Shown in pieces: positions 1 through 64,000 of a stretch of DNA of 64,000 nt. The notes beneath the pieces are model-generated. The model saw nothing but the letters and a program-made list of their open reading frames with translations. It did no database searches and was not told the origin of the DNA. The number at the start of each line of letters is the position of its first letter. Position 1 is the first letter of the stretch. The position numbers and the translations under genes were made by a program. The DNA comes from Gemmatimonadota bacterium. Lineage in GTDB: Bacteria; JAAXHH01. The stretch covers positions 1 through 64,000 of the forward strand of contig JAPOZT010000004.1 in assembly GCA_026705925.1 (NCBI GenBank), in the 5' to 3' direction.

Positions 1-1048
<1,048 letters not shown>

Positions 1049-1087
1049 GGGGTTCACGAAAGGGTCCGGACCGGCCGGCCTAAGCCG

Positions 1088-1390
1088 CTACCAGCGCAGG
1101 GACCGGACCTCGTCGATGTTGACCGTTCCGCGGTTGCGGAACAGCAGGATCACCAGGGCCAGGCCGATCGCCACTTCGGCGGCCGCCACGGTAATCACCA
1201 GGAACACGTAGATGTGGCCGTCGGCCATGCCGAACTGCCGGGCGAAGGCCACGAACGAGAGATTGGCCCCGTTGAGCATCAACTCGATGCCCATCAGCAC
1301 GATGATGGCATTCCGCCGTACCAGCACGCCGGTGGCGCCGACCAGGAAGAGCACGGCACTCAGGACCAGGTAATAGGTGACAGGGATCAT
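1088..1390 (-). CDS. nuoK: NADH-quinone oxidoreductase subunit K
   Basis: Small membrane subunit of complex I (100 aa, the usual family length) that takes part in proton translocation. The sequence has three hydrophobic helices. The family hallmark is the [16 protein letters not shown] segment, with the buried Glu of helix 2 (IELMLN) that is essential in NuoK homologues. It begins [15 protein letters not shown], typical of NuoK. It sits between nuoJ and nuoL in the standard operon order, about 30 bases after nuoJ. Confidence 0.96.
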
Positions 1391-1420
1391 GGGTTCGTCG
1401 ACTCCGGCAAGGTCAGCCCC

Positions 1421-1936
1421 TCACTCGCCCACGGAAACGGTGCCCTTGCGCGTCAGCACCACAGCGCCCACGATGGCGATCAGCAGGAGCACGGCCGCGA
1501 TCTCCACGGGCAGCAGGTATTTCGTGAACAACAGCGTTCCGATCTGCTCCACCTCGCCGAATCCGGCGTCGCCACCAGCCGCCGGAGGGGTCGATCCGCC
1601 GCCCGCATAGGACATGATCATGGCCGCCACCGGCAGGAACAGCAGCGTGGCCAGGAGGACGGCCAGCGGTTTCTGGATCCGGAATACCCCGCCCTCCTCA
1701 CGGCTCAGGTTCAGCAGCATGATGACGAAGAGGAAGAGGACCATGATGGCGCCGGCATACACGACGATCTGGATAATCGCGACGAACTGGGCGTCCAGCA
1801 TGAGATACAGGCCGGCGATGGATATCATGACCATGATGAGCAGCAGCACGCAGTAGATCGGGTTGCGCTGCAGGATCATGGCCACGCTGCTCGCCACCGC
1901 TACGATGGCAAAAAAGAGGAAGAAGTAGAGTTCCAT
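1421..1936 (-). CDS. nuoJ: NADH-quinone oxidoreductase subunit J
   Basis: Membrane subunit of complex I (171 aa). The protein begins MELYFFLFFAIVAVASSVAM and shows the conserved NPIYCVLLLIMVMISIAGLYLMLDAQFVA block, in which the helix-3 region with the FVAIIQIVVYAGAIMVLFLF stretch is typical of NuoJ. It is followed by a further helix and a poorly conserved Gly/Ala-rich loop (residues about 115-130), then a last membrane helix ending in a basic tail. The gene lies between nuoI and nuoK. The 65-base spacer to nuoI holds nothing else I recognise. Confidence 0.95.
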   Translation of the reverse strand: MELYFFLFFAIVAVASSVAMILQRNPIYCVLLLIMVMISIAGLYLMLDAQFVAIIQIVVYAGAIMVLFLFVIMLLNLSREEGGVFRIQKPLAVLLATLLFLPVAAMIMSYAGGGSTPPAAGGDAGFGEVEQIGTLLFTKYLLPVEIAAVLLLIAIVGAVVLTRKGTVSVGE

Positions 1937-2001
1937 GGAATCTCGTCGGGGCGGCTCCGGCCTCTCATCGACTGATCGGTCCGTCCGGTTCGCTCATTCT
2001 C

Positions 2002-2571
2002 TCAATGACCGCCCGGTCCGCCCGGGTCGGGAAGCTGATCTCCCCGGAGGCGCGTGAAGGCCGCCCGGCTCTTTCGAAGGACCTGGCCCAGCGTGCCCTC
2101 CTGGTCTTTGGTTTCGTCGTAGTTCTTCAGCAGGCGTTCCCGGTCCCAGATCATCTCTTCCCGCGACGTGGCCACGAGTTCGATGTCGTCCGTCATGTCG
2201 ATGGCGTCTTCGGGACAGGCTTCCACGCACATGCCGCAGAAAATGCACCGGAGCATGTCGATCTGGAAGGTGCGGGGGATCTTCTCCCGGTCGTTCCATT
2301 CCGTTTCCATGCCCTCGATGGTGATGCAGTCGGCGGGACAGGCCACGGCGCACATCTCGCAGGCCACGCACTTGACCCGGTCCTGCTCGTCCTTGTTGAG
2401 CCGGTGGGCGCCGCGGTATCCGGGCGGCAGGATCTTCTGCACCTCCGGGTACTGCATGGTGACCTTCTTCTTGAATAGGTGCGCGAGGGTCAGGAGCATG
2501 CCCTTGATCACCGCAGGCAGGTACAGCCGTTCCGCCAGGGTCATCTTGCGCGCTTCAACGATGATTGCCAT
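2002..2571 (-). CDS. nuoI: NADH-quinone oxidoreductase subunit I (2x[4Fe-4S] ferredoxin subunit)
   Basis: Peripheral-arm subunit of complex I carrying clusters N6a and N6b, which pass electrons towards NuoB. Two ferredoxin motifs are visible: CVACEMCAVACP (about residues 68-79) and CIFCGMCVEACP (about residues 108-119), each CxxCxxCxxxCP. The N-terminus has an amphipathic stretch (LFKKKVTMQYPEV) usual for NuoI. At 189 aa it is of normal size, with a short variable C-terminal tail. A GGGAG-like ribosome site precedes the ATG. Confidence 0.96.
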   Translation of the reverse strand: MAIIVEARKMTLAERLYLPAVIKGMLLTLAHLFKKKVTMQYPEVQKILPPGYRGAHRLNKDEQDRVKCVACEMCAVACPADCITIEGMETEWNDREKIPRTFQIDMLRCIFCGMCVEACPEDAIDMTDDIELVATSREEMIWDRERLLKNYDETKDQEGTLGQVLRKSRAAFTRLRGDQLPDPGGPGGH

Positions 2572-2587
2572 GGATCACACTCCCGTG

Positions 2588-3646
2588 TCAGACCAGCATC
2601 CATATTCCGGTGACGACGACGTTCAACAGGGCCAGCGGCAGCAGCACCTTCCATCCGATCGCCATCAGCTGGTCGTACCGGAACCGGGGCAGCGACCACC
2701 TCACCCAGATATAGACGAAGAGGAAGAATCCCGTCTTCAGCAGGAACCCCGCCACCTGGTACAGGGTGACCAGTCCCGGGCCGACCTGGTCCTCAAAGGG
2801 CATGTGCCACCCGCCGAAGAAGAGGGTCGCCATCAGGGCGGAGGCCGCGACCATGCTGGCGTATTCCGAAATCATGAACATGGAAAAACGCATGCTGCTG
2901 TATTCCGTATGGTAGCCGCCGACGAGTTCCTGCTCGCACTCCACCAGGTCGAAGGGCAGGCGGTTGTTTTCGGCGAATGCGGCGATGACGAAGATGACGA
3001 AGGCCAGCGGCTGGCGGAAGATGAACCAGTCGAGGAACCCGTCCTGGGCAGCGACGATCTTGCTCATCTGGAGCGACCCCGTGAGCATGAGGATGCCGAC
3101 GATGGACAGGCCCAGCGACAGTTCGTAGCTGATCATCTGCGCCGACGAGCGGATCCCGCCCAGCAGGGTGAACTTGTTGTTGGCGCTCCATCCGCCCAGG
3201 GCGATCCCGTACACCGCGATGGAGGTCATGCCCAGGATGTACAGGATGCCGACGTTCAGATCGATGATCTGCAGCGTGGTCGTCGTCTCCTGGATCTGCA
3301 GTCCGAAGAGGGTGAAGGCGGGGATGGTGACTTCGCCGCCCACGGGGATCACGGCGAAGATCAGCAGGGCCGGCACGAGGATCAGGGCCGGCGCGATGGC
3401 GAAGAGCTTCCGGTCGGCGCTTGCCGGGATGAACTCTTCCTTCCACATGAACTTAATGCCGTCGGCCAGCGGCTGCAGCAGTCCCATGGGACCGACGCGG
3501 TTGGGACCGAGCCTGTCCTGGATCAAGGCGCTTACCCGGCGTTCCATGAAGGTGAGGTAGGCAACGGTAGTGAACACCACCCCCAACAGGATGCCGATTT
3601 TGACCAGGGCGATGGCGCCTTCCAGGATCATGGGATCCACGACCAA
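2588..3646 (-). CDS. nuoH: NADH-quinone oxidoreductase subunit H
   Basis: Membrane subunit of complex I that forms most of the quinone-binding chamber. The hallmark segment RLGPNRVGPMGLLQPLADG with the following KFMWKEEFIP is present near residues 42-72, and RLPFDLVECEQELVGGYHTEY, the conserved acidic loop, lies further on. About eight hydrophobic helices are visible and the length is typical. The start used is a TTG at 3646, placed 8 bases after a strong GGGAGG at the nuoG stop. An ATG five codons later (3631) is the alternative. The 5' end nearly abuts nuoG, so translation is probably coupled. Confidence 0.95.
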   Translation of the reverse strand: MVVDPMILEGAIALVKIGILLGVVFTTVAYLTFMERRVSALIQDRLGPNRVGPMGLLQPLADGIKFMWKEEFIPASADRKLFAIAPALILVPALLIFAVIPVGGEVTIPAFTLFGLQIQETTTTLQIIDLNVGILYILGMTSIAVYGIALGGWSANNKFTLLGGIRSSAQMISYELSLGLSIVGILMLTGSLQMSKIVAAQDGFLDWFIFRQPLAFVIFVIAAFAENNRLPFDLVECEQELVGGYHTEYSSMRFSMFMISEYASMVAASALMATLFFGGWHMPFEDQVGPGLVTLYQVAGFLLKTGFFLFVYIWVRWSLPRFRYDQLMAIGWKVLLPLALLNVVVTGIWMLV

Positions 3647-3650
3647 TCCA

Positions 3651-5261
3651 CTAACCTCCCGCGGCCTCGGACGGCCCTTCGCCGCCCGTCATGGCGCCCT
3701 GATCGCCGATCAGGTCATAGGTGAGTCCCGCGTACCCTTCCACGTTTCCGGCGATTTCTTCCAGGACGCCGGCAGGGTCCGTCCCGCCCAGGTCGACGCC
3801 CATGCGCTGTCCCACGTACCGGAGAATCGCGCCGTCCTCCCGCGCGCCGCCGGGCGGTGGGAAGGCGGGGTTCAGCCGCTGCACGCGGCCCTGCCCATTG
3901 GTCATGGTTCCGTTCTTCTCGAAGGGGATTGTCCCGGGGAAGACCACGTCGGCCAGTTCGGCGAGGTCGGAACGATGCACATCGTGCACCACCAGGAATT
4001 CGAGCTTGCGGAAGGCCTCCGCCTCCTCCGTTGACAGGGTCCGGCCGATATCGCCGCCCAGCACGTAGAGCCCCCGGATCGAGCCGTCACCGATTCCCCG
4101 CAGGATATCCTCCAGCGAGCCGGCGCCGAGCATGTCGCGGGCGCCCCGGGTGTTGGGCGTCTTGTCCGCGTCGATGTGGAATCCGCTTTTCGACGTCCAC
4201 GCTTCTCCATCGGGCTTGCGGTCGAGACCGGTCCACGGCGACCCGAAGGCCTCCGCGCCCAGCCTGCGCAGCAGGTAGTTCTCCTCGTTGGTCGCCACGG
4301 GCGATCCGATCACCGCCATGGCGGAATCCCCTTCACCGTCCAGGACGGCCTGGATGCCGCTGACGGCCGCGTCCATGGCATCGGGCCAGGTGGCCTGAGC
4401 GAGTTCACCGTCCACCCGCTTCAGCGGCGCTTTCATCCGGTCCACGTCCTGCCAGCCGTGGTAGCAGAACCGGCCTTCGTCGCACATCCAGTACCCGTTG
4501 ACTTCCTCGTTGTGCCGGGGTTTGGTTCGGTAGACCTTCTGGTGCAGGATTTCCAGCGTGGTGTTGCACCCCGTGGCGCATCCCGGGCATACGGTATCCA
4601 CCTTTTCGTAATGCCAGATGCGGGGCTTGTAGAGGAAGTCCTTGGTGACCAGGGCGCCCACGGGACAGATGTCCGCCACGTTCGCCGACATCTTGTTGTC
4701 CAGGGGTACGTCTTCGAAGGTCGCGATCTCGGACTTGCTGCCCATCTGCACGACGCCCAGTTCCGACGTCCCCGTGATTTCGTCACAGAAGCGGGTGCAG
4801 CGCTGGCACAGGATGCAGCGCGTCGTGTACAGCGTGATGTGCGGCCCGAGGTCCTTCTTCGGCGGGACGCGCTTGGTCTCGACGAAACGGCTGTGGCCCC
4901 GGCCGTGGTCGAAGGAATGGTCCTGCAGCTTGCACTCCCCCGCCTGGTCGCACCAGGGACAGTCAAGGGGGTGGTTGATGAGCAGGAACTCCATGATCCC
5001 CTTCCGGTTGTCCAGCACCGCCGGGGAATTGAACCGGAAATTCATCCCGTCCTTGATCCGTATCGTGCACGAGGTGACGATGCCGAACTGCCCGGGCCGG
5101 ATCTCCATCTCGGTCAGGCACATCCGGCAGTTGCCGTCCGGCGCCAGGCCGGGGTGATAGCAGAAATGGGGGATGTCGATGCCCAGGTCCGCCGCCGCGT
5201 CGATCAGATTGCGGCCTTCCTCCACGGTGTATTGCTTTTCGTCTATGGTAATGGTTGCCAT
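3651..5261 (-). CDS. nuoG: NADH-quinone oxidoreductase subunit G, short form
   Basis: Iron-sulfur subunit of the peripheral arm of complex I. Visible in order: a [2Fe-2S] site (CYHPG...CRMC), the HPLDCPWCDQAGEC segment of the His-ligated [4Fe-4S] cluster, CILCQRCTRFCDE with a distant CPVGA, and CPGCATGCN, which matches the extra N7-type cluster motif. Behind these is a molybdopterin-oxidoreductase-like domain of only about 300 residues, so the protein (536 aa) is far shorter than the roughly 900 aa of E. coli NuoG. I start at the ATG at 5261 (MATITIDEKQ), 7 bases after the nuoF stop. An in-frame ATG at 5282 would overlap nuoF. The reading frame is intact, so the short form looks genuine. Confidence 0.92.
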   Translation of the reverse strand: MATITIDEKQYTVEEGRNLIDAAADLGIDIPHFCYHPGLAPDGNCRMCLTEMEIRPGQFGIVTSCTIRIKDGMNFRFNSPAVLDNRKGIMEFLLINHPLDCPWCDQAGECKLQDHSFDHGRGHSRFVETKRVPPKKDLGPHITLYTTRCILCQRCTRFCDEITGTSELGVVQMGSKSEIATFEDVPLDNKMSANVADICPVGALVTKDFLYKPRIWHYEKVDTVCPGCATGCNTTLEILHQKVYRTKPRHNEEVNGYWMCDEGRFCYHGWQDVDRMKAPLKRVDGELAQATWPDAMDAAVSGIQAVLDGEGDSAMAVIGSPVATNEENYLLRRLGAEAFGSPWTGLDRKPDGEAWTSKSGFHIDADKTPNTRGARDMLGAGSLEDILRGIGDGSIRGLYVLGGDIGRTLSTEEAEAFRKLEFLVVHDVHRSDLAELADVVFPGTIPFEKNGTMTNGQGRVQRLNPAFPPPGGAREDGAILRYVGQRMGVDLGGTDPAGVLEEIAGNVEGYAGLTYDLIGDQGAMTGGEGPSEAAGG

Positions 5262-5268
5262 GGTCTGC

Positions 5269-6645
5269 TCATCCGGCGGCATCGGCTTCTTCGGTCTTCA
5301 GCCGGAAATTGCCGGGTACGGGGGGAATGTGCTCATACTGATCGGGCCGCAGATAGGATTCCTCCAGGGGCGGGACGACCAGTTCCTTCCGTTCGATGCA
5401 GGCCCTGAACTCGGGCCAGTACTTGACGAGAATGGTGCGCACGGGCCAGACGCCCGGCGCCTGGCCGAAGACGCAGACGGTGTGGCCGTGAATCTGCTTG
5501 CAGACGTCGAGCAGCAGGTCCAGGTCCTCTTCCCTGCCCTGACCGTTGCGGATGCGTCGCAGGATGTCGTTCATCCAGGGCACCCCTTCGCGGCAGGGCG
5601 TGCACTGGCCGCAGGACTCGTGGGCGGCGAAGGAGGACGCGTTGAGCAGGGCGTCCACCATGCTGGTGGTCTCGTCCATCACGATGATCCCGCCGGTACC
5701 GCCCATGGACCCCAGCTTGCCCAGGGCGCCGAAACCCATGGGCGTGTCGATCTCTTCCGGCGTCAGGATCGGCGCCGAGATCCCGCCCGGAATGACGCCT
5801 TTGAGCCGGTTGCCGTCCCGGATGCCGCCGGCCGCGTCGTAGATCAACTCCCGCAGCGTGACCTCGGAATCGTACTCGTAGATGCCGGGTTTGTTTACGT
5901 GGCCGCACAGGCCGAACAGGCGCGGTCCGGTCGTATCTTCCTCCGAGCCGATGGCCTTGTAAGCTTCCGCGCCCATGTCAACGATAGTCGTGATCTGGGC
6001 CATGGTCTCCACGTTGTTGACGATCGTGGGCTGGCCCCAGAGCCCGATGGCGGCGGGGAAATAAGGCGGCTTCAGCCGGGGGTAGGGCCGGTTGCCCTCG
6101 AGGGATTCGATCAGGCCCGTCTCTTCACCGCAGATGTAGGCCCCTGCGCCCGGATGGACGTAGAGCTCGAGGTCGTAGCCCGTGTCCAGGATATCGGCGC
6201 CGAGGAAGCCGTGTTTCCGGGCGTCCGCCAGCGCGGCTTCCATCTGGTCGATGATCTGGAAGAACTCGCCCCGGATATAGATGTAGCCCAGGTTGATCCC
6301 CAGGGCGTAGCTGGTGATGATCATGCCTTCGATGATCTGGTGGGGCTTCGACTCCAGGAGGAGCCGGTCCTTGAAGCTGCCCGGTTCGCTTTCGTCCGCG
6401 TTGGCGCACAGGTACCGGGGAAACCGGTCGGCGCAGAGGTTCCACTTCATGCCCGTCGAGAACCCGGCCCCGCCGCGGCCCTTGATCCCCGAGGCGTTGA
6501 TCTCCTCGATCAGCTCGGCCTGGCTCATGGACTTCAGCGCTTTCCGTACCGCGCCGTAACCGCCGCCGGCCAGGTAGGCGTCGATGTCGCCGGGATCGGT
6601 TTCCGCCGGGAGGGGCGCCGTCAGGATTTCGAGCGGTGCGGCCAT
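5269..6645 (-). CDS. nuoF: NADH-quinone oxidoreductase subunit F (FMN and NADH binding)
   Basis: Entry point of electrons into complex I: it binds NADH, FMN and [4Fe-4S] cluster N3. The glycine-rich GRGGAGFSTGMKW loop (NADH/FMN site), CANADESEPGSFKDR, the GAGAYICGEETGLIESLEG segment and the cluster motif ESCGQCTPCREG near residue 355 are all present. At 458 aa it has normal length. An AGGACAGGT stretch just upstream serves as ribosome site. It lies between nuoE and nuoG as in most operons. Confidence 0.96.
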   Translation of the reverse strand: MAAPLEILTAPLPAETDPGDIDAYLAGGGYGAVRKALKSMSQAELIEEINASGIKGRGGAGFSTGMKWNLCADRFPRYLCANADESEPGSFKDRLLLESKPHQIIEGMIITSYALGINLGYIYIRGEFFQIIDQMEAALADARKHGFLGADILDTGYDLELYVHPGAGAYICGEETGLIESLEGNRPYPRLKPPYFPAAIGLWGQPTIVNNVETMAQITTIVDMGAEAYKAIGSEEDTTGPRLFGLCGHVNKPGIYEYDSEVTLRELIYDAAGGIRDGNRLKGVIPGGISAPILTPEEIDTPMGFGALGKLGSMGGTGGIIVMDETTSMVDALLNASSFAAHESCGQCTPCREGVPWMNDILRRIRNGQGREEDLDLLLDVCKQIHGHTVCVFGQAPGVWPVRTILVKYWPEFRACIERKELVVPPLEESYLRPDQYEHIPPVPGNFRLKTEEADAAG

Positions 6646-6678
6646 TACCTGTCCTCTATCGGGTTAATCTGTATCGAA

Positions 6679-7170
6679 CTACCCTTTATCGAGTTCCGCG
6701 AGGATCTCGTCGACCTTCGCCGGAGAAACGTGGGTGTGCAGGCGCCGGTTGACCAGGAGCACGGGGCCCCGGTCGCAGGCCGCGAGGCATTCCGATTTCC
6801 TCAGCGTGAACCGGCCGTCCGCCGTGGTCTCGCCCAGCCCTATGCCGAGTTTCTCCGACAGGTGATCGAAGACGCTCCCGCAGCCGGTCAGCGCGCAGGG
6901 CAGCGTATGGCATACGGCCAGCACGTGCTCGCCCACGGGTTCCCGGTTGAACATGGGATAGAACGTGGCGATCTCCGCGACCTTGACGGGCGAGCAGCCG
7001 ATCAGCCTGGCCACGCAGGCCATGGCCTCCGGCGAGACGTATCCCCACTCTTCCTGCGCGAGGTGGAGGAGCGGCACGACGGCCGATTTCCTGTATTCAT
7101 CGGGATAGCGGTCCAGGATCTCCGCCGCGCGTTCCCGCGTCGCTTCCGTGAATTCGAGCGGTGTCGCCAA
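6679..7170 (-). CDS. nuoE: NADH-quinone oxidoreductase subunit E ([2Fe-2S] thioredoxin-like subunit)
   Basis: Holds cluster N1a next to NuoF. The ligand pattern is seen as CHTLPC (Cx4C) and, about 40 residues later, CLAAC (CxxxC), inside a thioredoxin-like fold; the preceding region (ATFYPMFNREPVGEHVLAVC) matches the family. The gene appears to start with TTG at 7170, one base after the nuoD stop, so its translation is likely coupled to nuoD. The length of 163 aa is normal. Confidence 0.94.
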   Translation of the reverse strand: MATPLEFTEATRERAAEILDRYPDEYRKSAVVPLLHLAQEEWGYVSPEAMACVARLIGCSPVKVAEIATFYPMFNREPVGEHVLAVCHTLPCALTGCGSVFDHLSEKLGIGLGETTADGRFTLRKSECLAACDRGPVLLVNRRLHTHVSPAKVDEILAELDKG

Positions 7171-7171
7171 T

Positions 7172-8434
7172 CTAGCGGTCCAGTTCTCCGGCGATGACGT
7201 TCAGGCTGCCCAGTATCGCCACCACGTCGGATAGCATGTGCCCCCTGATCAACATGGGGAACATGGAAAAGTTCACGAAGGACGGCGGCCGCACGCGGAT
7301 CCGGTAAGGCTCCCGGCTGCCGTCGCTGACGATGAAGAACCCGAGTTCTCCGTTCGGCGCCTCGGTGGCGGCGTATACCTCGCCCACCGGCGGTGTCGGC
7401 CCGTGTCCTTCCATGGTCATCTTGAAATGGTAGATCAGCGATTCCATGGATTCGTACACTTCCGATTTCTCGGGCAGCACCGCGTGTTCCTCGTCGGCAT
7501 TCACGGGCCCCGAAGGCAGGTCCTCCACGGCCTGCCGAACGATCTTCGCACTCTGCCTGATCTCTTCCATCCGCACGAGGTAGCGGTCGTACACGTCCCC
7601 GTTGCGGCCGATGGGAATGTCGAAATCATAGGCCTCGTAACCGAGGTACGGCTCGTTTTTCCGAATGTCCCAGTCTACGCCGGAGGCCCTGAGCACCGGC
7701 CCCGTGGCGCCCCAGGCCACGGCGTCTTCCGAAGAGAGAACGCCCACGCCTTCGGTCCGGTCGCGCCAGATGCGGTTGTGCGTCAGGAGCCGGTCGATTT
7801 CCTCGGTAGCCCGCAGGGTCTCCTCCACGGATTCCCGGGCCATTTCCGCGAAGTTCTCCGGCACGTCGCGCAGGAGCCCGCCCACACGCGTGTAGCTGGT
7901 GGTCAGCCGCGTGCCGCACACCGCCTCGAACAGATCGTACAGGACTTCCCGGGCCCGGAACCCGTACAGGAAGGCGGTGAAGGCCCCGATATCGAGGGCG
8001 GCCGTGCCGATGCACAGCAGGTGGTCGGCGAGGCGGGAGAGTTCGGCCAGGGCGACCCGGATATTCCGGCACCGCGGCGTGATCTCGATGTCCATCAGTT
8101 TTTCGACCGCGTGGGTATAGCCGATGTTGTTGCACAGGGGCGACAGGTAGTTCATCCGGTCGGTCAGCGTGACGAACTGGTTGTAGCTCCGGTACTCGCC
8201 CAGTTTTTCGAAACCGGTGTGCAGGTAGCCGAGATGCGGCGTGGCGCCCGCGACCTTTTCCCCGTCCAGTTCCAGCACCATGTGCAGCGTCCCGTGGGTC
8301 GCCGGGTGCTGGGGACCGAAATTGAGGATCATGTGCTCGGTCGGCATGTCCGGCGTACGCTCGAAAGAGACCCGTTCGTTGCGGATTTCCTCGAGGTCCG
8401 TCTCTGCGAGCTTGTCGATCGGTGTGGTATTCAC
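7172..8434 (-). CDS. nuoD: NADH-quinone oxidoreductase subunit D
   Basis: 49-kDa-type subunit of complex I that lines the quinone site with NuoB. The diagnostic NFGPQHPATHGTLHMVLELDGE segment carries the quinone-site histidine of the GPQHPATHG motif. Also present are HLGYLHTGFEKL and a conserved C-terminal end (VVAILGSLNVIAGELDR). At 420 aa it is full length. The start codon is GTG. The 97-base gap to nuoC contains a 9-bp tandem repeat, described separately, and no gene. Confidence 0.96.
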   Translation of the reverse strand: MNTTPIDKLAETDLEEIRNERVSFERTPDMPTEHMILNFGPQHPATHGTLHMVLELDGEKVAGATPHLGYLHTGFEKLGEYRSYNQFVTLTDRMNYLSPLCNNIGYTHAVEKLMDIEITPRCRNIRVALAELSRLADHLLCIGTAALDIGAFTAFLYGFRAREVLYDLFEAVCGTRLTTSYTRVGGLLRDVPENFAEMARESVEETLRATEEIDRLLTHNRIWRDRTEGVGVLSSEDAVAWGATGPVLRASGVDWDIRKNEPYLGYEAYDFDIPIGRNGDVYDRYLVRMEEIRQSAKIVRQAVEDLPSGPVNADEEHAVLPEKSEVYESMESLIYHFKMTMEGHGPTPPVGEVYAATEAPNGELGFFIVSDGSREPYRIRVRPPSFVNFSMFPMLIRGHMLSDVVAILGSLNVIAGELDR

Positions 8435-8463
8435 GGTGCGTGCTTCCGGTGGCCAGGTCTGGG

Positions 8464-8508
8464 CGGTCCGTCCGGTCCAGGCGGTCCAGGCGGCCCGGGC
8501 GGTCCGAC
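8464..8508. repeat. 9-bp tandem repeat, five degenerate units, between nuoC and nuoD
   Basis: Five consecutive 9-base units of the form CGGTCCAGG (variants CGGTCCGTC, CGGCCCGGG, CGGTCCGAC) fill almost half of the 97-base nuoC-nuoD spacer. One minus-strand frame would read as a Gly-Pro-Pro-like run, but it lies after the nuoC stop and I see no gene there. Confidence 0.85.
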
Positions 8509-8531
8509 ACTGCCGGCGTAATCAGTGAACG

Positions 8532-9080
8532 CTAGAATACGAAGTTGTCCCGTTCCCCCTTGCCGTGCAGGGGATAGTCCTTTCTCAAGGGGTAGGATCC
8601 GAAATCGTCGGGCATCAGGATCCGGCGCAGGTCGGGATGGCCTTCGAAGACGATCCCGTACATGTCGTATACTTCCCGCTCCAGCCAGTTGGCGCCCGGC
8701 CAAACGGACACCACCGAGCCGATCCGGGGATCCGCCTCCGGAACGGGCACGCTGACGCTGAAACGGTGGTTGTGTTTGTAGGAATACAGCTGGTAGACTA
8801 CGGCGAACCGGATTTCCTCGTCCAGCCGCAGGCGGTCCACGGCGGTCACGTCTACGAGATAGTCGAAGGACAGTTCCGGATCGTCTTTAAGGAAGGTCAT
8901 GAACGGAAGGAGCGCATCCCGCTCCGCGATGACGCTTTCGCAACCCACCGCGTTGCCGGTACTGACCGACGCGTCGCCGAAGCGGGCCCGGATACGCGTC
9001 GTGACGGTGCCCGGTTCAGATTCAGACCGGCCAACGTCTTCGGTCTCGCGTTCCTCCTTGTTTTCCACATCTTCCCCCAT
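8532..9080 (-). CDS. nuoC: NADH-quinone oxidoreductase subunit C
   Basis: 30-kDa-type subunit of the complex I peripheral arm. The conserved C-terminal block WLEREVYDMYGIVFEGHPDLRRIL followed by LRKDYPLHG is unmistakable, and the preceding LYSYKHNHRFSVSVPV is also typical. The first 25 residues are acidic and poorly conserved. The ATG at 9080 follows the pyrE stop codon without any spacing (TAA immediately followed by ATG), so nuoC translation is likely coupled to pyrE. The length of 182 aa is normal. Confidence 0.95.
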   Translation of the reverse strand: MGEDVENKEERETEDVGRSESEPGTVTTRIRARFGDASVSTGNAVGCESVIAERDALLPFMTFLKDDPELSFDYLVDVTAVDRLRLDEEIRFAVVYQLYSYKHNHRFSVSVPVPEADPRIGSVVSVWPGANWLEREVYDMYGIVFEGHPDLRRILMPDDFGSYPLRKDYPLHGKGERDNFVF

Positions 9081-9722
9081 TTATTCGAACCCCATCTTGC
9101 CGCCCCAGCCGCGCGGATCCGACTGCCAGTCCATGGCGATCTCCCGGTCGTCGTCCGAAAGCTCGCCCCGTTCGGTCATGACGTCCAGTACGGTCACGAA
9201 GTCCGCCATGCTCCATTTCGGCAGGCCGGCTTTCCCGAATCCCTCGGTGGCGGCGGGCAGGCCGTATTCGAATATGGTGACCACACCCATTACGTCCACA
9301 TCGAACTTGATTACGTCTTCGACGGCCTTCAGGACGCCTCCCCCCGTGGTGACCAGATCCTCGGTGAACAGCACCTTCTGACCGGCCGACAGGGTGCCCT
9401 CGACCCGGTGTTCCTTGCCGTATCCCTTCTGGCCCGACCGCGCGTAGACCATCGGCAGATCCAGCCGGCTGGAAACCCACGCGGCGAACGGAATGGCGGC
9501 CGTCGCCGTGCCCGCGATGACGTCCGGGGAAGCGTCGAGGGAGTCGATGATCTCGAGAAACGTGTCGACGATCACCTTGCGCTCTTCCAGGCAGGATATG
9601 ATCAGCCTGTTGTCGCAATATATCGGGGAGATGATACCGGAACTGTAATGGTAGGGGGCTTCGACGTTGATGGTGACGGCTTTGATGTCGAGCAGAAGCT
9701 CTGCGATGGTTTTTCTGTTCAT
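9081..9722 (-). CDS. pyrE: Orotate phosphoribosyltransferase, embedded in the nuo operon
   Basis: Transfers phosphoribose from PRPP to orotate, giving orotidine monophosphate in pyrimidine synthesis. The PRPP loop is seen as FTEDLVTTGGG, and the earlier YHYSSGIISPIYCDNR and YGKEHRVEGTL segments match OPRTase substrate loops. The start [13 protein letters not shown] at 9722 shares its first base with the nuoB stop (TGATG), and the stop directly abuts the nuoC ATG. An upstream in-frame extension would run through nuoB and is not credible. The protein is 213 aa, normal for the family. The position inside complex I genes is unusual. Confidence 0.9.
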   Translation of the reverse strand: MNRKTIAELLLDIKAVTINVEAPYHYSSGIISPIYCDNRLIISCLEERKVIVDTFLEIIDSLDASPDVIAGTATAAIPFAAWVSSRLDLPMVYARSGQKGYGKEHRVEGTLSAGQKVLFTEDLVTTGGGVLKAVEDVIKFDVDVMGVVTIFEYGLPAATEGFGKAGLPKWSMADFVTVLDVMTERGELSDDDREIAMDWQSDPRGWGGKMGFE

Positions 9723-10192
9723 CAGTTTGCTTTGGCCTGGGCTACTTTCTCCTGGATCTTCATCAATGCCTGGATCACGTTCTCGGGCCTGGGCGGACAG
9801 CCGGGGATATACACGTCCACCGGGATGTACTGGTCCACGCCCTGAACCAGGGTGTAGGTATTGAATACGCCGCCGGAGGAAGCGCAGGCCCCCATGGAGA
9901 TGACCCACTTGGGCTCCGGCATCTGGTCGTAGATCTTCTTCAGCACGGGCATCATCTTGATGGATACCCGCCCAGAAACGATCAGCAGGTCGGACTGCCT
10001 TGGTGAAAACCGGATGGCTTCAGCCCCGAACCGGGCCAGGTCGAAGCGGGAGGCCAGGGTCGCCATGAGCTCGATGGCGCAGCACGCGGTGCCGAAGGGC
10101 ATTGGCCAGAGCGAGTTCTTCCGGGCCCAGCCCACCACCGCGTCGACCTTGGTGGTCATGACGTTTTCCTGCAGCTGGTCTTCTAATCCCAT
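9722..10192 (-). CDS. nuoB: NADH-quinone oxidoreductase subunit B
   Basis: Carries terminal cluster N2 and helps form the quinone site of complex I. The paired cysteines (FGTACCAIE), the third in [10 protein letters not shown] and the fourth in [10 protein letters not shown] are all present. The start is the ATG at 10192 ([10 protein letters not shown]), which overlaps the last 10 bases of nuoA; a longer reading frame upstream would be antiparallel to nothing and merely overlaps nuoA. A second Met ten residues on (MTTKVDAVV) is an alternative start. The length of 156 aa suits the family. Confidence 0.95.
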
Positions 10193-10533
10193 TCCAGGGC
10201 TCCCCGTTTCCATTCGTACAGGAATCCGATGACGAGCAGGAGGAAGAACACCCCCATGGCCGCGGCGCCGTATAACTGAAGATCGCCGTAAACGACGGCC
10301 CATGGGTAGAGGTAAATGATCTCCACGTCGAAAAGGATGAAAAGAATGGCGATCAGGTAGAACTTGACGGAGAAGTTCTTCCGCGCAGAATCCTTCAGTG
10401 GAACGCCGCATTCGTACGAGGCGAGCTTGGATGCGGTGGTCTTTTTTCTGCCGATGAATGAGGAAAGGGTAACGATTACGGCCGCGACGATCAGTACGAG
10501 GATTACGAGCAGGATCAGGGGAAGGTATGACAT
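10183..10533 (-). CDS. nuoA: NADH-quinone oxidoreductase subunit A
   Basis: Three-helix membrane subunit of complex I, first gene of the operon. The conserved loop SYECGVP (with the quinone-site cysteine) and the second helix [22 protein letters not shown] (read here as [16 protein letters not shown]) with its conserved acidic residues are clear. The length of 116 aa is normal. A promoter lies about 80-110 bases upstream and nuoB overlaps its 3' end. Confidence 0.95.
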
Positions 10534-10614
10534 TGAACCGAATTACAGGATGTACAAATAGATCGGTCGACGAATCGCGGCTTCCGAGTACATCTATCCT
10601 TGAACTCGCCGATC

Positions 10615-10642
10615 AAGATAAACCGCCGGGGGGCGTTGTCAA
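10615..10642 (-). promoter_or_regulatory. Sigma-70-type promoter of the nuo operon
   Basis: On the minus strand a perfect -35 TTGACA (10642-10637) is followed, after a 16-base spacer, by TATCTT (10620-10615; four of six consensus bases). It lies about 82 bases upstream of the nuoA start codon, with no other gene between. Confidence 0.65.
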
Positions 10643-10750
10643 GGACTAATCGATTTTATTTCTGAGGCCACTGCGGCTGCTCGAAATTGATGCTTCTCAG
10701 AGACTGGTCACTGCGGGCGATGTCGAGCGAAATGGTCGTGGCAAACACCT

Positions 10751-11128
10751 TCACGAACGAAAGATTCGGAGATTCAGGTCGTTGATTTCCTTGTAGTGTT
10801 TTTGATTGGCTGTACAGAGGGTCAAATGATGTTCTACGGCAGTTGCCGCAATCAGTGCATCGGCCAGGTACAACGCCGTCTTGAGTGTGTATTCTTCCAT
10901 GTAGACGGACGCTCTGTGTCCGATGTTTTCGGTGAGGGGAAGGGTTTGAAAGGCGAGATCATTGAGGAGGTTCTTTATTTTCTTCAATTCCTGCCGGTTT
11001 CTGACACCCTGGATGAACTCCATGTAGGTAATCAATGATATCCGGCGGTCATCCGCATCTTCGACAAGTTGTGCAGCCCTTTCATGACCCCTTAAAACCC
11101 ATATCATTACGTCGGTATCAAAAATCAT
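10751..11128 (-). CDS. vapC: PIN-domain toxin (VapC-like ribonuclease)
   Basis: Probable toxin of a type II toxin-antitoxin pair; PIN toxins cleave RNA with a Mg-dependent acidic centre. The expected acidic residues are present: the DTD near the N-terminus (MIFDTDVMIW), Glu in the ITYMEFIQG segment and Asp in LADALIAATA. The length of 125 aa is typical. The start overlaps the 3' end of the antitoxin gene by 11 bases, as usual for coupled pairs. The RNA target cannot be told from sequence. Confidence 0.88.
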   Translation of the reverse strand: MIFDTDVMIWVLRGHERAAQLVEDADDRRISLITYMEFIQGVRNRQELKKIKNLLNDLAFQTLPLTENIGHRASVYMEEYTLKTALYLADALIAATAVEHHLTLCTANQKHYKEINDLNLRIFRS

Positions 11129-11363
11129 CCAAACGGCCTTTTCTCAGATCGCGTACGTAAGCATCGACGTCCGTTGTATCCTTTCGATCTCGCCACATCC
11201 CGAACGCTTCATGGCTTTTAACGGATTTGTCTGTTCGATGCCGGCTGGGAGAAAGAATGGCCTTCTCCTTGCCCCTGTAATAAATGGTAACCGATTCGTT
11301 CCGGTCAAGCGCACGCAGAACGTCTCCCATACGGCGTCGCAGGTCAAGTATAGATGCTTTCAT
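11118..11363 (-). CDS. vapB: Antitoxin of the VapBC-like pair (Phd/VapB type)
   Basis: Small protein (81 aa) just upstream of and overlapping the PIN toxin gene. The N-terminus (MKASILDLRRRMGDVLRALDRNESVTIYYRGKEKAIL; first two thirds) resembles Phd/YefM-type DNA-binding antitoxins, with the usual VTIYYRGK strand. The C-terminal part, rich in charged residues, would wrap the toxin. A strong GGAGGAG ribosome site lies directly before the ATG, and a perfect palindrome overlaps it, consistent with autoregulation. Confidence 0.8.
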   Translation of the reverse strand: MKASILDLRRRMGDVLRALDRNESVTIYYRGKEKAILSPSRHRTDKSVKSHEAFGMWRDRKDTTDVDAYVRDLRKGRLDDF

Positions 11364-11372
11364 GACTCCTCC

Positions 11373-11388
11373 TTAAGTGTACACTTAA
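11373..11388. promoter_or_regulatory. 16-bp perfect palindrome, probable operator of the VapBC-like pair
   Basis: TTAAGTGTACACTTAA is a perfect palindrome ten bases upstream of the antitoxin ATG, touching the ribosome site (11366-11372). Type II antitoxins commonly bind such inverted repeats to repress their own operon. The assignment to this antitoxin is inference from position. Confidence 0.7.
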
Positions 11389-11654
11389 TATGATCAGTCA
11401 GGGGAATGGCGTCAAGTGCAAATCGTTTTCCCGATCGGTCACCAGCCCGTGCCTGTATCCGTGGAATACGTAAATGGACCAACCATCCAAAGATGTTCCT
11501 TGACGCCCCGCCAGGCGCTTTCTCATCTTATCCTTCCCGGGTGACATGCCAGGTCTGATGATCGAGGGCTGGAATCAATAACTGGCCATGATATGGGTCA
11601 GCGCCACCCGGCACATCGCGGCGGTGCGCAATGGATCACCAGGAGGACACGGAA

Positions 11655-12518
11655 ATGTCCGAAGCACAGATCGCCGTCATCGGGGGCACGGGGTTCTACG
11701 AAATGGAGGGGCTGACGGATCTCGAGGAGGTCCGGCCCGACACCCCCTTCGGCGACCCCAGCGACGCCATCGTGACCGGCACCCTCGAGGGCCGGCGCGT
11801 GGCGTTCCTGGCGCGCCACGGCCGGGGCCATCGCCTGGGGCCGTCCGAAATCAATGTGCGGGCCAACATCTTCGCGCTGAAGACGCTGGGGGTCCGGTGG
11901 ATTATCTCGGTAAGCGCCGTGGGCAGCCTCCAGGAAGACATCCGGCCGCGGGACTTCGTCATACCGGACCAGTTGTACGACCATACCCGGCACCGCACGA
12001 CGAGCTTCTTCGGCGGCGGCCTCGTGGTACACGTGGGCCTCGGAGAGCCGTTCTGCGAGCCGCTGCGCCGGTTGCTCGTCGACGGTGCAGAATCGACGGG
12101 CCTGACCGTGCACGACGGCGGCACCTATCTCTGCATGGAAGGACCGCAGTTCTCGACCAAAGCGGAGTCGAACGTCTACCGGGGCTGGGGTTTCTCGGTC
12201 ATCGGGATGACGGCGGCGCCGGAAGCCAAGCTCGCCAGGGAGGCGGAGATCTGCTACGCCGCCATCGCGTGCTCGACCGATTACGACTGCTGGCACGAGG
12301 AACACGATTCCGTCACCGTGGACATGATCATCGAGAACCTGCACGCGAACGTGGACCACGCGCGACAGGTCATTCGCCACGTCGTGCCGGCCATTCCGCT
12401 GGACAGGACATGCCACTGTCACAACGCGCTGGCCAACGCCATCGTTTCCGACCGCGACGCGGTGCCCGCCGGCACATTGGAAAAGCTTAGGCCGATCGTG
12501 GGACGTTATTTCGAGTAG
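11655..12518 (+). CDS. mtnP: S-methyl-5'-thioadenosine phosphorylase
   Basis: Splits methylthioadenosine (a by-product of S-adenosylmethionine use) with phosphate into adenine and methylthioribose-1-phosphate. The N-terminal IAVIGGTGFYEMEGL, the phosphate-site RHGRGHRLGPSEINVRANI, and CMEGPQFSTKAES with the following IGMTAAPEAKLAREAEICY are signatures of the MTAP branch of the PNP family. The ATG at 11655 is preferred because AGGAGG sits 8 bases ahead; an ATG at 11631 in frame lies upstream of that site. The length is 287 aa. It is convergent with the following oxygenase gene and ends 4 bases before its stop. Confidence 0.93.
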   Translation: MSEAQIAVIGGTGFYEMEGLTDLEEVRPDTPFGDPSDAIVTGTLEGRRVAFLARHGRGHRLGPSEINVRANIFALKTLGVRWIISVSAVGSLQEDIRPRDFVIPDQLYDHTRHRTTSFFGGGLVVHVGLGEPFCEPLRRLLVDGAESTGLTVHDGGTYLCMEGPQFSTKAESNVYRGWGFSVIGMTAAPEAKLAREAEICYAAIACSTDYDCWHEEHDSVTVDMIIENLHANVDHARQVIRHVVPAIPLDRTCHCHNALANAIVSDRDAVPAGTLEKLRPIVGRYFE

Positions 12519-12522
12519 GGCA

Positions 12523-13302
12523 TCAGGAAAGGTGTAACGCGCGGACGCCGGGCCAGTCTACCCACATGTCTTCACCGGGAGGCGCGTGCTCGTCCAGGTC
12601 CGCCCGCTTGTAGTCGTATAGGACCGCCTGTCGGATCCGGCCGGTCCGGTTGTGGCCGACGGAATGGCCCATGCGGTGGTGCCAGAACACGATATCGCCG
12701 GCCGTGCCGTGGCAGTCCATGGGGGGCATTTGACTCACCTCGTCCTTGTGGGCCAGGTATTCAGGCGTTTTGTCGAAGACATAGCGCCGGGTGAAATCCC
12801 GGTAGAAAACCCGGTGACTGCCCGGCCACACGGTGAATCCGCCGCCGCCGGGTTCCACGTCGTCGATGTACCCCACGACGCCGAGGTGAAAGGGGTGGGC
12901 GTCCACGTGACACCCCATGGGACGGGGCGGCGCATCGCCTTCGGGCAGGACGCAGTAAATGCCACGGATCCGGTCCGGTTCGACCAGCTTGCCTTCACCG
13001 AGCAACTGCTCCGCCATGCCCATCACGGAAGGATCGGTGGCGAGGAGACGGACCATCCAGTCCTCATCGCCCGGTTTGCGGTACTTCCACATGAATTGGT
13101 GCCGATGGGAAGCGCCGTCGTCGACCGGCTCCGGGAAAGGACCGATCCAGGTGTCCGGTTTGTCGCGCTCGAGGGGCGGCGGCAGGTTGCTCCACATGCG
13201 TTCCCTGCCCCGGGCCATCAGATCGAGATCGAGGACGCCGCGCTTGATCAGGTAGCCTTCGCGGACAAAAAACCGTATGTCGTCGTCGGTCAGACGGACC
13301 AT
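12523..13302 (-). CDS. Phytanoyl-CoA dioxygenase (PhyH) family protein
   Basis: Non-haem Fe(II)/2-oxoglutarate-type oxygenase of unknown substrate (259 aa). The N-terminal DDDIRFFVREGYLIKRGVLD block is typical of the family. The iron triad is plausibly His and Asp of MGCHVDAHPFHLG, with a distal His in WHHRMGHSVGHN. The VEPGGGGFTVWPGSHR segment is the usual strand-turn between them. It is one of three family members in this window and stands alone between mtnP and an aminopeptidase gene read in the other direction. Confidence 0.82.
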   Translation of the reverse strand: MVRLTDDDIRFFVREGYLIKRGVLDLDLMARGRERMWSNLPPPLERDKPDTWIGPFPEPVDDGASHRHQFMWKYRKPGDEDWMVRLLATDPSVMGMAEQLLGEGKLVEPDRIRGIYCVLPEGDAPPRPMGCHVDAHPFHLGVVGYIDDVEPGGGGFTVWPGSHRVFYRDFTRRYVFDKTPEYLAHKDEVSQMPPMDCHGTAGDIVFWHHRMGHSVGHNRTGRIRQAVLYDYKRADLDEHAPPGEDMWVDWPGVRALHLS

Positions 13303-13385
13303 GACCAGCCATCCAATCGGTACGGTTGGGATTGTGCGGAGAATATATGAGACGGACCGCGGAACATGTCAAGGAGGAACACAAC

Positions 13386-15071
13386 GTGAAGAAGCGGATC
13401 GGCAAGTGGACCGTCGCGGTGGCGGCGTTCATATACAGCCAAACCCCGAAGGCTGCGCTGCTCGTCCTGGGCCTGTCGTCCGGCGCGGCCCTGGGCCTGG
13501 CGCCCGGCGCGGCCCTGGCCAACGACGGCTACCCCCGCATGGATGACGTGGACATCCTCCACTACCGGATCCAACTGGAGATCGGCGAAACCGGCCGGAC
13601 CATCCAGGGCGAGACCACGATCCTTGCGGAGATGCTGGCCGGCGGCCGGGACGTCCTGCCTCTCGACCTGGGCCCGCTCACCGTGGACCGGGTTACGGTC
13701 GGCGGAAGAAACGCGGCCTTCGAGCATCGCGACAACCGGCTGAGCATAACCTTCGAGGAAAGCTACGCGGAGGGCGACACGGTCACGGTCATCGTCTCGT
13801 ATGGCGGAGAACCGGTGGACGGGCTGTTCATTCAGCCGAACAAATTCGGCGACCGGTCGGTCTTCGCGGACAACTGGCCGAACCGGGCGCGGCACTGGTT
13901 CCCCGGGGTGGACCACCCCTATGACAAGGCCACGGTCGAGTTCATCATCACCGCACCCGCGGCCTACGACGTCGTGGCCAACGGCCGGATGATCGAGACG
14001 ACGGGCGTCTCGCCGGAACGAAAGCGAACGCACTGGAAAACCGACGCGCCCATTCCCACCTACTGCATGGTGGTCGGAGCGGCCCGTTTTTCCATCGTCC
14101 GGCCGGGTTCCTGGCGGGGGATCCCCGTTTCGTACTACCTGTTTCCCGGCGACCGGGACGCGGGAACCACGGATTTTGCCCGTTCCACGGACATGCTGGC
14201 CTTCTACACCGACCTGTTCGGACCCTATCCCTATACGAAACTCGCGCTCGTGCAGTCTTCCACCCGGTTCGGCGGCATGGAGAACGCCAGCGCCATCTTC
14301 TTTTCGGAACATAGCATAACGGGCACCCGAAGGAACGAAGCCGTGGTCGCCCATGAGATTGTCCACCAGTGGTTCGGCGACTCGGTGACCGAATCCGACT
14401 GGCACCACCTGTGGCTCAGCGAAGGGTTCGCCACCTACTTCGGCGCCGTGTTCTTCGAAGAAGCCGACGGCGACGAGCGGTTTCACGAAATGCTGGAGCG
14501 AAGCCGGTCCCGGGTATTCGACGCGAACCGCCGCGCGCCGACGCCCATCTTCAATCCGAGCATCACCGACCTGTTCGACCTGCTGAACGCCTACAACTAC
14601 AGCAAGGGCGGACTGGTGCTCCACATGCTCAGGGGCCTGATGGGCGACGAGGCCTTCTTCGAGGGCATACGGGATTTCTACGCCAGGTTCCGTGACCAGA
14701 CCGTGCTGACCCGGGACTTCCAGTCCGTCATGGAAACCCGGCACGGCGAAGACCTCGGGTGGTTCTTCGACCAGTGGATCTACCGCGCGGGCCATCCCGT
14801 GGTCGAGGCGACCTGGTCCTGGGACGAACAGCGCGGGGAGGTATCGGTACGCCTGCGTCAGACGCAGCCTCAGGAGCCCTACAGGCTGCCCGTAACCCTC
14901 GCCTTCGTGGCGGAAGACCGGCAGGAACGCCGGCAGGATCGCCGGTTGGTCGAGCTTCGCGAGCGATCGCACGAATTCCGCTTCAAACTGGACGGAGCAC
15001 CCGATGACGTCCTGGTCGACCCCGATTCCTGGCTGCTGATGGAGTCTCGGGCAAGGCGGGATGACGGCTAA
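13386..15071 (+). CDS. Exported M1-family zinc aminopeptidase
   Basis: Removes N-terminal residues from peptides; probably periplasmic. The zinc site HEIVHQWFGD (HExxH, about residue 323) with the downstream Glu in WLSEGFATYFG, and the substrate-anchoring GGMENAS (the GxMEN motif, about residue 296), define the gluzincin M1 family. I choose the GTG at 13386 because AAGGAGG lies 8 bases before it; this start gives a signal peptide (VKKRIGKWTVAVAAFIYS, then a hydrophobic run ending near AALA-N). The signal region contains a duplicated Gly-Ala-Ala-Leu unit. At 561 aa it lacks the large C-terminal helical domain of classical M1 enzymes, like other short bacterial members. Confidence 0.88.
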   Translation: MKKRIGKWTVAVAAFIYSQTPKAALLVLGLSSGAALGLAPGAALANDGYPRMDDVDILHYRIQLEIGETGRTIQGETTILAEMLAGGRDVLPLDLGPLTVDRVTVGGRNAAFEHRDNRLSITFEESYAEGDTVTVIVSYGGEPVDGLFIQPNKFGDRSVFADNWPNRARHWFPGVDHPYDKATVEFIITAPAAYDVVANGRMIETTGVSPERKRTHWKTDAPIPTYCMVVGAARFSIVRPGSWRGIPVSYYLFPGDRDAGTTDFARSTDMLAFYTDLFGPYPYTKLALVQSSTRFGGMENASAIFFSEHSITGTRRNEAVVAHEIVHQWFGDSVTESDWHHLWLSEGFATYFGAVFFEEADGDERFHEMLERSRSRVFDANRRAPTPIFNPSITDLFDLLNAYNYSKGGLVLHMLRGLMGDEAFFEGIRDFYARFRDQTVLTRDFQSVMETRHGEDLGWFFDQWIYRAGHPVVEATWSWDEQRGEVSVRLRQTQPQEPYRLPVTLAFVAEDRQERRQDRRLVELRERSHEFRFKLDGAPDDVLVDPDSWLLMESRARRDDG

Positions 15072-15205
15072 GCGTGCAGACGCAAGCGGGCGGGCGGGCC
15101 GGGGGGTAATCGATCAGTCGTTACAATTCAATCTTTCGATACAATCTAAGTGACAATAAAAAAGTATTGACTTTTCCAGAAGTATTGGTTTATTGATATC
15201 AGGAT

Positions 15206-15235
15206 TTGTCTCTGTCTCCTGCATGATCGTATAAT
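15206..15235 (+). promoter_or_regulatory. Probable promoter of the cold-shock gene
   Basis: TATAAT (15230-15235, perfect -10) is preceded by TTGTCT (15206-15211) at an 18-base spacing. Transcription from here would give a leader of about 118 bases before the csp start codon, in keeping with the long 5' leaders of csp genes. The region is notably AT-rich compared with its surroundings. Confidence 0.55.
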
Positions 15236-15249
15236 TAAAAAAGACGATG

Positions 15250-15285
15250 CGGCACGGATCAGAACTAACGGTCCTGCCGTTTTTC
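15250..15285 (+). promoter_or_regulatory. Stem-loop followed by a U-tract inside the csp leader
   Basis: CGGCACGGATC (15250-15260) pairs with GGTCCTGCCG (15270-15279), allowing one bulged base and one G-U pair, across a loop of about 9 bases, and is followed at once by TTTTT. It has the form of an intrinsic terminator but lies some 75 bases before the csp start codon, so it may act as an attenuator or as a temperature-sensitive fold. This is inference from the sequence only. Confidence 0.45.
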
Positions 15286-15359
15286 TATATGCGGGTGAAA
15301 GTAGAACAGGGACTTCGTTGTAGATGTATCTATACATGCCTGAAAGGTGGTGAGCAATA

Positions 15360-15560
15360 TTGGCAGTCGGTAAAGTAAAGTGGTTCAACGACCACAAGGG
15401 CTATGGTTTTATCGAACACGATGGTGGCGATGACGTCTTCGTACACTACTCCGCGATCCAGGGAGAGGGTTTCAAGTCCCTTTCGGAAGGTGATGCGGTG
15501 GAGTTCGATATCACGGAAGGGCCCAAGGGATTCCAGGCCGCAAACGTCGTAAAGCAGTAA
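15360..15560 (+). CDS. csp: Cold-shock domain protein
   Basis: Single cold-shock (OB-fold) domain of 66 aa that binds single-stranded RNA or DNA. Both nucleic-acid motifs are present: KGYGFIEH (RNP1) and DVFVHYSAI (RNP2). The C-terminal [11 protein letters not shown] matches the family. The start codon is TTG, preceded by AAGGTGGTGA as ribosome site. It is monocistronic, with its own promoter, a structured leader of about 118 bases and a strong terminator. Confidence 0.95.
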
Positions 15561-15587
15561 AGCGGTAACGATCCCAGACGAAACGAT

Positions 15588-15626
15588 ACGGGCGCTGGTG
15601 CAATTTGTTCCGGCGCCCGTTTTTTA
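15588..15626 (+). terminator. Rho-independent terminator of the cold-shock gene
   Basis: ACGGGCGCTGG (15588-15598) pairs with CCGGCGCCCGT (15610-15620), an 11-bp stem with one G-U pair and an 11-base loop, followed by TTTTT. It lies 28 bases after the csp stop codon. Confidence 0.88.
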
Positions 15627-15709
15627 TTCATGATAAGCTAGCCCGCCGACGCAGAATCCGAACATCGACGCGTCCGCCCAATTCACTCGGACAAAACGTC
15701 CGTACTCCC

Positions 15710-16660
15710 CTACCCTCCGATACGATACCGCAGACCCAGCGATATCCCCCAGAAATGCGAGGGGTTCCCCTTGATCTCGTACTGGATGGGCATATCGTAA
15801 CCGGTTCCCGATGTCGGCCCCACGGTGGATTCGTGTCCCCGCAGCAACCTCCAGGGGTTTTCACCGTCCAGGAACTCACCGACGCTGCCGTACCGCAGTT
15901 TCAGGCCGGCCGAGAACCGCTCGTCCACCGCGTAGTCCACACCGGCGAGGAACTGGTAACTGAAAATCCTGTCGGAAAGTTTCGCATCGGCGAGCGATGC
16001 CAGCCCGGCGGCGTGGCTGTTGCGTCCCAGTTGCCGCATCCTGTCCCGGTCGTTGGTCCGGACGGAGACCGCCGAGTAAAACAGCTTCTGTTGCACCAGT
16101 CCGGCGCCCACGCCCAGGTAAGGTGTCGCGTTGGATGAAAGCATGCCGCGGAAATCATAGTAGAGGTTCGCGTAGAGATTGTCCGTGCGGAAATCGCTGA
16201 TCTTCTCGCTGCGTTCCACGAATTCGGCCTGTTTCGCGTCGCCCGGAATGACCAGCGGCAGGAACGCACCGCTCTGTCCTCTACGGAAATACTCGACCTC
16301 TATACGCAAGGACTTCAGGACATAACCGGCCTGGACACCGGCCAGGATCCCCTCTCCCAAGTCGAATCCGTTGGGACTCCCGGGAAACAGGCGCGGCGTA
16401 CACTCGGCCAGCGGAAGGGGCACCGGGGTTCCATCGTTCAGGATCTCTCCGGGAAGCCACTGATCGCAGTTGGTGGGCACGCTCCGGGTGTTTGTTCTCG
16501 TGGATTCGTATTCTCCGGGCAGGGAAACCCCGGTCTGCATGCCGAAGTAGAATCCCCGGCGGCTTTCGTCTTGCTGGTCCTGTGCGGCCGATTCGGTCGG
16601 AATGGACAGGAATGCCATGATGCATACGCATAGAGCCGGTATGACGCGGACTTTCTTCAT
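15710..16660 (-). CDS. Outer-membrane beta-barrel protein of unknown function
   Basis: The ATG at 16660 gives a clear signal peptide (MKKVRVIPALCVCIMAFLSI, cleavage near SAAQ), preceded by an AAGGAGAACGG ribosome site. The mature part has many alternating aromatic/hydrophobic strands (for example GFYFGMQTGVSLPG, GVQAGYVLKSLRIEVEYF, LYANLYYDFRG, TPYLGVGAGLV, YQFLAGVDYAVDERFSAGLKLRYG) and ends with ISLGLRYRIGG, as small porin-like or OmpA/P44-type barrels do. The length is 316 aa. No substrate can be inferred. It has its own promoter and is divergent from the TonB-dependent receptor. Confidence 0.75.
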   Translation of the reverse strand: MKKVRVIPALCVCIMAFLSIPTESAAQDQQDESRRGFYFGMQTGVSLPGEYESTRTNTRSVPTNCDQWLPGEILNDGTPVPLPLAECTPRLFPGSPNGFDLGEGILAGVQAGYVLKSLRIEVEYFRRGQSGAFLPLVIPGDAKQAEFVERSEKISDFRTDNLYANLYYDFRGMLSSNATPYLGVGAGLVQQKLFYSAVSVRTNDRDRMRQLGRNSHAAGLASLADAKLSDRIFSYQFLAGVDYAVDERFSAGLKLRYGSVGEFLDGENPWRLLRGHESTVGPTSGTGYDMPIQYEIKGNPSHFWGISLGLRYRIGG

Positions 16661-16703
16661 GTTAATCCGTTCTCCTTGTAAGAGGGTGGTTATGTTGTGC
16701 CGG

Positions 16704-16732
16704 ATAATAGCGGTGTCCGCTTCCGGCAACAA
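16704..16732 (-). promoter_or_regulatory. Promoter of the outer-membrane barrel gene
   Basis: On the minus strand TTGTTG (16732-16727) and TATTAT (16709-16704) are 17 bases apart, about 44 bases upstream of the start codon. Confidence 0.55.
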
Positions 16733-16941
16733 GCAGTTTCGAGGAAACATCCCCGACCATCAGAATGTATAGCATGGCCTGTGTTCATTCGCCGATGTTA
16801 GGCTTGACAGGACGTATCGATCCATCCAGATTTCCAGTCCGGTTCGATGGGTGTTCCGCATGAATTCGGCTTGTTTCGGCGCATCCGTAACTGGCGTGGG
16901 TTACTTCACTTATCAACCTGCTTACACCGGGACGAAAACCA

Positions 16942-19368
16942 ATGAATACCTGCAAGTTGTTCCCTTCCCTACGCGCTAACCGGCTGCGTGCGACGGTCTC
17001 GGGCGTTTCCATCGCACTGTGGTCGATGCGGTCGATGCGGTCGATTCTGTGCCTGGTATTCGTCTTCACCGCCGGCGCGTCAGCAGCGCAGGACAACGGC
17101 CCGGCACCACAGGATCCTGCCCCGTCCGCCGAGTCCGATGAACTGGCAGAACAGGGCCAGTCCGAATCTCGCGGGCAATCCGAACAGGCAGGTCCGGAAA
17201 GCTCGATCCAGCCCGACGAGCCCGCCTTCCTGATGGAGGAAGTCGTGGTCACGGCGCGCAAACGGACGCAGCCCGCCTTCGAGGTTCCGTTGTCTTTGTC
17301 CACGATACAGGTAGCAAAGTCCACCGCCCTTCGCGCTTCCGGCATGGACCTTCGATTCCTTTCGAACCGGGTGCCGAGCCTGCAGCTGGAGTCTTCCTAC
17401 GGCCGGGTTTTTCCGCGTATCTACATACGGGGCCTCGGCAACACGGACTTCGACCTGAACGCCTCGCAACCCGTTTCCGTGGTCTATGACGGCATCGTGC
17501 TGGAAAACGTCATGCTGAAGGGCTATCCCGCTTTCGACCTGGACCGGATCGAGGTCCTGCGCGGCCCCCAGGGGACGCTGTTCGGCCGGAACACGCCGGC
17601 GGGCATCATCAAACTGGAGTCGGCCCGGCCGACCGAAGCGCCAGAAGGTTTCGGTCGCGTGGGTTACGGACGCTACAACAGTGCCGTTTTCGAGGGAGCG
17701 GTATCGGGGCCGCTCGGATCCTCCGGGCTTTCGGCGCGGCTCTCGGTACTGGTGCAGCGGCGGGACGATTGGGTAAAAAACGAATTCGACGGTCCGAATG
17801 ATGCCATCGCCGGATACCGGGAGCTGGCCGGCCGTCTCCAGTTGAGCTGGAAGCCGTCGCCGGATTTCGAATCGCTGGTCAAACTCCATGCCCGCGACTT
17901 TGACGGCTCCGCGCGGGCGTTCCGCGCCAACGCCATTAAGCCCGGCCGCGGCGGCCTGGTGAGCGGCTTCTCCCGAGACCGCATCGCAATCGACGGTCTC
18001 AACAGCCAGGAACTGCGTGTTCACGGCATGTCGATCGAGTTACGGTACCTGATGGGCGGGCTTCAACTCGTGTCCCTGACCGGCATGGAGCGGCTGGAGA
18101 GTTTCTCCCGCGGTGATATCGACGGCGGCTTCGGCGCGGTATTCAGCCCACCCAGCGGTCCGGGCGTTATTCCCTTCCCCTCCGAAACGTCGGGAGCCAT
18201 CCCTTCCCTGCGCCAGATCAGCCAGGAAGTACGCCTGGTAAGTCAGGAACACCGGCCCCTGGACTACCAGGTCGGCCTGTACTACCTTAATGAATCGGTG
18301 GACATCGAGGATTACAACTACGATACGTTCTCCGGCGGGACCTCCGACGGATTCACGCGGCAGCACCAGGAGGCCGAGGCCTGGGCCGCGTTCCTCGCAT
18401 CCACCCTGCACCTGGGAGACGCGCTGGAGATCGCCGGGGGACTCCGGTTTTCCCACGACGCGAAGGACTACACGGCGTGGCGGGATGAAGCGCCCGCGGT
18501 CACCGGCGCCGGCACGATCGGACCCATCCGGCGCAATCCGACCGACAACGCATGGAGCGGCGACCTGAGCATGCGATATGCCGCGTCGCCCCGGGTCCAG
18601 ACCTACGTGCGCGCCGCCCGGGGGTTCCGCGCACCGAGCATCCAGGGCCGGCTGCTCTTCGGCGACGAGGTCTCCATAGCCGACACAGAAACGATACACT
18701 CCATCGAAGGCGGGGCCAAAATGCGTCTCTGGGACGGGCGGCTCCACTTCGACCTGGCCGCGTTCCACTACCGGCTGCGAAACCAGCAGCTCACCGCCGT
18801 GGGCGGCGAGACCAACTTCAACCGGCTGGTCAACGCGGACCGAACCCTGGGACGGGGGTTCGAGGCGGAGGTGGCCCTCGTGTCGCCGAGCGGGTTACAG
18901 ATCACGGGCGGATTGAGTTTCAATCATACCCGCATCGACGACAAGCGTCTCGCCGTGCAGCCCTGCGGCGCGCCCTGCACCGTGCTGGATCCAACAGGGC
19001 CGGAGCCCGGTACGGTCCTGATCGACGGCAACGGCCTGCCCCAGGCGCCTCGATGGATCGCGGATGCGACCCTGCGCTATCCGGTGGCCCTGCCGGGCGG
19101 GTCCTTTCTCGTGGCGTCCGCCGACCTGGCCTACCGCAGCGCGGTACGCTTCTTTCTCTACGAATCCGTGGAATTCCAGGACGACCGGCTACTGGAATGC
19201 GGCGTGCGCCTCTCCTATCTGATGGGGAACAGCGGGACGGAGATTTCCCTGGTCGGCCGGAACGTCTTCGATGACGTATCGCTCACCGGCGGAATCGATT
19301 TCAACAACCTGACCGGTTTCGTCAACGAACCGCCTTACTGGGGTGTGGAACTTGCCCGTCATTTCTGA
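16942..19368 (+). CDS. TonB-dependent outer-membrane receptor
   Basis: Energy-coupled outer-membrane transporter for a scarce ligand (siderophore, vitamin or glycan not identifiable here). After a signal region ending near GASAAQ comes an acidic linker, then the TonB-box-like EEVVVTARKR with a plug domain (VPLSLSTIQ..., YIRGLGNTDFD, LRGPQGTLFGRNTPAGIIKL, about residues 95-230), then a 22-strand type barrel with periodic aromatic strands, ending in an aromatic residue (YWGVELARHF). The length of 808 aa is typical. The family is the iron-complex/sucrose-type CirA-like group. No sigma/anti-sigma pair or TonB gene adjoins it. The signal peptide contains a small tandem repeat. Confidence 0.9.
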   Translation: MNTCKLFPSLRANRLRATVSGVSIALWSMRSMRSILCLVFVFTAGASAAQDNGPAPQDPAPSAESDELAEQGQSESRGQSEQAGPESSIQPDEPAFLMEEVVVTARKRTQPAFEVPLSLSTIQVAKSTALRASGMDLRFLSNRVPSLQLESSYGRVFPRIYIRGLGNTDFDLNASQPVSVVYDGIVLENVMLKGYPAFDLDRIEVLRGPQGTLFGRNTPAGIIKLESARPTEAPEGFGRVGYGRYNSAVFEGAVSGPLGSSGLSARLSVLVQRRDDWVKNEFDGPNDAIAGYRELAGRLQLSWKPSPDFESLVKLHARDFDGSARAFRANAIKPGRGGLVSGFSRDRIAIDGLNSQELRVHGMSIELRYLMGGLQLVSLTGMERLESFSRGDIDGGFGAVFSPPSGPGVIPFPSETSGAIPSLRQISQEVRLVSQEHRPLDYQVGLYYLNESVDIEDYNYDTFSGGTSDGFTRQHQEAEAWAAFLASTLHLGDALEIAGGLRFSHDAKDYTAWRDEAPAVTGAGTIGPIRRNPTDNAWSGDLSMRYAASPRVQTYVRAARGFRAPSIQGRLLFGDEVSIADTETIHSIEGGAKMRLWDGRLHFDLAAFHYRLRNQQLTAVGGETNFNRLVNADRTLGRGFEAEVALVSPSGLQITGGLSFNHTRIDDKRLAVQPCGAPCTVLDPTGPEPGTVLIDGNGLPQAPRWIADATLRYPVALPGGSFLVASADLAYRSAVRFFLYESVEFQDDRLLECGVRLSYLMGNSGTEISLVGRNVFDDVSLTGGIDFNNLTGFVNEPPYWGVELARHF
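17021..17047. repeat. 9-bp tandem repeat in the receptor signal peptide
   Basis: Three consecutive units GGTCGATGC, GGTCGATGC, GGTCGATTC encode Trp-Ser-Met-Arg-Ser-Met-Arg-Ser in the n-region of the TonB-dependent receptor signal peptide. Confidence 0.85.
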
Positions 19369-19557
19369 TTCGAGCCCGTGGGTTTCAGGCGATGCTTTAT
19401 TCCCTTGACACCGTGCTCGAAATCGGACACGTATTAATGTTCCATACTGTAAACTAAATGACACCGTGGCTGGTTTTTGATTATCGATTCGTACGAATTC
19501 CTCCGGATGGCGGGGACACCAGCGCACAAACGAAATCCGAATAACGACCGGGGAGAG

Positions 19558-20214
19558 ATGATGTTAAGATTCGCGGAAGAGATCCTGCTGCTCATGCTCG
19601 ACGACGACGGGAAATTCGTGGGCGTGCCCGACCGTCTGTTACGATATGGTCTCGCCGGTGGCGTATTGATGGACCTCGCCCTCGAAAACCGCATCGATAC
19701 CGATGTCGACAAGCTGGTCCTCGTGGATTCGAAGCCCCTGGGAGACAATCTTCTCGACCCCGTGCTGGCGGATATCGCGGCGTCATCCGAAACGCACGGG
19801 GCGCGGTACTGGATCGAGCACGTCGTCGACCGTGCAGAGGACATCCGGGAGACGGCCATCGACCGGCTCGTCGAACGGGGAATCCTGAAAAAGGAAGAAG
19901 GCCAGTTCCTGTGGGTATTCCGGTCGCGGCGCTATCCGATCATTGATGGAACGGCCGAGCGTGAAGTCAAGTTACGCATCATGGAAGTGCTGTTCAGCGA
20001 TATGATCCCCAGCCCGCGGGACGTGGTGATCATCAACCTCGCCCACGCGTGCAACCTCTTCAAAGAGATCCTGTCCTCGCGGGAGCTCGCCCAGGCCGCC
20101 GATCGCATCGATCAGGTGCGCAAGCTGGACCTCATTGGCCAGGCCATGTCGAGGGCGATCTCTGACATCGAACTGTCCCTCACCCTCGCGGTGGAACGCG
20201 GATACTATATGTGA
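19558..20214 (+). CDS. GPP34-domain (Golgi phosphoprotein 3-like) protein
   Basis: The protein (about 218 aa from the ATG at 19558) opens with MMLRFAEEILLLMLDDDGKF and continues with LRYGLAGGVLMDLALENRI, the signature of the GPP34/GOLPH3 domain; DLIGQAMSRAIS near the C-terminus is also in line. Eukaryotic members bind phosphatidylinositol-4-phosphate on Golgi membranes, but the role of bacterial members is largely unknown. A GGGGAGAG site sits directly before two consecutive ATGs (19558 and 19561); an earlier in-frame ATG at 19477 lacks a ribosome site. No membrane segment is seen. It follows the receptor gene by about 190 bases and is probably transcribed alone. Confidence 0.8.
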   Translation: MMLRFAEEILLLMLDDDGKFVGVPDRLLRYGLAGGVLMDLALENRIDTDVDKLVLVDSKPLGDNLLDPVLADIAASSETHGARYWIEHVVDRAEDIRETAIDRLVERGILKKEEGQFLWVFRSRRYPIIDGTAEREVKLRIMEVLFSDMIPSPRDVVIINLAHACNLFKEILSSRELAQAADRIDQVRKLDLIGQAMSRAISDIELSLTLAVERGYYM

Positions 20215-20276
20215 GGATCGGGTGGCGGTGTGGTGCGCGGAGGGTGGACCTCCGGAGCGGTGCGCGTCGGACCGGC

Positions 20277-21662
20277 CTACCTGCCGTGGCAGCGCTTGAA
20301 CTTCAGGCCGCTTCCGCACGGACAGGGGTCGTTCCTCCCCGCCGATTTGAACGCCTTCTGCCTTCTGAGCTCGGCTTCCTGCCGGCGGATGTACGTCATC
20401 ACGTTGGCGGGGGCCCGCCTGTGGCGCAGTTCGTTGGCCATGAACCGCATGGGGCCGTCGATGTGGTGGAAGAAGGCCTTGTACCCCTCGCACAGGTAGT
20501 TCAGGCCCGGTTCGCCGTCGGGCGTCGTGATGATGCGGTTCTTCGGACACCCCCCGTTGCAGATGAACCGCACGTCGCATGAAAGGCAGTACTGCGGCAG
20601 CGTGTCCAGCTTGGCCTGCCCGAAGGTCCGTTGCTGCTCGGACAGGACCATCTCCATCATCGGAATCTCGGTAATATTGCCCAGCAAGTAGTCCGGCTCG
20701 ACGTAGTGGTCGCAGGCGTAGAGATCCCCGTTGTGTTCCAGCGCCAGGGCATCGCCGCAGGTCTCCATGAAAATGCACAGCCCCGGGCTCTGGCCGGACC
20801 AGGCGGCGAGCGACACGTCGAAGATCTGCACGTACATTTTCCCCACGTCCCGACGCACCCATTCGTCGAAAATCCGGATCAGGAACCGGCCGTACTGCTT
20901 CCCCGTCACCGACCGCTTCGTCACCTCGTTGCCTTCCTGGTACCCGGTGTCGTTGTCCCGTTCCACGATGGGGATGAATTGCAGGAATCGCGTCTTCACC
21001 ACGTCCCGCATAAAGCGATAAACTTCTACAGGATATTCCGCGTTGGCTGCGTGCACCGTGGTCAGGATGTTGAACTCGACCTCATGGACCTGCATCATCT
21101 CCGCCGCGCCCATCACCGCGTCGAAGGTCGGCTTGCCGCCCTTGTCGACCCGGTAGGCGTCGTGCAGCGCTTTGGGGCCGTCGAGGCTCAGGCCGATCAG
21201 GAAGTCGTTTTCGTGGAAGAAACGGCACCAGTCCGCGTCGAGGAGCGTGCCGTTGGTCTGCAGGGAGTTGTAGATACGCGTGTCGGGTTTCTGGAATTTC
21301 TTCTGGAACTCGACGGCCTTTTGGAAGAACTCGAGGCCCATGAGGGTGGGCTCTCCGCCCTGCCAGGCGAAAGTGACTTCCGGCACCTGCTGGGCTTCGA
21401 TATACTGCCTGGTGTATTCCTCGAGCAGATCGTCGGACATGCGGAACCCGCTGCCGGGATACAGATCCTCCTTGGCGAGGAAGTAACAGTACTTGCAGTC
21501 GAGGTTGCAGATGGCCCCCCGGGGCTTCATCATCACGTGAAACGCCGGGACCGGGACCGGATCTCCTCCGGCCGAGGGCATGGACGATGCCGGGACCGAT
21601 TCTCTTCCGGCCGAGGGCATGGACGATGCCGGGACCGCTGTGGTTGTGTCGACTGGGTTCAC
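20277..21662 (-). CDS. Anaerobic sulfatase-maturating enzyme (radical SAM, SPASM) with C-terminal SEC-C motif
   Basis: Converts the active-site Cys (or Ser) of sulfatases to formylglycine without oxygen. The radical SAM motif CNLDCKYCY (Cys 52, 56, 59) is followed by GGEPTLMG, and later cysteine groups (YACDHYVEPDY, CLSCDVRFICNGGCPKN) match the SPASM auxiliary clusters of this subfamily, including the conserved Asp after the Cys in ACDHYVEPDYLLG. The last 20 residues (DPCPCGSGLKFKRCHG) are a SEC-C zinc motif. The start is a GTG at 21662 with AGGAAA upstream; the first 40 residues hold a duplicated 13-residue unit and may be dispensable. It is the last gene of a run that contains three Cys-type sulfatases, its likely substrates. 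Confidence 0.9.
   Translation of the reverse strand: MNPVDTTTAVPASSMPSAGRESVPASSMPSAGGDPVPVPAFHVMMKPRGAICNLDCKYCYFLAKEDLYPGSGFRMSDDLLEEYTRQYIEAQQVPEVTFAWQGGEPTLMGLEFFQKAVEFQKKFQKPDTRIYNSLQTNGTLLDADWCRFFHENDFLIGLSLDGPKALHDAYRVDKGGKPTFDAVMGAAEMMQVHEVEFNILTTVHAANAEYPVEVYRFMRDVVKTRFLQFIPIVERDNDTGYQEGNEVTKRSVTGKQYGRFLIRIFDEWVRRDVGKMYVQIFDVSLAAWSGQSPGLCIFMETCGDALALEHNGDLYACDHYVEPDYLLGNITEIPMMEMVLSEQQRTFGQAKLDTLPQYCLSCDVRFICNGGCPKNRIITTPDGEPGLNYLCEGYKAFFHHIDGPMRFMANELRHRRAPANVMTYIRRQEAELRRQKAFKSAGRNDPCPCGSGLKFKRCHGR
21568..21637. repeat. Direct repeat (31 bp, period 39) at the start of the maturase gene
   Basis: The same 31 bases occur at 21568-21598 and 21607-21637. In the maturase frame the 39-base period gives two copies of Val-Pro-Ala-Ser-Ser-Met-Pro-Ser-Ala-Gly followed by three variable residues, so the duplication is in frame and lengthens the disordered N-terminus. 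Confidence 0.9.
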
Positions 21663-21732
21663 GGTGTTTCCTGGGCCTTTTGTTTCTTGCAGATTCGGAC
21701 CTGCAACAGGGCGTTATCCCGGATGTTCGGTG

Positions 21733-23259
21733 CTATCGCCGGCCGTGCCGGATCCAGGGATCCAGCACATCGCGCGGATGACCGGGAAAGCCTCGTACGT
21801 CGCGCGACCGGTCGAACTGGTAGATGCGCGAGGCTTTCCACTTCGTGTAGGGAAAGGTACGCAGGCGGTCGCCATCCAGAGCGTCGGTGGCGCCCGGATG
21901 GCCGCAAGCCTGCACGCCCCGCCGGTACAGATCGTCGGCGGCATCCCGATCGGACGCAACCCGGTTCGTTACTTCGGCCGGGTCTTCAGCCGTGTTGAAC
22001 AGCTGCTCCCTCCCGCCGTTCGCCAGGTAAATATACTTCCAATCGCCGCTTCGTACCATGATTTTGAACCGATCCGTCCCCGGTTCGCCGTAATACCCGA
22101 AGAGGGTCTCTCTGGGCGGTGCGCTGCCATCCAACACGCCGAGGACGTCCACCCCGTCGCGCACCTGGGGCCTGCCGGCGGCATGGGTGGCGATGGCGAA
22201 GAGATCGGTCAGGCAGACCAGATCGTCTCTTCGAACGTCCCGAGGCAGGCGGTCGGGCCAGCTCACCAGGAAGGGTACGCGGGCGGAGACGTCGAAGAAA
22301 CTCTCCTTCTGCCATGCGGTATGATCCCCGAGGTGGTCGCCGTGATCCGAGAAGAAGCAGATGAGGGTGTTGCCGGCGTCCTCGCGGGTCTCGACGGCGT
22401 CCAGTATCCGGCCCAGGCAATCGTCGATGTAGGTGATCTCTCCGTAATAGCGGGCCTTGAGGACGCGGGTCAGCGCGTCGTTGATTTCATCGGCCCAGAT
22501 GATCCGGTTCATGAAGGGAATCTGCTCGTCCAGGTGGTCCACGTTCTGGTCGCCGCACACGGGCCCCGGCATGCGGTCGGGGTTGTAGATCCGGTTGAAG
22601 GGCACGGGCGGCGCGAAGGGCGGATGGGGACCGATGAAGGACACGAAACCGAAATACGGCCGGTCATCGAACGCGCTTAGCGCCTCGATCGCGCGGTCCG
22701 CGGCCCAGGACTCCACGGTCAAGTGGGCGGGCAGCGGGCTTGCCTGGGGCATGTAGTACATCTCGGTCCGCTCCCCCATGAGCGCTTCGATATAGTCGAA
22801 ATCCGGATGCTCGCGGGCGATCCAGCCCGCGTAGGCGTCTCCGCGTCGCTGCTCCGGGCTGCCGTAGAGTTCCTCGCTGTGGAGCTGGGTCTCGTAACCC
22901 ACGTCTTCGTTCCACGGGAAGGTGTGGAACTTCCCCACGCCGAAGGTCCGGTAGCCCGCGGCCGAAAGGGTACGGGCAAGATAGTTTCCGCACCGGCCCT
23001 CGAGCGTATCGGCCTGGCCGGGCACGGGCGCGGACCGGCCGTTGCTGAATACCCGTGTCGTGGGCGGATCGCATCCCGTACGGATGGTCGTCCTCGCCGC
23101 CACGCAGACGGGACAGGTCGAGTAGCCCTGGGTAAAGGACACGCCCCGCCGCACGAGACGGTCCATGTTGGGGGTGTAGATATGCTCGTTGCCCAGCGCG
23201 GCGATCGTATCGAAACGCTGCTGGTCCGTCATGATGAAGAGAATGTTGGGACGGGTCAT
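21733..23259 (-). CDS. Type I sulfatase (formylglycine-dependent), CxAxR variant
   Basis: Hydrolyses a sulfate ester; the substrate is unknown. The N-terminus RPNILFIMTDQQRFDTIAALG carries the metal-binding Asp of the family. The modified residue is Cys52 in CVAAR, followed by TTIRTG, so the usual CxPxR motif is CxAxR here, a form known from some clostridial sulfatases matured by the anaerobic enzyme. Further ligands are seen in FFSDHGDHLGDH. The ATG at 23259 has AGAGGA upstream and gives 508 aa. No signal peptide is seen, so it is either cytoplasmic or exported by an unrecognised route. It lies between an unknown TIM-barrel-like gene and the maturase. Confidence 0.87.
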   Translation of the reverse strand: MTRPNILFIMTDQQRFDTIAALGNEHIYTPNMDRLVRRGVSFTQGYSTCPVCVAARTTIRTGCDPPTTRVFSNGRSAPVPGQADTLEGRCGNYLARTLSAAGYRTFGVGKFHTFPWNEDVGYETQLHSEELYGSPEQRRGDAYAGWIAREHPDFDYIEALMGERTEMYYMPQASPLPAHLTVESWAADRAIEALSAFDDRPYFGFVSFIGPHPPFAPPVPFNRIYNPDRMPGPVCGDQNVDHLDEQIPFMNRIIWADEINDALTRVLKARYYGEITYIDDCLGRILDAVETREDAGNTLICFFSDHGDHLGDHTAWQKESFFDVSARVPFLVSWPDRLPRDVRRDDLVCLTDLFAIATHAAGRPQVRDGVDVLGVLDGSAPPRETLFGYYGEPGTDRFKIMVRSGDWKYIYLANGGREQLFNTAEDPAEVTNRVASDRDAADDLYRRGVQACGHPGATDALDGDRLRTFPYTKWKASRIYQFDRSRDVRGFPGHPRDVLDPWIRHGRR

Positions 23260-23328
23260 CGGGTTTCCTCTACCGGGTCTGCCGTCGATGTGCCGCCGGA
23301 GCCGGCCGATCACGTCCAGGGCGCGTTT

Positions 23329-24738
23329 TCAAGATGCTCGACGGGCCTGCCGCCAGATACGCCCCACCGCGTCCAGCTTGTCGTCGCCCAAGTACCCGTA
23401 CCGGTTGATCCATACGCCGTCGGCCGGACTCTCCGCCACCACCCGGAAACGCCGGGCGAAATCATGCAGGGGGCCGTAGCCGTGCATGAGTGGCGTGACG
23501 AGCGCGCGCCCGTTCACCTCCGCGCAGACCTGCTCGATGCGTCGCCGCTGGGCGTCATCGGGGATAGGATGGGGCTCATCGGGATCGGGATACCCGTAAT
23601 CGTCGATCCGGGTGGTCGTGATTTCGTCTCCGAGGTCGAAGAGATGGGCGAGCGAACGCACCAGGAGCCGTTCGTCCAGGCCGGGATTACGTTCCAGCAG
23701 CACCTTTCCCCAGAATTCCACCATGACCGACCAGTGCATGGTATACAGCTTGGGGGACACCGCGTCGCAGGTCTCCGGAGCGCCGCGGAAATCGAAGCCG
23801 GTCCACAGGGTGAGAGGCGTCATGAAGGCGTTGGCCGATAGCTTCTTTTCGAGACCGCCGTGCGTCGTGACGACCGTCCGCCAGTGCCGCAGCAGGTCGC
23901 CTGACAGGGCGGATTTCAGGCGCAGCCATTCCGCGATGCCGGGAAAGGACCGGAAGACGGCAGCAAGCGTCGCTGCGCCCCGGCCGGGGCCGCCGAGGTC
24001 GAGCAGGTCCCGGTTTTCGAGCCTTCCGTGCAGGTAATCGTAGGCCGCCCGCACGTCCCGGTGGATGGCTTCGAAGTCGAACCCGTTGGTCGAGGCCCAC
24101 CGCGCCACCTGGGGATTGAAATCCTGGAAGGCCTCGTCCAGCTTGTAACAGGGGTACTCGGGCCAGTCCGGCCGGAAGCCGGTTACGCGGGGATACTGTT
24201 CGAGCAGGTCCCGCACATAGGCGGTGATGTAAGCCCGGATCGCCTCGCTGGCAAGGCAGCCCGTGTCGGCCATGCGGTCCGGCAGTTGCCCGTCCGGTCG
24301 CCTCGGCCGGTCATCGTCCGACAGTCCCGGCGGCGTCGCGCCGCTCAGCTGCAGATAGACCTCGAGCCCGCGGTCCAGCGCCGCGTCGATGAACCGTTCG
24401 ATCAGGTCGCCGTGGGCCTCCGTCAGTTCGTTGGGTTCGCGGGGCTTGTACGGGGTATCGGCATAGTAGGACAGGCGTGGCCGGTAACTTGGTGCGCTCC
24501 GGACCCAGAGTGAACGCCGGCCCCACAGCGGCCGGTCGAAAAGGCGGGGACTGCTGCCAGCGTCGCTGGGCGGCTGGAAGGAACCGACGCCCTTCTCGGA
24601 CGGCGCGGTCACCGTGGGATTCACCGCTACTGCCGTGGCGCCCGCCCGGTTCACCAGGTTGTCCAGCACGGCCTCCACCCCTTCGTTCAGGATGAAATCG
24701 GCCAGGACGGTGATGCCCAGCAGTCGATTCTCGCTCAT
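23329..24738 (-). CDS. Unknown protein, possibly a TIM-barrel glycosidase-like enzyme
   Basis: I do not recognise the family. The 469-aa protein opens with MSENRLLGITVLADFILNEG, has a segment on a subdivided barrel pattern (GLEVYLQLSGATPPG, RVTGFRPDWPEYPCYKLD, VSPKLYTMHWSVMVEFWG, VTPLMHGYGP, GVWINRYGYLGDD), and acidic residues at strand ends (DWPEYP, the E of VMVEFWG). These suggest a TIM-barrel hydrolase, but no named glycoside hydrolase motif could be matched. There is no signal peptide. Placement between two sulfatase genes suggests that it acts on the carbon skeleton of the same sulfated compound; this is inference. Confidence 0.55.
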   Translation of the reverse strand: MSENRLLGITVLADFILNEGVEAVLDNLVNRAGATAVAVNPTVTAPSEKGVGSFQPPSDAGSSPRLFDRPLWGRRSLWVRSAPSYRPRLSYYADTPYKPREPNELTEAHGDLIERFIDAALDRGLEVYLQLSGATPPGLSDDDRPRRPDGQLPDRMADTGCLASEAIRAYITAYVRDLLEQYPRVTGFRPDWPEYPCYKLDEAFQDFNPQVARWASTNGFDFEAIHRDVRAAYDYLHGRLENRDLLDLGGPGRGAATLAAVFRSFPGIAEWLRLKSALSGDLLRHWRTVVTTHGGLEKKLSANAFMTPLTLWTGFDFRGAPETCDAVSPKLYTMHWSVMVEFWGKVLLERNPGLDERLLVRSLAHLFDLGDEITTTRIDDYGYPDPDEPHPIPDDAQRRRIEQVCAEVNGRALVTPLMHGYGPLHDFARRFRVVAESPADGVWINRYGYLGDDKLDAVGRIWRQARRAS

Positions 24739-24770
24739 CTTCCCGTGCTCGTGTTTTTTCGACTAAGCGT

Positions 24771-24848
24771 CAGTCGGCACTCAGTCGGCGGTCGGCGGTC
24801 GGTCGTTCGTCGGCATTCAGTCGGCGGCCGTCATTCAGTCGGCGGACG
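24771..24848. repeat. GTCGGC-rich tandem repeat between sulfatase and unknown gene
   Basis: About 78 bases of degenerate CAGTCGGC/GTCGGCG units, with the 18-base unit CATTCAGTCGGCGGCCGT repeated almost exactly near 24813-24848. It overlaps the last codons and stop of the sulfatase whose gene ends at 24835. Confidence 0.75.
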
Positions 24849-26184
24849 CCATGGACTCGAGCTGCGCCTCGATGAACCGGTCCGCGCGGTCGTCCTCCGC
24901 ATCGGGATCGCAGATCGATCGGAGTTCCCTTTCCAGGTCGGTAACGACCGCCGGATGCGCCTCACACACGTTCTTAAGCTCATCTGGATCCCTTTCCAGG
25001 TCGAACAACTGGTGGGGCGCATCGACGTGATGGATGTATTTCCATTTTCCCTTCCGGATCATGAAAGCGCTGTGCCTCGCCCCGTGGCCATGGTATTCCG
25101 AGAACACGACGCGCTGGTCATCGGTCGCGGGCACATTCTGCAGGAGACGGCCCGCCCAATCTTCCGGGCGTTCGGCGTCCGTCGACGCGAAGAGGCTCGC
25201 CTGGACGTCGTGGAGGTCCACGGGCGTCGATGCCCTCAGCCCGGAGACAAAATCGGGTCCCGCCGCGATGCAGGGGATTCGGCTTGCGTCTTCGTAGAGG
25301 GAGCATTTCCACCACATGCCGAACTTTCCGAGCATCTCCCCGTGGTCCGACGTGTAGATGACATTGGTATCGTCGTACAGCCCGGCTGCTTGCAGCGCCT
25401 CGACCAGGCGCGCCAGTTGCCGGTCAACGAAGGTCACGCAGGCGAGGTATCCCCGGCGCTGGCCCCGCACCTGGTCCTCGGTGAACCGGTCCGTCTGGAA
25501 ATGTTCGCGCACTTCAAGGGCCCGAGGATGGCCTGCCGTTTCCTCTTCGGCACCGTATTCCGGCAGATCGCCGCCCTGGGGATATAGATCCCACAATTCC
25601 TGCGAGGTGTAGTGGGGGAAATGGGGATGGATGACATTTACCGTGAGGGTCCACGGTCGCCCCAGCGAAGGCGCGGTATGTGTCAACCAGTCTACCGCGG
25701 CGTCGACGCGGTCCAGGTCAAGTCGGAGATGCGGCTCATTTACCCCAAACTGCGAAGCCCTTTCCGCGGCGGCCCGCCGGATCCGGAAAGGCCGGCGTCC
25801 TATTTCCGGATCGCCGGCGCCCCGATCCCTGCCGCCGAGGCGCACCTCGCTGAAACCCAGGTCGCCGCTCGGCGCGAAGACGTGCGTCTTGCCCACGTGC
25901 ACGGAGTATACGCCCTGTTCCGACAAGGCGCCTCCGTAGGTGGGGATGTCCGGGTCGACGCCGATGGTGCAGTTGGAATAGGCCTGGATCTCGTGCACCC
26001 TGCGCCCCGACATGAAGGCGGACCGGCTGGGTGTGCAGAGGGGCGACGGGCAGTAGGCGCTGTCGTAGACGACCCCGTTCGCCGCGAGTCGGTCCATGGC
26101 GGGCGTCTGTACGAACGGATGACCGTAGACCGAGGAATAGAACGGGTTGTGCTCGTCGGAGATGAGCAGGACGACATTGGCCAT
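24835..26184 (-). CDS. Type I sulfatase (formylglycine-dependent)
   Basis: Sulfate-ester hydrolase of 449 aa. Canonical features: the N-terminal strand VVLLISDEHNP with metal ligands, the modified Cys50 in CTPSR followed by SAFMSGRRVHE, GKTHVFAP, and the C-terminal metal site YTSDHGEMLGKFGMWWK. No signal peptide is seen. The TGAGGT that ends the upstream PhyH gene doubles as ribosome site 8 bases before this ATG, so the two are probably translated together. The C-terminus lies in a short repeat and may have been altered by it. Confidence 0.9.
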   Translation of the reverse strand: MANVVLLISDEHNPFYSSVYGHPFVQTPAMDRLAANGVVYDSAYCPSPLCTPSRSAFMSGRRVHEIQAYSNCTIGVDPDIPTYGGALSEQGVYSVHVGKTHVFAPSGDLGFSEVRLGGRDRGAGDPEIGRRPFRIRRAAAERASQFGVNEPHLRLDLDRVDAAVDWLTHTAPSLGRPWTLTVNVIHPHFPHYTSQELWDLYPQGGDLPEYGAEEETAGHPRALEVREHFQTDRFTEDQVRGQRRGYLACVTFVDRQLARLVEALQAAGLYDDTNVIYTSDHGEMLGKFGMWWKCSLYEDASRIPCIAAGPDFVSGLRASTPVDLHDVQASLFASTDAERPEDWAGRLLQNVPATDDQRVVFSEYHGHGARHSAFMIRKGKWKYIHHVDAPHQLFDLERDPDELKNVCEAHPAVVTDLERELRSICDPDAEDDRADRFIEAQLESMASAD

Positions 26185-26193
26185 GCGCGGACC

Positions 26194-27018
26194 TCATTTC
26201 CCTTCAAGAAAGGTCTTGAGCGGCACGTCCTCTTCTTCCGGCAGATAGTAGCTGAGGGCGTCTCCCACCTCGCCGATCAACTGTTTCTGTAACGGCGAGC
26301 AGCGGTCCACGAGGGATTTCGGCATCTGGATGTAATCCATGGGCTTGACCCAGCGGTACGCGTACCCCATGAAAATCGTCCTGCGGTCGTGGCCGCACCA
26401 GTTGTGGCCGATACTGTGGAAGGTGCGCTGCTCGAACAGGAAGGCGCTACCGGCGGGCAGGTTCATCTGGATGGCGCCGTAGGGCCAACCCGTGGCCGGA
26501 TCCCTAGGCGGCTGCCCCGTGATCCGGTTGCTGCCGGGCACCAGCGAAGTGGCCCCCGAGGAAGGATCCGTCTGGTCACTCAGCACGTAGGCAATCTTCA
26601 GCAGGATCCGGGGATGGGGTTCCTGCATTTCGACGAAGGACCGGCCGCCGTCACGGTGCATGCCGTGTCCGCGCCTGACCTCCTCGGTGGGTTCCGGCCC
26701 CGAGGGCAACACGATGAGGTGGGAGGTAATCATCTGGATGTTCCAGCTGAGCGCGCCCCAGGCCAGGGGTATGGTCGCCGGCCAGTCGAGTAACTGGAGA
26801 AAGGCATCGTGGGCCACGATGCAGTTCCGCATGTTCAGATCGCCGCCTTTCCCCAGCGTATCCTCCTTCCGGGCCCGGTCGTACAATTCGTCGATGGCCC
26901 CGTTCAACTCCCCGACGACCGCCGGCGGCAGCGCGTCTTCGATAATCAGGTAGCCATATTGGTCGAGACGTTCCCGCTGTGCGTCGGTCATCTCGGTGTA
27001 CTGGTGTCCGTTTTCCAT
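26194..27018 (-). CDS. Phytanoyl-CoA dioxygenase (PhyH) family protein
   Basis: Probable Fe(II)/2-oxoglutarate oxygenase of unknown substrate. The N-terminal DAQRERLDQYGYLIIEDALPP and the iron-site His-Arg-Asp of GHGMHRDGGRS, the SGATSLVPGSNRI turn and the distal His in RTFHSIGHNW are visible. The start is uncertain: the ATG at 27018 is used (274 aa), with an ATG at 27051 possible. Its position between the substrate-binding protein and a sulfatase gene ties it to the same pathway. An oxygen-dependent enzyme in a unit served by an oxygen-sensitive maturase is noteworthy. Confidence 0.83.
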   Translation of the reverse strand: MENGHQYTEMTDAQRERLDQYGYLIIEDALPPAVVGELNGAIDELYDRARKEDTLGKGGDLNMRNCIVAHDAFLQLLDWPATIPLAWGALSWNIQMITSHLIVLPSGPEPTEEVRRGHGMHRDGGRSFVEMQEPHPRILLKIAYVLSDQTDPSSGATSLVPGSNRITGQPPRDPATGWPYGAIQMNLPAGSAFLFEQRTFHSIGHNWCGHDRRTIFMGYAYRWVKPMDYIQMPKSLVDRCSPLQKQLIGEVGDALSYYLPEEEDVPLKTFLEGK

Positions 27019-27065
27019 GTCAGTAATCGATCCTTCGATCAAAGTGTGCATTTCGCCCCGGCGCC

Positions 27066-28862
27066 TCAATAGTCTATGCGCCGGTCACTGTCCACGGCCT
27101 CCTGGCCGATGTAGAGGTCATAGTATGTATTTGCGTTTCGGTAATTTGGAAAGTTTCCCCACCGGTCTTCCCGGAACCCCTTCAGCCAGGGCTTGCGCAA
27201 CTGGTAGGCCTTGACATGCCAGAGGAAAACCGCAGCGGCCTCGGAAGCGAGAATCCCTTCGGCCTCGTCGTACATCGCCATGCGCGCCTCGTGGTTCAGC
27301 TCTCCGGCGGCCGCGTCGATCAGCCGGTCGAACTCCGGGTTCAGCCAGTCGTGGCGCGTGTACCCCCTGGGCTGGGACCGCCAGATGATGCCCAGCATGC
27401 TGTGGGGATCGGGAAAGTCGTAGTTGAACCCGATGATGCTCATGGGAAACTCCCAGTTGTACATGGCCGACCGGTACGCCGCGCCTTCCGTGTTCCGGAT
27501 GTCGATCTGGATATTCAGGTTCTCCTTGAGCATCTCCTGGATCGCCTGGGCCACCTGGCTGATGGCGGAAGCGGGCGTGGCGTCGGCGAGCCAGATATCC
27601 ATCCGCGGGAAACCCCTGCCGTCCGGATAGCCGGCCTCGGCGAGCAGCTGCCGGGCGAGGTCCACGTCGAACCGCTGGTGGTCCCGGTACTTGTCACCCA
27701 CGTAGCCGGGGAAATGCAGCGGCAGCATGGTGTATGCGGGGATCATCATGCCCTGGAGTATCGTCTCGTTCAGCGACTCTTGGTCGATGGCGTGGGCGAA
27801 GGCCTGGCGGACCCTGAGGTTGTCGAAGGGGGGCTCGCGCGTTCGGAAGAACAGATAAACCGTCGTAAACTGGTCGTAGGACCACGCCGGTTCGTTCCAT
27901 TCCGGATCGTCGCGCAGGCCGCCGTAGACCATGGGGCTGATGTCGATCACGTCGATCTCGTCGTTCTCGTAAGGCAGCAGTCCCATGTCGTTCGCCGCGC
28001 TGGCCGATCCGACCATGGCGTTGAATATGCGGACGATCTGGCGGAGATGACCGGGATTGGACCCGGTGTAGTGGGGATTCAGGCCGAACGTCATGTACTG
28101 GCCCGTCTTCCACGTCTCGAGCTGGAAGGGTCCGTTGGTAAGGCAGGTGCCGGCCAGGGCCCACTGGTCCCCGTATTTCTCCACCTGCCAGGGCGGGACG
28201 GGCGCGGAAGTGAGGTAGGCGGTGATATGGGGCAGGAAGGCGCAGGACTGCTCCGTCTCGATGACCAGGGTGTAGTCGTCCACCGCCCGGACGCCAACGG
28301 TGTCGACGTCGTCTGTCTCCCGCTGGTTGTAGGCCTTTGCGCCTTTGATGTCATAATAGAGAAAGGCGTAGACGTTGCCCGCGTTGGGATGGAGGAACCG
28401 CTTGAAGGTGAATTCGAAATCGTGGGCCGTGACGGACCGACCGTCGCTCCACCGCCCGTCCCGGCGCAGGTGAAAGGTCCAGGTCCTGCCGTCCTCGGAA
28501 GGTTCCCAAGACTGCGCCGCGCCGGGGATGAGTTCTCCGTTCAGTCCGAACATGACGAGCCGCTCGAAGTGGAACTCGCTTCCGCCCGCCACGTAGATCG
28601 AGACGCCCTGGTCCATGCTCTTGGGTTCCGCGGCCATGTACCGGAACACCTGGTACTCGAGGGGCGCGGCGTCGTCGGGCAGGCGCTCCATCAGCGCGGC
28701 GTGGGCCGCCTCCTTCATTTCCGCGGTCTGGCCGAAGAACAGCTCGGGAGCGCTTTCTTCAGCATCTTCCGGCGCCGTTTGACCGCCGCAATTCACGAAC
28801 GACAGCGCGAAGACGATCAGGAGCGTCACCGGGAATCGTCGCAGGATTAGCGTCTTCTTCAT
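27066..28862 (-). CDS. Family 5 extracellular solute-binding protein (peptide/oligosaccharide type)
   Basis: Ligand-capturing component of a Dpp/Opp-type ABC importer. The N-terminus is a signal peptide (MKKTLILRRFPVTLLIVFAL) with a Cys at NCGG that could be lipidated, though Asn just before it departs from the standard lipobox. The mature part has family landmarks: GAAQSWEPSEDGRTWTFHLR followed by DGRWSDGRSVTAHDFEF, and RQAFAHAIDQESL. The length is 598 aa. No permease or ATPase gene adjoins it. A paralogue lies at 40271-41932. It is placed between a sulfatase and a PhyH gene, so it may deliver the sulfated compound or its product. Confidence 0.88.
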   Translation of the reverse strand: MKKTLILRRFPVTLLIVFALSFVNCGGQTAPEDAEESAPELFFGQTAEMKEAAHAALMERLPDDAAPLEYQVFRYMAAEPKSMDQGVSIYVAGGSEFHFERLVMFGLNGELIPGAAQSWEPSEDGRTWTFHLRRDGRWSDGRSVTAHDFEFTFKRFLHPNAGNVYAFLYYDIKGAKAYNQRETDDVDTVGVRAVDDYTLVIETEQSCAFLPHITAYLTSAPVPPWQVEKYGDQWALAGTCLTNGPFQLETWKTGQYMTFGLNPHYTGSNPGHLRQIVRIFNAMVGSASAANDMGLLPYENDEIDVIDISPMVYGGLRDDPEWNEPAWSYDQFTTVYLFFRTREPPFDNLRVRQAFAHAIDQESLNETILQGMMIPAYTMLPLHFPGYVGDKYRDHQRFDVDLARQLLAEAGYPDGRGFPRMDIWLADATPASAISQVAQAIQEMLKENLNIQIDIRNTEGAAYRSAMYNWEFPMSIIGFNYDFPDPHSMLGIIWRSQPRGYTRHDWLNPEFDRLIDAAAGELNHEARMAMYDEAEGILASEAAAVFLWHVKAYQLRKPWLKGFREDRWGNFPNYRNANTYYDLYIGQEAVDSDRRIDY

Positions 28863-28938
28863 GATCTTTTCATCCTAAGCTTCGGGCGGGCCGGAAAACC
28901 TGCATTCGCGCCCGCTCCGGGCGGGTCGATCAGTCGGC

Positions 28939-30420
28939 CTACGCTCCCGGCGGATCGATACCCAGGCGGGTGAACTGTTCCGGCATGGCCTCACAGGCTT
29001 CCAGGTGACGGGCGATCCGTTCTGTGAACCGGGCTTCCAATGCCGGATCTTCTATAGGGTGCTGCTGTGCCGGGTCCGCTGCGACGTCGAACAGCTGGTT
29101 CCGGCCCGCATAGGATGCCTCGTCGGGGTGGTGCCGCGGGACCTTTCCGTCTGTGGGGATCTTGTACAACGGGAGGTTATAGGTGTGGCCGAAGTAACGG
29201 CCCGTTTCGACCCGGTCGTACACCTCCCTCGGATACCATCGGTTCAAACCGCCCGTGGGCATGGCCGTGTAGGCATACAGCGGCCCCGCGTCCTCGTTGA
29301 CCGGGTTGCGCATGTACACGTACCTCCCGTCCGTTAAGTTCATGGCCATCCCGAAATAGCCGAAGATGCCGTCTGCCCTGACGCTGTCGCCGTCCAGCAC
29401 CTTGCGTAGTGACCGTCCCTGGACGTGGGGAGGCGGCGGGGTATCGAAGTAGTCGAGAAAGGTCGGCATCAGGTCGATGGTCTGCGTGAGCGTTCCGGTT
29501 CGCGTGCCGGCCCGCTCGTTACCGGGCAGGCTCGCGATCAGTGGTATCCGGACGATCTCGTTGTACAGGGGCATGATATTCTTCATCCAGAAGTCATGCT
29601 CCGCCAGCATGGTCCCGTGATCCGTGGTGAACACGACCAGCGTGTCGTCCCACAGCCCCAGGTCGTCGAGCGTGTCGAATATCCGGCCCACCCAGTGGTC
29701 CGTCATCGTGAGCAGCCCGGCATAGCACTTCCGGATATGCTCGACCGCTTCAGGGGATTCGTGGACCTCGTCGTAACTGGGCCAGTCGTAGAACGGTCCG
29801 TCGTAATCGTCGCCGTACATGGCCCGGTACTTCTCGGTGCAATAGAAGGGTTCGTGGGGATCGAAGATCTCGACCTGCAGGAACCAGTCGTCGGACGCCC
29901 GGTTCGTCTTCAGCCACTCGATGGCCGCCTGCGCGGTCTTCGGACCGGAGAAGTCCTCCTCGCGCTGCTGCAGTTTGCGGTTGCCGAAATTCTGCTGGCT
30001 GAGTTGCCCCAGGTGGTCGGGCAAGGCCATGCGGTCCACGTGGGACGCCCACCAGTCGTTCTCCTGGCCGCGGAAGAAGTCCCAGGTGTTGAACGCCGTG
30101 TGATAGTTCTCGCCACCGAGTTCGAAGTAGTGGTAATGATCGGTCAGCAGGTGAGTGAAGACGTCATGCTTCCGCAACTCGCCCGGCAGCGTATCGTCGT
30201 AGGGCTCGATGGGCCCCCATCCCCGGTAGATGAAGTTGTACCGCCCGGTCATGAACTCCCGCCGCGCGGGCATGCAGGGCAGCGAGCCCACCCAGTGATT
30301 GTCGAAAACGACGCCCCGTTCGGCCAATCGGTCCAGGGCGGGCGTATGCACCCAGTCGTTGCCGTAAGTCGAAAGGTAGTCCCGGCGGACGGTATCAAGG
30401 ACTATAAATACACATTTCAT
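28939..30420 (-). CDS. Type I sulfatase (formylglycine-dependent)
   Basis: Sulfate-ester hydrolase of 493 aa. The N-terminal VFIVLDTVRRDYLSTYG has the first metal Asp, Cys49 lies in CMPAR followed by REFMTGRYN, and VVFTTDHGTMLAEHDFWMK supplies the distal metal ligands. All three elements are canonical. No signal peptide is visible. It begins 14 bases after the rraA stop, so the two are co-transcribed. Sequence around the Cys differs from the other two sulfatases here, pointing to a different substrate bond rather than a recent duplicate. Confidence 0.9.
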   Translation of the reverse strand: MKCVFIVLDTVRRDYLSTYGNDWVHTPALDRLAERGVVFDNHWVGSLPCMPARREFMTGRYNFIYRGWGPIEPYDDTLPGELRKHDVFTHLLTDHYHYFELGGENYHTAFNTWDFFRGQENDWWASHVDRMALPDHLGQLSQQNFGNRKLQQREEDFSGPKTAQAAIEWLKTNRASDDWFLQVEIFDPHEPFYCTEKYRAMYGDDYDGPFYDWPSYDEVHESPEAVEHIRKCYAGLLTMTDHWVGRIFDTLDDLGLWDDTLVVFTTDHGTMLAEHDFWMKNIMPLYNEIVRIPLIASLPGNERAGTRTGTLTQTIDLMPTFLDYFDTPPPPHVQGRSLRKVLDGDSVRADGIFGYFGMAMNLTDGRYVYMRNPVNEDAGPLYAYTAMPTGGLNRWYPREVYDRVETGRYFGHTYNLPLYKIPTDGKVPRHHPDEASYAGRNQLFDVAADPAQQHPIEDPALEARFTERIARHLEACEAMPEQFTRLGIDPPGA

Positions 30421-30434
30421 ATTATGTCATCTTT

Positions 30435-31169
30435 CTATTCGTCTTCTTTCCTGCCGTAGCTGTGTCCGCCCAGGATCGCCTTGATGTCGTCAGCCGACCG
30501 GGCGCGTTCGAAGGCGTCTATACGCTCCTCTTCCTCCTCCGCCAGCGCCGTGGCGTTCTCGAGCACCGCGTCCATCCTGTCGGCGGGAAACTTGCACGCG
30601 CCGTTCTCGTCCATGTGAATGATCTCGCCCGGCGCCACGTCCATGCCGCCCACGGATACGGGCACGTTCACCGCGTGCACGGCCTGGTCCCCGTGGCCCG
30701 GCGTGACGCCGCTGAGCAGGTACTGAACCTCCATCGGCCGGATCTCGTGTATGTCCCGCGACGGTCCGTTGGAAACCACGCCCACGCAACCCACGGCCTT
30801 TGCGGAAGCCGTCATGTTCCCGCCCGCCAATCCCACTTTTCCGGCGATCTCCTCGGGGAAATTCTGCCGGATCACGAGAATCGTCGGCCCGGGGGATTCG
30901 TCCAGGGCGTCGATGACATCGATGAAGGAGAGGTTCTTGAAACCCGGCTCGGGCAGGCCGAAGACGCAGGTGACGGCGTAGCCCACGGTGCGCCCGAGTT
31001 CGGGATACATGCATTTAATGGATTGGTCCGTGTACCAGTTCACCGCCCACGGGTTGTATAGACCGAGGCAGAGGGGATGGGTGGGATAGGTGGCCACCAC
31101 GTTGGTGATCGTAGGGGTGTCGAACTGTTTCAGCGCCTCCAGCGTCTCCTGCGGGGACCGCGTGGGCAT
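30435..31169 (-). CDS. RraA-family protein (aldolase/dimethylmenaquinone methyltransferase-like fold)
   Basis: Members include oxaloacetate decarboxylase/4-hydroxy-4-methyl-2-oxoglutarate aldolases and the RNase E inhibitor RraA. The core signature is seen as LAGGNMTASAKAVGCVGVVSNGPSRDIHEI, in which the Gly-rich loop and the Arg-Asp pair match the catalytic centre of the aldolase branch, and a later PGEIIHMDENGACKFP block supports it. The length of 244 aa is a little longer than RraA itself. A good AAGGAGCG site precedes the ATG. As first gene of the sulfatase run it probably acts as a retro-aldolase on an acid intermediate. Confidence 0.82.
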   Translation of the reverse strand: MPTRSPQETLEALKQFDTPTITNVVATYPTHPLCLGLYNPWAVNWYTDQSIKCMYPELGRTVGYAVTCVFGLPEPGFKNLSFIDVIDALDESPGPTILVIRQNFPEEIAGKVGLAGGNMTASAKAVGCVGVVSNGPSRDIHEIRPMEVQYLLSGVTPGHGDQAVHAVNVPVSVGGMDVAPGEIIHMDENGACKFPADRMDAVLENATALAEEEEERIDAFERARSADDIKAILGGHSYGRKEDE

Positions 31170-31257
31170 GCATCGCTCCTTCCGGGGTGCGTGCTGAAAA
31201 GAGGTAGGAAATCAGACCGTAAAATCGGTACGTCAAATCGGTGGAATGAACCCGGTG

Positions 31258-31286
31258 AATATGGTCCTGATTCGACGGGGTGTCAA
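31258..31286 (-). promoter_or_regulatory. Promoter of the rraA-sulfatase transcription unit
   Basis: On the minus strand a perfect TTGACA (31286-31281) is followed after 17 bases by CATATT (31263-31258; four of six). It sits about 90 bases upstream of the rraA start. No other strong promoter was noticed between the genes down to the maturase at 20277. Confidence 0.6.
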
Positions 31287-31397
31287 GCCGGTAATCGAGC
31301 CCGGCGGGCACGGCGAATCGACTGCGTGTCCAGCCGGCAGCCGGCCCCCGGTCGGTCGAATGACTTCAACTTTCACGCCGGGTCGGATCCACACGCG

Positions 31398-31931
31398 TTA
31401 ATCAGACGAACCGGACTGGAGCGACCGCTGCCACAGGGCTGTTGAGTAGAACTCGTAAGACGCGGCTTTATCTGGGACGTCGACGAGATGGACCGTAAAG
31501 CGGCACGGCACACCGTTGTCCGGCAGATAATCCCTGAAGAAGCTGCTATACGCCCGGGCATACGCTTCCTTCAGCCGATCCTGCTCGGCGGCGTAACCCA
31601 CCGGGTCCACGAGGGGATTCGGCGACTTGGGCTGGCACCCGAAGGCGTGCACTTCGATGAAGTCGATATCCCGAAGCGACTCGCACAGGCCGGCGTCAAT
31701 CAGCCACTTCTCCCAACTTTGAAAGACCAGGGGGATCTCCTGGTCCGGTTCCATCGAAATCAGTTCATCCCGCTCCAGCACACCCTTGGCGGAATAGCCG
31801 CCCGTGAGACCGGCGAAGTAGATCTTAAGGTCCCCATCCGGCTGCGCTTCCGTAACCAGGGCCGACAGCACCGGGTTTTCGCCGTGGTAATAGTAGGTCA
31901 GCTTGCCGCGCTTTTTGATGTTGAATGACAT
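31398..31931 (-). CDS. Hypothetical protein
   Basis: A 177-aa protein that I do not recognise. It starts MSFNIKKRGKLTYYYHGENP behind a strong AAAAGGAG site, so it is very likely expressed. It is soluble-looking, has aromatic residues spread through it (FAGLTGGYSAKGV, VFQSWEKWLID, FIEVHAFGCQPKSPN) and no membrane or signal segment. The second half is helical with charged residues. It stands between rraA and the divergent selD fusion gene without clear link to either. Confidence 0.7.
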   Translation of the reverse strand: MSFNIKKRGKLTYYYHGENPVLSALVTEAQPDGDLKIYFAGLTGGYSAKGVLERDELISMEPDQEIPLVFQSWEKWLIDAGLCESLRDIDFIEVHAFGCQPKSPNPLVDPVGYAAEQDRLKEAYARAYSSFFRDYLPDNGVPCRFTVHLVDVPDKAASYEFYSTALWQRSLQSGSSD

Positions 31932-32172
31932 TGATACTCCTTTTGGAAGTTCAGGTTTCTCAGGATCTCTCGCATACGGTTCACCGTGTTAAGGGAAGGC
32001 CGCATCGTCAGGATAATCTACTGCGCGTGTCAAGGTCGACCAGGTGGCGTAGTCGACTCCGTGAAGCGGCCATTTTCAGGTATTTTCCTAGATCATCATG
32101 GTCATCGGCCGATACGGTCTCGCGACTCATTATGGACTTTGGCCGTACGGACGCGCCGAGTATATTCCATTA

Positions 32173-34506
32173 ATGAACCAGACCGTCCCTTTCAAAAAAG
32201 ACCTCGTGCTGGTCGGCGGCGGCCATTCCCACGTGCAGGTGATCCGCATGCTGGCCATGAAGAAGGCCCTGCGCGGCATCCGCGTCACGCTCATCTCGGA
32301 CGAGTCCACCGTCTGCTATTCCGGCATGCTGCCCGGTTGCCTGGCCGGCCTGTACCGTCCCGACGAGATGGAAATGGAACTGAGGCCGCTGTGCACCTGG
32401 GCGGGCATCCGGTTCGTCCGGGCCCGGGTGGCCGGCCTCGATCCGGCCCTCCAACAAGTCTATTTCGACGACGGCCGTCCTCCCCTTGCCTACGATGCCC
32501 TTTCGATCAACGTCGGTTCGATTCCCAGGGGCATGGACACCCCGGGCGTGCGGGAACACGCCGTGCCCACGAGGCCGCTCGGGCTGCTGCTGAAGCGGGT
32601 TCACCGGTTCGAGGAAAACCACCGGAGCGACGGCCGGCCGTTACGGATCGTCATCGCGGGAGGCGGCGCGGCGGGCGTGGAACTGGCCTTCGCCATGCAC
32701 TCGAGATGGGGAGCGCGATTCGCGCCCGTCCAGATCACCCTCGTGGATTCGCAGGCGACTTTGCTGACCGGGCACCGTCCCCGGGTCGCCGCGATCATCG
32801 GGCGGTACCTCGAAGATAAGGGGATCGCCTGGCACACCGGCCTGCGGGTCACGGGCGTGGATGAGGCGGGCATCCATTTCGAGGATCATCCGTCCCTGCC
32901 CTGCGACTTCCTGCTCTGGGCCACGGGCGGAGCGCCGCCCGGTCTGATGAAGGAGACAAACCTGGAGACCAGCGGTGCCGGGTTCATCCGCGTCCGGTCC
33001 ACCCTGCAGGCCATGGGTTATGACAACGTCTTCGCGGCGGGCGATTGTATCGAGTTTCCTTCCCGTTCCCTGCCCAAATCGGGAGTCTACGCGGTCCGTG
33101 AGGGACCGGTTCTGGCCCGAAACCTCCATGCCTGGCTCGAAAACCGGTCCATGGTTCCCTACAGGCCCCAGGCCTCGGCGCTTGCGCTGCTCATGACCGG
33201 GACGCGCAACGCCGTCGCCAGCCGGCGGCACGTCTCCTTTCACGGCCCCTGGGTGTGGCGCCTGAAGGACTGGATCGACCGACGCTGGATGCGGAAATTC
33301 GAACCGGCGCTGCTGCCGCCCATGGACCCGGCCGGCGATGCGCCGTCCGCCCTCGATGCGCCATCCACCCGTGATGCGCACCCCGCCCACGATGCGCACT
33401 CCGCCCACGCTGCGCACGCCGCCGGTGACGAAGCCGGCAAAGACCCGGCAGTGTCGGCCATGCGCTGCGCCGGGTGCGGCGCCAAGGTCGGTTCCACCGT
33501 ACTCACCGGCGTGCTCGACGAACTGGACATATTCAGCCGCGAGGAAGTTCGGATCGGCCTGCACGACGCCGACGACGCGGCAATGCTTGAGATCCCTCCC
33601 GGCCGGTCGCTGGTACAGACCGTGGACGGCTTCCGGGCCTTTACCGGCGACCTGCACCTCTTCGGCCGTATCGCCCTGGTCCACGCCGCGTCGGATCTGT
33701 ACGCCATGGGGGCCGAGCCTCACTCCGCACTGGTTACGGTCACGCTGCCCTACGCGGAAAAACTCCTGGTGGCGAACGACCTGAGACAGCTCATGGGCGG
33801 CATCGCGGAAGAGGCCCGGCGTCTCGGGGTCACGCTCCTCGGCGGGCACACGAGCGAAGGAACGGAGACAGCCGTCAGCATAACCATGAACGGCCTGACC
33901 GGCAACGACGCCGTATTCAGGAAAGGCGGGCTGCGTCCCGGCGACGGGTTGGTCCTGGCCAAGCCCGTCGGTACGGGCGTCATCCTGGCGGCCGATATGC
34001 ACCTAAAGGCCCAGGGAAGCTGGGTCGATGAAGTCCATGAAGGCATGCTGCAGTCGAATGCGGAGGCGGCCGGGGTCCTTGCAAAGGCCGGCATTCCCGC
34101 CGTCACGGACGTGACCGGCTTCGGCCTGGCGGGACACCTGGTCGAGATGCTCGAGGCCAGCGGCACGGGAGCTGAGATTGAAATCGACCGGATACCGCAT
34201 TATGCCGGCGCGGCGGATTGCGTGGCCGCCGGGGTGGAGAGTACCCTGGCGCCGTCCAACCGGGAGCATTTGCAGAAAAGATGGCAGGTGGAGCCAGGAC
34301 CCGGCGCGGCGTACACGGCGGAGCCCGGCGCGGCGGACGGGCGGGACGCCCTCCTCTTCGACCCCCAGACCTCGGGCGGACTGCTGGCCGGCGTGCCTGC
34401 CTCCGGCATCGACGAGGTAGTCGCGAAATTGCGGGATGCCGGTTACGCGCAGGCGGCCTGCATCGGACGAGTGACCGACCGGAAACGGCACCTGCAGATC
34501 CGCTGA
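32173..34506 (+). CDS. selD: Fusion of NADH-dehydrogenase-like FAD domain and selenide, water dikinase
   Basis: The C-terminal part (from about residue 430) is selenophosphate synthase, which makes the selenium donor for selenocysteine and selenouridine from selenide and ATP. It shows the CAGCGAKVGS motif with the catalytic-position Cys and not Sec, the DDAAML metal site, RIALVHAASDLYAMG and the GGHTSEG loop. The N-terminal part (about residues 10-385) is a two-dinucleotide-binding oxidoreductase: LVLVGGGHSHVQV, IVIAGGGAAGVELAFAM and NVFAAGDC. A low-complexity Ala/His/Asp linker joins them. The start at 32173 (MNQTVPFKKD) precedes the first dinucleotide fold; an earlier ATG at 32098 is possible. 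The length is 777 aa. Confidence 0.9.
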   Translation: MNQTVPFKKDLVLVGGGHSHVQVIRMLAMKKALRGIRVTLISDESTVCYSGMLPGCLAGLYRPDEMEMELRPLCTWAGIRFVRARVAGLDPALQQVYFDDGRPPLAYDALSINVGSIPRGMDTPGVREHAVPTRPLGLLLKRVHRFEENHRSDGRPLRIVIAGGGAAGVELAFAMHSRWGARFAPVQITLVDSQATLLTGHRPRVAAIIGRYLEDKGIAWHTGLRVTGVDEAGIHFEDHPSLPCDFLLWATGGAPPGLMKETNLETSGAGFIRVRSTLQAMGYDNVFAAGDCIEFPSRSLPKSGVYAVREGPVLARNLHAWLENRSMVPYRPQASALALLMTGTRNAVASRRHVSFHGPWVWRLKDWIDRRWMRKFEPALLPPMDPAGDAPSALDAPSTRDAHPAHDAHSAHAAHAAGDEAGKDPAVSAMRCAGCGAKVGSTVLTGVLDELDIFSREEVRIGLHDADDAAMLEIPPGRSLVQTVDGFRAFTGDLHLFGRIALVHAASDLYAMGAEPHSALVTVTLPYAEKLLVANDLRQLMGGIAEEARRLGVTLLGGHTSEGTETAVSITMNGLTGNDAVFRKGGLRPGDGLVLAKPVGTGVILAADMHLKAQGSWVDEVHEGMLQSNAEAAGVLAKAGIPAVTDVTGFGLAGHLVEMLEASGTGAEIEIDRIPHYAGAADCVAAGVESTLAPSNREHLQKRWQVEPGPGAAYTAEPGAADGRDALLFDPQTSGGLLAGVPASGIDEVVAKLRDAGYAQAACIGRVTDRKRHLQIR
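33336..33420. repeat. Degenerate 15/18-bp tandem repeat encoding the NDH-SelD linker
   Basis: Successive units built on GATGCGCC/GATGCGCA occur five to six times. They encode a linker of Asp-Ala-Pro/His and Ala-His units between the oxidoreductase and selenophosphate synthase domains. Confidence 0.8.
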
Positions 34507-34510
34507 GCCC

Positions 34511-35530
34511 TCAGCGGGAGCACTCCGAAATCTCACACACGATCTTGCCGATATGCCGTTGTGATTCAAGGTAGTCGTAGGCCGCCGGCACTTCATCGAA
34601 GGGAAACACGCGGTCGATGCAGGGCCTGAGTCCCGACGCTTCGCAGGCCCTGGCCAGGTCGCGCAGGTCTTCGGTGGTGGAGGTGTAGATCCCCCGAACC
34701 TGGATTTGCCGGCCGATGATATCGAAGGGGTTGAGGCGGGTTTCGAAGCCGTCCAGGATGCCGACGAGGGATATACGGGCGTGCAGCGCGCAGGCTTTCA
34801 GGGACTTCGCGAAGGTCTGGCCGCCCGCAACGTCCACGACCAGGTCGACCCCGGCGCCACCGGTGAAGGACCGTACCTGGTCCGGCCAGCCTTCGTCCCG
34901 GTAATCGAAAGTCTCCAGCACGCCGAATTCTTCCTTCATTCGTCGACCTTTCTCTTCGGAAGATGTGGTCAATAACGCTTGCGCCCCAGTAAGTTCCGAG
35001 AGTTGTGCGGCGAACACGGAGACCCCGCCCGTGCCGTGCAGCAGGACCCACTCTCCGGCCTGCAATCGACCCTGCGATACGACCGAAGCCCAGGCGGTCA
35101 GTCCGGCTATGGGCAATGTCGCGCCTTCATGGTAGGAGAAGTGGGACGGCATGGAGACCAGGGCGTCCGCGGGGTACAGCACTTGCTCGCACAGCACGCC
35201 GTCCATACCGCCCGCGCCCACCAGGGTCTTCATCCCATCGGGCGTGAGTCTTCCGGCGGGCCAGCGCAGGAACGGCGCGTTCACGACCCGGTCGCCCGGC
35301 CGAATCGCTGAAACGCCAGGCCCCGTCTTCAACACGTCGCCCGCCATATCGGACCCGGCGACGAACCTGCCCTCGAAGGGCTTTCCGTATCGGCCCCTGG
35401 CGACCATGAGGTCCCGGTAGTTGAGCGATACGGACCGAACCCCGACCAGCGCCTCTCCGGGTCCGGGTTCCCCCGGTTCCGCCAGATCGGCCAGGCGAAG
35501 CTGGTTATGGTCAATCACGTATGCGCGCAT
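34511..35530 (-). CDS. Zinc-free MDR-family oxidoreductase (quinone reductase-like)
   Basis: Medium-chain dehydrogenase/reductase, NAD(P)H-dependent, most like the quinone oxidoreductase or crotonyl-CoA reductase branches. The family GDRVVNAPF segment, the nucleotide-binding strand WVLLHGTGGVSVFAAQLSEL and the later GVDLVVDVAGG are clear. The catalytic-zinc Cys/His set of alcohol dehydrogenases is not obvious (SLNYRDLMVARGRYG replaces the Cys region), which favours a zinc-free reductase. The length is 339 aa. It is convergent with the selD fusion, ending five bases after it. Confidence 0.85.
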   Translation of the reverse strand: MRAYVIDHNQLRLADLAEPGEPGPGEALVGVRSVSLNYRDLMVARGRYGKPFEGRFVAGSDMAGDVLKTGPGVSAIRPGDRVVNAPFLRWPAGRLTPDGMKTLVGAGGMDGVLCEQVLYPADALVSMPSHFSYHEGATLPIAGLTAWASVVSQGRLQAGEWVLLHGTGGVSVFAAQLSELTGAQALLTTSSEEKGRRMKEEFGVLETFDYRDEGWPDQVRSFTGGAGVDLVVDVAGGQTFAKSLKACALHARISLVGILDGFETRLNPFDIIGRQIQVRGIYTSTTEDLRDLARACEASGLRPCIDRVFPFDEVPAAYDYLESQRHIGKIVCEISECSR

Positions 35531-35647
35531 GGGTGCGATCCTTCACTTATTCTTTGCAACTGCGGTTGTCGACCGATCATGATTATTTACGGTCTTTACG
35601 ACACATCAGACCACTAACAATTTTCCACGGGACCGCGAAATTGGCAA

Positions 35648-35676
35648 TTGATAAATACCATGGGAATTCGTATGCT
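35648..35676 (+). promoter_or_regulatory. Probable promoter of the SGNH hydrolase - PhyH - aroA run
   Basis: TTGATA (35648-35653) and TATGCT (35671-35676) are 17 bases apart, about 150 bases before the SGNH gene. The leader holds a short inverted repeat, GGGGAAGATTCCCC (35726-35739). The rest of the 298-base gap shows nothing else I can name. Confidence 0.45.
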
Positions 35677-35828
35677 TAAGGCGACATTCGCGCCCTTAAA
35701 GGCGTGCAGAACCAACCGGCCGGCGGGGGAAGATTCCCCAAGAAAGCAGTTGAATTAGCGGATCGGTACAACGGACCGAACCAGGGACCGGCAGAGAGGA
35801 CCGACCAAGAACAGTCAGAAAGGATCGA

Positions 35829-36443
35829 ATGGAATTGGCAGACATTCGTATTTACTTTATCGGTGATTCCTACGTGAACGGTACCGGCGACCCGGCCTAT
35901 CTCGGCTGGCCGGGACGGGCGTGTGCCGAGTCGCGGTCCGAAGAGAACGCCATCACCTGCTACAACCTGGGCATTCGCGGCGATACGAGCACCGATGTGC
36001 TCCAGCGATGGGAACGGGAGGTGGAAGCCCGGTGTCTCATACCTCACGACGGCCGGGTGGTGTTCGGATTCGGCGCGAACGACTGCTGGATCATAGACGG
36101 GAAGACGCGCGTGGACCGCGCCGATACCATTCGCAACACCAAGGAGATTCTGAAACGCGCACGGTCCCTGTTACCCACGTTGATGATCGGGCCGCCACCC
36201 GGAATCGACGCAGACGAACACGGCCGAAGAGTGGAGATTTCCTCGCTCGTCGGCGAAATCGCCGGAAGGGTCGGCGTGCCCTATCTCGAAGTGATCCACG
36301 AACTGCATGCCGGCGGTGTCTGGCAGAGCGAAGCGGCCCTCGGCGACCGCGTTCATCCGGCCGATGGCGGTTACTCCGCGCTGGCGGAACTGGTGCTCGC
36401 CTGGCCGGCGTGGTGGTTCAGTGCAACTTCCAATGCACCTTAA
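35829..36443 (+). CDS. SGNH/GDSL-family hydrolase
   Basis: Esterase or lipase of the SGNH fold (204 aa). Block I is seen as IYFIGDSYVNGTG with the nucleophile Ser, block II Gly in NLGIRGDTSTD, block III Asn in GFGANDCW, and block V Asp-x-x-His in GDRVHPADGG. There is no signal peptide, suggesting a cytoplasmic deacylase. An AAGGA site lies before the ATG. The following PhyH gene begins 23 bases later, so both are probably co-transcribed. Confidence 0.87.
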   Translation: MELADIRIYFIGDSYVNGTGDPAYLGWPGRACAESRSEENAITCYNLGIRGDTSTDVLQRWEREVEARCLIPHDGRVVFGFGANDCWIIDGKTRVDRADTIRNTKEILKRARSLLPTLMIGPPPGIDADEHGRRVEISSLVGEIAGRVGVPYLEVIHELHAGGVWQSEAALGDRVHPADGGYSALAELVLAWPAWWFSATSNAP

Positions 36444-36466
36444 AAGGCATCTTAAGGAGGCAAGTT

Positions 36467-37231
36467 GTGTCGTTGACCCAGGCACAGATCGACCAGTTCA
36501 ACGAACAGGGATTTCTCCCATACGAGGACCTGCTGACGCCGCTGGAGGTCAAAGCGCTGCACCAGCGGCTTGAAGATATCGGCAACGAACGGGTCGATTT
36601 CCCGGACGAAAACGTTCAGATCGAACCACGCGTGGAACGAGGCGAGGCGCAGGCCGATCCGGTCCGTTTCAACAACGTGCGCAAGATCTGGAACCTGACG
36701 AAACACGATCCGGTATTCATGGAACTTGCCCGGCATCCAAAGATCCTCGGCGTGGTACGAAGCCCGATCGGTCCGGATCTCAAGATCTACGTGGACCAGA
36801 CGCTCTGCAAGCCACCCCGGGTGGGTTCGGCGAAACCTCCTCACCAGGATTCGGCCTACTGGACGAGCATCGATCCGCCCAATCTCGTGATCTGCTGGAT
36901 CGCACTGAACGACGCCACCGAGAACAACGGGTGCATGCGGTTCATTTCCGGTTCCCACAAGGCCGGCGTGATCGAGCACAAGCACCTCGAGGATTTTCGG
37001 GTCGAGGACGCCCGCGTCGGCTATGAGCGGGAGGTTGCCATACCCTTGAAGGCCGGCAGTTGCTCGTTCCACCACAGCCTCGCGCTTCACCGCACCGACG
37101 CCAATACCAGCGATGACCGGCGCATCGGCCTGACCGTCGCCTACATGGACGCCCGTTCGAAGTACATCGGAAACGGCGCCATGCCGGAGTACGACCTGGT
37201 CTCGGGAAGGGCTTATGAAGGATGTGTCTAG
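36467..37231 (+). CDS. Phytanoyl-CoA dioxygenase (PhyH) family protein
   Basis: Third family member in the window (254 aa). The start is a GTG at 36467 with AAGGAGG six bases before it; the protein begins VSLTQAQIDQFNEQGFLPYEDLLTPLE, typical for the family. The iron site His-x-Asp is in KPPHQDSAYWTS, ENNGCMRFISGSHKAG is the conserved turn, and a distal His lies in HHSLALHRT. The Lys/Arg pair for 2-oxoglutarate is plausible near RRIGLTVAYM. It follows the SGNH hydrolase and precedes aroA. The substrate is unknown. Confidence 0.87.
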   Translation: MSLTQAQIDQFNEQGFLPYEDLLTPLEVKALHQRLEDIGNERVDFPDENVQIEPRVERGEAQADPVRFNNVRKIWNLTKHDPVFMELARHPKILGVVRSPIGPDLKIYVDQTLCKPPRVGSAKPPHQDSAYWTSIDPPNLVICWIALNDATENNGCMRFISGSHKAGVIEHKHLEDFRVEDARVGYEREVAIPLKAGSCSFHHSLALHRTDANTSDDRRIGLTVAYMDARSKYIGNGAMPEYDLVSGRAYEGCV

Positions 37232-37267
37232 GATTACAATGATTAAACTAATTTTCGTATTAATACT

Positions 37268-38557
37268 ATGATTATCAATACGATTCGTAATACCTTGAAT
37301 CATAACATCGTGCTACCAGGAAGCAAGTCGATTACGCTGAGAAACCTGGTGCTCGCGTCGCTGGCCGAGGGAACGACCGAGATCGACGCGCCCTGCGACT
37401 GCGACGACACCCGGGAAATGGTGGAATGCCTGGGTGAACTCGGGATTGATATCCAGGCGAGTGACGACTATCGACGGTTGACGGTGGAAGGAAGAGGAGG
37501 GCGGTTCACCGAAGGACCGGTAATCCTTAACCTCGGACTGAGCGGTACTTCCGCCCGTTTCCTGATCGCCCTGTCGGTTCTGAGGACCGACGAGACCCGG
37601 CTGGCCGGACGGGGCAGCCTGAACGAAAGGCCGAATGCCCCCCTGCTCGACGCATTGGAGCAAATTGGGGGAGAAACCGAGTCCGCCCATGGCGGTTGCC
37701 TTCCTGTTACCATTCGAGGACCCGGTACATTCAGCAGTACGGTCCGGATGAAAGGCGATGTATCCAGCCAGTTCTTCTCCGCCCTGCTGCAGATCGCACC
37801 GGCACTGCCCGGCGGCCTTGAAATCCAGGTCGAAGGCGAACTCGTCAGCAGGCCTTACATCGACATAACGCTGAGCGAAATGCGGACGTTCGGTGTGGAC
37901 GTGGAGAACGACAACTACCGCCGGTTCCGGGTCGCCCCTCAGCAGTATCGTTCGGGGCCCCGGTCGGTGGAAGGCGATGCTTCTGCCGGCTCCTATTTCG
38001 CGGCGCTCGTCCTGATGCACGGCGGGAAGGTGGTCATTGAGAACCTCGGATCCGGAACCCGGCAAGGGGATATCCGCTTCCTGACCATCTGCGAAAACCT
38101 GGGCGCCCATGTCCGAATGGACGAGAAAAAGACGGTCATTGAAGGACCGGAGGATGGCCGCGTACGACCGGCGACGGAAGAAATCGACTGCGGGGATATA
38201 CCGGACGCCGCGCTGACCCTGATCGCCCTGTCACCGCTGATACCGGGCACGACCCGGATAAAGGGCATCAGCACGTTGAAGCACAAGGAGTGCGACCGGA
38301 TCGAATGTCCCGCGGCGGAGCTGCGGAAGATCGGCGTGGAAGTGAAGACGGGACCGGACTTCATCGAGGTAGGGGAGCTCCCGCCGGGCGCCTTGAACGC
38401 CACCGAGGAAATCGACATTGAAACCTACAACGACCACCGCATGGCCATGAGTTTCGCCGTGCTGGGCACCCGCCTGGGGAGCCTGAATATCCTCGATCCG
38501 GAGGTGGTGGGGAAGACATATCCGCGCTTCTGGGAGGACCTGGCGAGGTTGCAGTAG
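37268..38557 (+). CDS. aroA: 3-phosphoshikimate 1-carboxyvinyltransferase (EPSP synthase)
   Basis: Joins phosphoenolpyruvate to shikimate-3-phosphate in the shikimate pathway. Present: LPGSKSITLRNLVLASLAEG (PEP/shikimate Lys and Ser), LGLSGTSARFLIAL (Gly-rich site, a variant of the usual LGNAGTAMR), SSQFFSALLQIAP, DIPDAALTLIAL (catalytic Asp), KHKECDRI and TYNDHRMAMSFAVLG. The length of 429 aa is normal. No ribosome site is seen before the ATG at 37268, and upstream DNA is AT-rich. No other shikimate gene lies nearby, so it is separated from its pathway. Confidence 0.93.
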   Translation: MIINTIRNTLNHNIVLPGSKSITLRNLVLASLAEGTTEIDAPCDCDDTREMVECLGELGIDIQASDDYRRLTVEGRGGRFTEGPVILNLGLSGTSARFLIALSVLRTDETRLAGRGSLNERPNAPLLDALEQIGGETESAHGGCLPVTIRGPGTFSSTVRMKGDVSSQFFSALLQIAPALPGGLEIQVEGELVSRPYIDITLSEMRTFGVDVENDNYRRFRVAPQQYRSGPRSVEGDASAGSYFAALVLMHGGKVVIENLGSGTRQGDIRFLTICENLGAHVRMDEKKTVIEGPEDGRVRPATEEIDCGDIPDAALTLIALSPLIPGTTRIKGISTLKHKECDRIECPAAELRKIGVEVKTGPDFIEVGELPPGALNATEEIDIETYNDHRMAMSFAVLGTRLGSLNILDPEVVGKTYPRFWEDLARLQ

Positions 38558-38582
38558 TCGGATAGGCCGTATCGAAAACAGG

Positions 38583-39821
38583 CTATCGTCGTCGTTCTTC
38601 TCCCTTCCATGCTACTCCTGCAAATTGACGTCGCACAGCCCCGTTACCGGTAAACTGTGACAGTAGCCGGGGATTTCTCCGTTCGTAACGTACCCGGCCC
38701 GCCACGATCGCTGGATGAATGCGCAATTCCGAGGCCAGACTGACCACGCTCAACGCAGAAGGCGAAGTACGCGCCGTGCTGGCCTTCCATGTCTCTCCAG
38801 GTATCAACGCCTCCTCGGTCCACATGTCAGCCTCCTTTTCATAGGTTTCCGCCTTGCCCCGGCCGCTCTCCCGAAGTGTGAAGTCGTCGGCATAAAAAAC
38901 GCCTCTGCCTTGATCGAGATGAAGCCCGACGTGGGCGAGTTCATGCAGCAAACCGAACCAGAAACTGTCGATGCGGTCGTAACGAAGCGTAAGGCCGATT
39001 ACCGGTCGTCCGTCGCCGGATTGAAGTACCGCTCCGTCAAGATACGTTCTGGGGAGATGCGGCACTACCTCGAGCACAATGCCGTGGTCGTCCAGGAAAT
39101 CCCGAGCGAGCCGTGGTCCATATTCCAAGTTGCTCAGATGGGCGACCTCACGAAGCAATTCGAGGGTAACGGTTCCCGGAACGTAGGCACGATGCGTAGC
39201 TTTGGCGTTGGCCAGGGCCATGACACGCCAGCACCAAGCCTGAAGCGCATAGGAGTCCGTTTTCGCGTTCACCCGTTGCGAACCTCGGATTCGATACGTT
39301 GATGGTGTAATGTCAATGCCCGCCATATGGATCATTTCGGCAATCTGTTCGCCGGCGCTGTAACCTGATTCGGCACCTTCCTTTATCCAACCGAGTTTTG
39401 CCATTTTCCTGACTGGATAACGCAGGGGGTCGATATCCGCTGGTGATTCGAAGGATTCCGTCCCCGGATTCCTGAGCAACACGTCGGCCGGGATACCAAG
39501 ATGCTCATGCAACGCCCGGGCCATAGGCATGGTAATGGCGCGCTTGCCGGACAGCACTTCCGAAACTCGCGAGCGGCTCCCAATGATTGGTATAAGATCT
39601 CGAGGATGCATTCCCGCCTGTTCCATGCGGAATCGGATCGCTTCGGGAGGTTCCGGATAACCCATGGGAAAGTGCTCGTCCTCCCAGGACTCGACGAGTG
39701 TGACCAGTACGTCCAGTTCATCTCCATCCGGACTACCGTATTTGCTGCCCATAAGTTCGTCGATACGGGACAGGGTTCTTTCATAATCCGCCTCTGTGCG
39801 GATAGGTTTAATTTCAGCCAT
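38583..39821 (-). CDS. HigA-type antitoxin fused to an ImmA/IrrE metallopeptidase domain
   Basis: Residues 1-115 resemble HigA antitoxins (IRTEADYERTLSRIDELM, GDELDVLVTLVESWEDEHFP, then a helix-turn-helix with RVSEVLSGKRAITMPMARALHEHLGI). Residues about 190-400 form an ImmA/IrrE domain with the zinc motif HELAHVGLH and a downstream acidic helix with ETYEKEADMW, typical of this peptidase family. The total of 412 aa is about four times a plain HigA. It starts 2 bases after the higB stop. The helix-turn-helix probably represses the operon; the role of the peptidase in antitoxin turnover or signal sensing is inference. Confidence 0.86.
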   Translation of the reverse strand: MAEIKPIRTEADYERTLSRIDELMGSKYGSPDGDELDVLVTLVESWEDEHFPMGYPEPPEAIRFRMEQAGMHPRDLIPIIGSRSRVSEVLSGKRAITMPMARALHEHLGIPADVLLRNPGTESFESPADIDPLRYPVRKMAKLGWIKEGAESGYSAGEQIAEMIHMAGIDITPSTYRIRGSQRVNAKTDSYALQAWCWRVMALANAKATHRAYVPGTVTLELLREVAHLSNLEYGPRLARDFLDDHGIVLEVVPHLPRTYLDGAVLQSGDGRPVIGLTLRYDRIDSFWFGLLHELAHVGLHLDQGRGVFYADDFTLRESGRGKAETYEKEADMWTEEALIPGETWKASTARTSPSALSVVSLASELRIHPAIVAGRVRYERRNPRLLSQFTGNGAVRRQFAGVAWKGEERRR

Positions 39822-39823
39822 TT

Positions 39824-40117
39824 CTATATCCTTTTTGCATCAATCCCGTCGTATTGATCGTGCGTCCCGATAAACCTTATTCGTACCAATCGATGCGCGA
39901 AATCGATCTCTGTCACAAGGCGGTAGTTGTTTCCCTTGATATCGAAAACTGCTCGATTCCCACCAATTTTACTGGCGTTCCGGTACTTTTCCTTGATACT
40001 GGCCGGTGTTTTCCAGTCCTCCCTCTTCACTTCTCGGTACCAGGCGAGTAGCGGTCGTTCAGCATCAGGATGACGTTTCCAAAACTCCCTGAGCGTCTTC
40101 TTCGCAATAATCCGCAT
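39824..40117 (-). CDS. higB: HigB-type toxin
   Basis: mRNA-cleaving type II toxin of the RelE-related HigB family (97 aa). Typical segments are REFWKRHPDAERPLLAWYREVKREDW, the GNRAVFDIKGNNYRLV strand and FIGTHDQYD near the end, where the His/Tyr-rich motif is characteristic of HigB. As in higBA operons, the toxin gene comes first. The start codon overlaps an inverted repeat, which may be the operator. Confidence 0.88.
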   Translation of the reverse strand: MRIIAKKTLREFWKRHPDAERPLLAWYREVKREDWKTPASIKEKYRNASKIGGNRAVFDIKGNNYRLVTEIDFAHRLVRIRFIGTHDQYDGIDAKRI

Positions 40118-40135
40118 CGATTTCCCGAAATCGAT
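40116..40135. promoter_or_regulatory. Inverted repeat over the higB start, probable HigA operator
   Basis: ATCGATTTC and GAAATCGAT, nine bases each, are separated by CC and overlap the 5' end of higB. Such a repeat fits binding of a dimeric helix-turn-helix antitoxin. The surrounding 130 bases are AT-rich compared with the neighbourhood. Confidence 0.55.
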
Positions 40136-40270
40136 CGAAGTGATTTAGAAACAGATCATACAAAACCATGAATGTTTCCATTTTTCTTTATATTAATTCG
40201 TTACCATAAAAATAAATTGGCAAATAGCATACCTCGTCAAGCCGAATCCGTACCGACCGGGACGCTCGGT

Positions 40271-41932
40271 CTACCGCCGTATATACAGATCCGTAATCGT
40301 GGAATTGTCGATGAAGAAGGGTTCCTGGCCCGTGGAGTCCTTTTTCCAGCCCGCCAGCCAGGGTTTGCGGAGCTGCAGGAAGTAGTCGTGGTAGAGGAAG
40401 ACGCCGCCCACGTCCTCGACCAGGATCCGTTCCGCTTCATTATACATCTCGAAACGGCGTACCTCGTCGGTCTCTCTTGCCGCTTCGTCGACCAGGCGGT
40501 CGAACTCCGCGTTCATCCAGTCGTGACGCCCCGCGCCTACGGGCTGGGAGTGCCAGACCATGCCGAGGAGGTTATGCGGATCGGGGAAATCGTACTGGAA
40601 GGGAATCAGGCTCAGGTCGATCCGGTACTGGGCCATGGCCTCACTGTAGACCCGGGGCTCCATGTTCCGCACGCCCACCCTGAGGCCCAGGTTGTTGGAC
40701 AGCATGCCCGATATCGCTTCGGCCGCCATGATGCGGTTGGGATCGTTGCGAAGCCAGATGTCCACGGAAGGAAAGCCCCGGCCGCCCGGATATCCGGCCT
40801 CGGCCAGGAGACTGCGCGCCAGATCGGGATCGTACCGCTGGACGTCTTTGAGTTCGTCGCCCGAATAACCCGGAAAGCCCGGCGGCAGCATGGTGTACGC
40901 GGGCAGGGCCGTACCCCGGAGCACGATGTTGCAAAGGGCGTCACGATCTATGGCGTGGCTGATGGCCTTTCGCACCCGGTGGTCGCTGAACACGCCTTCG
41001 CGCGTTCGGAAGAACAGGTAGAGCGCGTTGAAGTCCATGTACTTGTGCAACTGCCCGCTCAGCACCGGGTCCCCCTCGATCCGGCTGAGGTCGCGCACGT
41101 CGATCTGCACCAGGTCCAGCTCGTCGTTCTCGTAGGAAAGCAGTCCGGTGCTTATCCGGCTTCTGAACATGGAATGGATCTCGGATAAATACCCCTTGAT
41201 CGGGCCGTTGTAGTAGGGATCGAGCGTCATCGTAAGACGCTCGCCGATGCGCCAGTTCTCCACCTTGTAGGACGAGTTGCTGACGACGTTTTCGTCCGAC
41301 GCCCAGCGGGGGCCGAACCGCTCGACCTGCCAGCGGGGGACCGGGATCGAGGTGAAGAAGGCGGCGATCATGGGCAGGTACGGGCAGGGCCCGTCGGTTT
41401 CGATCACGAGGGTCATATCGTCCACCGCGTAAACACCAACCGCGTTAGGGTCGTCGGTCTGCCCGGTATTGAACGCCCGCGCGCCCTTGATGTTGTAGTA
41501 GAAGAAGGCGTAGCCGCTGCCCGATGCGGGATCCAGCATGCGCTTGTAGCTATATTCGAAGTCGTGGGCGGTGACCGGTCGGCCGTCGCTCCACCGGGCG
41601 CCGGGTCGCATGTGGAAGGTCCACTTCGTCTGGTCCTCGTTGGCCGTCCAGCGGGTAGCCGCGCCCGGGATCACGCGATTGTTGTGGTCCAGCATGGTGA
41701 GGCGTTCGAAGAGGAAGACGATGCCGCCCACCTCGTAGATGGCCACGCCGATGTCCAGGTTGGTCGGTTCGTCGTTCAGAAATCGGAAAATCTGCCGATC
41801 GAGCGGCGCCGCACCCGCGGGCATGACTCGACCGACTGCGTTGCGCACCTGGGCGTCCGGGATTCCGGTGTATACCGTAATTCCGAGCATAGCAAGGCCC
41901 AGCACCGTGGTCAAAAGGACTGCAGGTCTCAT
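40271..41932 (-). CDS. Family 5 extracellular solute-binding protein
   Basis: Second Opp/Dpp-type ligand-binding protein in the window (553 aa from the ATG at 41932). The N-terminus (MRPAVLLTTVLGLAMLGITVYTG) is an export signal or membrane anchor without a lipobox Cys. Family segments: GAATRWTANEDQTKWTFHMRPG, ARWSDGRPVTAHDFEYSYKRML and HAIDRDAL. PLDRQIFRFLNDEPTNLDIGVAIYEVGG resembles the corresponding part of the protein at 27066-28862, so the two are paralogues. No ABC permease or ATPase gene is adjacent. It lies downstream of an aldo/keto reductase gene, 16 bases away. Confidence 0.87.
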   Translation of the reverse strand: MRPAVLLTTVLGLAMLGITVYTGIPDAQVRNAVGRVMPAGAAPLDRQIFRFLNDEPTNLDIGVAIYEVGGIVFLFERLTMLDHNNRVIPGAATRWTANEDQTKWTFHMRPGARWSDGRPVTAHDFEYSYKRMLDPASGSGYAFFYYNIKGARAFNTGQTDDPNAVGVYAVDDMTLVIETDGPCPYLPMIAAFFTSIPVPRWQVERFGPRWASDENVVSNSSYKVENWRIGERLTMTLDPYYNGPIKGYLSEIHSMFRSRISTGLLSYENDELDLVQIDVRDLSRIEGDPVLSGQLHKYMDFNALYLFFRTREGVFSDHRVRKAISHAIDRDALCNIVLRGTALPAYTMLPPGFPGYSGDELKDVQRYDPDLARSLLAEAGYPGGRGFPSVDIWLRNDPNRIMAAEAISGMLSNNLGLRVGVRNMEPRVYSEAMAQYRIDLSLIPFQYDFPDPHNLLGMVWHSQPVGAGRHDWMNAEFDRLVDEAARETDEVRRFEMYNEAERILVEDVGGVFLYHDYFLQLRKPWLAGWKKDSTGQEPFFIDNSTITDLYIRR

Positions 41933-41948
41933 AGCGGTATTCTTCGCG

Positions 41949-42926
41949 TCAGAATCGCTCCGGCTGTTCAAGGTTCAGCCAGGCCATCTCTTCGGCCGAC
42001 AGCTTTGTGTCAAGGGCCTCCAGGTTGGCCCGAATCTCATCGCCGTTTCGGGCGCCCACCAGGGCGAAGATGTTGAGCGGCTGGCTGAGCACGTAAGCCA
42101 GGGCGACCTGGGGTATGGACAGGCCCTTTTCATTCGCCAGTTCTTCGACCCGGTCCAGCCGGTCGAAGTTGTCGTTCGTGCAGTAGGCCCGAACGGAACT
42201 TTCGTCGAAGAGGCCCTGCTCGGCCAGGTTTTCGTAATTGTCGCGGTTTACCCGGCCGGAAAAGAACCCGCTGGCGATGCTGGACCAGGTAAACAGCGGC
42301 ATCTGGTTTTCCAGGTACCACGACCGCGCGTCGGCTCCGTCCTTCCCGCTGATGCTGATACATCCCCGCCACGGCGGTTCGGCCTGTTCGGCCAGGCTGA
42401 AATTCGGGCTGCTCACGGTGAAGGGCTGCTGTCCGCTGGTGGCGGCGTACAGGTTCGCCCTTTCGATACGGTCGTGGGTCCAGTTGGATCCGCCGATCAC
42501 GCCCAGGTTGCCTGCGCTGATGTACTGATTGAGCCTGTCCATGATCGGAGCAACGGGAACCCTTACGTCGTCGCGATGCAGGAGGTAGAGATCCACGTAG
42601 TCCGTATTCAGGCGGGCCAGGGAGTCGTGCAGGTCCGATGAGATATCGTAGGGCGTCACGCGGGCCCGGTCCGCATTCATGTGGCAGCACTTGGTGAGAA
42701 TGACGATCTCCCGGCGCAGGCCCCGGTCTTCGATCCAGCGGCCCAGCACGCGTTCACATTCGCCACCGCCGTACAGGTGGGCACTGTCGAAGGTGTTGAT
42801 CCCGGCGTCGTACACCTGGTCCAGCAGGTCGAAGCTGTACTCCTCTTCGGCGAAACTCAGCATGATGGTGCCCTGTACCAGGCGCGACACGGGCTTGTCG
42901 ACATTCGCAATGTTGCCGTACTCCAT
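41949..42926 (-). CDS. Aldo/keto reductase family oxidoreductase
   Basis: NADPH-dependent carbonyl reductase fold (325 aa). The family pattern includes GINTFDSAHLYGGGECERVLG with catalytic Asp and Tyr, ILTKCCHMN with Lys, VDLYLLHRDD with His, GVIGGSNW, and the cofactor segment ALAYVLSQPLNIFALVGARN. An AAGGAGTACCC site precedes the ATG. It is preceded by a Gfo/Idh/MocA dehydrogenase gene and followed by a solute-binding protein gene on the same strand, in line with a carbohydrate catabolic cluster. Confidence 0.9.
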   Translation of the reverse strand: MEYGNIANVDKPVSRLVQGTIMLSFAEEEYSFDLLDQVYDAGINTFDSAHLYGGGECERVLGRWIEDRGLRREIVILTKCCHMNADRARVTPYDISSDLHDSLARLNTDYVDLYLLHRDDVRVPVAPIMDRLNQYISAGNLGVIGGSNWTHDRIERANLYAATSGQQPFTVSSPNFSLAEQAEPPWRGCISISGKDGADARSWYLENQMPLFTWSSIASGFFSGRVNRDNYENLAEQGLFDESSVRAYCTNDNFDRLDRVEELANEKGLSIPQVALAYVLSQPLNIFALVGARNGDEIRANLEALDTKLSAEEMAWLNLEQPERF

Positions 42927-43029
42927 GGGTACTCCTTGAAAATCGCTAAATACGGTGATTACAAAAACACGGGTTGATGTAGGTTGGTCCGGGCTGGGTG
43001 GGTCCCTGCTATAGGTTTTTCCGGAACCA

Positions 43030-44016
43030 TCATTCCATCGGATACTTCAACCCGATCTCGGCCCGGACGGCGTCCAGCGTCCTCATGATGGCCAGGGTCT
43101 CTTCCAGCGGGAGCGCGGGCGTCTCGAGCAACCCTTCCCGCAGGCATCGCCCCGCTTCCTCGATCTCGTACTTGAATCCGTTCTCCACGCGCGGCGGCTC
43201 CACCGTTACCGGTTCCTCGCCGTCTGCGTTCAGCGTTGCGACATAGGTGTCATAGAATGCGTACGGGATGCGGATATTGCCCTGCGTCCCGTGGATGGAC
43301 ACGGCGCCGGGCGTGCTGGTCCGGACGGCGCAGGTCAGCGCGGCCATGGCGCCCGAGTCGTAGCGAAAGGCCATGGTGGTCTGCTCATCGACGTCCGTTG
43401 TGCCGATATCCGCCAGTGCCGCGACCCGGTCCGGCTGTTGCCCGTAGACCATGGAAGCCATAGATACAATGTATACACCGATGTCCAGGAGCGCCCCCCC
43501 GCCCAGTTCGGGATTCAGCAGGCGGCCCTCTGGGTTGAAATCCGCGCGGAATCCGAAATCGGCCATCATGTTGCGCACTTCGCCAATAGCACCATCGGCG
43601 AGCCATCGGCGTACCTGCACGATGGCGGGCAGGAACCGCGTCCACATGGCTTCCATGAGGAAAAGATCCCGCTGACGCGCGCACCGGATCATGGCTTCCG
43701 CTTCCGATGCGTTGAGGGCGAAGGGTTTCTCGCAGAGCACCGGCTTGTCCGCGTTCAGGCAGAGCAGCGTGTCCCGGCAGTGCATGGGATGGGGGGTAGA
43801 TACGTAGATCGCGTCGATCTCCGGGTCTTCCGCCAGGGACGCGTAGGACGGGTGTCTTCGGGGCACTTCGAACTCGTCGCCGAAGGCGTCTGCCGTCCCC
43901 TGTGCCCGGGACCCGACGGCCGAAAGCTCGGCATCCGCCACCACCGCGAGCGCTTCGGCGAACTTGTGAGCGATTTTCCCGGTTCCAAGAATACCCCATC
44001 GTATGGTTTCAGACAT
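43030..44016 (-). CDS. Gfo/Idh/MocA-family dehydrogenase
   Basis: NAD(P)-dependent sugar or polyol dehydrogenase fold (328 aa). The N-terminal Rossmann strand IRWGILGTGKIAHKFAEAL, the ISTPHPMHCRDTLLCL-like block (YVSTPHPMHC) and the family EKPFALNASEAEAMI are clear. The GGGALLDIGVYIVSMASMVYG segment belongs to the C-terminal domain. The substrate cannot be told. It is one of several carbohydrate-type oxidoreductases on the minus strand between the two toxin-antitoxin loci. Confidence 0.92.
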   Translation of the reverse strand: MSETIRWGILGTGKIAHKFAEALAVVADAELSAVGSRAQGTADAFGDEFEVPRRHPSYASLAEDPEIDAIYVSTPHPMHCRDTLLCLNADKPVLCEKPFALNASEAEAMIRCARQRDLFLMEAMWTRFLPAIVQVRRWLADGAIGEVRNMMADFGFRADFNPEGRLLNPELGGGALLDIGVYIVSMASMVYGQQPDRVAALADIGTTDVDEQTTMAFRYDSGAMAALTCAVRTSTPGAVSIHGTQGNIRIPYAFYDTYVATLNADGEEPVTVEPPRVENGFKYEIEEAGRCLREGLLETPALPLEETLAIMRTLDAVRAEIGLKYPME

Positions 44017-44121
44017 GTTTGCTCCATGTGTCGGGTGACGACGCCCCGTGATGTGTTACCCTGGCCGACCTGCTCGGGTCGACCGACCACCAATCGACGC
44101 AGCCTTCGATGAAACCGATCG

Positions 44122-44565
44122 TCATCCATCAGTCCAGGGGTTGACGACTTTAACACCGGTATTGCGGAACTCACTTGCGTTTCTTGTGACAATGGTGAGA
44201 CCGCGTCGGGCCGCCGTTGCCGCAAGAAAGGCGTCCGGCAGATGGTACTCAAGCGCCTCGCCCCGACGCCGCTTAGCTTCCATAATGCGGGCGCACTCTC
44301 GCGCGTCGTTCAAGGTCCAATCGAATATACGATCCTCAAAGAGGTCATCGAGCAGGTTTTGGAATCGATCGGCGAGGGCTTCACGTCTCCGTCCGGCATC
44401 GAGAAGGCCAATGCCATTGAGGATCTCCCAGACCGTAATGGATGCAAGACCAATCCCCTGGTCGGCGATCTTATCCAGAAACGCAGCGACACGTGGATCT
44501 GGATGTGGGCGCATCATTTCTGAAATGACATTCGCATCGAGGAGCCAGGCAACAGGAGTGTTCAC
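44122..44565 (-). CDS. fitB: PIN-domain toxin (FitB/VapC-like ribonuclease)
   Basis: Toxin of a type II pair (147 aa). The acidic triad is seen as Asp in WLLDANVISEMMRP with the following Glu, Glu in ITVWEILNG and Asp in LPDAFLAATAARRGL, with VTRNASEF as the fourth acidic region. The ISEMMRP and VTRNASEF patterns are like FitB. The start is a GTG that overlaps the antitoxin stop (GTGA). The cleaved RNA is unknown. Confidence 0.87.
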   Translation of the reverse strand: MNTPVAWLLDANVISEMMRPHPDPRVAAFLDKIADQGIGLASITVWEILNGIGLLDAGRRREALADRFQNLLDDLFEDRIFDWTLNDARECARIMEAKRRRGEALEYHLPDAFLAATAARRGLTIVTRNASEFRNTGVKVVNPWTDG

Positions 44566-44819
44566 GTCTCACGCTCACTTGCGAACTCGACCTTACGGTA
44601 TGCATAGTGCCCTGACTCCGGTAGCTCGACCCCGTTTTCGGGCCCGAAATACCGCTTGAAAGCCTCGGAAGGCGATGCGCGGTGCTCAGCCTTTGCACGC
44701 TTCTCGCGGATCATATGACGGATGAATTCTTCCATAGACACGCCGACTTGTCGCGCCTCTCGTTTGAGCCAGGCTTTGTCCGCCGGATCAATGCCGCGGA
44801 CAGTGACAGTGGTACTCAT
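44562..44819 (-). CDS. fitA: Antitoxin of the FitAB/VapBC-like pair (ribbon-helix-helix type)
   Basis: 85-aa protein directly upstream of the PIN toxin. The N-terminus (TVTVRGIDPADKAWLKREARQVGVSMEEFIR, read in parts) is a ribbon-helix-helix pattern, with the strand followed by two helices. The remaining charged tail would bind the toxin. A GGGGG-rich ribosome site precedes the ATG and an inverted repeat overlaps the promoter. Confidence 0.83.
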   Translation of the reverse strand: MSTTVTVRGIDPADKAWLKREARQVGVSMEEFIRHMIREKRAKAEHRASPSEAFKRYFGPENGVELPESGHYAYRKVEFASERET

Positions 44820-44836
44820 CGCGGCCCCCTTTTCTG

Positions 44837-44881
44837 TCTGGTTGACACCAGAAAACTAATGATAGCAAAATATGCTGTCAA
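44837..44881 (-). promoter_or_regulatory. Promoter and operator-like inverted repeat of the FitAB-like pair
   Basis: On the minus strand TTGACA (44881-44876) is followed after 17 bases by TAGTTT (44858-44853). Immediately downstream lies a perfect inverted repeat, TCTGGT and ACCAGA around a four-base centre (44837-44852), 18 bases before the antitoxin start codon. It fits autoregulation by the ribbon-helix-helix antitoxin. Confidence 0.55.
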
Positions 44882-44902
44882 GCATTCTTCCGGCGTCAAA
44901 TT

Positions 44903-46093
44903 TCAGATCACCGCTACCGCGCTCCGCGCCATTTCGTCCCAGTCCGGTTCAGGCGCGGGACGGTCGCTCCACGCGATGGACATGGCGCCGTCTTCCACTA
45001 CGAGTGTGCCCCGGCAATCGAGCTCCTCGTCGGGGGGACGTGGCTGCAATCCCATGAAAGCTTCGAAGACGGGGTCGTTACCGATGGCCAGGATGACGTG
45101 GGGATCTCCGCCGTGCACCTCCACGCCGAAGCTTTCGGCCAACTGGGCCTGTTTGATCTGACCGGTGATGCCGATGCCCCGCTGCCGGACGATATCGGCG
45201 GCCTGCATGGCCAGGTACGGCGCTGTGTTGTACGGCTGCCCACCGATTGCGCCGATCCATTCCAGGGTCAGAACCGGGAGGTCGAGGGTGGCGCACAGTT
45301 TTTTCAGTCCCAGTATGTCGTAGTCCTGCAAAGGCTCTTCGATCCACCGGTAACTGCACTTCTCCATGATGCGCCCGATCTTCACGGCTTCTTCGTAGGT
45401 GTACGACTCGACGGGATCGTGAAAGAGCATGATGTCGTCGCCGAGGGCCTCACGCAGTTTCTCGGCCATTTCCCCGTTGGTCTTCACGCCCCGGTAGGAA
45501 TGGTCCTTGCAGCCGATGAATCCCTCTTCTTCCACGCGCTGCACCGCGTTTGCCACCAGGTCGTCGATGGTGCGTCCGCCCACGTTGCAGTAGGCGGGCA
45601 CGCTCTCCCGGCATGCACCAAGCAGCTTGTAGATGGGCAGGCGGGCGCTCCGGCTCGCAAGGTCCCATAGCATCCGGTCGACCGTATCCAGCAAGCCTCT
45701 TCCCGTGTACATGAAGCGCTGAGCCATCCAGAACCGCTGCCACACGTATTCCCGGTCGAAGGCGTCCACGCCGATGAGCATGTGGGCGTAGCGGGCGAGG
45801 AACTGGCGGCCCTGCCATTCCAGTTCCCGGGGATCGAAACCCGTGCCGTAGTCCGCATAGGCGTCCAGATCGCCGTCCGTCACGAGACGGATCACCAGTC
45901 GGTTCTTAGGTTCGGGGCCGTCCCCGGTGAAGGCGTATCCGTCGGGCGCGCCGGCGCCGAATCCCTGGTCATGGGTGAACAGCCCGGAGATGCCCGGCGG
46001 CACAGGCGCCATACTGCCCCGGTCCGCGCTGTTCTCGCGGCGGATTTCGGGTTCATCCTTCAGCACGTAGCACTTGACGTCCCGGATCTGCAT
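44903..46093 (-). CDS. Enolase-superfamily protein (mandelate racemase/muconate lactonizing type)
   Basis: A 396-aa member of the MR/MLE group that would abstract a proton alpha to a carboxylate of an acid sugar. Metal ligands are plausibly Asp in LFHDPVES, Glu in YRWIEEPLQD and Glu in VLTLEWIG. The usual KxK motif is replaced by KDHSYRG, where the Lys is displaced, and the C-terminal catalytic region is HGGDPHVILA. This is a divergent subgroup, so acid-sugar dehydration or racemization is only a guess. A repeat-bearing 113-base spacer separates it from a second, more eroded paralogue. Confidence 0.82.
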   Translation of the reverse strand: MQIRDVKCYVLKDEPEIRRENSADRGSMAPVPPGISGLFTHDQGFGAGAPDGYAFTGDGPEPKNRLVIRLVTDGDLDAYADYGTGFDPRELEWQGRQFLARYAHMLIGVDAFDREYVWQRFWMAQRFMYTGRGLLDTVDRMLWDLASRSARLPIYKLLGACRESVPAYCNVGGRTIDDLVANAVQRVEEEGFIGCKDHSYRGVKTNGEMAEKLREALGDDIMLFHDPVESYTYEEAVKIGRIMEKCSYRWIEEPLQDYDILGLKKLCATLDLPVLTLEWIGAIGGQPYNTAPYLAMQAADIVRQRGIGITGQIKQAQLAESFGVEVHGGDPHVILAIGNDPVFEAFMGLQPRPPDEELDCRGTLVVEDGAMSIAWSDRPAPEPDWDEMARSAVAVI

Positions 46094-46127
46094 GGGGTTT
46101 CCCTGTTCTGGTGGCCGTGCCGATTCA

Positions 46128-46210
46128 GGCGGCCGCGTCGTTCATTGTGACGGCCGCGCTCCGGTTTCAGGTGGCTGCGTCGTTCATTGTGACGGCCGCA
46201 CCGGTTTCAG
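46128..46210. repeat. Direct tandem repeat (period 42) between the two enolase-like genes
   Basis: Two adjacent copies (46128-46169 and 46170-46210) share an identical 23-base core (46135-46157 and 46177-46199). The second copy runs into the stop codon of the downstream-numbered enolase-like gene at 46207. Confidence 0.85.
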
Positions 46211-47244
46211 GCTTCGATCAATTCCGAGGTCAAGTCCATGACCGCGTCCAAGTCGATCTCAATGCCGAGGCCCGGCTGATCGGGCAAATGCACGAAGCCA
46301 TCTTCGATCTGTAACGGGTTCAGGACGAACGGCGGTGCGATCTCTTGGTCCGTCATCTCGAGAAAGGGCGTATTCCTGAGCACGCCCGCGACTTGAATAT
46401 GGGCAAAGCCGTCGCTGTTCCCTGCACCGTCCAGGTGGCAGTACGCGCCGAACGCCTCCGCACAGCGGGCCGCCTTCAACACGTCCGTGATCCCGCCCGC
46501 ACCGCACACGCCGGTCCGAATGTGATCGGCCGACTGAAGGGTCATGACCTGGGATGCCTCGATGGGGCTGCACACTTCCGCGCTGGTCGGCGTATCGATT
46601 TCGTCGGCTAGCTGCTTGCCACCCGTGTGGTCGTTGCGGGGACGGGGCCGGTCGAAGTAGAAAAAGTCCGCCTCGTCGAGCGCTTTGCCGATCCGTATGG
46701 CCTCGTCGACCACGTACCGCGCCCGGCCGTCGAGGATCAGCGGGAAATCCGGCCCCACGGCGGCACGTATCTCGCGTATCAGAAGGACGAGGGCGTTCTC
46801 ATCTGCCGACACGCCGAATCGGTAGGCTTTGAATCCGGCCTGTTGCGCGTCTTTCGCATCCTTGACAATCTCCAGGGCGGAGGCACCCGCAGCGCATGAC
46901 ATGTCTCCTCCGGCCGTGCTGGCCCGGCAGACCGGAACCCGGTCCCTGAACCCGCCCAGGTGCCGGAAAAGCGACCGTCCGGCGATCTTCGCGGAAAGGT
47001 CCCACAGGGCGACGTCGATCCCGGCGCGAAAAGCTGGCGGCAATCCTTCGTCCAGGTTTCGCATGGCCCACCAGGTCCGTTCCCGATCCAGTGGATTCGA
47101 ACCCACCAGCGTGGGCGCGACGAGTTCGACGCCTATGTCAGCACCCGAGGCAGTAACCCCGGTACAGTGTCCCTCGAGCCCTTCGTCGGTCACCAGGCGC
47201 AGCAGGCCCGCGGGTTGATGTAAGCTGATTTTGGTGATTTTCAT
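46207..47244 (-). CDS. Divergent enolase-superfamily protein with altered catalytic residues
   Basis: 345 aa with the MR/MLE two-domain arrangement: an N-terminal capping domain (ITKISLHQPAGLLRLVTDEGLEGHCTG) and a barrel (FRAGIDVALWDLSAKIAGRSLF). The canonical KxK is YRF (KAYRFGV), the first ligand is Asp in LILDGRARY, the second position reads FDRPRP instead of the usual EEP, and the third is Glu in TSAEVCSP. Two catalytic-type positions therefore differ from classical members, so it may be inactive in the usual sense or use another chemistry. It lies 28 bases after an M24 peptidase gene on the same strand. Confidence 0.8.
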   Translation of the reverse strand: MKITKISLHQPAGLLRLVTDEGLEGHCTGVTASGADIGVELVAPTLVGSNPLDRERTWWAMRNLDEGLPPAFRAGIDVALWDLSAKIAGRSLFRHLGGFRDRVPVCRASTAGGDMSCAAGASALEIVKDAKDAQQAGFKAYRFGVSADENALVLLIREIRAAVGPDFPLILDGRARYVVDEAIRIGKALDEADFFYFDRPRPRNDHTGGKQLADEIDTPTSAEVCSPIEASQVMTLQSADHIRTGVCGAGGITDVLKAARCAEAFGAYCHLDGAGNSDGFAHIQVAGVLRNTPFLEMTDQEIAPPFVLNPLQIEDGFVHLPDQPGLGIEIDLDAVMDLTSELIEA

Positions 47245-47272
47245 GAGAGGTTGACGCCTATTCTGTTCCGCC

Positions 47273-48535
47273 CTACTCCTGCCCCGACGCGCCCAGGGGA
47301 AACACTGGCCTGTCCCGCCGCTGCTTCGTGAGAGGACGAGATCCGCTTGCCGTCACGACGACGGACTGTTCCAGGTGCAGGGACCCGACCCCGGCCAGGC
47401 TCAGCGGCGCTTCCACGTTGAGCACCATGTCTTCTTCGATGGGCAGATCGGAAGGGACGTCGACACAGCCGTCCGAGATCCGCAGGCCCGTGTCCGGCGC
47501 CAGGACGGGGTAGTCCCGCACTTCCATGCCGACCCCGTGGCCATGTGGGTACATGGAATAACCCGCTTCGTCGACGACCTCTTGCATGGCCGCCTGTACC
47601 GCCGAGGAGCTGATGCCGGGACGAATCGCGGCCAGGCCGGCGTCCATGGACGCGCGGAGCGTGTCGAACCGGACCTGTATGTCGTCCGACAGCGGCCTCA
47701 TGGCAAAGGTGGTCCCGGTGTCCGAATAGCAGGACCGGTACCGGCATCCCCAGTCCACGTACTCCACGCCGGATTCGCCGAGGATGAAGTCCGGTTCCGT
47801 CGCGATGCCGAGCCCGTGGACTCCGAAAGCGAAGTGGTCCAGGTCCGCCCCCCGGGCACCCAGTTCCGCCCTGAACCGGTGAACGACATCCTGCACGTTG
47901 TCTCCCGGCCTCGCTTGTTCCATGGCCGTCATGGCCGCTGTTTCGCTGATCTCGGCCGCCCGCTCGAGCCGGTCAATCTCGTCCCGCGTCTTGACCATGC
48001 GAAGAAGCCGGATGAGGTTGGAGCAGTCCAGCAGCCGGGCACCGGGCAGCGCCTCCTTCAATTGCCGGTAGCGGTCGGCGGTCAGTCCGTCCGCTTCCAC
48101 GCCCAGCGTGCCCGCGGCAAGTCCCCGGTCACTCAGGGCCCCGACGAGGGCCCGGGTGGTCGTGTCGTAGTCCGGTGCGCCTTGCAGGAGGTGGTAAATT
48201 CGGTCCATACGGTCGGACAACGGCCTCGGCGGCAAGGACCAGTCGAGCCCGGAATCGCCGCTGATCCGCAGGTCCTTCACCCAGATATCGACGCCATTGA
48301 CGGCCAGCATTGAGCCGGTCACCGCCAGCGCGGGCTCGCCCTCGCGGGGAAACAGGGCGTATCCCTGCGACAGATCCGCCGATGCGCCAGGCCGGACCAT
48401 GTACGCCTTCATGAGCCCGTCGATCCAGATGAAGTAGTCCGTGAAATAGGTGATATTTACGGGCGAAGTCGCGATCAGGCCGTCGAGTCCGCGATCCCGC
48501 ATGTACGCCCTGGCCCGTTCGGCATTGAAGAGCAT
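47273..48535 (-). CDS. M24-family metallopeptidase (Xaa-Pro aminopeptidase/creatinase-like)
   Basis: 420 aa with an N-terminal creatinase-type domain (ARAYMRDRGLDGLIATSPVNITYFTDY) and a pita-bread C-terminal domain. The metal ligands can be followed: Asp in EYVDWGCRY, Asp in SDTGTTF, His in HGHGVGMEV, Glu in NVEAPLSLAG and Glu in HLEQSVVV. It is either a proline-specific dipeptidase or a small-amide hydrolase. It begins a minus-strand run with two enolase-like genes and has a strong promoter 93 bases upstream. Confidence 0.9.
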   Translation of the reverse strand: MLFNAERARAYMRDRGLDGLIATSPVNITYFTDYFIWIDGLMKAYMVRPGASADLSQGYALFPREGEPALAVTGSMLAVNGVDIWVKDLRISGDSGLDWSLPPRPLSDRMDRIYHLLQGAPDYDTTTRALVGALSDRGLAAGTLGVEADGLTADRYRQLKEALPGARLLDCSNLIRLLRMVKTRDEIDRLERAAEISETAAMTAMEQARPGDNVQDVVHRFRAELGARGADLDHFAFGVHGLGIATEPDFILGESGVEYVDWGCRYRSCYSDTGTTFAMRPLSDDIQVRFDTLRASMDAGLAAIRPGISSSAVQAAMQEVVDEAGYSMYPHGHGVGMEVRDYPVLAPDTGLRISDGCVDVPSDLPIEEDMVLNVEAPLSLAGVGSLHLEQSVVVTASGSRPLTKQRRDRPVFPLGASGQE

Positions 48536-48634
48536 ATGGGTTTCGATTCCGGTGGATGGATTTTAAGTGGGATGGTTCCGCAGTTTTCGCCTTCAATCCG
48601 GCGCGGCCGCGGCTTCGTAAAGAAGCACCTGGCC

Positions 48635-48663
48635 AGTATAGAAACGCCACCCGGCGATGTCAA
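48635..48663 (-). promoter_or_regulatory. Strong promoter of the M24 peptidase - enolase-like run
   Basis: Minus strand: perfect TTGACA (48663-48658), 17-base spacer, TATACT (48640-48635; five of six). It is about 100 bases upstream of the M24 start codon. Confidence 0.7.
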
Positions 48664-48719
48664 CGACCGAATCCTCTTCCAGGGCCGTCCACCGGCTTGT
48701 CCAGGGCGCCATCTTTCCC

Positions 48720-48749
48720 TTGACAAAACGGGTGCAATCGGATTACTAG
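48720..48749 (+). promoter_or_regulatory. Possible promoter of hisH-hisF
   Basis: Perfect TTGACA (48720-48725) followed at 18 bases by a weak TACTAG (48744-48749). It is about 85 bases before the hisH start codon. The -35 is strong but the -10 is poor, so the call is tentative. Confidence 0.4.
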
Positions 48750-48833
48750 GGACATGCGGCAAACATGCGCCAGAATCGTATCTGAACCCTCCTGACCACC
48801 CCGACGAACGTACGTTCAAATGATCCACAATTA

Positions 48834-49454
48834 ATGATTCACATCGTTGACTACGACGCCGGGAATCAGACCTCGGTAAAAAGAGCGTTGGATCACCTGG
48901 GCGTGGACTCGGTCATCACGTCGGATCCGGAGGATTTGGTCCGGGCGGAGCGTATCGTCTTTCCCGGTGTGGGACATGCCCACTCCGCCCTCGAGACGCT
49001 CGGGAAACGGGGGCTCGACGACGCGCTCAAATCGGCCGCCGGCCAGGGAACGCCGATCCTGGGGATCTGCGTGGGCTGCCAGATCCTGCTGTCGGGTTCC
49101 GAGGAAACCGATCTGCCGTGCCTGGACCTGATCGGCGGGCGGTGCCTTCGGTTCCGGCCGGACGACGACGCCCTGAAGGTGCCGCACATGGGGTGGAACG
49201 CCCTGAAGGTCGACCGCGCGCATCCCGTGCTCCGCCATGTGCGGCCGGGCGATGAAGTCTACTTCGTACACTCCTATTATCCCGCCCCCGGCGAGGAGCG
49301 GGACGTGCTGGCGAGGAGCCGGTACGGCGTGGAGTTCGCGGCCGTAATCGGCCGGCGCAATATCGTGGCGGCCCAGTTCCACGTGGAGAAAAGCGGTCCC
49401 GTGGGTTTGAAGATGCTGGGCGAATTCGCGCGTTGGGACGGGAATTCATGCTGA
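48834..49454 (+). CDS. hisH: Imidazole glycerol phosphate synthase glutaminase subunit HisH (or paralogue)
   Basis: Class I glutamine amidotransferase that feeds ammonia to HisF. The segments [34 protein letters not shown], the nucleophile elbow [15 protein letters not shown] (Cys in GIC-x-G-C) and the catalytic His/Glu in [15 protein letters not shown] are present. It is 206 aa, normal. No clear ribosome site precedes the ATG. The gene overlaps hisF by 7 bases. No other histidine genes are near, so the pair could serve histidine synthesis or an analogous amidotransfer reaction. Confidence 0.9.
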
Positions 49455-50245
49455 GCAAACGGCTCATTTCCTGCCTGGACGTGCGCGACGGTCGCCTGGT
49501 CAAAAGCGTCCGGTTTGTCGACACAAAGGACATTGGCGATCCGGTCTCCGCGGCGCGGCGGTATTACGAAGCCGGCCTGGACGAGCTCGTCTTCTACGAC
49601 ATCACGGCATCCAGCGACCAGCGCGGCATCATGATCGACGTGGTGGAGGAGGTTGCCCGGCAGGTGTTCATCCCCTTCTCGGTGGGCGGCGGCCTCCGGT
49701 CGGTCGACAACTGCCGCAGGGTGTTGGAAGCCGGCGCGGAGAAGGTCAATCTGAACACGGCGGCCGTCGACAACCCCGGGGTCATCTCCGAGGCGGCCGA
49801 CGCCTTCGGGGTCCAGGCCGTGGTACTTTCCATGGACATACGGGCGGTCAGCGCCGGATCGGTGCCGTCTGGTTCCGGATCTATGCCGTCCGGCTACGAG
49901 ATCGTGACCCACGGAGGCCGGCGCGCCACCGGCATGGACGCCCTCGAATGGGCGCGGCGCGGAGAGGCCCTCGGCGCCGGCGAGATCGTCGTCAACTCCA
50001 TCGACGCGGACGGCACACTCGAAGGATACGAGTTGAAACTCACGCGGATGATCGCCGACAACGTGGGCATCCCGGTCATCGCCTCGGGCGGCGGCGGCAG
50101 ACCTGAGCACCTGTACGACGCCCTTACAGAAGGAGGGGCCGACGCGGCCCTGGTGGCCTCCATGCTGCACTACGGCCACTATTCAGTGGATTCCATCAAG
50201 CAGCATCTTCACGATCGAGGTCTAAAGATCCGGATGACCGACTAA
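49448..50245 (+). CDS. hisF: Imidazole glycerol phosphate synthase cyclase subunit HisF (or paralogue)
   Basis: Barrel subunit that uses ammonia from HisH to form imidazole glycerol phosphate and [23 protein letters not shown] has the first catalytic Asp, VVLSMDIR the second, and [22 protein letters not shown] and [14 protein letters not shown] are phosphate-binding loops. I choose the ATG at 49448, inside the end of hisH. A Ser/Gly/Pro-rich insertion near residue 140, made of a 21-base duplication, lengthens one barrel loop. The length is 265 aa. Confidence 0.9.
49854..49895. repeat. 21-bp tandem duplication in a hisF loop
   Basis: Two 21-base units beginning CCGGATC at 49854 and 49875 differ at a few bases and encode Gly-Ser-Val-Pro-Ser-Gly-Ser and Gly-Ser-Met-Pro-Ser-Gly-Tyr. 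Confidence 0.8.
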
Positions 50246-50261
50246 CAAACAGAGCACAATC

Positions 50262-51959
50262 ATGGACTGGTCCAGACGCAACTTTCTCAGGAGAACCGGA
50301 CTGGCAGGCGCCGGCGCGGCCGTCGGCGGCCTGTCCACGATGCTGGACGGCTGCGCGATCGCCCAGCGTTACGACGTAGTCATCAGAGGGGGACGGGTGA
50401 TCGACGGGACGGGCGCCGCACCCGTGGTCGCCGACATCGCCATCGAGGGAGACCGGATCGTACAGATCGGTCCGGTCCAGGGTTCCAGCGGGAATACGAT
50501 AGACGCCTCAGGCAAGATCGTCTGCCCCGGGTTCATCGACATCCACTCCCACACCGATCTTTCGCTGCTGGTCGATCCCCGGGCCGAAAGCAAGATCCGG
50601 CAGGGCGTGACCACGGAGGTGGCCGGACAGGACGGATCTTCGCTGGCCCCGCTGACGGACGCGCGGCTCAGGTCGCTGCAGGACGGCTATGGACGGCGTT
50701 ACGGCGTGGACATAGAATGGACGGATTTCTCCGGTCTTTTCGATACCCTCGAACAGCAGGGCATCGGTCTGAATTTCATCTCGCTCGCGGGCCAGGGCAC
50801 CATACGCGGATACGTCGTGGGGTACGAGAACGTGCCGGCCAGCGCGCGCCAGGTCGATGCGATGAAGGACCTCGTGGACCAGGCCATGTCGGAAGGGGCC
50901 TGGGGCCTTTCGTCCGGGCTCGAATACACGCCCGGCAGTTTTGCCGATGAGGATGAGATCGCCGAACTCGGCCGGGTGGCGGCGGGCTACAGCGGGTTCT
51001 ACGCGACTCACATGCGCAACGAGGACGATTTCCTCGTGGAAGCCGTGAGCGAAGCGATCAGCACCGCACGGAAAGCCGAGATCGCGCTCCAGATCGCCCA
51101 CTTCAAGGCCTCGGGCGGGCGGAACAGGGACAAGGTCGCGGTATGCTTCGACATGATTGAACAGGCGATCGGCGAGGGGATGGACATCACCCTCGACAGG
51201 TATCCCTACATCGCCTACGCCACGACGCTGCAGAACCTGTTTCCGACCCAATTCCGCGCCGGCGGCGCCGAGGCGTTCGTCAGCCGTCTCCAGTCACCGG
51301 ACGTCCTGCCCGCCATGAAACGGGCAGCCGTCGACAAGGTGGACATGCTGGGGGACTGGAGCGCCGTCATGATAACTTCGGTCGGCAGGGCGGAAAACCA
51401 GGACTACGTGGGCCGGCGGGTATCTGAAATCGTCGCGCGCAGCGGCCAGGATCCCTTCGAGTTCGTGCGGGAACTGCTCATCGCGGAGAACGGGAGCGTG
51501 GGCATGGTCGGGTTCGGCATGAGCGAGGAGGAGATCACTTCCGTACTGACCCATCCGCTGGTCATGGTCGCCTCGGACGGCGGGGCCGCCGCTGTTACTG
51601 GCCCGTTGAGCGAAACCACGCCCCATCCGCGGTTCTACGGGACCTTTCCCAGGGTGCTCGGCAAGTACAGCCGCGAAGAAGGACTGTTCGACCTGCCCAC
51701 CGCCGTGCACAAGATGACCGGCCAGCCGGCCATGCGGCTGGGACTCGCCGACCGCGGCAGGATCGACGTGGGCCTGGTCGCCGATCTCGTGGTGTTCGAT
51801 CCGGAAACAGTCATCGACCGGGCCGACTTCATGAACCCCCACCAGTACGCGCAGGGCATCGAAAGCGTCCTGGTAAACGGCGCCGTCGTCATTGACAGGG
51901 GGGAACACACCGGCGCGCTGCCGGGCAGGGTGTTGCGGAAGCAGGCGGGATCGGCCTGA
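50262..51959 (+). CDS. Exported N-acyl-D-amino-acid deacylase (D-aminoacylase) family amidohydrolase
   Basis: Amidohydrolase-superfamily enzyme (565 aa) that splits N-acyl-D-amino acids or related amides. The N-terminus MDWSRRNFLRRTGLAGAG is a twin-arginine signal, with a Cys in LDGCAIA that could be lipidated. The catalytic domain has RVIDGTGAAPVVADIAIEGDRI, the metal motif GFIDIHSHTDLSLL, the segment GLSSGLEYTPGSFADEDEI, HMRNEDD and LVMVASDGGAA, all as in D-aminoacylases. It starts 16 bases after hisF. The deacylase is periplasmic or membrane-anchored, so it may release D-amino acids from cell-wall or peptide material. Confidence 0.9.
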   Translation: MDWSRRNFLRRTGLAGAGAAVGGLSTMLDGCAIAQRYDVVIRGGRVIDGTGAAPVVADIAIEGDRIVQIGPVQGSSGNTIDASGKIVCPGFIDIHSHTDLSLLVDPRAESKIRQGVTTEVAGQDGSSLAPLTDARLRSLQDGYGRRYGVDIEWTDFSGLFDTLEQQGIGLNFISLAGQGTIRGYVVGYENVPASARQVDAMKDLVDQAMSEGAWGLSSGLEYTPGSFADEDEIAELGRVAAGYSGFYATHMRNEDDFLVEAVSEAISTARKAEIALQIAHFKASGGRNRDKVAVCFDMIEQAIGEGMDITLDRYPYIAYATTLQNLFPTQFRAGGAEAFVSRLQSPDVLPAMKRAAVDKVDMLGDWSAVMITSVGRAENQDYVGRRVSEIVARSGQDPFEFVRELLIAENGSVGMVGFGMSEEEITSVLTHPLVMVASDGGAAAVTGPLSETTPHPRFYGTFPRVLGKYSREEGLFDLPTAVHKMTGQPAMRLGLADRGRIDVGLVADLVVFDPETVIDRADFMNPHQYAQGIESVLVNGAVVIDRGEHTGALPGRVLRKQAGSA

Positions 51960-51968
51960 GCGACGTCA

Positions 51969-52556
51969 TCATTCGCGTCCGACGTTCAGGTCCACGATCC
52001 TGCCGCTTCGAAGGTCGAAGACCCAGCCATGCACCTGCAGGCCGGTCTCGCTGATCGACGCCTGCACTTCGGTGAACTCGAGGATGTTCGCGCACTGTGC
52101 GCGGACGCTGAGTTCGACCAGGCGGTCGCAGCGGTCCGTCGCAACGGGGAGGGCGTCCAGTTCCTCCTGATGGCGCTGGTAAACCACTCTCAGGTTCCGC
52201 AGCCACGGCTCGAGTGAACCGAGGTCTTCCGAGTGGAGCACCGCTTTCACCGCACCGCAGTCGTAATGGCCGCACACTACGATATGCCCGACTTTCAAAT
52301 GCTCGACGCCGTAAATAACAGCGGAACCCGTGTTCGGGTCCCCGGGGGCCACCAGGTTGCCCACGTTGCGATGCACGAAGACCTCACCCGGGCCGGCGCC
52401 CATGAAGGCTTCGGGCATCACCCGGCTGTCCGCGCATCCGATGTAGAGAATGGAAGGCTGCTGCGGCCGCGACAGCCGATCGAGATAGCCGGGATCGGAA
52501 CCCAGCCTTTTCTTGATCCATTGTTCGTTCTGTTCGAAAATGCGGGCTGGATTCAT
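51969..52556 (-). CDS. Beta-class carbonic anhydrase
   Basis: Zinc enzyme interconverting carbon dioxide and bicarbonate. The zinc ligands are Cys41 and Asp43 in GCADSRV, His97 and Cys100 in VCGHYDCGAV, as in beta-carbonic anhydrases. VHRNVGNLVAPGDPN is also conserved. The ATG at 52556 (MNPARIFEQNEQW) is taken as start because beta enzymes begin near this point; the frame is open further upstream with other ATGs but without a ribosome site. The length is 195 aa. It ends 10 bases from the convergent deacylase gene and has a strong promoter. Confidence 0.93.
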   Translation of the reverse strand: MNPARIFEQNEQWIKKRLGSDPGYLDRLSRPQQPSILYIGCADSRVMPEAFMGAGPGEVFVHRNVGNLVAPGDPNTGSAVIYGVEHLKVGHIVVCGHYDCGAVKAVLHSEDLGSLEPWLRNLRVVYQRHQEELDALPVATDRCDRLVELSVRAQCANILEFTEVQASISETGLQVHGWVFDLRSGRIVDLNVGRE

Positions 52557-52680
52557 GGACTTGGCCGTGCGATTCCCGAATGAAGAAAGTGCATTTTCCG
52601 ATTTCCCCTGAAAATTGGTCATTGCCATTGCAATCGGCAACCTGAATACAACGCACTGAGCGCGTGTAACAGTATAGCAC

Positions 52681-52709
52681 AGTATAGTCTGCTGATCGTA
52701 TTGAGTCAA
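52681..52709 (-). promoter_or_regulatory. Strong promoter of the carbonic anhydrase gene
   Basis: Minus strand: TTGACT (52709-52704), a 17-base spacer and TATACT (52686-52681; five of six). The leader of about 118 bases contains a second TATACT box near 52670. Confidence 0.65.
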
Positions 52710-52712
52710 TAC
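52698..52712. promoter_or_regulatory. Perfect inverted repeat over the carbonic anhydrase -35 box
   Basis: GTATTGA and TCAATAC flank a single G. The repeat covers the -35 box of the carbonic anhydrase promoter and lies 22 bases before the start codon of the divergent hydantoinase gene, so a repressor or activator bound here could act on both. Confidence 0.5.
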
Positions 52713-52733
52713 GGACCGGTCCGGAGATTCTAA

Positions 52734-55700
52734 ATGAACATTCACACCAGCGATGCCGCGAGACCCGACGCCGCGAATCCGGGCACCGCCAAACCCGACT
52801 CCGCCAAACCGCCCATCTCCATAGGCATCGACGTCGGCGGGACATTCACGGATTTCGTTGTGGTGGAAGGTAATTCCGCGCCGCGCTACTTCAAGACGGC
52901 GTCGACGCCCCAGGCGCCGTCCGACGCGGTGATGAACGGACTCGGCGACATCGCCGAATCCCATGGCCTCTCCACGGCCGAACTGATGTCCAGGATCCGG
53001 CTGTTCATTCACGGCACCACCGTCGCGACCAACACGCTCCTGGAGCGAAAAGGCGCCCGGGTCGGCCTGATCACCACCGAGGGCTTCCGGGATCTGCTGG
53101 CGCTCCGGGAGGGGCTCAAGGAAGACCGGTACAATCTGAGGATGCCCCCCGTCGAGCCCCTGGTTCCGCGGTCCCTGCGTCACACGTTGGAGGAAAGAAT
53201 CCGCTCCGACGGCACCGTCGAAGCGCCTGTGGATAATGAAGCGCTGGACGAGATTCTGGACGAACTCGCACGAGCCGGCGTGGAATCCGTCGCCGTCTGC
53301 CTGGTTTTCTCCTACCTGAACCCGGCGCACGAACGGCTCGTCGGCGATCGTATCCGGCAGCGGCACCCGGAACTTTACCTCTCGCTCTCCTCCGAGATCC
53401 TGCCCCAGATCAAGGAATACGACCGCCTGAGTACCACGGCCGTGAACGCCTACGTGGGTCCGGTTTACGCCAGGTATCTCGAACGCATGAAGGAGGAGGC
53501 GTCCGGCCTGGGCCTCGCGAGCGACATCCTCACCATGACGTCCAACGGAGGGGTAACACCGCTGGACGTCGCGTCGCGGCAGGCCGTGCAGGCCATACTC
53601 TCCGGACCGGCCGGAGGGGTCAGCGGGGCTGTCGCCTACGGCCGACTGATCGGCGAAGGCGATCTCATCGGATTCGACATGGGCGGAACGAGCACGGATA
53701 TCTCGGTGATCGAAGCCGGCGATCCCCAGGTCTCCGGGGAACATTACGAAGGGGGATGGAAGATCGCCGTGCCAATGATCGATCTCCACACGCTGGGCGC
53801 GGGCGGCGGAAGCATCGCACGGGTGGACGACGGAGGAACCCTGCACGTCGGACCCCAAAGCGCGGGGGCCGACCCCGGTCCGGCCTGTTACGGCCGGGGC
53901 GGCGATCAGCCCACGGTGACCGACGCGAACCTGGTCCTGGGCTACCTCGATCCCGGGAATTTCCTGGGCGGACGGAACCCCCTGTACCCCGATCTGTCTG
54001 AACAGGCAGTACAGGCATCCGTAGCTGAACCACTCGGGCTGTCCACGGTGGACGCGGCCCGCGGCATCCTCGACGTGGTGACCACGGCCATGGCCGAAGG
54101 CATCCGGCTGCTGACCGTGCGCCGGGGAGGCGATCCCCGGAATTACGCCTTGCTGGCCTTCGGCGGAGCGGCGGGTTTGCACGTGGGGCAGGTCGCCCGG
54201 AAGACGGGTATCGGCAAAGTCTACCTGCCCTCGGCGGCCCCGGTGCTGTCGGCCTACGGCATGCTCGCGTCCGATCTCCGGTACGACTTTGCCCAGTCAT
54301 TCACGGCCAGCCTGGACGTGGTCGACCTCGACGAAGTCAGACGCCTGACGGACCGGATGGCCGGCCAGGGCATCGCCCGGCTCAGGAACCAGGGCCTGGC
54401 GGAGGAGGACATCGCCACCCGGTTCACGGCCGACATGCGCTACCTGGACCAGATCTACGAGGTGAATGTGACCGTCCCGGACCTGGCAATAGACGACGAT
54501 GCGATACGTCGCGCGTGGGCCTCGCTTTTTCACGAACGGTACCAGACCCTGTATTCCTACCATCAGCTCGACCAGGAAATCCGCCTGGTCACGCTGCGCG
54601 CCACGGTCACGGGCAAACTGCCGTCCGTCGACCTGCCCGCCAGGGAACGGAGCGACAGGAACGAGAACGCCCGCAAGGGCACGCGGCGGGTCTATACAGG
54701 TACCTGGACCGAGGTCGCCGTCTACGTGGCGGATGACCTCGCGCCCGGCACCGAGATCGACGGACCGGCCATCGTCGAGTCCGATTTCACCACCGTGCTC
54801 GTCGAGGCAGACGACCGCCTCGAGGTCGATCCCTACGGCGGGATGGTTCTGGCCGTTTCTCCTGCGGCGGCGGAAGCGCCGGATGCGCTGGAAGTGTCGG
54901 ATTCGTCGGATGCGCTGGACGCGCCGGACACGCCCGAGTCGACGAAAGCGCCCGAAGCGCCCGAAGCGCCGGACGCGGATCCGTCCAGGTCGGATCCGGT
55001 TACCCACTCGGTCGTGGGCCACCGCCTGGAATCGATCGCCCGCGAGATGGCGGACGTCATGATCCGCACCTCCATGTCGCAGATCCTGAACTCCAGCCGG
55101 GACTTCTCCACCGCGATCCTCGACGCAACGGGCCAACTCGTGGCACAGGGCGAAGGCATTCCCGTGCATATCAGCGCCTTGCCGCCGTCGGTCGAAGCGG
55201 TGCGCGAGTACTTCGGCGACGACATCGATGAAGGTGACCTGTTCATCCTCAACGACCCCTATTTCGGCGGCAGCCATCTGCCGGACATCACGGCGATCTA
55301 CCCCGTATTCCGCGACGGGTCTCTGCTTTTCTTTGCTGTAAACCGTGCCCATCACAGCGACATCGGCGGGGGGACCCACGGCGGTTACAACCCCTCGGCC
55401 AGCGAACTGTACCACGAAGGCCTCCGCATTCCGCCCGTGAAGCTCTATGAAGCGGGACGGCCCAGGGAGGACCTGCTGCACATGCTGGCGGTCAACGTGC
55501 GCCACGCGGAGAACTTCACCGGCGACCTGCACGCCCAGATCGGATCGGTACAGATCGCCGCGCGCCGGTTGCAGACGCTGCTCGACGATTATGGCGCCGA
55601 CGGCCTGACGGCGTCCGTCGAAGCCATCCTGGACAGCGCGGAACGGCGGATCCGGCAACTCATCGGCGGCTGGAAGGACGGCGTGTACTTCGGGGAGACG

Positions 55701-56618
55701 CTGCTGGACGACGACGGGTTCGACGCCGAGTCGATCCCCATACGGGCAAAGGTCACCGTCCAGGACGACCACATGACCATCGATCTGAGCGAATCGAGTC
55801 CCCAGGTCACCGGGTTCATCAACAGCGCCTATGCCAACACGCGTTCGCTGGCCCACGTCGCCATCATGTACATGGCGCCGTCCGACGTGCCGAAGAACGA
55901 GGGATCCATGCGGCCGGTGAAGGTCATCGCGCCCAGGGGCCTGATCGTGAACCCGAATCCGCCGGCACCGGTGTGCATGAGCACCAACCACTGCGGGGAG
56001 GAGATCGTGGAGGCCGTCTTCAAGGCGCTGGCCCCGGTAGCGCCGGACGCCGTGAACGCGGGATTCTCACGGAGGCTGCGTTTCGCGATCACCGGACGCA
56101 ATCCGCGCACGGGGAACCGGTTCATCTGGCACTTCTTCTTCGGACGGGGAGGAGGGGGCGCCTCCCGGGGATACGACGGCTGGTCTTGCGTGGGCGAGGT
56201 CAACGTGGCCGGGGCGATCCGGAGCCCCAGCGTGGAGATCACCGAGGAGCGCTTCCCCTTCAAGATCGTGCGGAACGACCTGCGGCCGGGATCGGGCGGC
56301 GACGGCACCTGGCGGGGCGGACTGGGCGCCGTGTTCGAAATGGCCTACGAGGGGGACGAGCCGGCCAAGTTGAATATGGCGGGCGACGGCGTCGTCAACC
56401 CGCCCTTCGGGCTCTTCGGTGGTGAACCGGGCCTGCCGCACCTGTACAAGGTGGTGTCCAACGGCAAAGAGCGGATGCTGAAATCGAAGGAAACCGAAGT
56501 GCCGATTCTCCCCGGCGACCGCATCATCGCCCTGTCCGCCGGAGGAGGTGGCTACGGACCGCCCGGATCCCGAAACCCTGACAGCCGTTCGCGCGACCGG
56601 GAATCGGGCCTGGCCTAG
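52734..56618 (+). CDS. Fused HyuA-HyuB hydantoinase/5-oxoprolinase family protein
   Basis: ATP-dependent cleavage of a cyclic amide (5-oxoproline or N-methylhydantoin). The HyuA half (about residues 22-705) begins IGIDVGGTFTDFVVVEG and has FIHGTTVATNTLLERKGA, GPAGGVSGAVAYG, FDMGGTSTDISVIE and TLGAGGGSIARVD, i.e. the actin-like ATPase fold. The HyuB half (from about 758) shows HRLESIAREMADVMIRTSMSQIL, FILNDPYFGGSHLPDITAI and INCS-type Cys-containing segments such as CMSTNHCGEEIVEA. Together they resemble eukaryotic-type oxoprolinase, with nearly the same length (1294 aa). A linker of about 46 residues, Ala/Pro/Asp/Glu-rich, joins the halves. A GGAG ribosome site precedes the ATG. Confidence 0.9.
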   Translation: MNIHTSDAARPDAANPGTAKPDSAKPPISIGIDVGGTFTDFVVVEGNSAPRYFKTASTPQAPSDAVMNGLGDIAESHGLSTAELMSRIRLFIHGTTVATNTLLERKGARVGLITTEGFRDLLALREGLKEDRYNLRMPPVEPLVPRSLRHTLEERIRSDGTVEAPVDNEALDEILDELARAGVESVAVCLVFSYLNPAHERLVGDRIRQRHPELYLSLSSEILPQIKEYDRLSTTAVNAYVGPVYARYLERMKEEASGLGLASDILTMTSNGGVTPLDVASRQAVQAILSGPAGGVSGAVAYGRLIGEGDLIGFDMGGTSTDISVIEAGDPQVSGEHYEGGWKIAVPMIDLHTLGAGGGSIARVDDGGTLHVGPQSAGADPGPACYGRGGDQPTVTDANLVLGYLDPGNFLGGRNPLYPDLSEQAVQASVAEPLGLSTVDAARGILDVVTTAMAEGIRLLTVRRGGDPRNYALLAFGGAAGLHVGQVARKTGIGKVYLPSAAPVLSAYGMLASDLRYDFAQSFTASLDVVDLDEVRRLTDRMAGQGIARLRNQGLAEEDIATRFTADMRYLDQIYEVNVTVPDLAIDDDAIRRAWASLFHERYQTLYSYHQLDQEIRLVTLRATVTGKLPSVDLPARERSDRNENARKGTRRVYTGTWTEVAVYVADDLAPGTEIDGPAIVESDFTTVLVEADDRLEVDPYGGMVLAVSPAAAEAPDALEVSDSSDALDAPDTPESTKAPEAPEAPDADPSRSDPVTHSVVGHRLESIAREMADVMIRTSMSQILNSSRDFSTAILDATGQLVAQGEGIPVHISALPPSVEAVREYFGDDIDEGDLFILNDPYFGGSHLPDITAIYPVFRDGSLLFFAVNRAHHSDIGGGTHGGYNPSASELYHEGLRIPPVKLYEAGRPREDLLHMLAVNVRHAENFTGDLHAQIGSVQIAARRLQTLLDDYGADGLTASVEAILDSAERRIRQLIGGWKDGVYFGETLLDDDGFDAESIPIRAKVTVQDDHMTIDLSESSPQVTGFINSAYANTRSLAHVAIMYMAPSDVPKNEGSMRPVKVIAPRGLIVNPNPPAPVCMSTNHCGEEIVEAVFKALAPVAPDAVNAGFSRRLRFAITGRNPRTGNRFIWHFFFGRGGGGASRGYDGWSCVGEVNVAGAIRSPSVEITEERFPFKIVRNDLRPGSGGDGTWRGGLGAVFEMAYEGDEPAKLNMAGDGVVNPPFGLFGGEPGLPHLYKVVSNGKERMLKSKETEVPILPGDRIIALSAGGGGYGPPGSRNPDSRSRDRESGLA
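54868..55005. repeat. Low-complexity GCGCC-type repeats encoding the HyuA-HyuB linker
   Basis: Units such as GCGCCGGA and GTCGGATGCGCTGGA recur imperfectly. They encode an acidic linker (Glu-Ala-Pro-Asp and Ser-Asp-Ala units) between the two fused halves. Confidence 0.75.
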
Positions 56619-57970
56619 AACCTTACCCACACCGCATAAATCGCGAAAGCCGCCATGATCAGCGTGGCGGCCGTCAGCGCCGCCAGCATGAGCCGGGACG
56701 GGGGAACGCCCGCTTCCCGCGCCGTCGTCCGGCTGAAGTAGAGCGCCGCCCACCCGATGGCGGGCAGGAGGATCGTCTGCATCAGCGCGCCGATGATCAC
56801 CATGGTGACCGGGGCGGACCACAGTACGTAGAGGACGAGGTAAACCAGGGGCAGCAGGACGCCGATCACCCGTACGACGCGCTGCCGGTCGTTGGGCCGG
56901 GCATAGGTAACGAAACCCAGTACCGAAAGGGCGTCCGCCAGCATGCGCGACTGGCCCACGATGGTGACGAAATAGGTCGAGAAGAGGACCACGAAAGCGC
57001 CCACGCCGAACAGGTAGAACGCCCAGTTGCCCAGCGTTTCTGTGTACATGCCGGAGAGGATCTGCACGGTGCCGAATCCCTCGGGCACCATCCCCTGGGC
57101 GTGGAGCACGGCCGCACCGAGAAAGAAGAAGGCGAGCGTGGCCAGCGTGTAGATGACCATGCACAGCCAGACGTCCTTTTTCATCACGCCGATCCATCCC
57201 AGGGCGCGCGCCCGCCAGTCCGGGCTGCCGTCCCTGGGTCCGGCCGACCGGGCATATCCCTTTTCCACGCACCAGTACGGGTAGAGCAGGAGTTCGGAAG
57301 CGCCGACGCCGGTAATGCCGAAGACGGCGAAGGCCGTTACAGCCCCGTCCGGCGGGAGCGCGAAGCGCAACCCGTCCAGGAGCGCCTGGGGAGAAACGGC
57401 ATAGGGGGTCCAGAACAGGAGCAGCGCGCTGGCCAGCGTGGTGAAGGTAAAGAGGGCGACCAGGATGGTGGTAATCCGTTCCAGCGTCATGTACTGGCCT
57501 ACGAGGCCGAGCCCCATGCCGACCAGGGTGAGTATGATCAGCCAGGACGTGTTTCCGAATACCGGGAAGATCAGGTCCAGCGACAGGCTCATCGTACCGA
57601 AAATGCCCCCGACCTGCATCGTGCTCCAGAGCAGGAGGAACAGGCTTCCCCAGACGAGCCACGATACCCGCAGGCGCGGTCCCGGCACTTTGTTGAAGGC
57701 GACGAAAGTGGTCTGGCCCGTGGCGATGGCATGCCGGCCGAGTGCGCTCTGCACCGGCACCTTGACGGCACAGCTCAGGAGAATGAGCCATAGCACGACG
57801 AAACCGACCTCTGCGCCGAGTCGCGTGGTGGCGATGAGTTCGCCGGAACCCACGATGGAACCGGTCAACAGCAGGCCCGGCCCCAGCTGGCGGATCGTCG
57901 ACCAGCGGTCGGCGGGCGGTTTTCTCACATGTTCGGGGTGCAGCGCGTAGGGGTCGTAGTCACGGGACAT
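56615..57970 (-). CDS. Nramp-family transporter lacking the canonical metal-site motifs
   Basis: Integral membrane protein (451 aa, about 11 hydrophobic segments) of the Nramp fold. LGPGLLLTGSIVGSGELIATTRLGAEVGF aligns with the first helix of Nramp proteins, but the metal-binding Asp-Pro-Gly-Asn is replaced by Val-Gly-Ser-Gly-Glu. In the sixth helix, GITGVGASELLLYPYWCV takes the place of the Met-Pro-His segment. It is therefore not a normal manganese/iron transporter and its substrate is unknown. Its stop codon overlaps that of the hydantoinase gene (CTAG serves both strands). TM segments and their order are otherwise normal. Confidence 0.87.
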   Translation of the reverse strand: MSRDYDPYALHPEHVRKPPADRWSTIRQLGPGLLLTGSIVGSGELIATTRLGAEVGFVVLWLILLSCAVKVPVQSALGRHAIATGQTTFVAFNKVPGPRLRVSWLVWGSLFLLLWSTMQVGGIFGTMSLSLDLIFPVFGNTSWLIILTLVGMGLGLVGQYMTLERITTILVALFTFTTLASALLLFWTPYAVSPQALLDGLRFALPPDGAVTAFAVFGITGVGASELLLYPYWCVEKGYARSAGPRDGSPDWRARALGWIGVMKKDVWLCMVIYTLATLAFFFLGAAVLHAQGMVPEGFGTVQILSGMYTETLGNWAFYLFGVGAFVVLFSTYFVTIVGQSRMLADALSVLGFVTYARPNDRQRVVRVIGVLLPLVYLVLYVLWSAPVTMVIIGALMQTILLPAIGWAALYFSRTTAREAGVPPSRLMLAALTAATLIMAAFAIYAVWVRF

Positions 57971-58030
57971 GCGGGATGGCCTGTACGGGGTTTTAGATTG
58001 GACTGCCGGTTCAGCACCGCGCGGCGCCGA

Positions 58031-58297
58031 TCAGGACGAGCCCGCCTCGGTGGAAAGGGGAATCGCTTCGTCGATCAACATGATGGGGATCTCTTCCCGG
58101 ATGGGATAGAGGTATTTGCCGTCGGCCCGTACCAGCCCGCCGTCGATAGGCTCCGTCACCTTCTCGCCGCCCCGGTTGACGAGATTGCCCGACTTGATCT
58201 TCTCATTGAGGGATGCAATCTCGGCATCGGATGCGAGACGGACCTCTTCCTTGGTTTCCGGGCAGGCCAGTATGTCCAGCAATTCCTGGTCGATCAT
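58031..58297 (-). CDS. Trm112-family small protein (UPF0434/YcaR-like)
   Basis: 88-aa protein with the Trm112-like zinc-ribbon remnant: MIDQELLDILACPETKEEVRL at the start and a C-terminal GKYLYPIREEIPIMLIDEA, typical of YcaR. Only one Cys of the usual zinc set is retained. A GGAGGGAAGC site precedes the ATG. Trm112 relatives act as partners of methyltransferases; the role of this group in bacteria is not firmly known. A longer open frame upstream runs through a repeat and is not accepted. Confidence 0.85.
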   Translation of the reverse strand: MIDQELLDILACPETKEEVRLASDAEIASLNEKIKSGNLVNRGGEKVTEPIDGGLVRADGKYLYPIREEIPIMLIDEAIPLSTEAGSS

Positions 58298-58385
58298 GCT
58301 TCCCTCCGCGTCCGATGCATTGAATGGTTCTGGTTGGGACAGACTATATGATGCACCGGAAGCGTGATCAAGCGATTTTTGAACC

Positions 58386-58443
58386 GCGCCGGGTGTCGCG
58401 CCGGGCGCCGGGTCGGGTGCCGGGTGTCGCGCCGGGCGCCGGG
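58386..58443. repeat. 27-bp direct repeat (period 31) between Trm112-like gene and ahcY
   Basis: Two 27-base copies (58386-58412 and 58417-58443) differ at one base. They consist of GCCGGG and GTCGCG blocks and can form strong G/C stems in RNA. No open reading frame of note is involved. Confidence 0.85.
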
Positions 58444-58500
58444 AAGGCAGCATGGTTCCCGGAGGAAGCGGCATCCGCCCGCCGCCGGGTAACGTGGTTG

Positions 58501-58529
58501 TTGCATTTAAGCAGGCTACCTCGTATAAT
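58501..58529 (+). promoter_or_regulatory. Promoter of ahcY
   Basis: TTGCAT (58501-58506), a 17-base spacer and a perfect TATAAT (58524-58529) lie about 67 bases before the ahcY ATG. The leader then holds an AGGAGG followed five bases later by GTG-TAA, a start codon directly followed by a stop. Confidence 0.7.
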
Positions 58530-58595
58530 TAGGTGCGATTTTCAGGAGGATCTGGTGTAACCGCAGACCCAATAACGGAATCAAGGAGTGTATAC

Positions 58596-60038
58596 ATGGC
58601 GCAGGAATTGCCGTCCACCATCGAGTTGCCCGACTACTCCGGCCTGCCTTACAAGGTGGCCGACCTGTCTGAGGCGGAACTGGGACACCGTGAAATCGCC
58701 ATCGCCGAGCAGGAGATGCCCGGGCTGATGGCCGTCCGCGAGAAATACGCCCGCGAACAGCCGTTGCGGGACACGCGGATCATGGGCTCTCTACACATGA
58801 CGATCCAGACCGCCGTGCTCATCCAGACACTCAGGGCCCTCGGCGCCGAGATTCGGTGGGCCTCCTGCAACATCTTCTCGACCCAGGACCACGCGGCGGC
58901 CGCCATCGCGGACGACGGCGTTCCCGTCTTCGCGTGGAAGGGGGAAAGCCTGGAGGAATACTGGGACTGCACGCTGCAGGCGTTGACCTTCGAAGGCGGG
59001 ACCGGACCCACGCAGATCGTGGACGACGGCGGCGATGCCACGCTTCTCATTCACCGCGGCGTGGAGGCCGAGGACGACCCCTCCATCCTGGACGAACCCA
59101 CGGACAACCGGGAACTGCAGATCATCAACGAAATACTACGGCGGCAGCTCGACCGGAACCCGCGATTCTGGCACCATATGAGTGCGAACATACGCGGCGT
59201 CTCCGAGGAGACGACCACGGGCGTCCACAGGCTGTACCAGATGATGGAGGAAGGCAAGCTCCTTTTCCCCGCCATCAACGTCAACGATTCGGTGACCAAG
59301 TCCAAGTTCGACAATCTCTACGGTTGCCGTGAATCGCTCGCGGACGGTCTCAAGCGCGCCCTCGACGTCATGGTCGCCGGGAAGACGGTCGTTGTCTGCG
59401 GATACGGCGACGTGGGCAAGGGGTGCGCCCAGTCCATGCGGGGATTCGGCGCGCGCGTGGTGATCACGGAGATCGATCCCATCTGCGCGCTTCAGGCCGC
59501 CATGGAAGGCTACGAGGTGACCACCATCGAGGACGTGCTGGACCAGGGCCAGATCTTCGTTACGACGACGGGGAACCGGGACATCATCCGTGTCGAGCAC
59601 ATGGAGCACATGCAGGACCAGGCCATCGTCTGCAACATCGGGCACTTCGACAACGAAATCCAGGTGGACGCGCTGAACGAATACCCGGGCATCGTGAAAC
59701 AGCCTATCAAGCCCCAGGTGGACAAGTTTGTATTCCCCGACGGGCACGCCGTTTTCCTGCTCGCGGAAGGGAGACTGGTGAACCTGGGATGCGCCACGGG
59801 CCACCCTTCTTTTGTCATGTCCAGTTCCTTCACCAACCAGGTGATCGCGCAGATCGATCTGCGGCTCAACGAACACGAAACCGGCGTGACGACCTTGCCG
59901 AAACACCTGGATGAGGAGGTGGCCAGGCTGCACCTTAAAAAACTGGGCGTGAAGCTGACCCGGCTGTCCCGGAACCAGGCGGATTACATCGGCGTCCCCA
60001 TCGAAGGCCCCTACAAACCCGATCACTACCGTTACTGA
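58596..60038 (+). CDS. ahcY: Adenosylhomocysteinase (SAH hydrolase)
   Basis: Hydrolyses S-adenosylhomocysteine to adenosine and homocysteine, relieving inhibition of methyltransferases. Typical blocks: [32 protein letters not shown], the NAD-site strand [29 protein letters not shown] and [13 protein letters not shown], and the C-terminal KPDHYRY. The start is the ATG at 58596, with AAGGAG nine bases before it; the frame is open further upstream but holds no ribosome site of the same quality. The length of 480 aa is normal. Together with the MTA phosphorylase at 11655 it recycles by-products of S-adenosylmethionine use. Confidence 0.96.
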
Positions 60039-60103
60039 CGGGCGCGCGGGGCGTGGACCATCAGCCTTCCCCGGAAAGCCGCGGGGGATGTCCACCGATC
60101 TCG

Positions 60104-60691
60104 ATGAAACACTTCAGTCTGTTTATCGCCACCCTCAGGAACCGATCCAAGGTCGAGGACATCCCGTTTCAGTTTCACGATCCGGGCGAACTCGTGGACG
60201 GCGATCTGCGGTTGCGGCTTCACGGGACGCTGCCGGGCAACGCGCGGCGCGGCATCGTTCCCGAGTACATCTTCGACATGGTACGGGCGGACCGCCTTGA
60301 CGGGCCGAACACCATCGATTTTCAGGTCCGGCATGACAACCTGGTCGGATCCGTCGGATCGGACCGGCCGGCCACCGTGATGGGAAGATTGTCCCTGCGC
60401 ATCGGCCATACGGAGCATATCGAAAAGTACGCCGGCCATATCGGATACTCCGTGGAACCGCCCTATCGAGGCCGCCGGCTGGCCGCCCGCAGTTGCGTGC
60501 TCATCCTGCCGCTCGCCCGGGCACACGGGATCAACCCGCTCTGGATCACCTGCAATCCGGAGAACGCGGCGTCCAGAAGGACCTGCGAGATCATCGGTTC
60601 CACGCTGGTGGAGACCGTCCCGATTCCCCCGAGCGATCCGCTCTACCGGTGGGACACGAAGTGGAAGTGTCGCTACCGGGTGGACCTGTAG
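60104..60691 (+). CDS. GNAT-family N-acetyltransferase
   Basis: Probable acetyl-CoA-dependent acetyltransferase of unknown substrate. The characteristic motif A is visible as HIGYSVEPPYRGRRLAARSCVLI followed by PLWITCNPENAASRRTCEIIG, the standard GNAT strand-helix-strand with an Arg-Gly-Arg pyrophosphate loop. The start is uncertain: ATG at 60104 (195 aa) is used, while a GTG at 60053 is in frame. It is followed 3 bases later by a DegT-family gene, so the two look co-translated. Confidence 0.85.
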   Translation: MKHFSLFIATLRNRSKVEDIPFQFHDPGELVDGDLRLRLHGTLPGNARRGIVPEYIFDMVRADRLDGPNTIDFQVRHDNLVGSVGSDRPATVMGRLSLRIGHTEHIEKYAGHIGYSVEPPYRGRRLAARSCVLILPLARAHGINPLWITCNPENAASRRTCEIIGSTLVETVPIPPSDPLYRWDTKWKCRYRVDL

Positions 60692-60694
60692 CCC

Positions 60695-61927
60695 ATGTTA
60701 GCCCTCCACGGCGGACCACCCTACCGGGATACGGAATCCCGCCCCTTTCCCGCCCGGACGCCATTCGGAGACGAGGAAATACGACTCGTCACGAAGGCGC
60801 TGCGTTCCCAGAACCTCTTCCGCTGGGGCGGTGAACTCACCCCGCTGTTCGAAAGCCGTTTCGCCGAAACCTACGGAGCGAAGCACGCCGTCGGATCCAC
60901 GTCGGGGACCGCGGCCCTGCACGTCGCCATCGGCGCGGTGAACCCGGAACCCGGGGACGAGATCATCACGAGCGCGATCACCGACCTGGGCACGATCATC
61001 CCCATCCTGTACCAGAACGCCGTGCCGGTCTTCGCGGACACGGATCCAGAGACGCTTACCGTGGACCCGGAGGACGTCGAACGGCTCATCACGCCGCGGA
61101 CGCGGGCGATCATCGCCATACACCTCTTCGGCAACGCCTGCCGGATGGAGGCCCTGGCTGAGATTTCAAGCCGCAAGGGGATTCCGCTCATCGAGGACTG
61201 CTGCCAGGCTCACCTGACGCGTTACCGGGGACGGCTGCTGGGTACCTTCGGGGACATGGGCTGCTTCAGTTTCCAGCAGTCAAAGCACATGACCACCGGA
61301 GACGGCGGCATGACCATCACGAACGACGATGCCCTGGGCCGCTGCATGCGTGGCTTCGCGGACAAGCACTACGACCGGGACCGGGCTGGATCACGCATGT
61401 ACGGACCGCTGGGCATGAACTTACGCATCACGGAACTCCATTCGGCGGTGGGATTGGCCCAGCTGGAAAAAGTCGGCCGGGTCGTCGCATCGAGGAACCG
61501 GCTTGGCGGCCGGCTGTCCGAGGGGATCAAGCACCTCGACGGCATCGTGCCGGCGCCGGTTACCCCGGGCGCGACGCACAGTTTCTGGTCGTATCCCATG
61601 CGGGTCACCGGGTATTCGAACGAAACCTTCGCCCGGGCGCTGAATGCCGAGGGGATCGGCGCGAGCGCCGGGTACATCGGCGATCCGATTTTCCAGTGTT
61701 CGGCGGCGCTCGCGGAACACCGGACCTACGGGAACTCCCGTTTCCCCTTTTACAGCCCGTACACGGACCGCACCTTCGAGCATGCGGACGAACTGTGTCC
61801 GAGGACCCGCGAGCTGCTCGGACAACTCGTGATGCTCTCCTTCAACGAACTGTACTCCGAGGGGGATATCGACGACGTGGCCGGCGCTGTGCGGAAGGTT
61901 GCATCGGCGCTGGAACGGTCGAGGTAA
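60695..61927 (+). CDS. DegT/DnrJ/EryC1/StrS-family PLP-dependent aminotransferase
   Basis: Sugar aminotransferase fold (410 aa). The PLP-binding segments are GSTSGTAALHVAIGA, the VPVFADTDPETLTVDPEDVE block, IAIHLFGNACRME, PLIEDCCQAHLTRYRGR and the Schiff-base Lys in FQQSKHMTTGDGGM. The gene starts 3 bases after the GNAT gene stop. The pair suggests synthesis of an N-acylated amino sugar, but no nucleotide-sugar gene is near. Family enzymes of this type also take part in antibiotic and polysaccharide sugars. Confidence 0.91.
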   Translation: MLALHGGPPYRDTESRPFPARTPFGDEEIRLVTKALRSQNLFRWGGELTPLFESRFAETYGAKHAVGSTSGTAALHVAIGAVNPEPGDEIITSAITDLGTIIPILYQNAVPVFADTDPETLTVDPEDVERLITPRTRAIIAIHLFGNACRMEALAEISSRKGIPLIEDCCQAHLTRYRGRLLGTFGDMGCFSFQQSKHMTTGDGGMTITNDDALGRCMRGFADKHYDRDRAGSRMYGPLGMNLRITELHSAVGLAQLEKVGRVVASRNRLGGRLSEGIKHLDGIVPAPVTPGATHSFWSYPMRVTGYSNETFARALNAEGIGASAGYIGDPIFQCSAALAEHRTYGNSRFPFYSPYTDRTFEHADELCPRTRELLGQLVMLSFNELYSEGDIDDVAGAVRKVASALERSR

Positions 61928-61945
61928 TCCGGTTCTCGCGGTGAT

Positions 61946-62584
61946 CTACGGGATGTTGTGCTGCTGCTTGTAGGCGAGCCAGTTTTCCTTGAGATGCAGG
62001 AAATCCTCGAAGGTGGGCTGCAGGATAAACGGATTGTTGTTACGCTCGTAACCGATTGTCGAAGTAGGCTTTACACCGAAGTCGTGGCCGGGGTAGACCC
62101 CGATTCCGTCGTCCAGCTCCATCAGGCGACGCAGGCTGTCGTATTCCTTCCGCGCTTCCTCTTCAGTGGCTGTGCCGCCCACCTTGCCCACGAAAAGCGT
62201 ATCCCCGGTAATCAGCTTGTCTTCCGCCAGGAGGCACATGCCGTCCTCGCAGTGGCCGGGGGTGTGGATCACGGCGAGTTTAAGTTCACCCAGCCTGAAG
62301 ATCTCCCCGTCCTTGACTTCGATATCGTAGAAATACTCCGCGTCCCGGTACATCACCACGTCGAGGCCCAGTTCCTCGATCAGGTGGTCGTTGCCGTTCA
62401 CGTGGTCATGATGGGAATGGGTGCAGATGATGCAAGCCAGTTCCAGGTCCAGCTCGCCCGCGCGCCGTATGTAGTACTCGGGCCGGTAGGAGGGGTCGAC
62501 GGCCGCCGCTTTCCTGGTTTTCTCGTCGGCCACCAGGTAACCTAAGTTCCGGTCGCCCCCGTTTTCTATCTGTTCGAATATCAT
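61946..62584 (-). CDS. MBL-fold metallo-hydrolase (glyoxalase II or persulfide dioxygenase-like)
   Basis: 212-aa metallo-beta-lactamase fold. The metal motif THSHHDHVNG, VIHTPGHCEDGMCL, LITGDTLFVG and VYPGHDFG supply the His and Asp ligands. The overall pattern (IICTHSHHDH, followed by a long insertion and a PGHD near the end) is like hydroxyacylglutathione hydrolases of the YcbL type. The exact substrate is not determined. It is transcribed away from the following exoribonuclease gene. Confidence 0.87.
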   Translation of the reverse strand: MIFEQIENGGDRNLGYLVADEKTRKAAAVDPSYRPEYYIRRAGELDLELACIICTHSHHDHVNGNDHLIEELGLDVVMYRDAEYFYDIEVKDGEIFRLGELKLAVIHTPGHCEDGMCLLAEDKLITGDTLFVGKVGGTATEEEARKEYDSLRRLMELDDGIGVYPGHDFGVKPTSTIGYERNNNPFILQPTFEDFLHLKENWLAYKQQHNIP

Positions 62585-62619
62585 CCTCGTTCCTCTCGAA
62601 TCGACCTTTTGCTTAAACT

Positions 62620-62697
62620 AACGTCCGTGTTCCTCAACTGAAGTCCGCGTCCCTTAACGAACGTCCCCGTCCCATTCGAACCGACCGTGTCCCGCGC
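62620..62697. repeat. Four degenerate 19-21-bp tandem units upstream of the RNase gene
   Basis: Units beginning AACGTCCGTGTTCC, AAGTCCGCGTCCC, AACGTCCCCGTCCC and AACCGACCGTGTCCC follow each other at periods of 19 to 21 bases in the 225-base gap between the divergent hydrolase and exoribonuclease genes. Confidence 0.7.
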
Positions 62698-62809
62698 CGC
62701 CGCGACCCGGCTATCCGCATGATATCCCATCGGCCGGATGAAGTCAACCGGTTACCCGCCGCCCTTGAATTCGCTTGACTTCGACCCGGTCCGGACACAG
62801 GATAAACGC

Positions 62810-64000
62810 ATGAAAACACGTGTGTTCAAACGCCTGGAATCCGAAAGAAACGAGCACTCCGTGCATATCGGCGACCTGATCATCTTCCGTCATCGCGGGG
62901 ACATTCAAATCGGCATGCTGCAGGCGGTTTCCCGGAAGAAACTCAAGGTGGCGACCTCCGCCAACCGGGTCATGGACATCTCGACGGACCCCATCGTGCG
63001 GTACACCGATATCCGGGTCCGCGACCTGCCGGAAATGCTGGACGTCCGGCGGAAAATCGAGGACCAGGCCCTGTCCTTCGACCTGGAAGAGGTCTGGGAT
63101 GTCCTCAAGGACGACCCCTCCGTATTCACCTCCGAAGACATCGGTGAACTGTACTGGGGCGAACCCGGTTCGCCCGAACAGCGGGCGGCCATGCAGTTGC
63201 ACCTGAGCCGCCAGTGCCTCTACTTCTGCGAGCGGGACAACGGCTTCACGTCCCGCACGAACGACCAGGTCAGAAGCATCCTGGACAAGGAAGCCCGTCA
63301 GCGCGCCGTGAGCACCGAGCGGGAAGGGTTCGACCGCTGGCTCGCGGACGAAACGCAACAGGACCTTCACTCCCTGACGAACCGCCAGAAACGCTGGATG
63401 TCTCACCTTCGGGAGTACGTCATACAGGGAGACGAATACGCCGCGATCGACCAGGTTCGGACCCTGCTGAAGGAGATGGCCTCCCTGGCGGGCGGCGATC
63501 CGCAGCGATCCGTTTTCGAAGTCATGGTACGCAAGGGGTTCTGGGACGAGGACGAAAATCTCGATCTGCTGCGTTACGAGATTCCGACCGAGTTCTCCGG
63601 CGAGGTACTCGAATACGCCGCGGCCTGCCGACCCTCCGAATCCGGCCGGGAAGACCTGACCGGGTTGCCGATCCTGTCGATAGACGATGCATCCACGCAG
63701 GATATAGACGACGCCCTTTCCGCGGAACGGACCGAGGACGGCTACCGGATCGGCGTGCATATCACCGACGTGGCGGACCTCGTACCCCGGGATTCGGTCC
63801 TGGACCTCGCGGCACGGGAAAGGATGTCGTCCCTCTACCTTCCGGACCGGCACATACCCATGCTGCCGGCCAGCCTCTCCCAGGACCACTGTGCGTTGCT
63901 CGAGGGCGAAAGGCGCTGCGCCATCAGTTTCTTCTTCACGCTGTCATCCGATTTCGAGCTGCTGGATTCCCGGATCATGCCGACCCTGATCGTCAACCGG
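62810..64000 (+). CDS. RNase II/R (RNB)-family exoribonuclease, 5'-part only (runs off the right edge)
   Basis: 3'-5' exoribonuclease. The ATG at 62810 gives MKTRVFKRLESERNEH and about 397 codons without a stop to the window edge. After a 60-80-residue N-terminal OB-like region comes the catalytic domain with SIDDASTQDIDDALSAERTE, in which the Asp ladder binds magnesium, then YRIGVHITDVADLVP, and YLPDRHIPMLPASLSQDHCALLEGERR, the RNB core. The C-terminal S1 region is outside. It may be a bacterial or plastid-type RNase R/II variant. Confidence 0.9.
   Translation, partial: MKTRVFKRLESERNEHSVHIGDLIIFRHRGDIQIGMLQAVSRKKLKVATSANRVMDISTDPIVRYTDIRVRDLPEMLDVRRKIEDQALSFDLEEVWDVLKDDPSVFTSEDIGELYWGEPGSPEQRAAMQLHLSRQCLYFCERDNGFTSRTNDQVRSILDKEARQRAVSTEREGFDRWLADETQQDLHSLTNRQKRWMSHLREYVIQGDEYAAIDQVRTLLKEMASLAGGDPQRSVFEVMVRKGFWDEDENLDLLRYEIPTEFSGEVLEYAAACRPSESGREDLTGLPILSIDDASTQDIDDALSAERTEDGYRIGVHITDVADLVPRDSVLDLAARERMSSLYLPDRHIPMLPASLSQDHCALLEGERRCAISFFFTLSSDFELLDSRIMPTLIVNR

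Follow-up and report, generated by a model that had tools for sequence, protein, structure and literature searches.

Whether a run of genes combining several sulfatases with an oxygenase and an aldolase-like protein forms one pathway, and on which kind of molecule it would act, is the question raised by this locus of a Gemmatimonadota bacterium, a member of a little-studied lineage. Sulfated sugars constitute a large marine carbon pool, and much work has been devoted to the secreted enzymes acting on polymers. Within the window (i.e., the whole stretch of 64,000 nucleotides analyzed), gene calls together with Pfam and NCBIfam searches bear out the run from rraA to the maturase reported in the initial annotation: at the position first noted, eight co-directional genes occupy the minus strand from 31169 down to 20277, in the order RraA-like protein, S1, SBP_bac_5 lipoprotein, PhyH, S2, UNK, S3 and anSME.

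31258 to 31286, minus strand: predicted sigma-70-like promoter, TTGACA-17-CATATT (scan match and upstream alignment)
30435 to 31169, minus strand: RraA-like aldolase-type protein, 244 aa (PF03737)
28939 to 30420, minus strand: S1, Cys-type sulfatase, 493 aa (PF00884, CMPAR)
27066 to 28862, minus strand: SBP_bac_5 solute-binding lipoprotein, 598 aa (PF00496, N-terminus)
26194 to 27069, minus strand: PhyH-type Fe(II)/2-oxoglutarate oxygenase, 291 aa (PF05721; alternative start at 27051)
24835 to 26184, minus strand: S2, Cys-type sulfatase, 449 aa (PF00884, CTPSR, PDB match)
24739 to 24834, minus strand: gap between S2 and UNK containing roughly four imperfect tandem repeats of 18 bp, its length differing among species
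23329 to 24738, minus strand: UNK, unannotated TIM-barrel protein, 469 aa (AlphaFold2 fold, without Pfam or NCBIfam match)
21733 to 23313, minus strand: S3, Cys-type sulfatase, 526 aa (PF00884, CVAAR)
20277 to 21662, minus strand: anSME, radical SAM sulfatase maturase, 461 aa (TIGR03942)

Regarding transcription, the intergenic gaps range from -4 to 96 bp, and four of the seven junctions measure only -4 to 15 bp. By itself, the promoter scan is uninformative, since TTGACA-17-CATATT is one of 3 matches and 2.9 are expected in shuffled sequence. When the sequences preceding RraA were aligned, however, both boxes proved to sit within otherwise variable DNA, TTGACA being kept in 11/11 aligned rows, sister genus included, and CATATT in 10/10 rows of the genus while absent in the sister genus. 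With boxes conserved throughout the genus rows and tightly spaced, co-directional genes, the single promoter originally proposed ahead of the run holds.

Of the 12 genomes of the genus, 10 carry all eight genes, nine of them on one contig and one (G011) on two; the remaining two, G007 and G012, are fragmentary at the locus. The same set is present in the sister-genus genome G001, across two contigs, with protein identities between the two genera down to 62%. For these counts, loci L041-L046 and L071 were treated as genus genomes already counted and not counted twice, and L027, which has a stop within its translation, was left out of one alignment. Genome-wide searches with UNK, PhyH, RraA and S1 retrieved no ortholog of the four from G014 or G015 and a single one, of RraA (69%), from G013. 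That G013 might have an empty site was also considered and rejected: the SelD-like neighbor is on a contig of 7.4 kb that lacks any cluster-gene match and shows no clean junction. Synteny, put forward initially as a check, thus gave a divided answer: the same eight genes recur in a second genus, but synteny extends equally into the flanking genes and so proves little on its own. The unit can moreover be split: in G011, SBP and PhyH are separated by a 6.8-kb stretch of genes from outside the cluster, RND efflux-like on visual inspection, and in G001, 4.6 kb lie between S3 and anSME.

The three sulfatases qualify as type I formylglycine enzymes by their PF00884 scores (S1 139, S2 117 and S3 140 bits; cut-off 25). 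The motif of this type is C-x-(P/A)-x-R, the Cys being the modified residue, and it is intact in S1 (CMPAR), S2 (CTPSR) and S3 (CVAAR). This Cys is kept in 10/10 rows for S1, 11/11 for S2 and 10/11 for S3, whose eleventh row is unreadable at the site. The proteins are only ~23-28% identical to one another, and the earlier description of three different Cys-type sulfatases proved accurate. None has a signal peptide as judged by hydropathy. The closest PDB chains are labelled choline-sulfatase for S2 and S3, and, for S1, putative sulfatase / multifunctional alkaline-phosphatase-superfamily protein and phosphonate monoester hydrolase. Indeed, S2 matches the choline-sulfatase BetC of Sinorhizobium meliloti (PDB 6fny) with 188 bits, the next distinct protein scoring 115, and has in common with it the catalytic C54, K102, H104, H201 and K309. 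BetC W129, H145, N146 and E386 are however replaced by G, A, E and H in the alignment; according to PMC9063841 and PMC5870055, these residues serve choline binding or gating, with the two sources disagreeing on the role of residue 386. As S2 lacks these choline-binding residues and remains under the cut-off of the TIGR03417 choline-sulfatase equivalog (255.9 versus 433.45 bits), choline-O-sulfate catabolism via S2 was rejected.

The maturase passes the TIGR03942 equivalog (492.7 bits, cut-off 349.45) and carries the Pfam Radical_SAM and SPASM domains. Searches of the 3.77-Mb genome retrieved 31 sulfatase matches but no second sulfatase maturase and no FGE; anSME is therefore not pathway-specific. 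Probably the whole cell relies on it, and its position in the cluster is weak evidence. Sulfatases with anSME have already been reported in Latescibacteria (PMC4454575).

The binding protein is OppA-like (PF00496 265.6 bits, cut-off 32.4), with a hydrophobic N-terminus followed by a Cys (lipobox read by eye). Among the eight proteins, it alone has such an N-terminus or signal peptide by hydropathy, which suggests that a small molecule is imported and degraded in the cytosol. No permease match was found on its contig, and the genome contains 23 SBP_bac_5 matches. A TonB receptor gene (16942-19368, convergent on the other strand) lies outside the unit, 0.9 kb beyond. Loci for fucan, ulvan and carrageenan degradation resemble the cluster in grouping a maturase and a hydrolase-like protein with multiple sulfatases; the cluster differs in that its sulfatases have no signal peptide and that it encodes neither a glycoside hydrolase nor a lyase in secreted form. 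Neither a SusC/SusD pair nor secreted depolymerases are encoded among the eight genes, which sets the cluster apart from Sus-type polysaccharide utilization loci.

PhyH matches PF05721 (55.3 bits, cut-off 22) and retains an intact H-x-D...H...R site (H138, D140, H218, R229 and R230 in 10/10 rows). Its closest PDB sequence is TlxI (41 bits). PHYHD1-like demethylases acting on 2'-O-methyl nucleosides, namely FJS and an enzyme from Poribacteria, are described in PMC12709175 as PhyH proteins able to remove methyl groups from sugars. These are, like the PhyH of the window, PF05721 2-oxoglutarate oxygenases, and one of them comes from a sponge-associated phylum; in contrast, the window protein has no PHYHD1 match, no chain of that name being among its 8 PDB sequence matches. 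A link to sulfoquinovose dioxygenase was dropped, the literature match having dealt with algal lipid remodelling. The RraA-like protein belongs to PF03737 (73.9 bits, cut-off 24.5) and shares this family and an R-D pair (10/10 rows) with 4-hydroxy-4-methyl-2-oxoglutarate and CHA aldolases. It matches nine NCBIfam models, all below cut-off, including LigK (TIGR02798, 47 bits versus 304.5), RraA (NF006875, 29 versus 136) and HMG/CHA aldolases (NF006731, 47.5 versus 179; NF009134, 24.5 versus 196). Being far under these equivalog cut-offs, it cannot be assigned a named reaction.

Regarding UNK, no Pfam or NCBIfam match was obtained at E 0.001, and no Pfam family is matched by more than one of 34 family members. 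Judged from sequence, UNK would thus belong to a family without match to any named one. The AlphaFold2 model is a confident TIM barrel (pLDDT 93.5), as its "TIM-like" label had anticipated. The nearest fold is the C-terminal domain of PgaB (VIA-align Z 26.8, rmsd 3.4 over 324 residues, ~10% identity; Foldseek E 2.4e-8), a domain that we take to be family GH153. The 50 entries listed by VIA-align comprise PgaB, Cwp19 and other carbohydrate-active barrels, with Z of about 20-23 to the GH42 and GH164 barrels; Foldseek to E 0.001 also includes non-carbohydrate barrels such as dihydroorotate dehydrogenase (5.1e-4). PgaB is an exported protein. UNK differs from PgaB, GH42 and GH164 by an identity of only ~10-16% and by having no visible signal peptide; when a 34-row UNK profile was searched against the PDB (hmmsearch), no PgaB chain appeared at E up to 1 and the sole match was a dehydrogenase (E 0.26). 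In nine UNK genes (window, L050, L058, L060, L061, L083, L084, L095 and L099), the first start is at most ~15 residues from the first strand of the barrel, and the protein seems to be cytosolic. Positions invariant in the family (alignment numbering, i.e., gene numbering minus one) include D190 and E193, in 34/34 sequences, at or just past the end of strand 4, and K329, at the end of strand 6, the strands being as counted in the predicted model.

Relatives of UNK were found at 59 loci in several phyla, with identities of 37-96%. Outside the cluster family their contexts are varied: in the DNA examined around 50 of the 51 distant loci (L077 omitted), a sulfatase is near 18 and none is near 32. 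Overall, 24 neighboring sulfatases were seen versus 12.9 expected, and in sulfatase-rich genomes 11 versus 9.2, i.e., chance. Scattering of homologues, named initially as an argument against a cluster, is thus partly observed: most distant UNK relatives are without sulfatases nearby, and the eight genes recur in two genera. Elsewhere, UNK has as neighbors GH95 (5/51 loci), GH29 (3/51) and RraA (3/51; raw counts), as well as enolase-superfamily proteins resembling sugar-acid dehydratases, below model cut-offs. GH95 or GH29 is near 7/51 distant relatives, a raw count with no background rate; fucose as a substrate was rejected, as a search found no GH29 fucosidase in this genome. Sulfonate routes (HpsN- or SuyAB-like neighbors) were likewise set aside, as the HisD-like protein qualifies as a histidinol dehydrogenase by its model and the galactarate dehydratase match of the UxaA-like pair is below cut-off. 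No plasmid-borne relative was retrieved with either of two queries. In L048, L050 and L059, a group of S2-like sulfatase, PhyH and aldehyde dehydrogenase adjoins UNK. Since the sulfatases are only 35-36% identical to S2 and the L050 PhyH 20% identical to that of the window, this likeness to the cluster may be convergence.

Taken as a whole, the reading that we tentatively prefer, with a chance falling a little short of even, is that of one transcription unit for the intracellular catabolism of a small sulfated glycoside or oligosaccharide. The compound would be captured by the lipoprotein and passed on to an ABC permease whose genes lie elsewhere and which other binding proteins also use. Once it is in the cytosol, S1, S2 and S3, after maturation by anSME, would take off sulfate esters, as their motifs suggest; PhyH would act by hydroxylation of the substrate, the most likely effect being the loss of an O-methyl or comparable ether group; UNK, going by its fold, would cleave a glycosidic bond; and the RraA-like protein may act late, on the keto acid that results, by carbon-carbon cleavage or decarboxylation. 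A complete route starting from a multiply sulfated compound, as envisaged at the outset, was not borne out. Indeed, three sulfatases are no proof of one triply sulfated substrate, and Pfam searches detected no permease, recognized glycoside hydrolase, sugar kinase or dehydrogenase among the eight genes, which therefore do not encode every step.

The substrate might instead be a non-sugar sulfated molecule (a sterol, an alkyl or amino-alcohol sulfate, or a natural product), with PhyH performing a true oxidation and UNK acting as a lyase, aldolase or isomerase. The OppA-like binding protein, the choline-sulfatase and phosphonate monoester hydrolase chains closest to S2, S3 and S1, and the invariant K329, which could be a Schiff-base lysine, a feature of class I aldolases, are all in line with such a substrate. 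We consider it unlikely, given that S2 is without choline-binding residues, that glycoside hydrolases dominate the fold lists of UNK and that the neighbors of some UNK relatives include GH95, GH29 and genes resembling sugar-acid dehydratases. More sceptically, unrelated catabolic genes could have drifted together behind one promoter, in a genome where 31 sulfatase, 22 PhyH and 23 SBP_bac_5 matches in 3.77 Mb make the pairing of PhyH and sulfatases less surprising than first thought. The equally conserved flanks and the insertions tolerated in G011 and G001 agree with this drift, but the conserved promoter, the four short junctions and the retention of eight genes in two genera at such divergence make it improbable.

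A further alternative is sulfur scavenging, in which co-expressed sulfatases of differing specificity would free sulfate from mixed small esters, PhyH and UNK broadening the range. It would account for the low identity among S1-S3 and, RraA aside, for the lack of a central catabolic enzyme in the cluster. Sulfate is however abundant in seawater, should that be the habitat; RraA and the glycoside hydrolase-like protein point to carbon use, and we hold scavenging to be improbable.

Beyond intracellular catabolism of a small sulfated glycoside, a bolder proposal, rather doubtful at present, is that UNK founds an unrecognized cytosolic family of glycoside-cleaving TIM barrels spread over several phyla and that here, with PhyH and three cytosolic sulfatases, it takes part in the desulfation and oxidative stripping (e.g., O-demethylation) of a small sulfated sugar. 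We know of no described sulfated-glycan locus with such a route. A literature search, preprints and RraA aside, retrieved no paper pairing sulfatase or arylsulfatase with phytanoyl-CoA dioxygenase, novelty being lightly tested, and the terms "sulfatase" and "phytanoyl" are absent from the main text of PMC12993501, on sponge Latescibacterota.

Finally, the genome suggests that parts are shared, one anSME being used by ~30 sulfatases and most of the 23 OppA-like binding proteins borrowing a permease. UNK, well conserved, seemingly cytosolic and matching neither Pfam nor NCBIfam, is cheap to test, and the unit to which it belongs appears to process a small molecule intracellularly, pairing sulfatases with an oxygenase.

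The eight genes proposed in the initial annotation are all present, on the minus strand and in the order it described, with intergenic gaps of -4 to 96 bp in the window. This unit and other features of the region are:

31169-20277, minus strand: in order from 31169, RraA-like protein (PF03737), sulfatase S1, SBP_bac_5 solute-binding lipoprotein (SBP), PhyH oxygenase (PF05721), sulfatase S2, the unannotated protein UNK, sulfatase S3 and the radical SAM sulfatase maturase anSME
24739-24834: S2-UNK gap with imperfect tandem repeats of 18 bp; its length ranges from 10 to 118 bp among relatives
21551-21637, inside the anSME gene: 39-bp tandem repeat, giving a repeated PASSMPSAG stretch at the N-terminus
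31398-31931, minus strand: 177-aa protein without any Pfam match, 228 bp upstream of rraA
32098-34506, plus strand: pyridine-nucleotide oxidoreductase fused to AIR-synthase-related domains, SelD-like by reading of its domains
19477-20214, plus strand: protein with a GPP34 (Golgi phosphoprotein 3) domain, its gene convergent to anSME
12523-13302, minus strand: further PhyH protein
40271-41971, minus strand: further SBP_bac_5 protein

Regarding the promoter that had been placed ahead of RraA, a promoter scan returned 3 matches for 2.9 expected and hence did not rise above chance. In the alignment of the DNA upstream of RraA, all 11 rows keep TTGACA and all 10 rows of the genus keep CATATT amid otherwise variable sequence, the sister genus having TTGACA without CATATT. 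The promoter is therefore upheld by conservation and not by score.

The phylum set comprised 16 genomes, 12 of them from one genus. All eight genes lie in order on a single contig in 9 of these 12, the window's own included (in one of the nine, G009, S3 aligns as two pieces). In G011, they are spread over two contigs and SBP and PhyH are separated by 6.8 kb of other genes; RND efflux-like genes were identified there by eye (L033:1359-7994). G007 and G012 hold only cluster fragments on short contigs, and a whole-genome search of G007 found no RraA, S1 or PhyH ortholog. In the sister genus (G001), one contig carries RraA (76%), S1 (83%) and SBP (75%) and ends within PhyH, leaving a fragment of it (63%), while a second carries S2 (62%), UNK (73%) and S3 (76%) at its end, with anSME (83%) 4.6 kb further. 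All eight genes are present in two genera. UNK, PhyH, RraA and S1 were searched through whole genomes, and S2, SBP, S3 and anSME in fetched stretches, with anSME additionally searched across the window's own genome. Among the four proteins searched genome-wide, G013 has the RraA ortholog alone (69%) and G014 and G015 have none. The flanking 177-aa protein, SelD-fused oxidoreductase and an alcohol dehydrogenase also keep their place in G001; synteny is therefore general and by itself no evidence for the cluster. The 177-aa protein reaches 87% identity there, above all eight operon proteins.

The maturase passes the NCBIfam anSME model and, used as query against the whole genome, matches itself only. 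No FGE was found in this genome by a search whose control was positive in 4 of 14 genomes. With 31 sulfatase matches in the genome (two being parts of one gene), anSME would serve all sulfatases, unless another maturase is too distant or missing from the assembly (94% complete), and its position in the operon therefore says little about the pathway. S1, S2 and S3 all have a conserved C-x-(P/A)-x-R site, and comparison with the nearest structures names no substrate for any of them. The closest chains to S1 carry the names putative sulfatase or phosphonate monoester hydrolase; those closest to S3 are labelled choline-sulfatase. The closest PDB protein to S2 is also a choline-sulfatase (188 bits), whose catalytic residues S2 retains, whereas W129, H145, N146 and E386, residues named in the available portions of PMC9063841 and PMC5870055, are replaced by G, A, E and H.

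UNK (23329-24738, minus strand) has no Pfam or NCBIfam match, and a Pfam search of 34 relatives with E up to 0.1 matched five families, each in a single relative (best E 0.026). AlphaFold2 predicts a TIM barrel (mean pLDDT 93.5), for which the nearest solved fold is the C-terminal domain of PgaB (Z 26.8, rmsd 3.4, 324 residues), followed by Cwp19, GH164 and GH42, all at about 10-16% identity; no PgaB chain matches UNK by sequence. Foldseek lists the same top matches, with non-carbohydrate barrels lower down. The alignment of 34 sequences has 53 invariant columns, DWPEYPCY and YTMH among them. One pattern-based scan of 84,980 species genomes yielded 59 loci, 8 from the window's genus and its sister, with titles including Latescibacterota, Gemmatimonadetes, Planctomycetes, Chloroflexi (mainly Caldilineaceae), Actinomycetota, Spirochaetes, Kiritimatiellia, Lentisphaera and Oceaniovalibus. 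In the accessible part of one study, the name Latescibacterota takes in lineages from sponges, SAUL and PAUC34 among them (PMC8163846); for PAUC34f, sulfatases are described in the portion available as relatively abundant, host-associated genomes being no richer than free-living ones (PMC7081726).

For 50 of the 51 loci outside the family (all except L077), neighbouring sulfatases were set against the number of sulfatases in the genome concerned. A sulfatase occurs in the fetched DNA of 18 of the 50 and within 6 kb in 14. Overall, 24 sulfatases were observed for 12.9 expected (Poisson p 0.004), and 16 for 7.9 within 6 kb (p 0.008), against a background, the search's candidate count, that is probably an over-count since scoring covered no more than about 36 per genome; related genomes share neighbourhoods, and these are thus not independent events. 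The excess is found in sulfatase-poor genomes (6 for 0.8, p 0.0002) and in those of middle content (7 for 2.9, p 0.03; within 6 kb 3 for 1.9, chance), while sulfatase-rich genomes are at chance (11 for 9.2). As raw counts without background, PhyH is found near 10 of the 51 loci, GH95 near 5, and RraA and GH29 near 3 each. These neighbours therefore make the UNK family carbohydrate-leaning and not tied to sulfate.

The PhyH protein has intact iron and 2-oxoglutarate residues. An expansion of PhyH is known in Poribacteria (PMC3909097, in part), and PhyH-family enzymes, one from Poribacteria, are reported in the accessible text of a 2025 study to strip 2'-O-methyl groups from nucleosides (PMC12709175), by analogy with which O-demethylation of a sugar is a fair guess, no more. 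PhyH adjoins a sulfatase at at least two other places in this genome, on the same strand 61 bp apart (L148:8380-10930) and convergently with overlapping ends (L149:9061-11419), the PhyH proteins having 34-35% identity to that of the window; both were picked since the two match lists placed them close, and they are a lead rather than a count.

By a hydropathy count, which is not a signal-peptide prediction, SBP alone among the eight proteins has a hydrophobic N-terminus, which makes a small, imported substrate probable. Genome-wide there are 23 SBP_bac_5 matches, and permease domains of any kind give 31, none of them on the window's contig; for 18 of the 23 SBPs the nearest permease match is more than 10 kb away or on another contig (two match lists compared by reading). 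The operon's SBP must hence borrow a permease or serve something else, and the 23 OppA-like genes suggest many dedicated binding proteins feeding few shared permeases. We read the operon as one that would import a small sulfated compound and dismantle it in the cytosol, through putative desulfation, oxidation, glycoside cleavage and an aldol step.

What the first reader, a model, noticed from the sequence alone, without database searches (positions are those of the whole stretch)
38583..40135. HigBA with the antitoxin fused to an ImmA/IrrE protease
The antitoxin has its own HExxH protease domain, so sensing and antitoxin removal could reside in one chain. The protein is four times the size of plain HigA. 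The operator-like repeat overlaps the higB start codon.
Basis: partly seen in the sequence, partly recalled or inferred. Interest (0 to 1): 0.6.

Follow-up and report, generated by a model that had tools for sequence, protein, structure and literature searches.

The report
HigB toxin with protease-fused antitoxin
A marine bacterium carries a small RNA-cutting toxin gene paired with an antitoxin fused to a protease; this pairing is a widespread two-gene relative of the known phage-defence system PD-λ-2, and this version keeps an apparently intact toxin and lacks that system's third gene.

Summary
A HigB-family toxin gene (40117-39824, minus strand) is followed 2 nt later by a 412-residue protein with a HigA-like HTH domain (about 1-117) and an ImmA/IrrE metallopeptidase domain (HELAH, 293-297). 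It is not new in kind: Makarova 2009 predicted Xre-COG2856 fusions beside RelE toxins, and Vassallo 2022 tested a three-gene example, PD-λ-2, as abortive phage defence. The window proteins match PADLOC PD-Lambda-2_A (4.5e-42) and _B (1.6e-131, full length). The third gene (C) is absent from locus and genome. Of the 80 best fusion loci, 76 have higB directly upstream; the zinc-site residues are invariant in 70 of 70; both genes are under purifying selection. Two results add something. The family has a conserved operator, GTTCCC-N5-GGGAAC, in 54 of 82 promoters (0.3 expected); the window keeps two degenerate half-sites 26 bp apart (40174-40206), so the repeat at the start codon is not the family operator. 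And HigB-like proteins of C-bearing PD-λ-2 lack the conserved HigB tail in 7 of 8 cases, whereas the window type keeps it. That may explain why PD-λ-2's HigA-protease, not its HigB, was toxic, and suggests classical polarity here. Self-cleavage remains untested.

The parts
39824..40117 (-). A: HigB-family (PF09907) RelE-fold toxin, 97 aa; keeps the conserved HigB residues R55, N63, R66, G84-T85-H86, Y89
   Evidence: Pfam HigB_toxin 1.8e-29; PADLOC PD-Lambda-2_A 4.5e-42; model pLDDT 92.9 matches E. coli HigB 5ifg, TM 0.86; R66, G84, H86 invariant in a 50-sequence alignment; dN/dS about 0.08-0.13 against two congeners
38583..39821 (-). B: 412-aa HigA-like HTH / ImmA-IrrE metallopeptidase fusion
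   Evidence: PADLOC PD-Lambda-2_B 1.6e-131 over residues 1-401; Foldseek HigA 6kml/6jq4 and CapP 7t5t, PprI/IrrE 8sln/3dti; dN/dS about 0.15
39471..39821 (-). HigA/COG5499-like antitoxin and DNA-binding domain (residues 1-117)
   Evidence: phmmer to E. coli/Shigella HigA 3e-7; HTH_3 65-115; lowest dN of the three domains
38613..39176 (-). ImmA/IrrE (M78) peptidase domain (about residues 216-403); H293-E294-x-x-H297 and E328 (putative third zinc ligand)
   Evidence: Peptidase_M78 21.5 bits against a cut-off of 22; H293, E294, H297, E328 invariant in 70/70 homologues
40200..40206 (-). Predicted operator half-site 1 (TGGTAAC; consensus TGGGAAC, 1 mismatch), 89 nt upstream of higB ATG
   Evidence: Pair of half-sites 26 bp apart; 23 of 82 family promoters have this spacing, 0.06 expected
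40174..40180 (-). Predicted operator half-site 2 (TGGAAAC; 1 mismatch), 63 nt upstream of higB ATG
   Evidence: As half-site 1; congeners L018/L019 have an exact TGGGAAC here
40116..40135 (.). 20-bp inverted repeat ATCGATTTCCCGAAATCGAT overlapping the higB start codon; not the family operator, role unknown
   Evidence: weaker dyads at the same place in L018/L019

Best explanation
This is a two-gene, toxin-antitoxin-like phage-defence or stress module of the PD-λ-2 A-B type, without the third gene C. HigB (A) is probably a ribosome-dependent mRNA-cutting toxin. The HigA part of B binds HigB and, as a dimer, represses the operon from operator half-sites in the promoter. The ImmA/IrrE peptidase domain of B is kept inactive until an infection or damage signal (plausibly single-stranded DNA, as for CapP and PprI) switches it on. 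It then cuts B, in its own chain or in its dimer partner, so that HigB is freed, the operon is derepressed and growth stops (abortive infection). Shown here: gene order, domains, intact catalytic residues, purifying selection, conserved pairing and operator. Inferred: toxicity, direction of neutralisation, activating signal, cleavage and the defence role of this copy.
For: Full-length match to PD-Lambda-2_A and _B. HigB directly upstream in 76/80 best fusion loci from many phyla, with A-B spacing mostly from -4 to +20 nt. Zinc-site residues H293, E294, H297, E328 invariant in 70/70. Conserved HigB residues kept in the window. Operator GTTCCC-N5-GGGAAC within 2 mismatches in 54/82 promoters (0.3 expected), 110-fold enriched over the rest of the same loci, found again in 7 of 8 newly fetched fusion loci and, as GNTCCC-N5-GGGANC, in plain HigBA loci. 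Defence genes nearby in relatives: HsdR within 22 nt downstream, CBASS cyclases, a type I R-M operon. Published: PD-λ-2 gives Abi defence against λvir (PMC9519451); ImmA-family proteases cleave HTH repressors and PprI/CapP are activated by ssDNA (PMC10904395).
Against: In PD-λ-2 overexpressed B was toxic and A neutralised it, and C was required for defence (PMC9519451); C is absent here. No cleavage assay for this family was found in the papers searched. The window's operator half-sites are degenerate. In this genus the module is missing from its site in most genomes, so it is dispensable.
Confidence: 0.55

Rival explanations
1. Inverted polarity, as measured for PD-λ-2: B (the HTH-peptidase) is the toxic component and the HigB-like protein is its inhibitor; infection removes HigB or modifies the complex and B kills the cell.
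For: Vassallo et al. found overexpressed PD-λ-2B toxic and rescued by A (PMC9519451). A few C-less loci also have eroded HigB (L016, L017, L129, L130), as expected if HigB activity is not always needed.
Against: In C-bearing PD-λ-2 loci the HigB-like protein lacks the conserved C-terminal HigB residues in 7 of 8 cases, while the window type keeps them, so the polarity measured for PD-λ-2 need not carry over. A decayed copy in G004 kept the B N-terminus while most of higB is gone.
Confidence: 0.25
2. Ordinary HigBA in which residues 1-117 do all antitoxin and operator work; the peptidase domain senses or tethers something but does not cut the antitoxin.
For: Plain HigA of about 120-140 aa paired with HigB and the same operator type is common (about 35 hits against 10 full-length fusions in a 399-genome sample); E. 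coli HigA works without a protease domain.
Against: Catalytic residues are invariant across phyla and the peptidase domain is under purifying selection (dN/dS about 0.15), which argues for catalysis.
Confidence: 0.13
3. A stress or genome-maintenance module with no defence role in this host.
For: Single chromosomal copy between housekeeping genes (aroA and an oligopeptide-binding protein gene), no defence gene beside it, missing from the site in most genomes of the genus.
Against: Homologues sit in defence loci and beside R-M and CBASS genes, and a homologous system defends against phage (PMC9519451).
Confidence: 0.07

Closest known systems
PD-λ-2 (Vassallo et al. 2022, PMC9519451; PADLOC PD-Lambda-2)
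   Same: Gene order HigB-like A then HigA-ImmA/IrrE B; B homologous over its whole length (437 bits to the PADLOC model); operator motif shared.
   Different: Gene C (Beta_protein, PF14350), required for PD-λ-2 defence, is absent from locus and genome; HigB keeps the conserved C-terminal residues that C-bearing loci mostly lack.
Xre-COG2856 fusions next to RelE/PIN toxins (Makarova et al. 2009, PMC2701414)
   Same: This architecture was described there, including the proposal that the protease cleaves the Xre antitoxin.
   Different: Prediction only; no HigB-specific family, operator or C-gene analysis in the passages read.
E. coli/Shigella HigBA (YgjN-YgjM, PF09907 plus COG5499)
   Same: HigB fold (TM 0.86 to 5ifg), HigA domain homologous (3e-7), toxin-first order; related operator in plain HigBA loci.
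   Different: HigA there is about 138 aa without a peptidase domain.
CapP/CapH, PprI(IrrE)/DdrO and ImmA/ImmR
   Same: M78-type peptidase domain related by fold (7t5t, 8sln, 3dti); those proteases cleave HTH repressors, PprI and CapP after DNA damage.
   Different: Protease and cleaved repressor are separate chains there; here the HTH and protease are one chain paired with an RNase toxin.
RosmerTA (RmrT/RmrA)
   Same: Defence TA with an HTH-ImmA antitoxin.
   Different: B of the window has no RmrA hit in PADLOC; E. coli PD-λ-2 B has only weak ones.

Membership tests
PD-λ-2 | HigB-like component A | tested here: met
   PD-Lambda-2_A 4.5e-42, full length
PD-λ-2 | HigA-HTH / ImmA-IrrE component B | tested here: met
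   PD-Lambda-2_B 1.6e-131, 1-401 of 412
PD-λ-2 | Third component C (Beta_protein), required for defence | tested here: not met
   No PDLC03983 or PF14350 hit in the whole genome (93.96% complete) and no gene in the position next to B, which is followed by convergent aroA
PD-λ-2 | Abortive phage defence | not testable with these tools
   Needs plaque assays
HigBA type II TA | PF09907 toxin with RelE fold and conserved residues | tested here: met
HigBA type II TA | COG5499-type HigA antitoxin domain directly downstream | tested here: met
HigBA type II TA | Toxin neutralised by the antitoxin | not testable with these tools
   Needs co-expression; PD-λ-2 data show that polarity may be inverted
ImmA/IrrE (M78) metallopeptidase | HExxH plus downstream Glu ligand | tested here: met
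   H293, E294, H297, E328 invariant in 70/70
ImmA/IrrE (M78) metallopeptidase | Pfam PF06114 above gathering score | tested here: inconclusive
   21.5 against 22 bits for the window protein; an E. coli homologue scores 40.8
ImmA/IrrE (M78) metallopeptidase | Cleaves an HTH repressor | not testable with these tools
   Needs a cleavage assay
RosmerTA | RmrA-type antitoxin | tested here: not met
   No RmrA hit for B at E up to 1

The most novel reading that the evidence does not exclude
The common form of this family is a self-contained two-gene switch: one chain is sensor-protease, repressor and antitoxin for an active HigB RNase, and it needs no third gene. PD-λ-2 proper would be a derived branch in which HigB lost its catalytic tail, became the inhibitor of a toxic HTH-protease and came to depend on gene C. 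The published 'unexpected' polarity would then reflect toxin decay and role reversal within one TA family.
Probability: 0.35. Interest if true: 0.6.

Novelty: new member of a known kind. Interest (0 to 1): 0.36.

Why it matters
The architecture was predicted in 2009 and a relative was tested in 2022, so the finding itself is ordinary. The comparison makes two open points testable. Why is the HigA-protease, not HigB, toxic in PD-λ-2, given that HigB-like proteins of C-bearing loci have lost the conserved tail? And what does the ImmA domain cut in a TA module? The conserved operator predicted here gives a direct readout (a promoter reporter) for when the protease domain is switched on.

Tried and rejected
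(1) Start-codon inverted repeat as operator: rejected as the family operator; the motif lies elsewhere and the repeat is not conserved in sequence. (2) A third gene next to the window pair or in the genome: none. (3) A shared third gene downstream of B in the 80 relatives: no conserved neighbour; only pairs or trios of close relatives, and HsdR in a few. (4) Viral contigs: no relative found with the single-sequence query. (5) E. coli hits from an Acinetobacter query turned out to be λ-like prophage HigB plus a 218-aa HTH protein, not PD-λ-2. (6) Sigma-70 promoter scan upstream of higB: nothing above the consensus threshold. (7) Plasmid rows could not be used for structure prediction, so the alignment was rebuilt. 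(8) Literature: no study found that tests cleavage by a HigA-ImmA/IrrE fusion.

Full report
What is there. On the minus strand a 97-aa ORF (40117-39824) is followed after 2 nt by a 412-aa ORF (39821-38583). The first is a HigB toxin by Pfam (1.8e-29) and by fold (AlphaFold pLDDT 92.9; best PDB hits E. coli HigB 5ifg, TM 0.86). The second has an N-terminal HigA domain (phmmer to E. coli/Shigella HigA 3e-7 over residues 7-111) and a C-terminal ImmA/IrrE peptidase domain (PF06114 21.5 bits, just under its cut-off). Its model (pLDDT 83.9) matches HigA structures, CapP and IrrE/PprI. The HExxH motif is HELAH at 293-297. The host is taken to be a Candidatus Latescibacterota genome, because the two congeners with the module carry that title; several other close relatives come from MAG series that I believe, from memory of their names, to be sponge metagenomes.

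It belongs to a known kind. PADLOC models PD-Lambda-2_A (4.5e-42) and PD-Lambda-2_B (1.6e-131, residues 1-401) cover both proteins end to end. Vassallo et al. (PMC9519451) describe PD-λ-2 as a HigB-like protein, a HigA-like Xre domain fused to a peptidase, and a third component, with abortive defence against λvir. Unexpectedly, their B was toxic when expressed alone and A rescued it; C was not needed for neutralisation but was needed for defence. Makarova et al. 2009 (PMC2701414) had already described Xre-COG2856 fusions in operons with RelE and PIN toxins and proposed that the protease cleaves the Xre antitoxin. A 2023 network study (PMC10440598) places ImmA-containing antitoxins as a hub of the TA network.

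How widespread and how conserved. A scan of GTDB genomes gave 523 relatives, of which the best 80 were kept. In 76 of these 80 a HigB gene lies directly upstream of the fusion; one of the four exceptions is cut by the contig end. These are the closest relatives, so the percentage is not for all HTH-ImmA proteins. In an evenly drawn sample of 399 genomes from the phylum of a Pseudovibrio relative, 10 carried full-length fusions (one of them the centre genome itself), and 9 of the 10 had a detectable HigB. Most other hits at E up to 1e-40 (about 35) were plain HigA-sized, covering only the first 120-130 positions; 15 of the 16 of these that were inspected had HigB. H293, E294, H297 and E328 are invariant in 70 aligned fusions. 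Against two congeners dN/dS is about 0.08-0.13 for A and 0.155 for B, and about 0.15 for the peptidase domain alone. So the protease is selected for, not a passive tail.

Local history. In the genus the module sits at one place, between aroA and an oligopeptide-binding protein gene. It is intact in three genomes (window, G006, G008) and a remnant in G004 (last 27 HigB codons plus B residues 1-123). In five others aroA and the transporter gene lie next to each other, about 55 bp apart; in G009 about 1 kb without a match to A or B lies between them. One old gain with repeated loss is the simplest reading (inference; no tree of the genus was made).

The operator. But upstream of higB across the family there is a different, strongly conserved palindrome, GTTCCC-N5-GGGAAC, typically 50-65 bp before the start. 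54 of 82 promoters carry it within 2 mismatches, against 0.3 expected in shuffles, with 110-fold enrichment over the rest of the same loci. The motif was found in these data, so the strength is partly circular; loci fetched later confirm it in 7 of 8 fusions (L126 is left out because it is the same locus as L093), and plain HigBA loci carry the variant GNTCCC-N5-GGGANC. Right half-sites TGGGAAC also recur exactly 26 bp apart in 23 of 82 promoters against 0.06 expected, often flanking a TTGACA. The window lacks the full palindrome (5 mismatches) but keeps the 26-bp pair, TGGTAAC (40206-40200) and TGGAAAC (40180-40174), each with one mismatch. Its congeners keep an exact half-site at the second position. 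The predicted operator is therefore 40174-40206, and it appears weakened in this lineage.

The third gene and the state of HigB. A linked Beta_protein / PD-Lambda-2_C gene is absent from the window genome and from 57 of the other 58 fusion-bearing genomes tested with PF14350; two of those have an unlinked copy beside another ImmA-type protein. Genomes with a linked C do exist: E. coli strain C and other E. coli, G243, G441, and three from a class-wide search. In 7 of 8 such loci the HigB-like protein is only 85-92 residues long and lacks the conserved GTHxxY tail, and also the conserved Arg66 (one has Lys). Only 1 of 86 loci not selected for C lacks both Arg/Lys66 and His86, and five more are partly eroded. 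The C-bearing loci are related to each other, so these are not independent events. The catalytic role of these residues in PF09907 is inferred from conservation. PADLOC has several A models, and the truncated A proteins prefer different ones from the window's. I could not check that the protein tested by Vassallo et al. is of the truncated type.

Mechanism. The simplest account for the window type: HigB RNase held by the HigA domain, operon repressed through the upstream half-sites, and a latent protease in the same chain that cuts the HTH-linker part after a signal. ssDNA is the known signal for PprI and, as cited there, CapP (PMC10904395). Cleavage, signal and polarity are inferred. The inverted polarity measured for PD-λ-2 is the main rival; the erosion of HigB in C-bearing loci suggests that it is a property of that branch.

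Verdict. Observation confirmed; interpretation partly supported; architecture already known. The new content is comparative: operator, C-less two-gene form, and HigB erosion in the C-bearing branch.

Noticed in passing
window 44122-44819 (-): A second TA module 4 kb away: PIN-domain toxin (44122-44565, PF01850 9.9e-13) and FitA-like RHH antitoxin (44562-44819, PF22513 1.1e-8).
   Followed up: partly
window 32098-34506 (+): One ORF joins a pyridine-nucleotide oxidoreductase to AIRS/AIRS_C domains (probably a selenide water dikinase, SelD, fusion).
   Followed up: partly
L081, L092, L095 just downstream of B; L012 upstream: The HigB/HigA-protease pair sits inside type I restriction operons: a large ORF, HsdR-like in L081 and L095 and related in L092, starts 4-22 nt after B, and a plasmid copy follows N-6 DNA methylase, S subunit and other restriction genes.
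   Followed up: partly
L106, L107, L167: Beta_protein (PD-Lambda-2_C) also occurs beside other ImmA-type proteins with no detectable HigB, so C may be a partner of the protease rather than of HigB.
   Followed up: no
L104 and L105, 5935-7276: λ-like E. coli prophages carry HigB, a 218-aa HTH protein and a third small ORF beside the repressor, with the same operator 28 bp before higB (ATTCCCAAAGAGGGAAC).
   Followed up: partly
window 38583-39821, B C-terminus: The window B has 9 more residues than its two congeners, whose stop comes after residue 403.
   Followed up: no
L117 (G009), about 478-1500: In one congener the aroA-transporter gap is about 1 kb instead of 55 bp, with no match to A or B; its content was not identified.
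   Followed up: no
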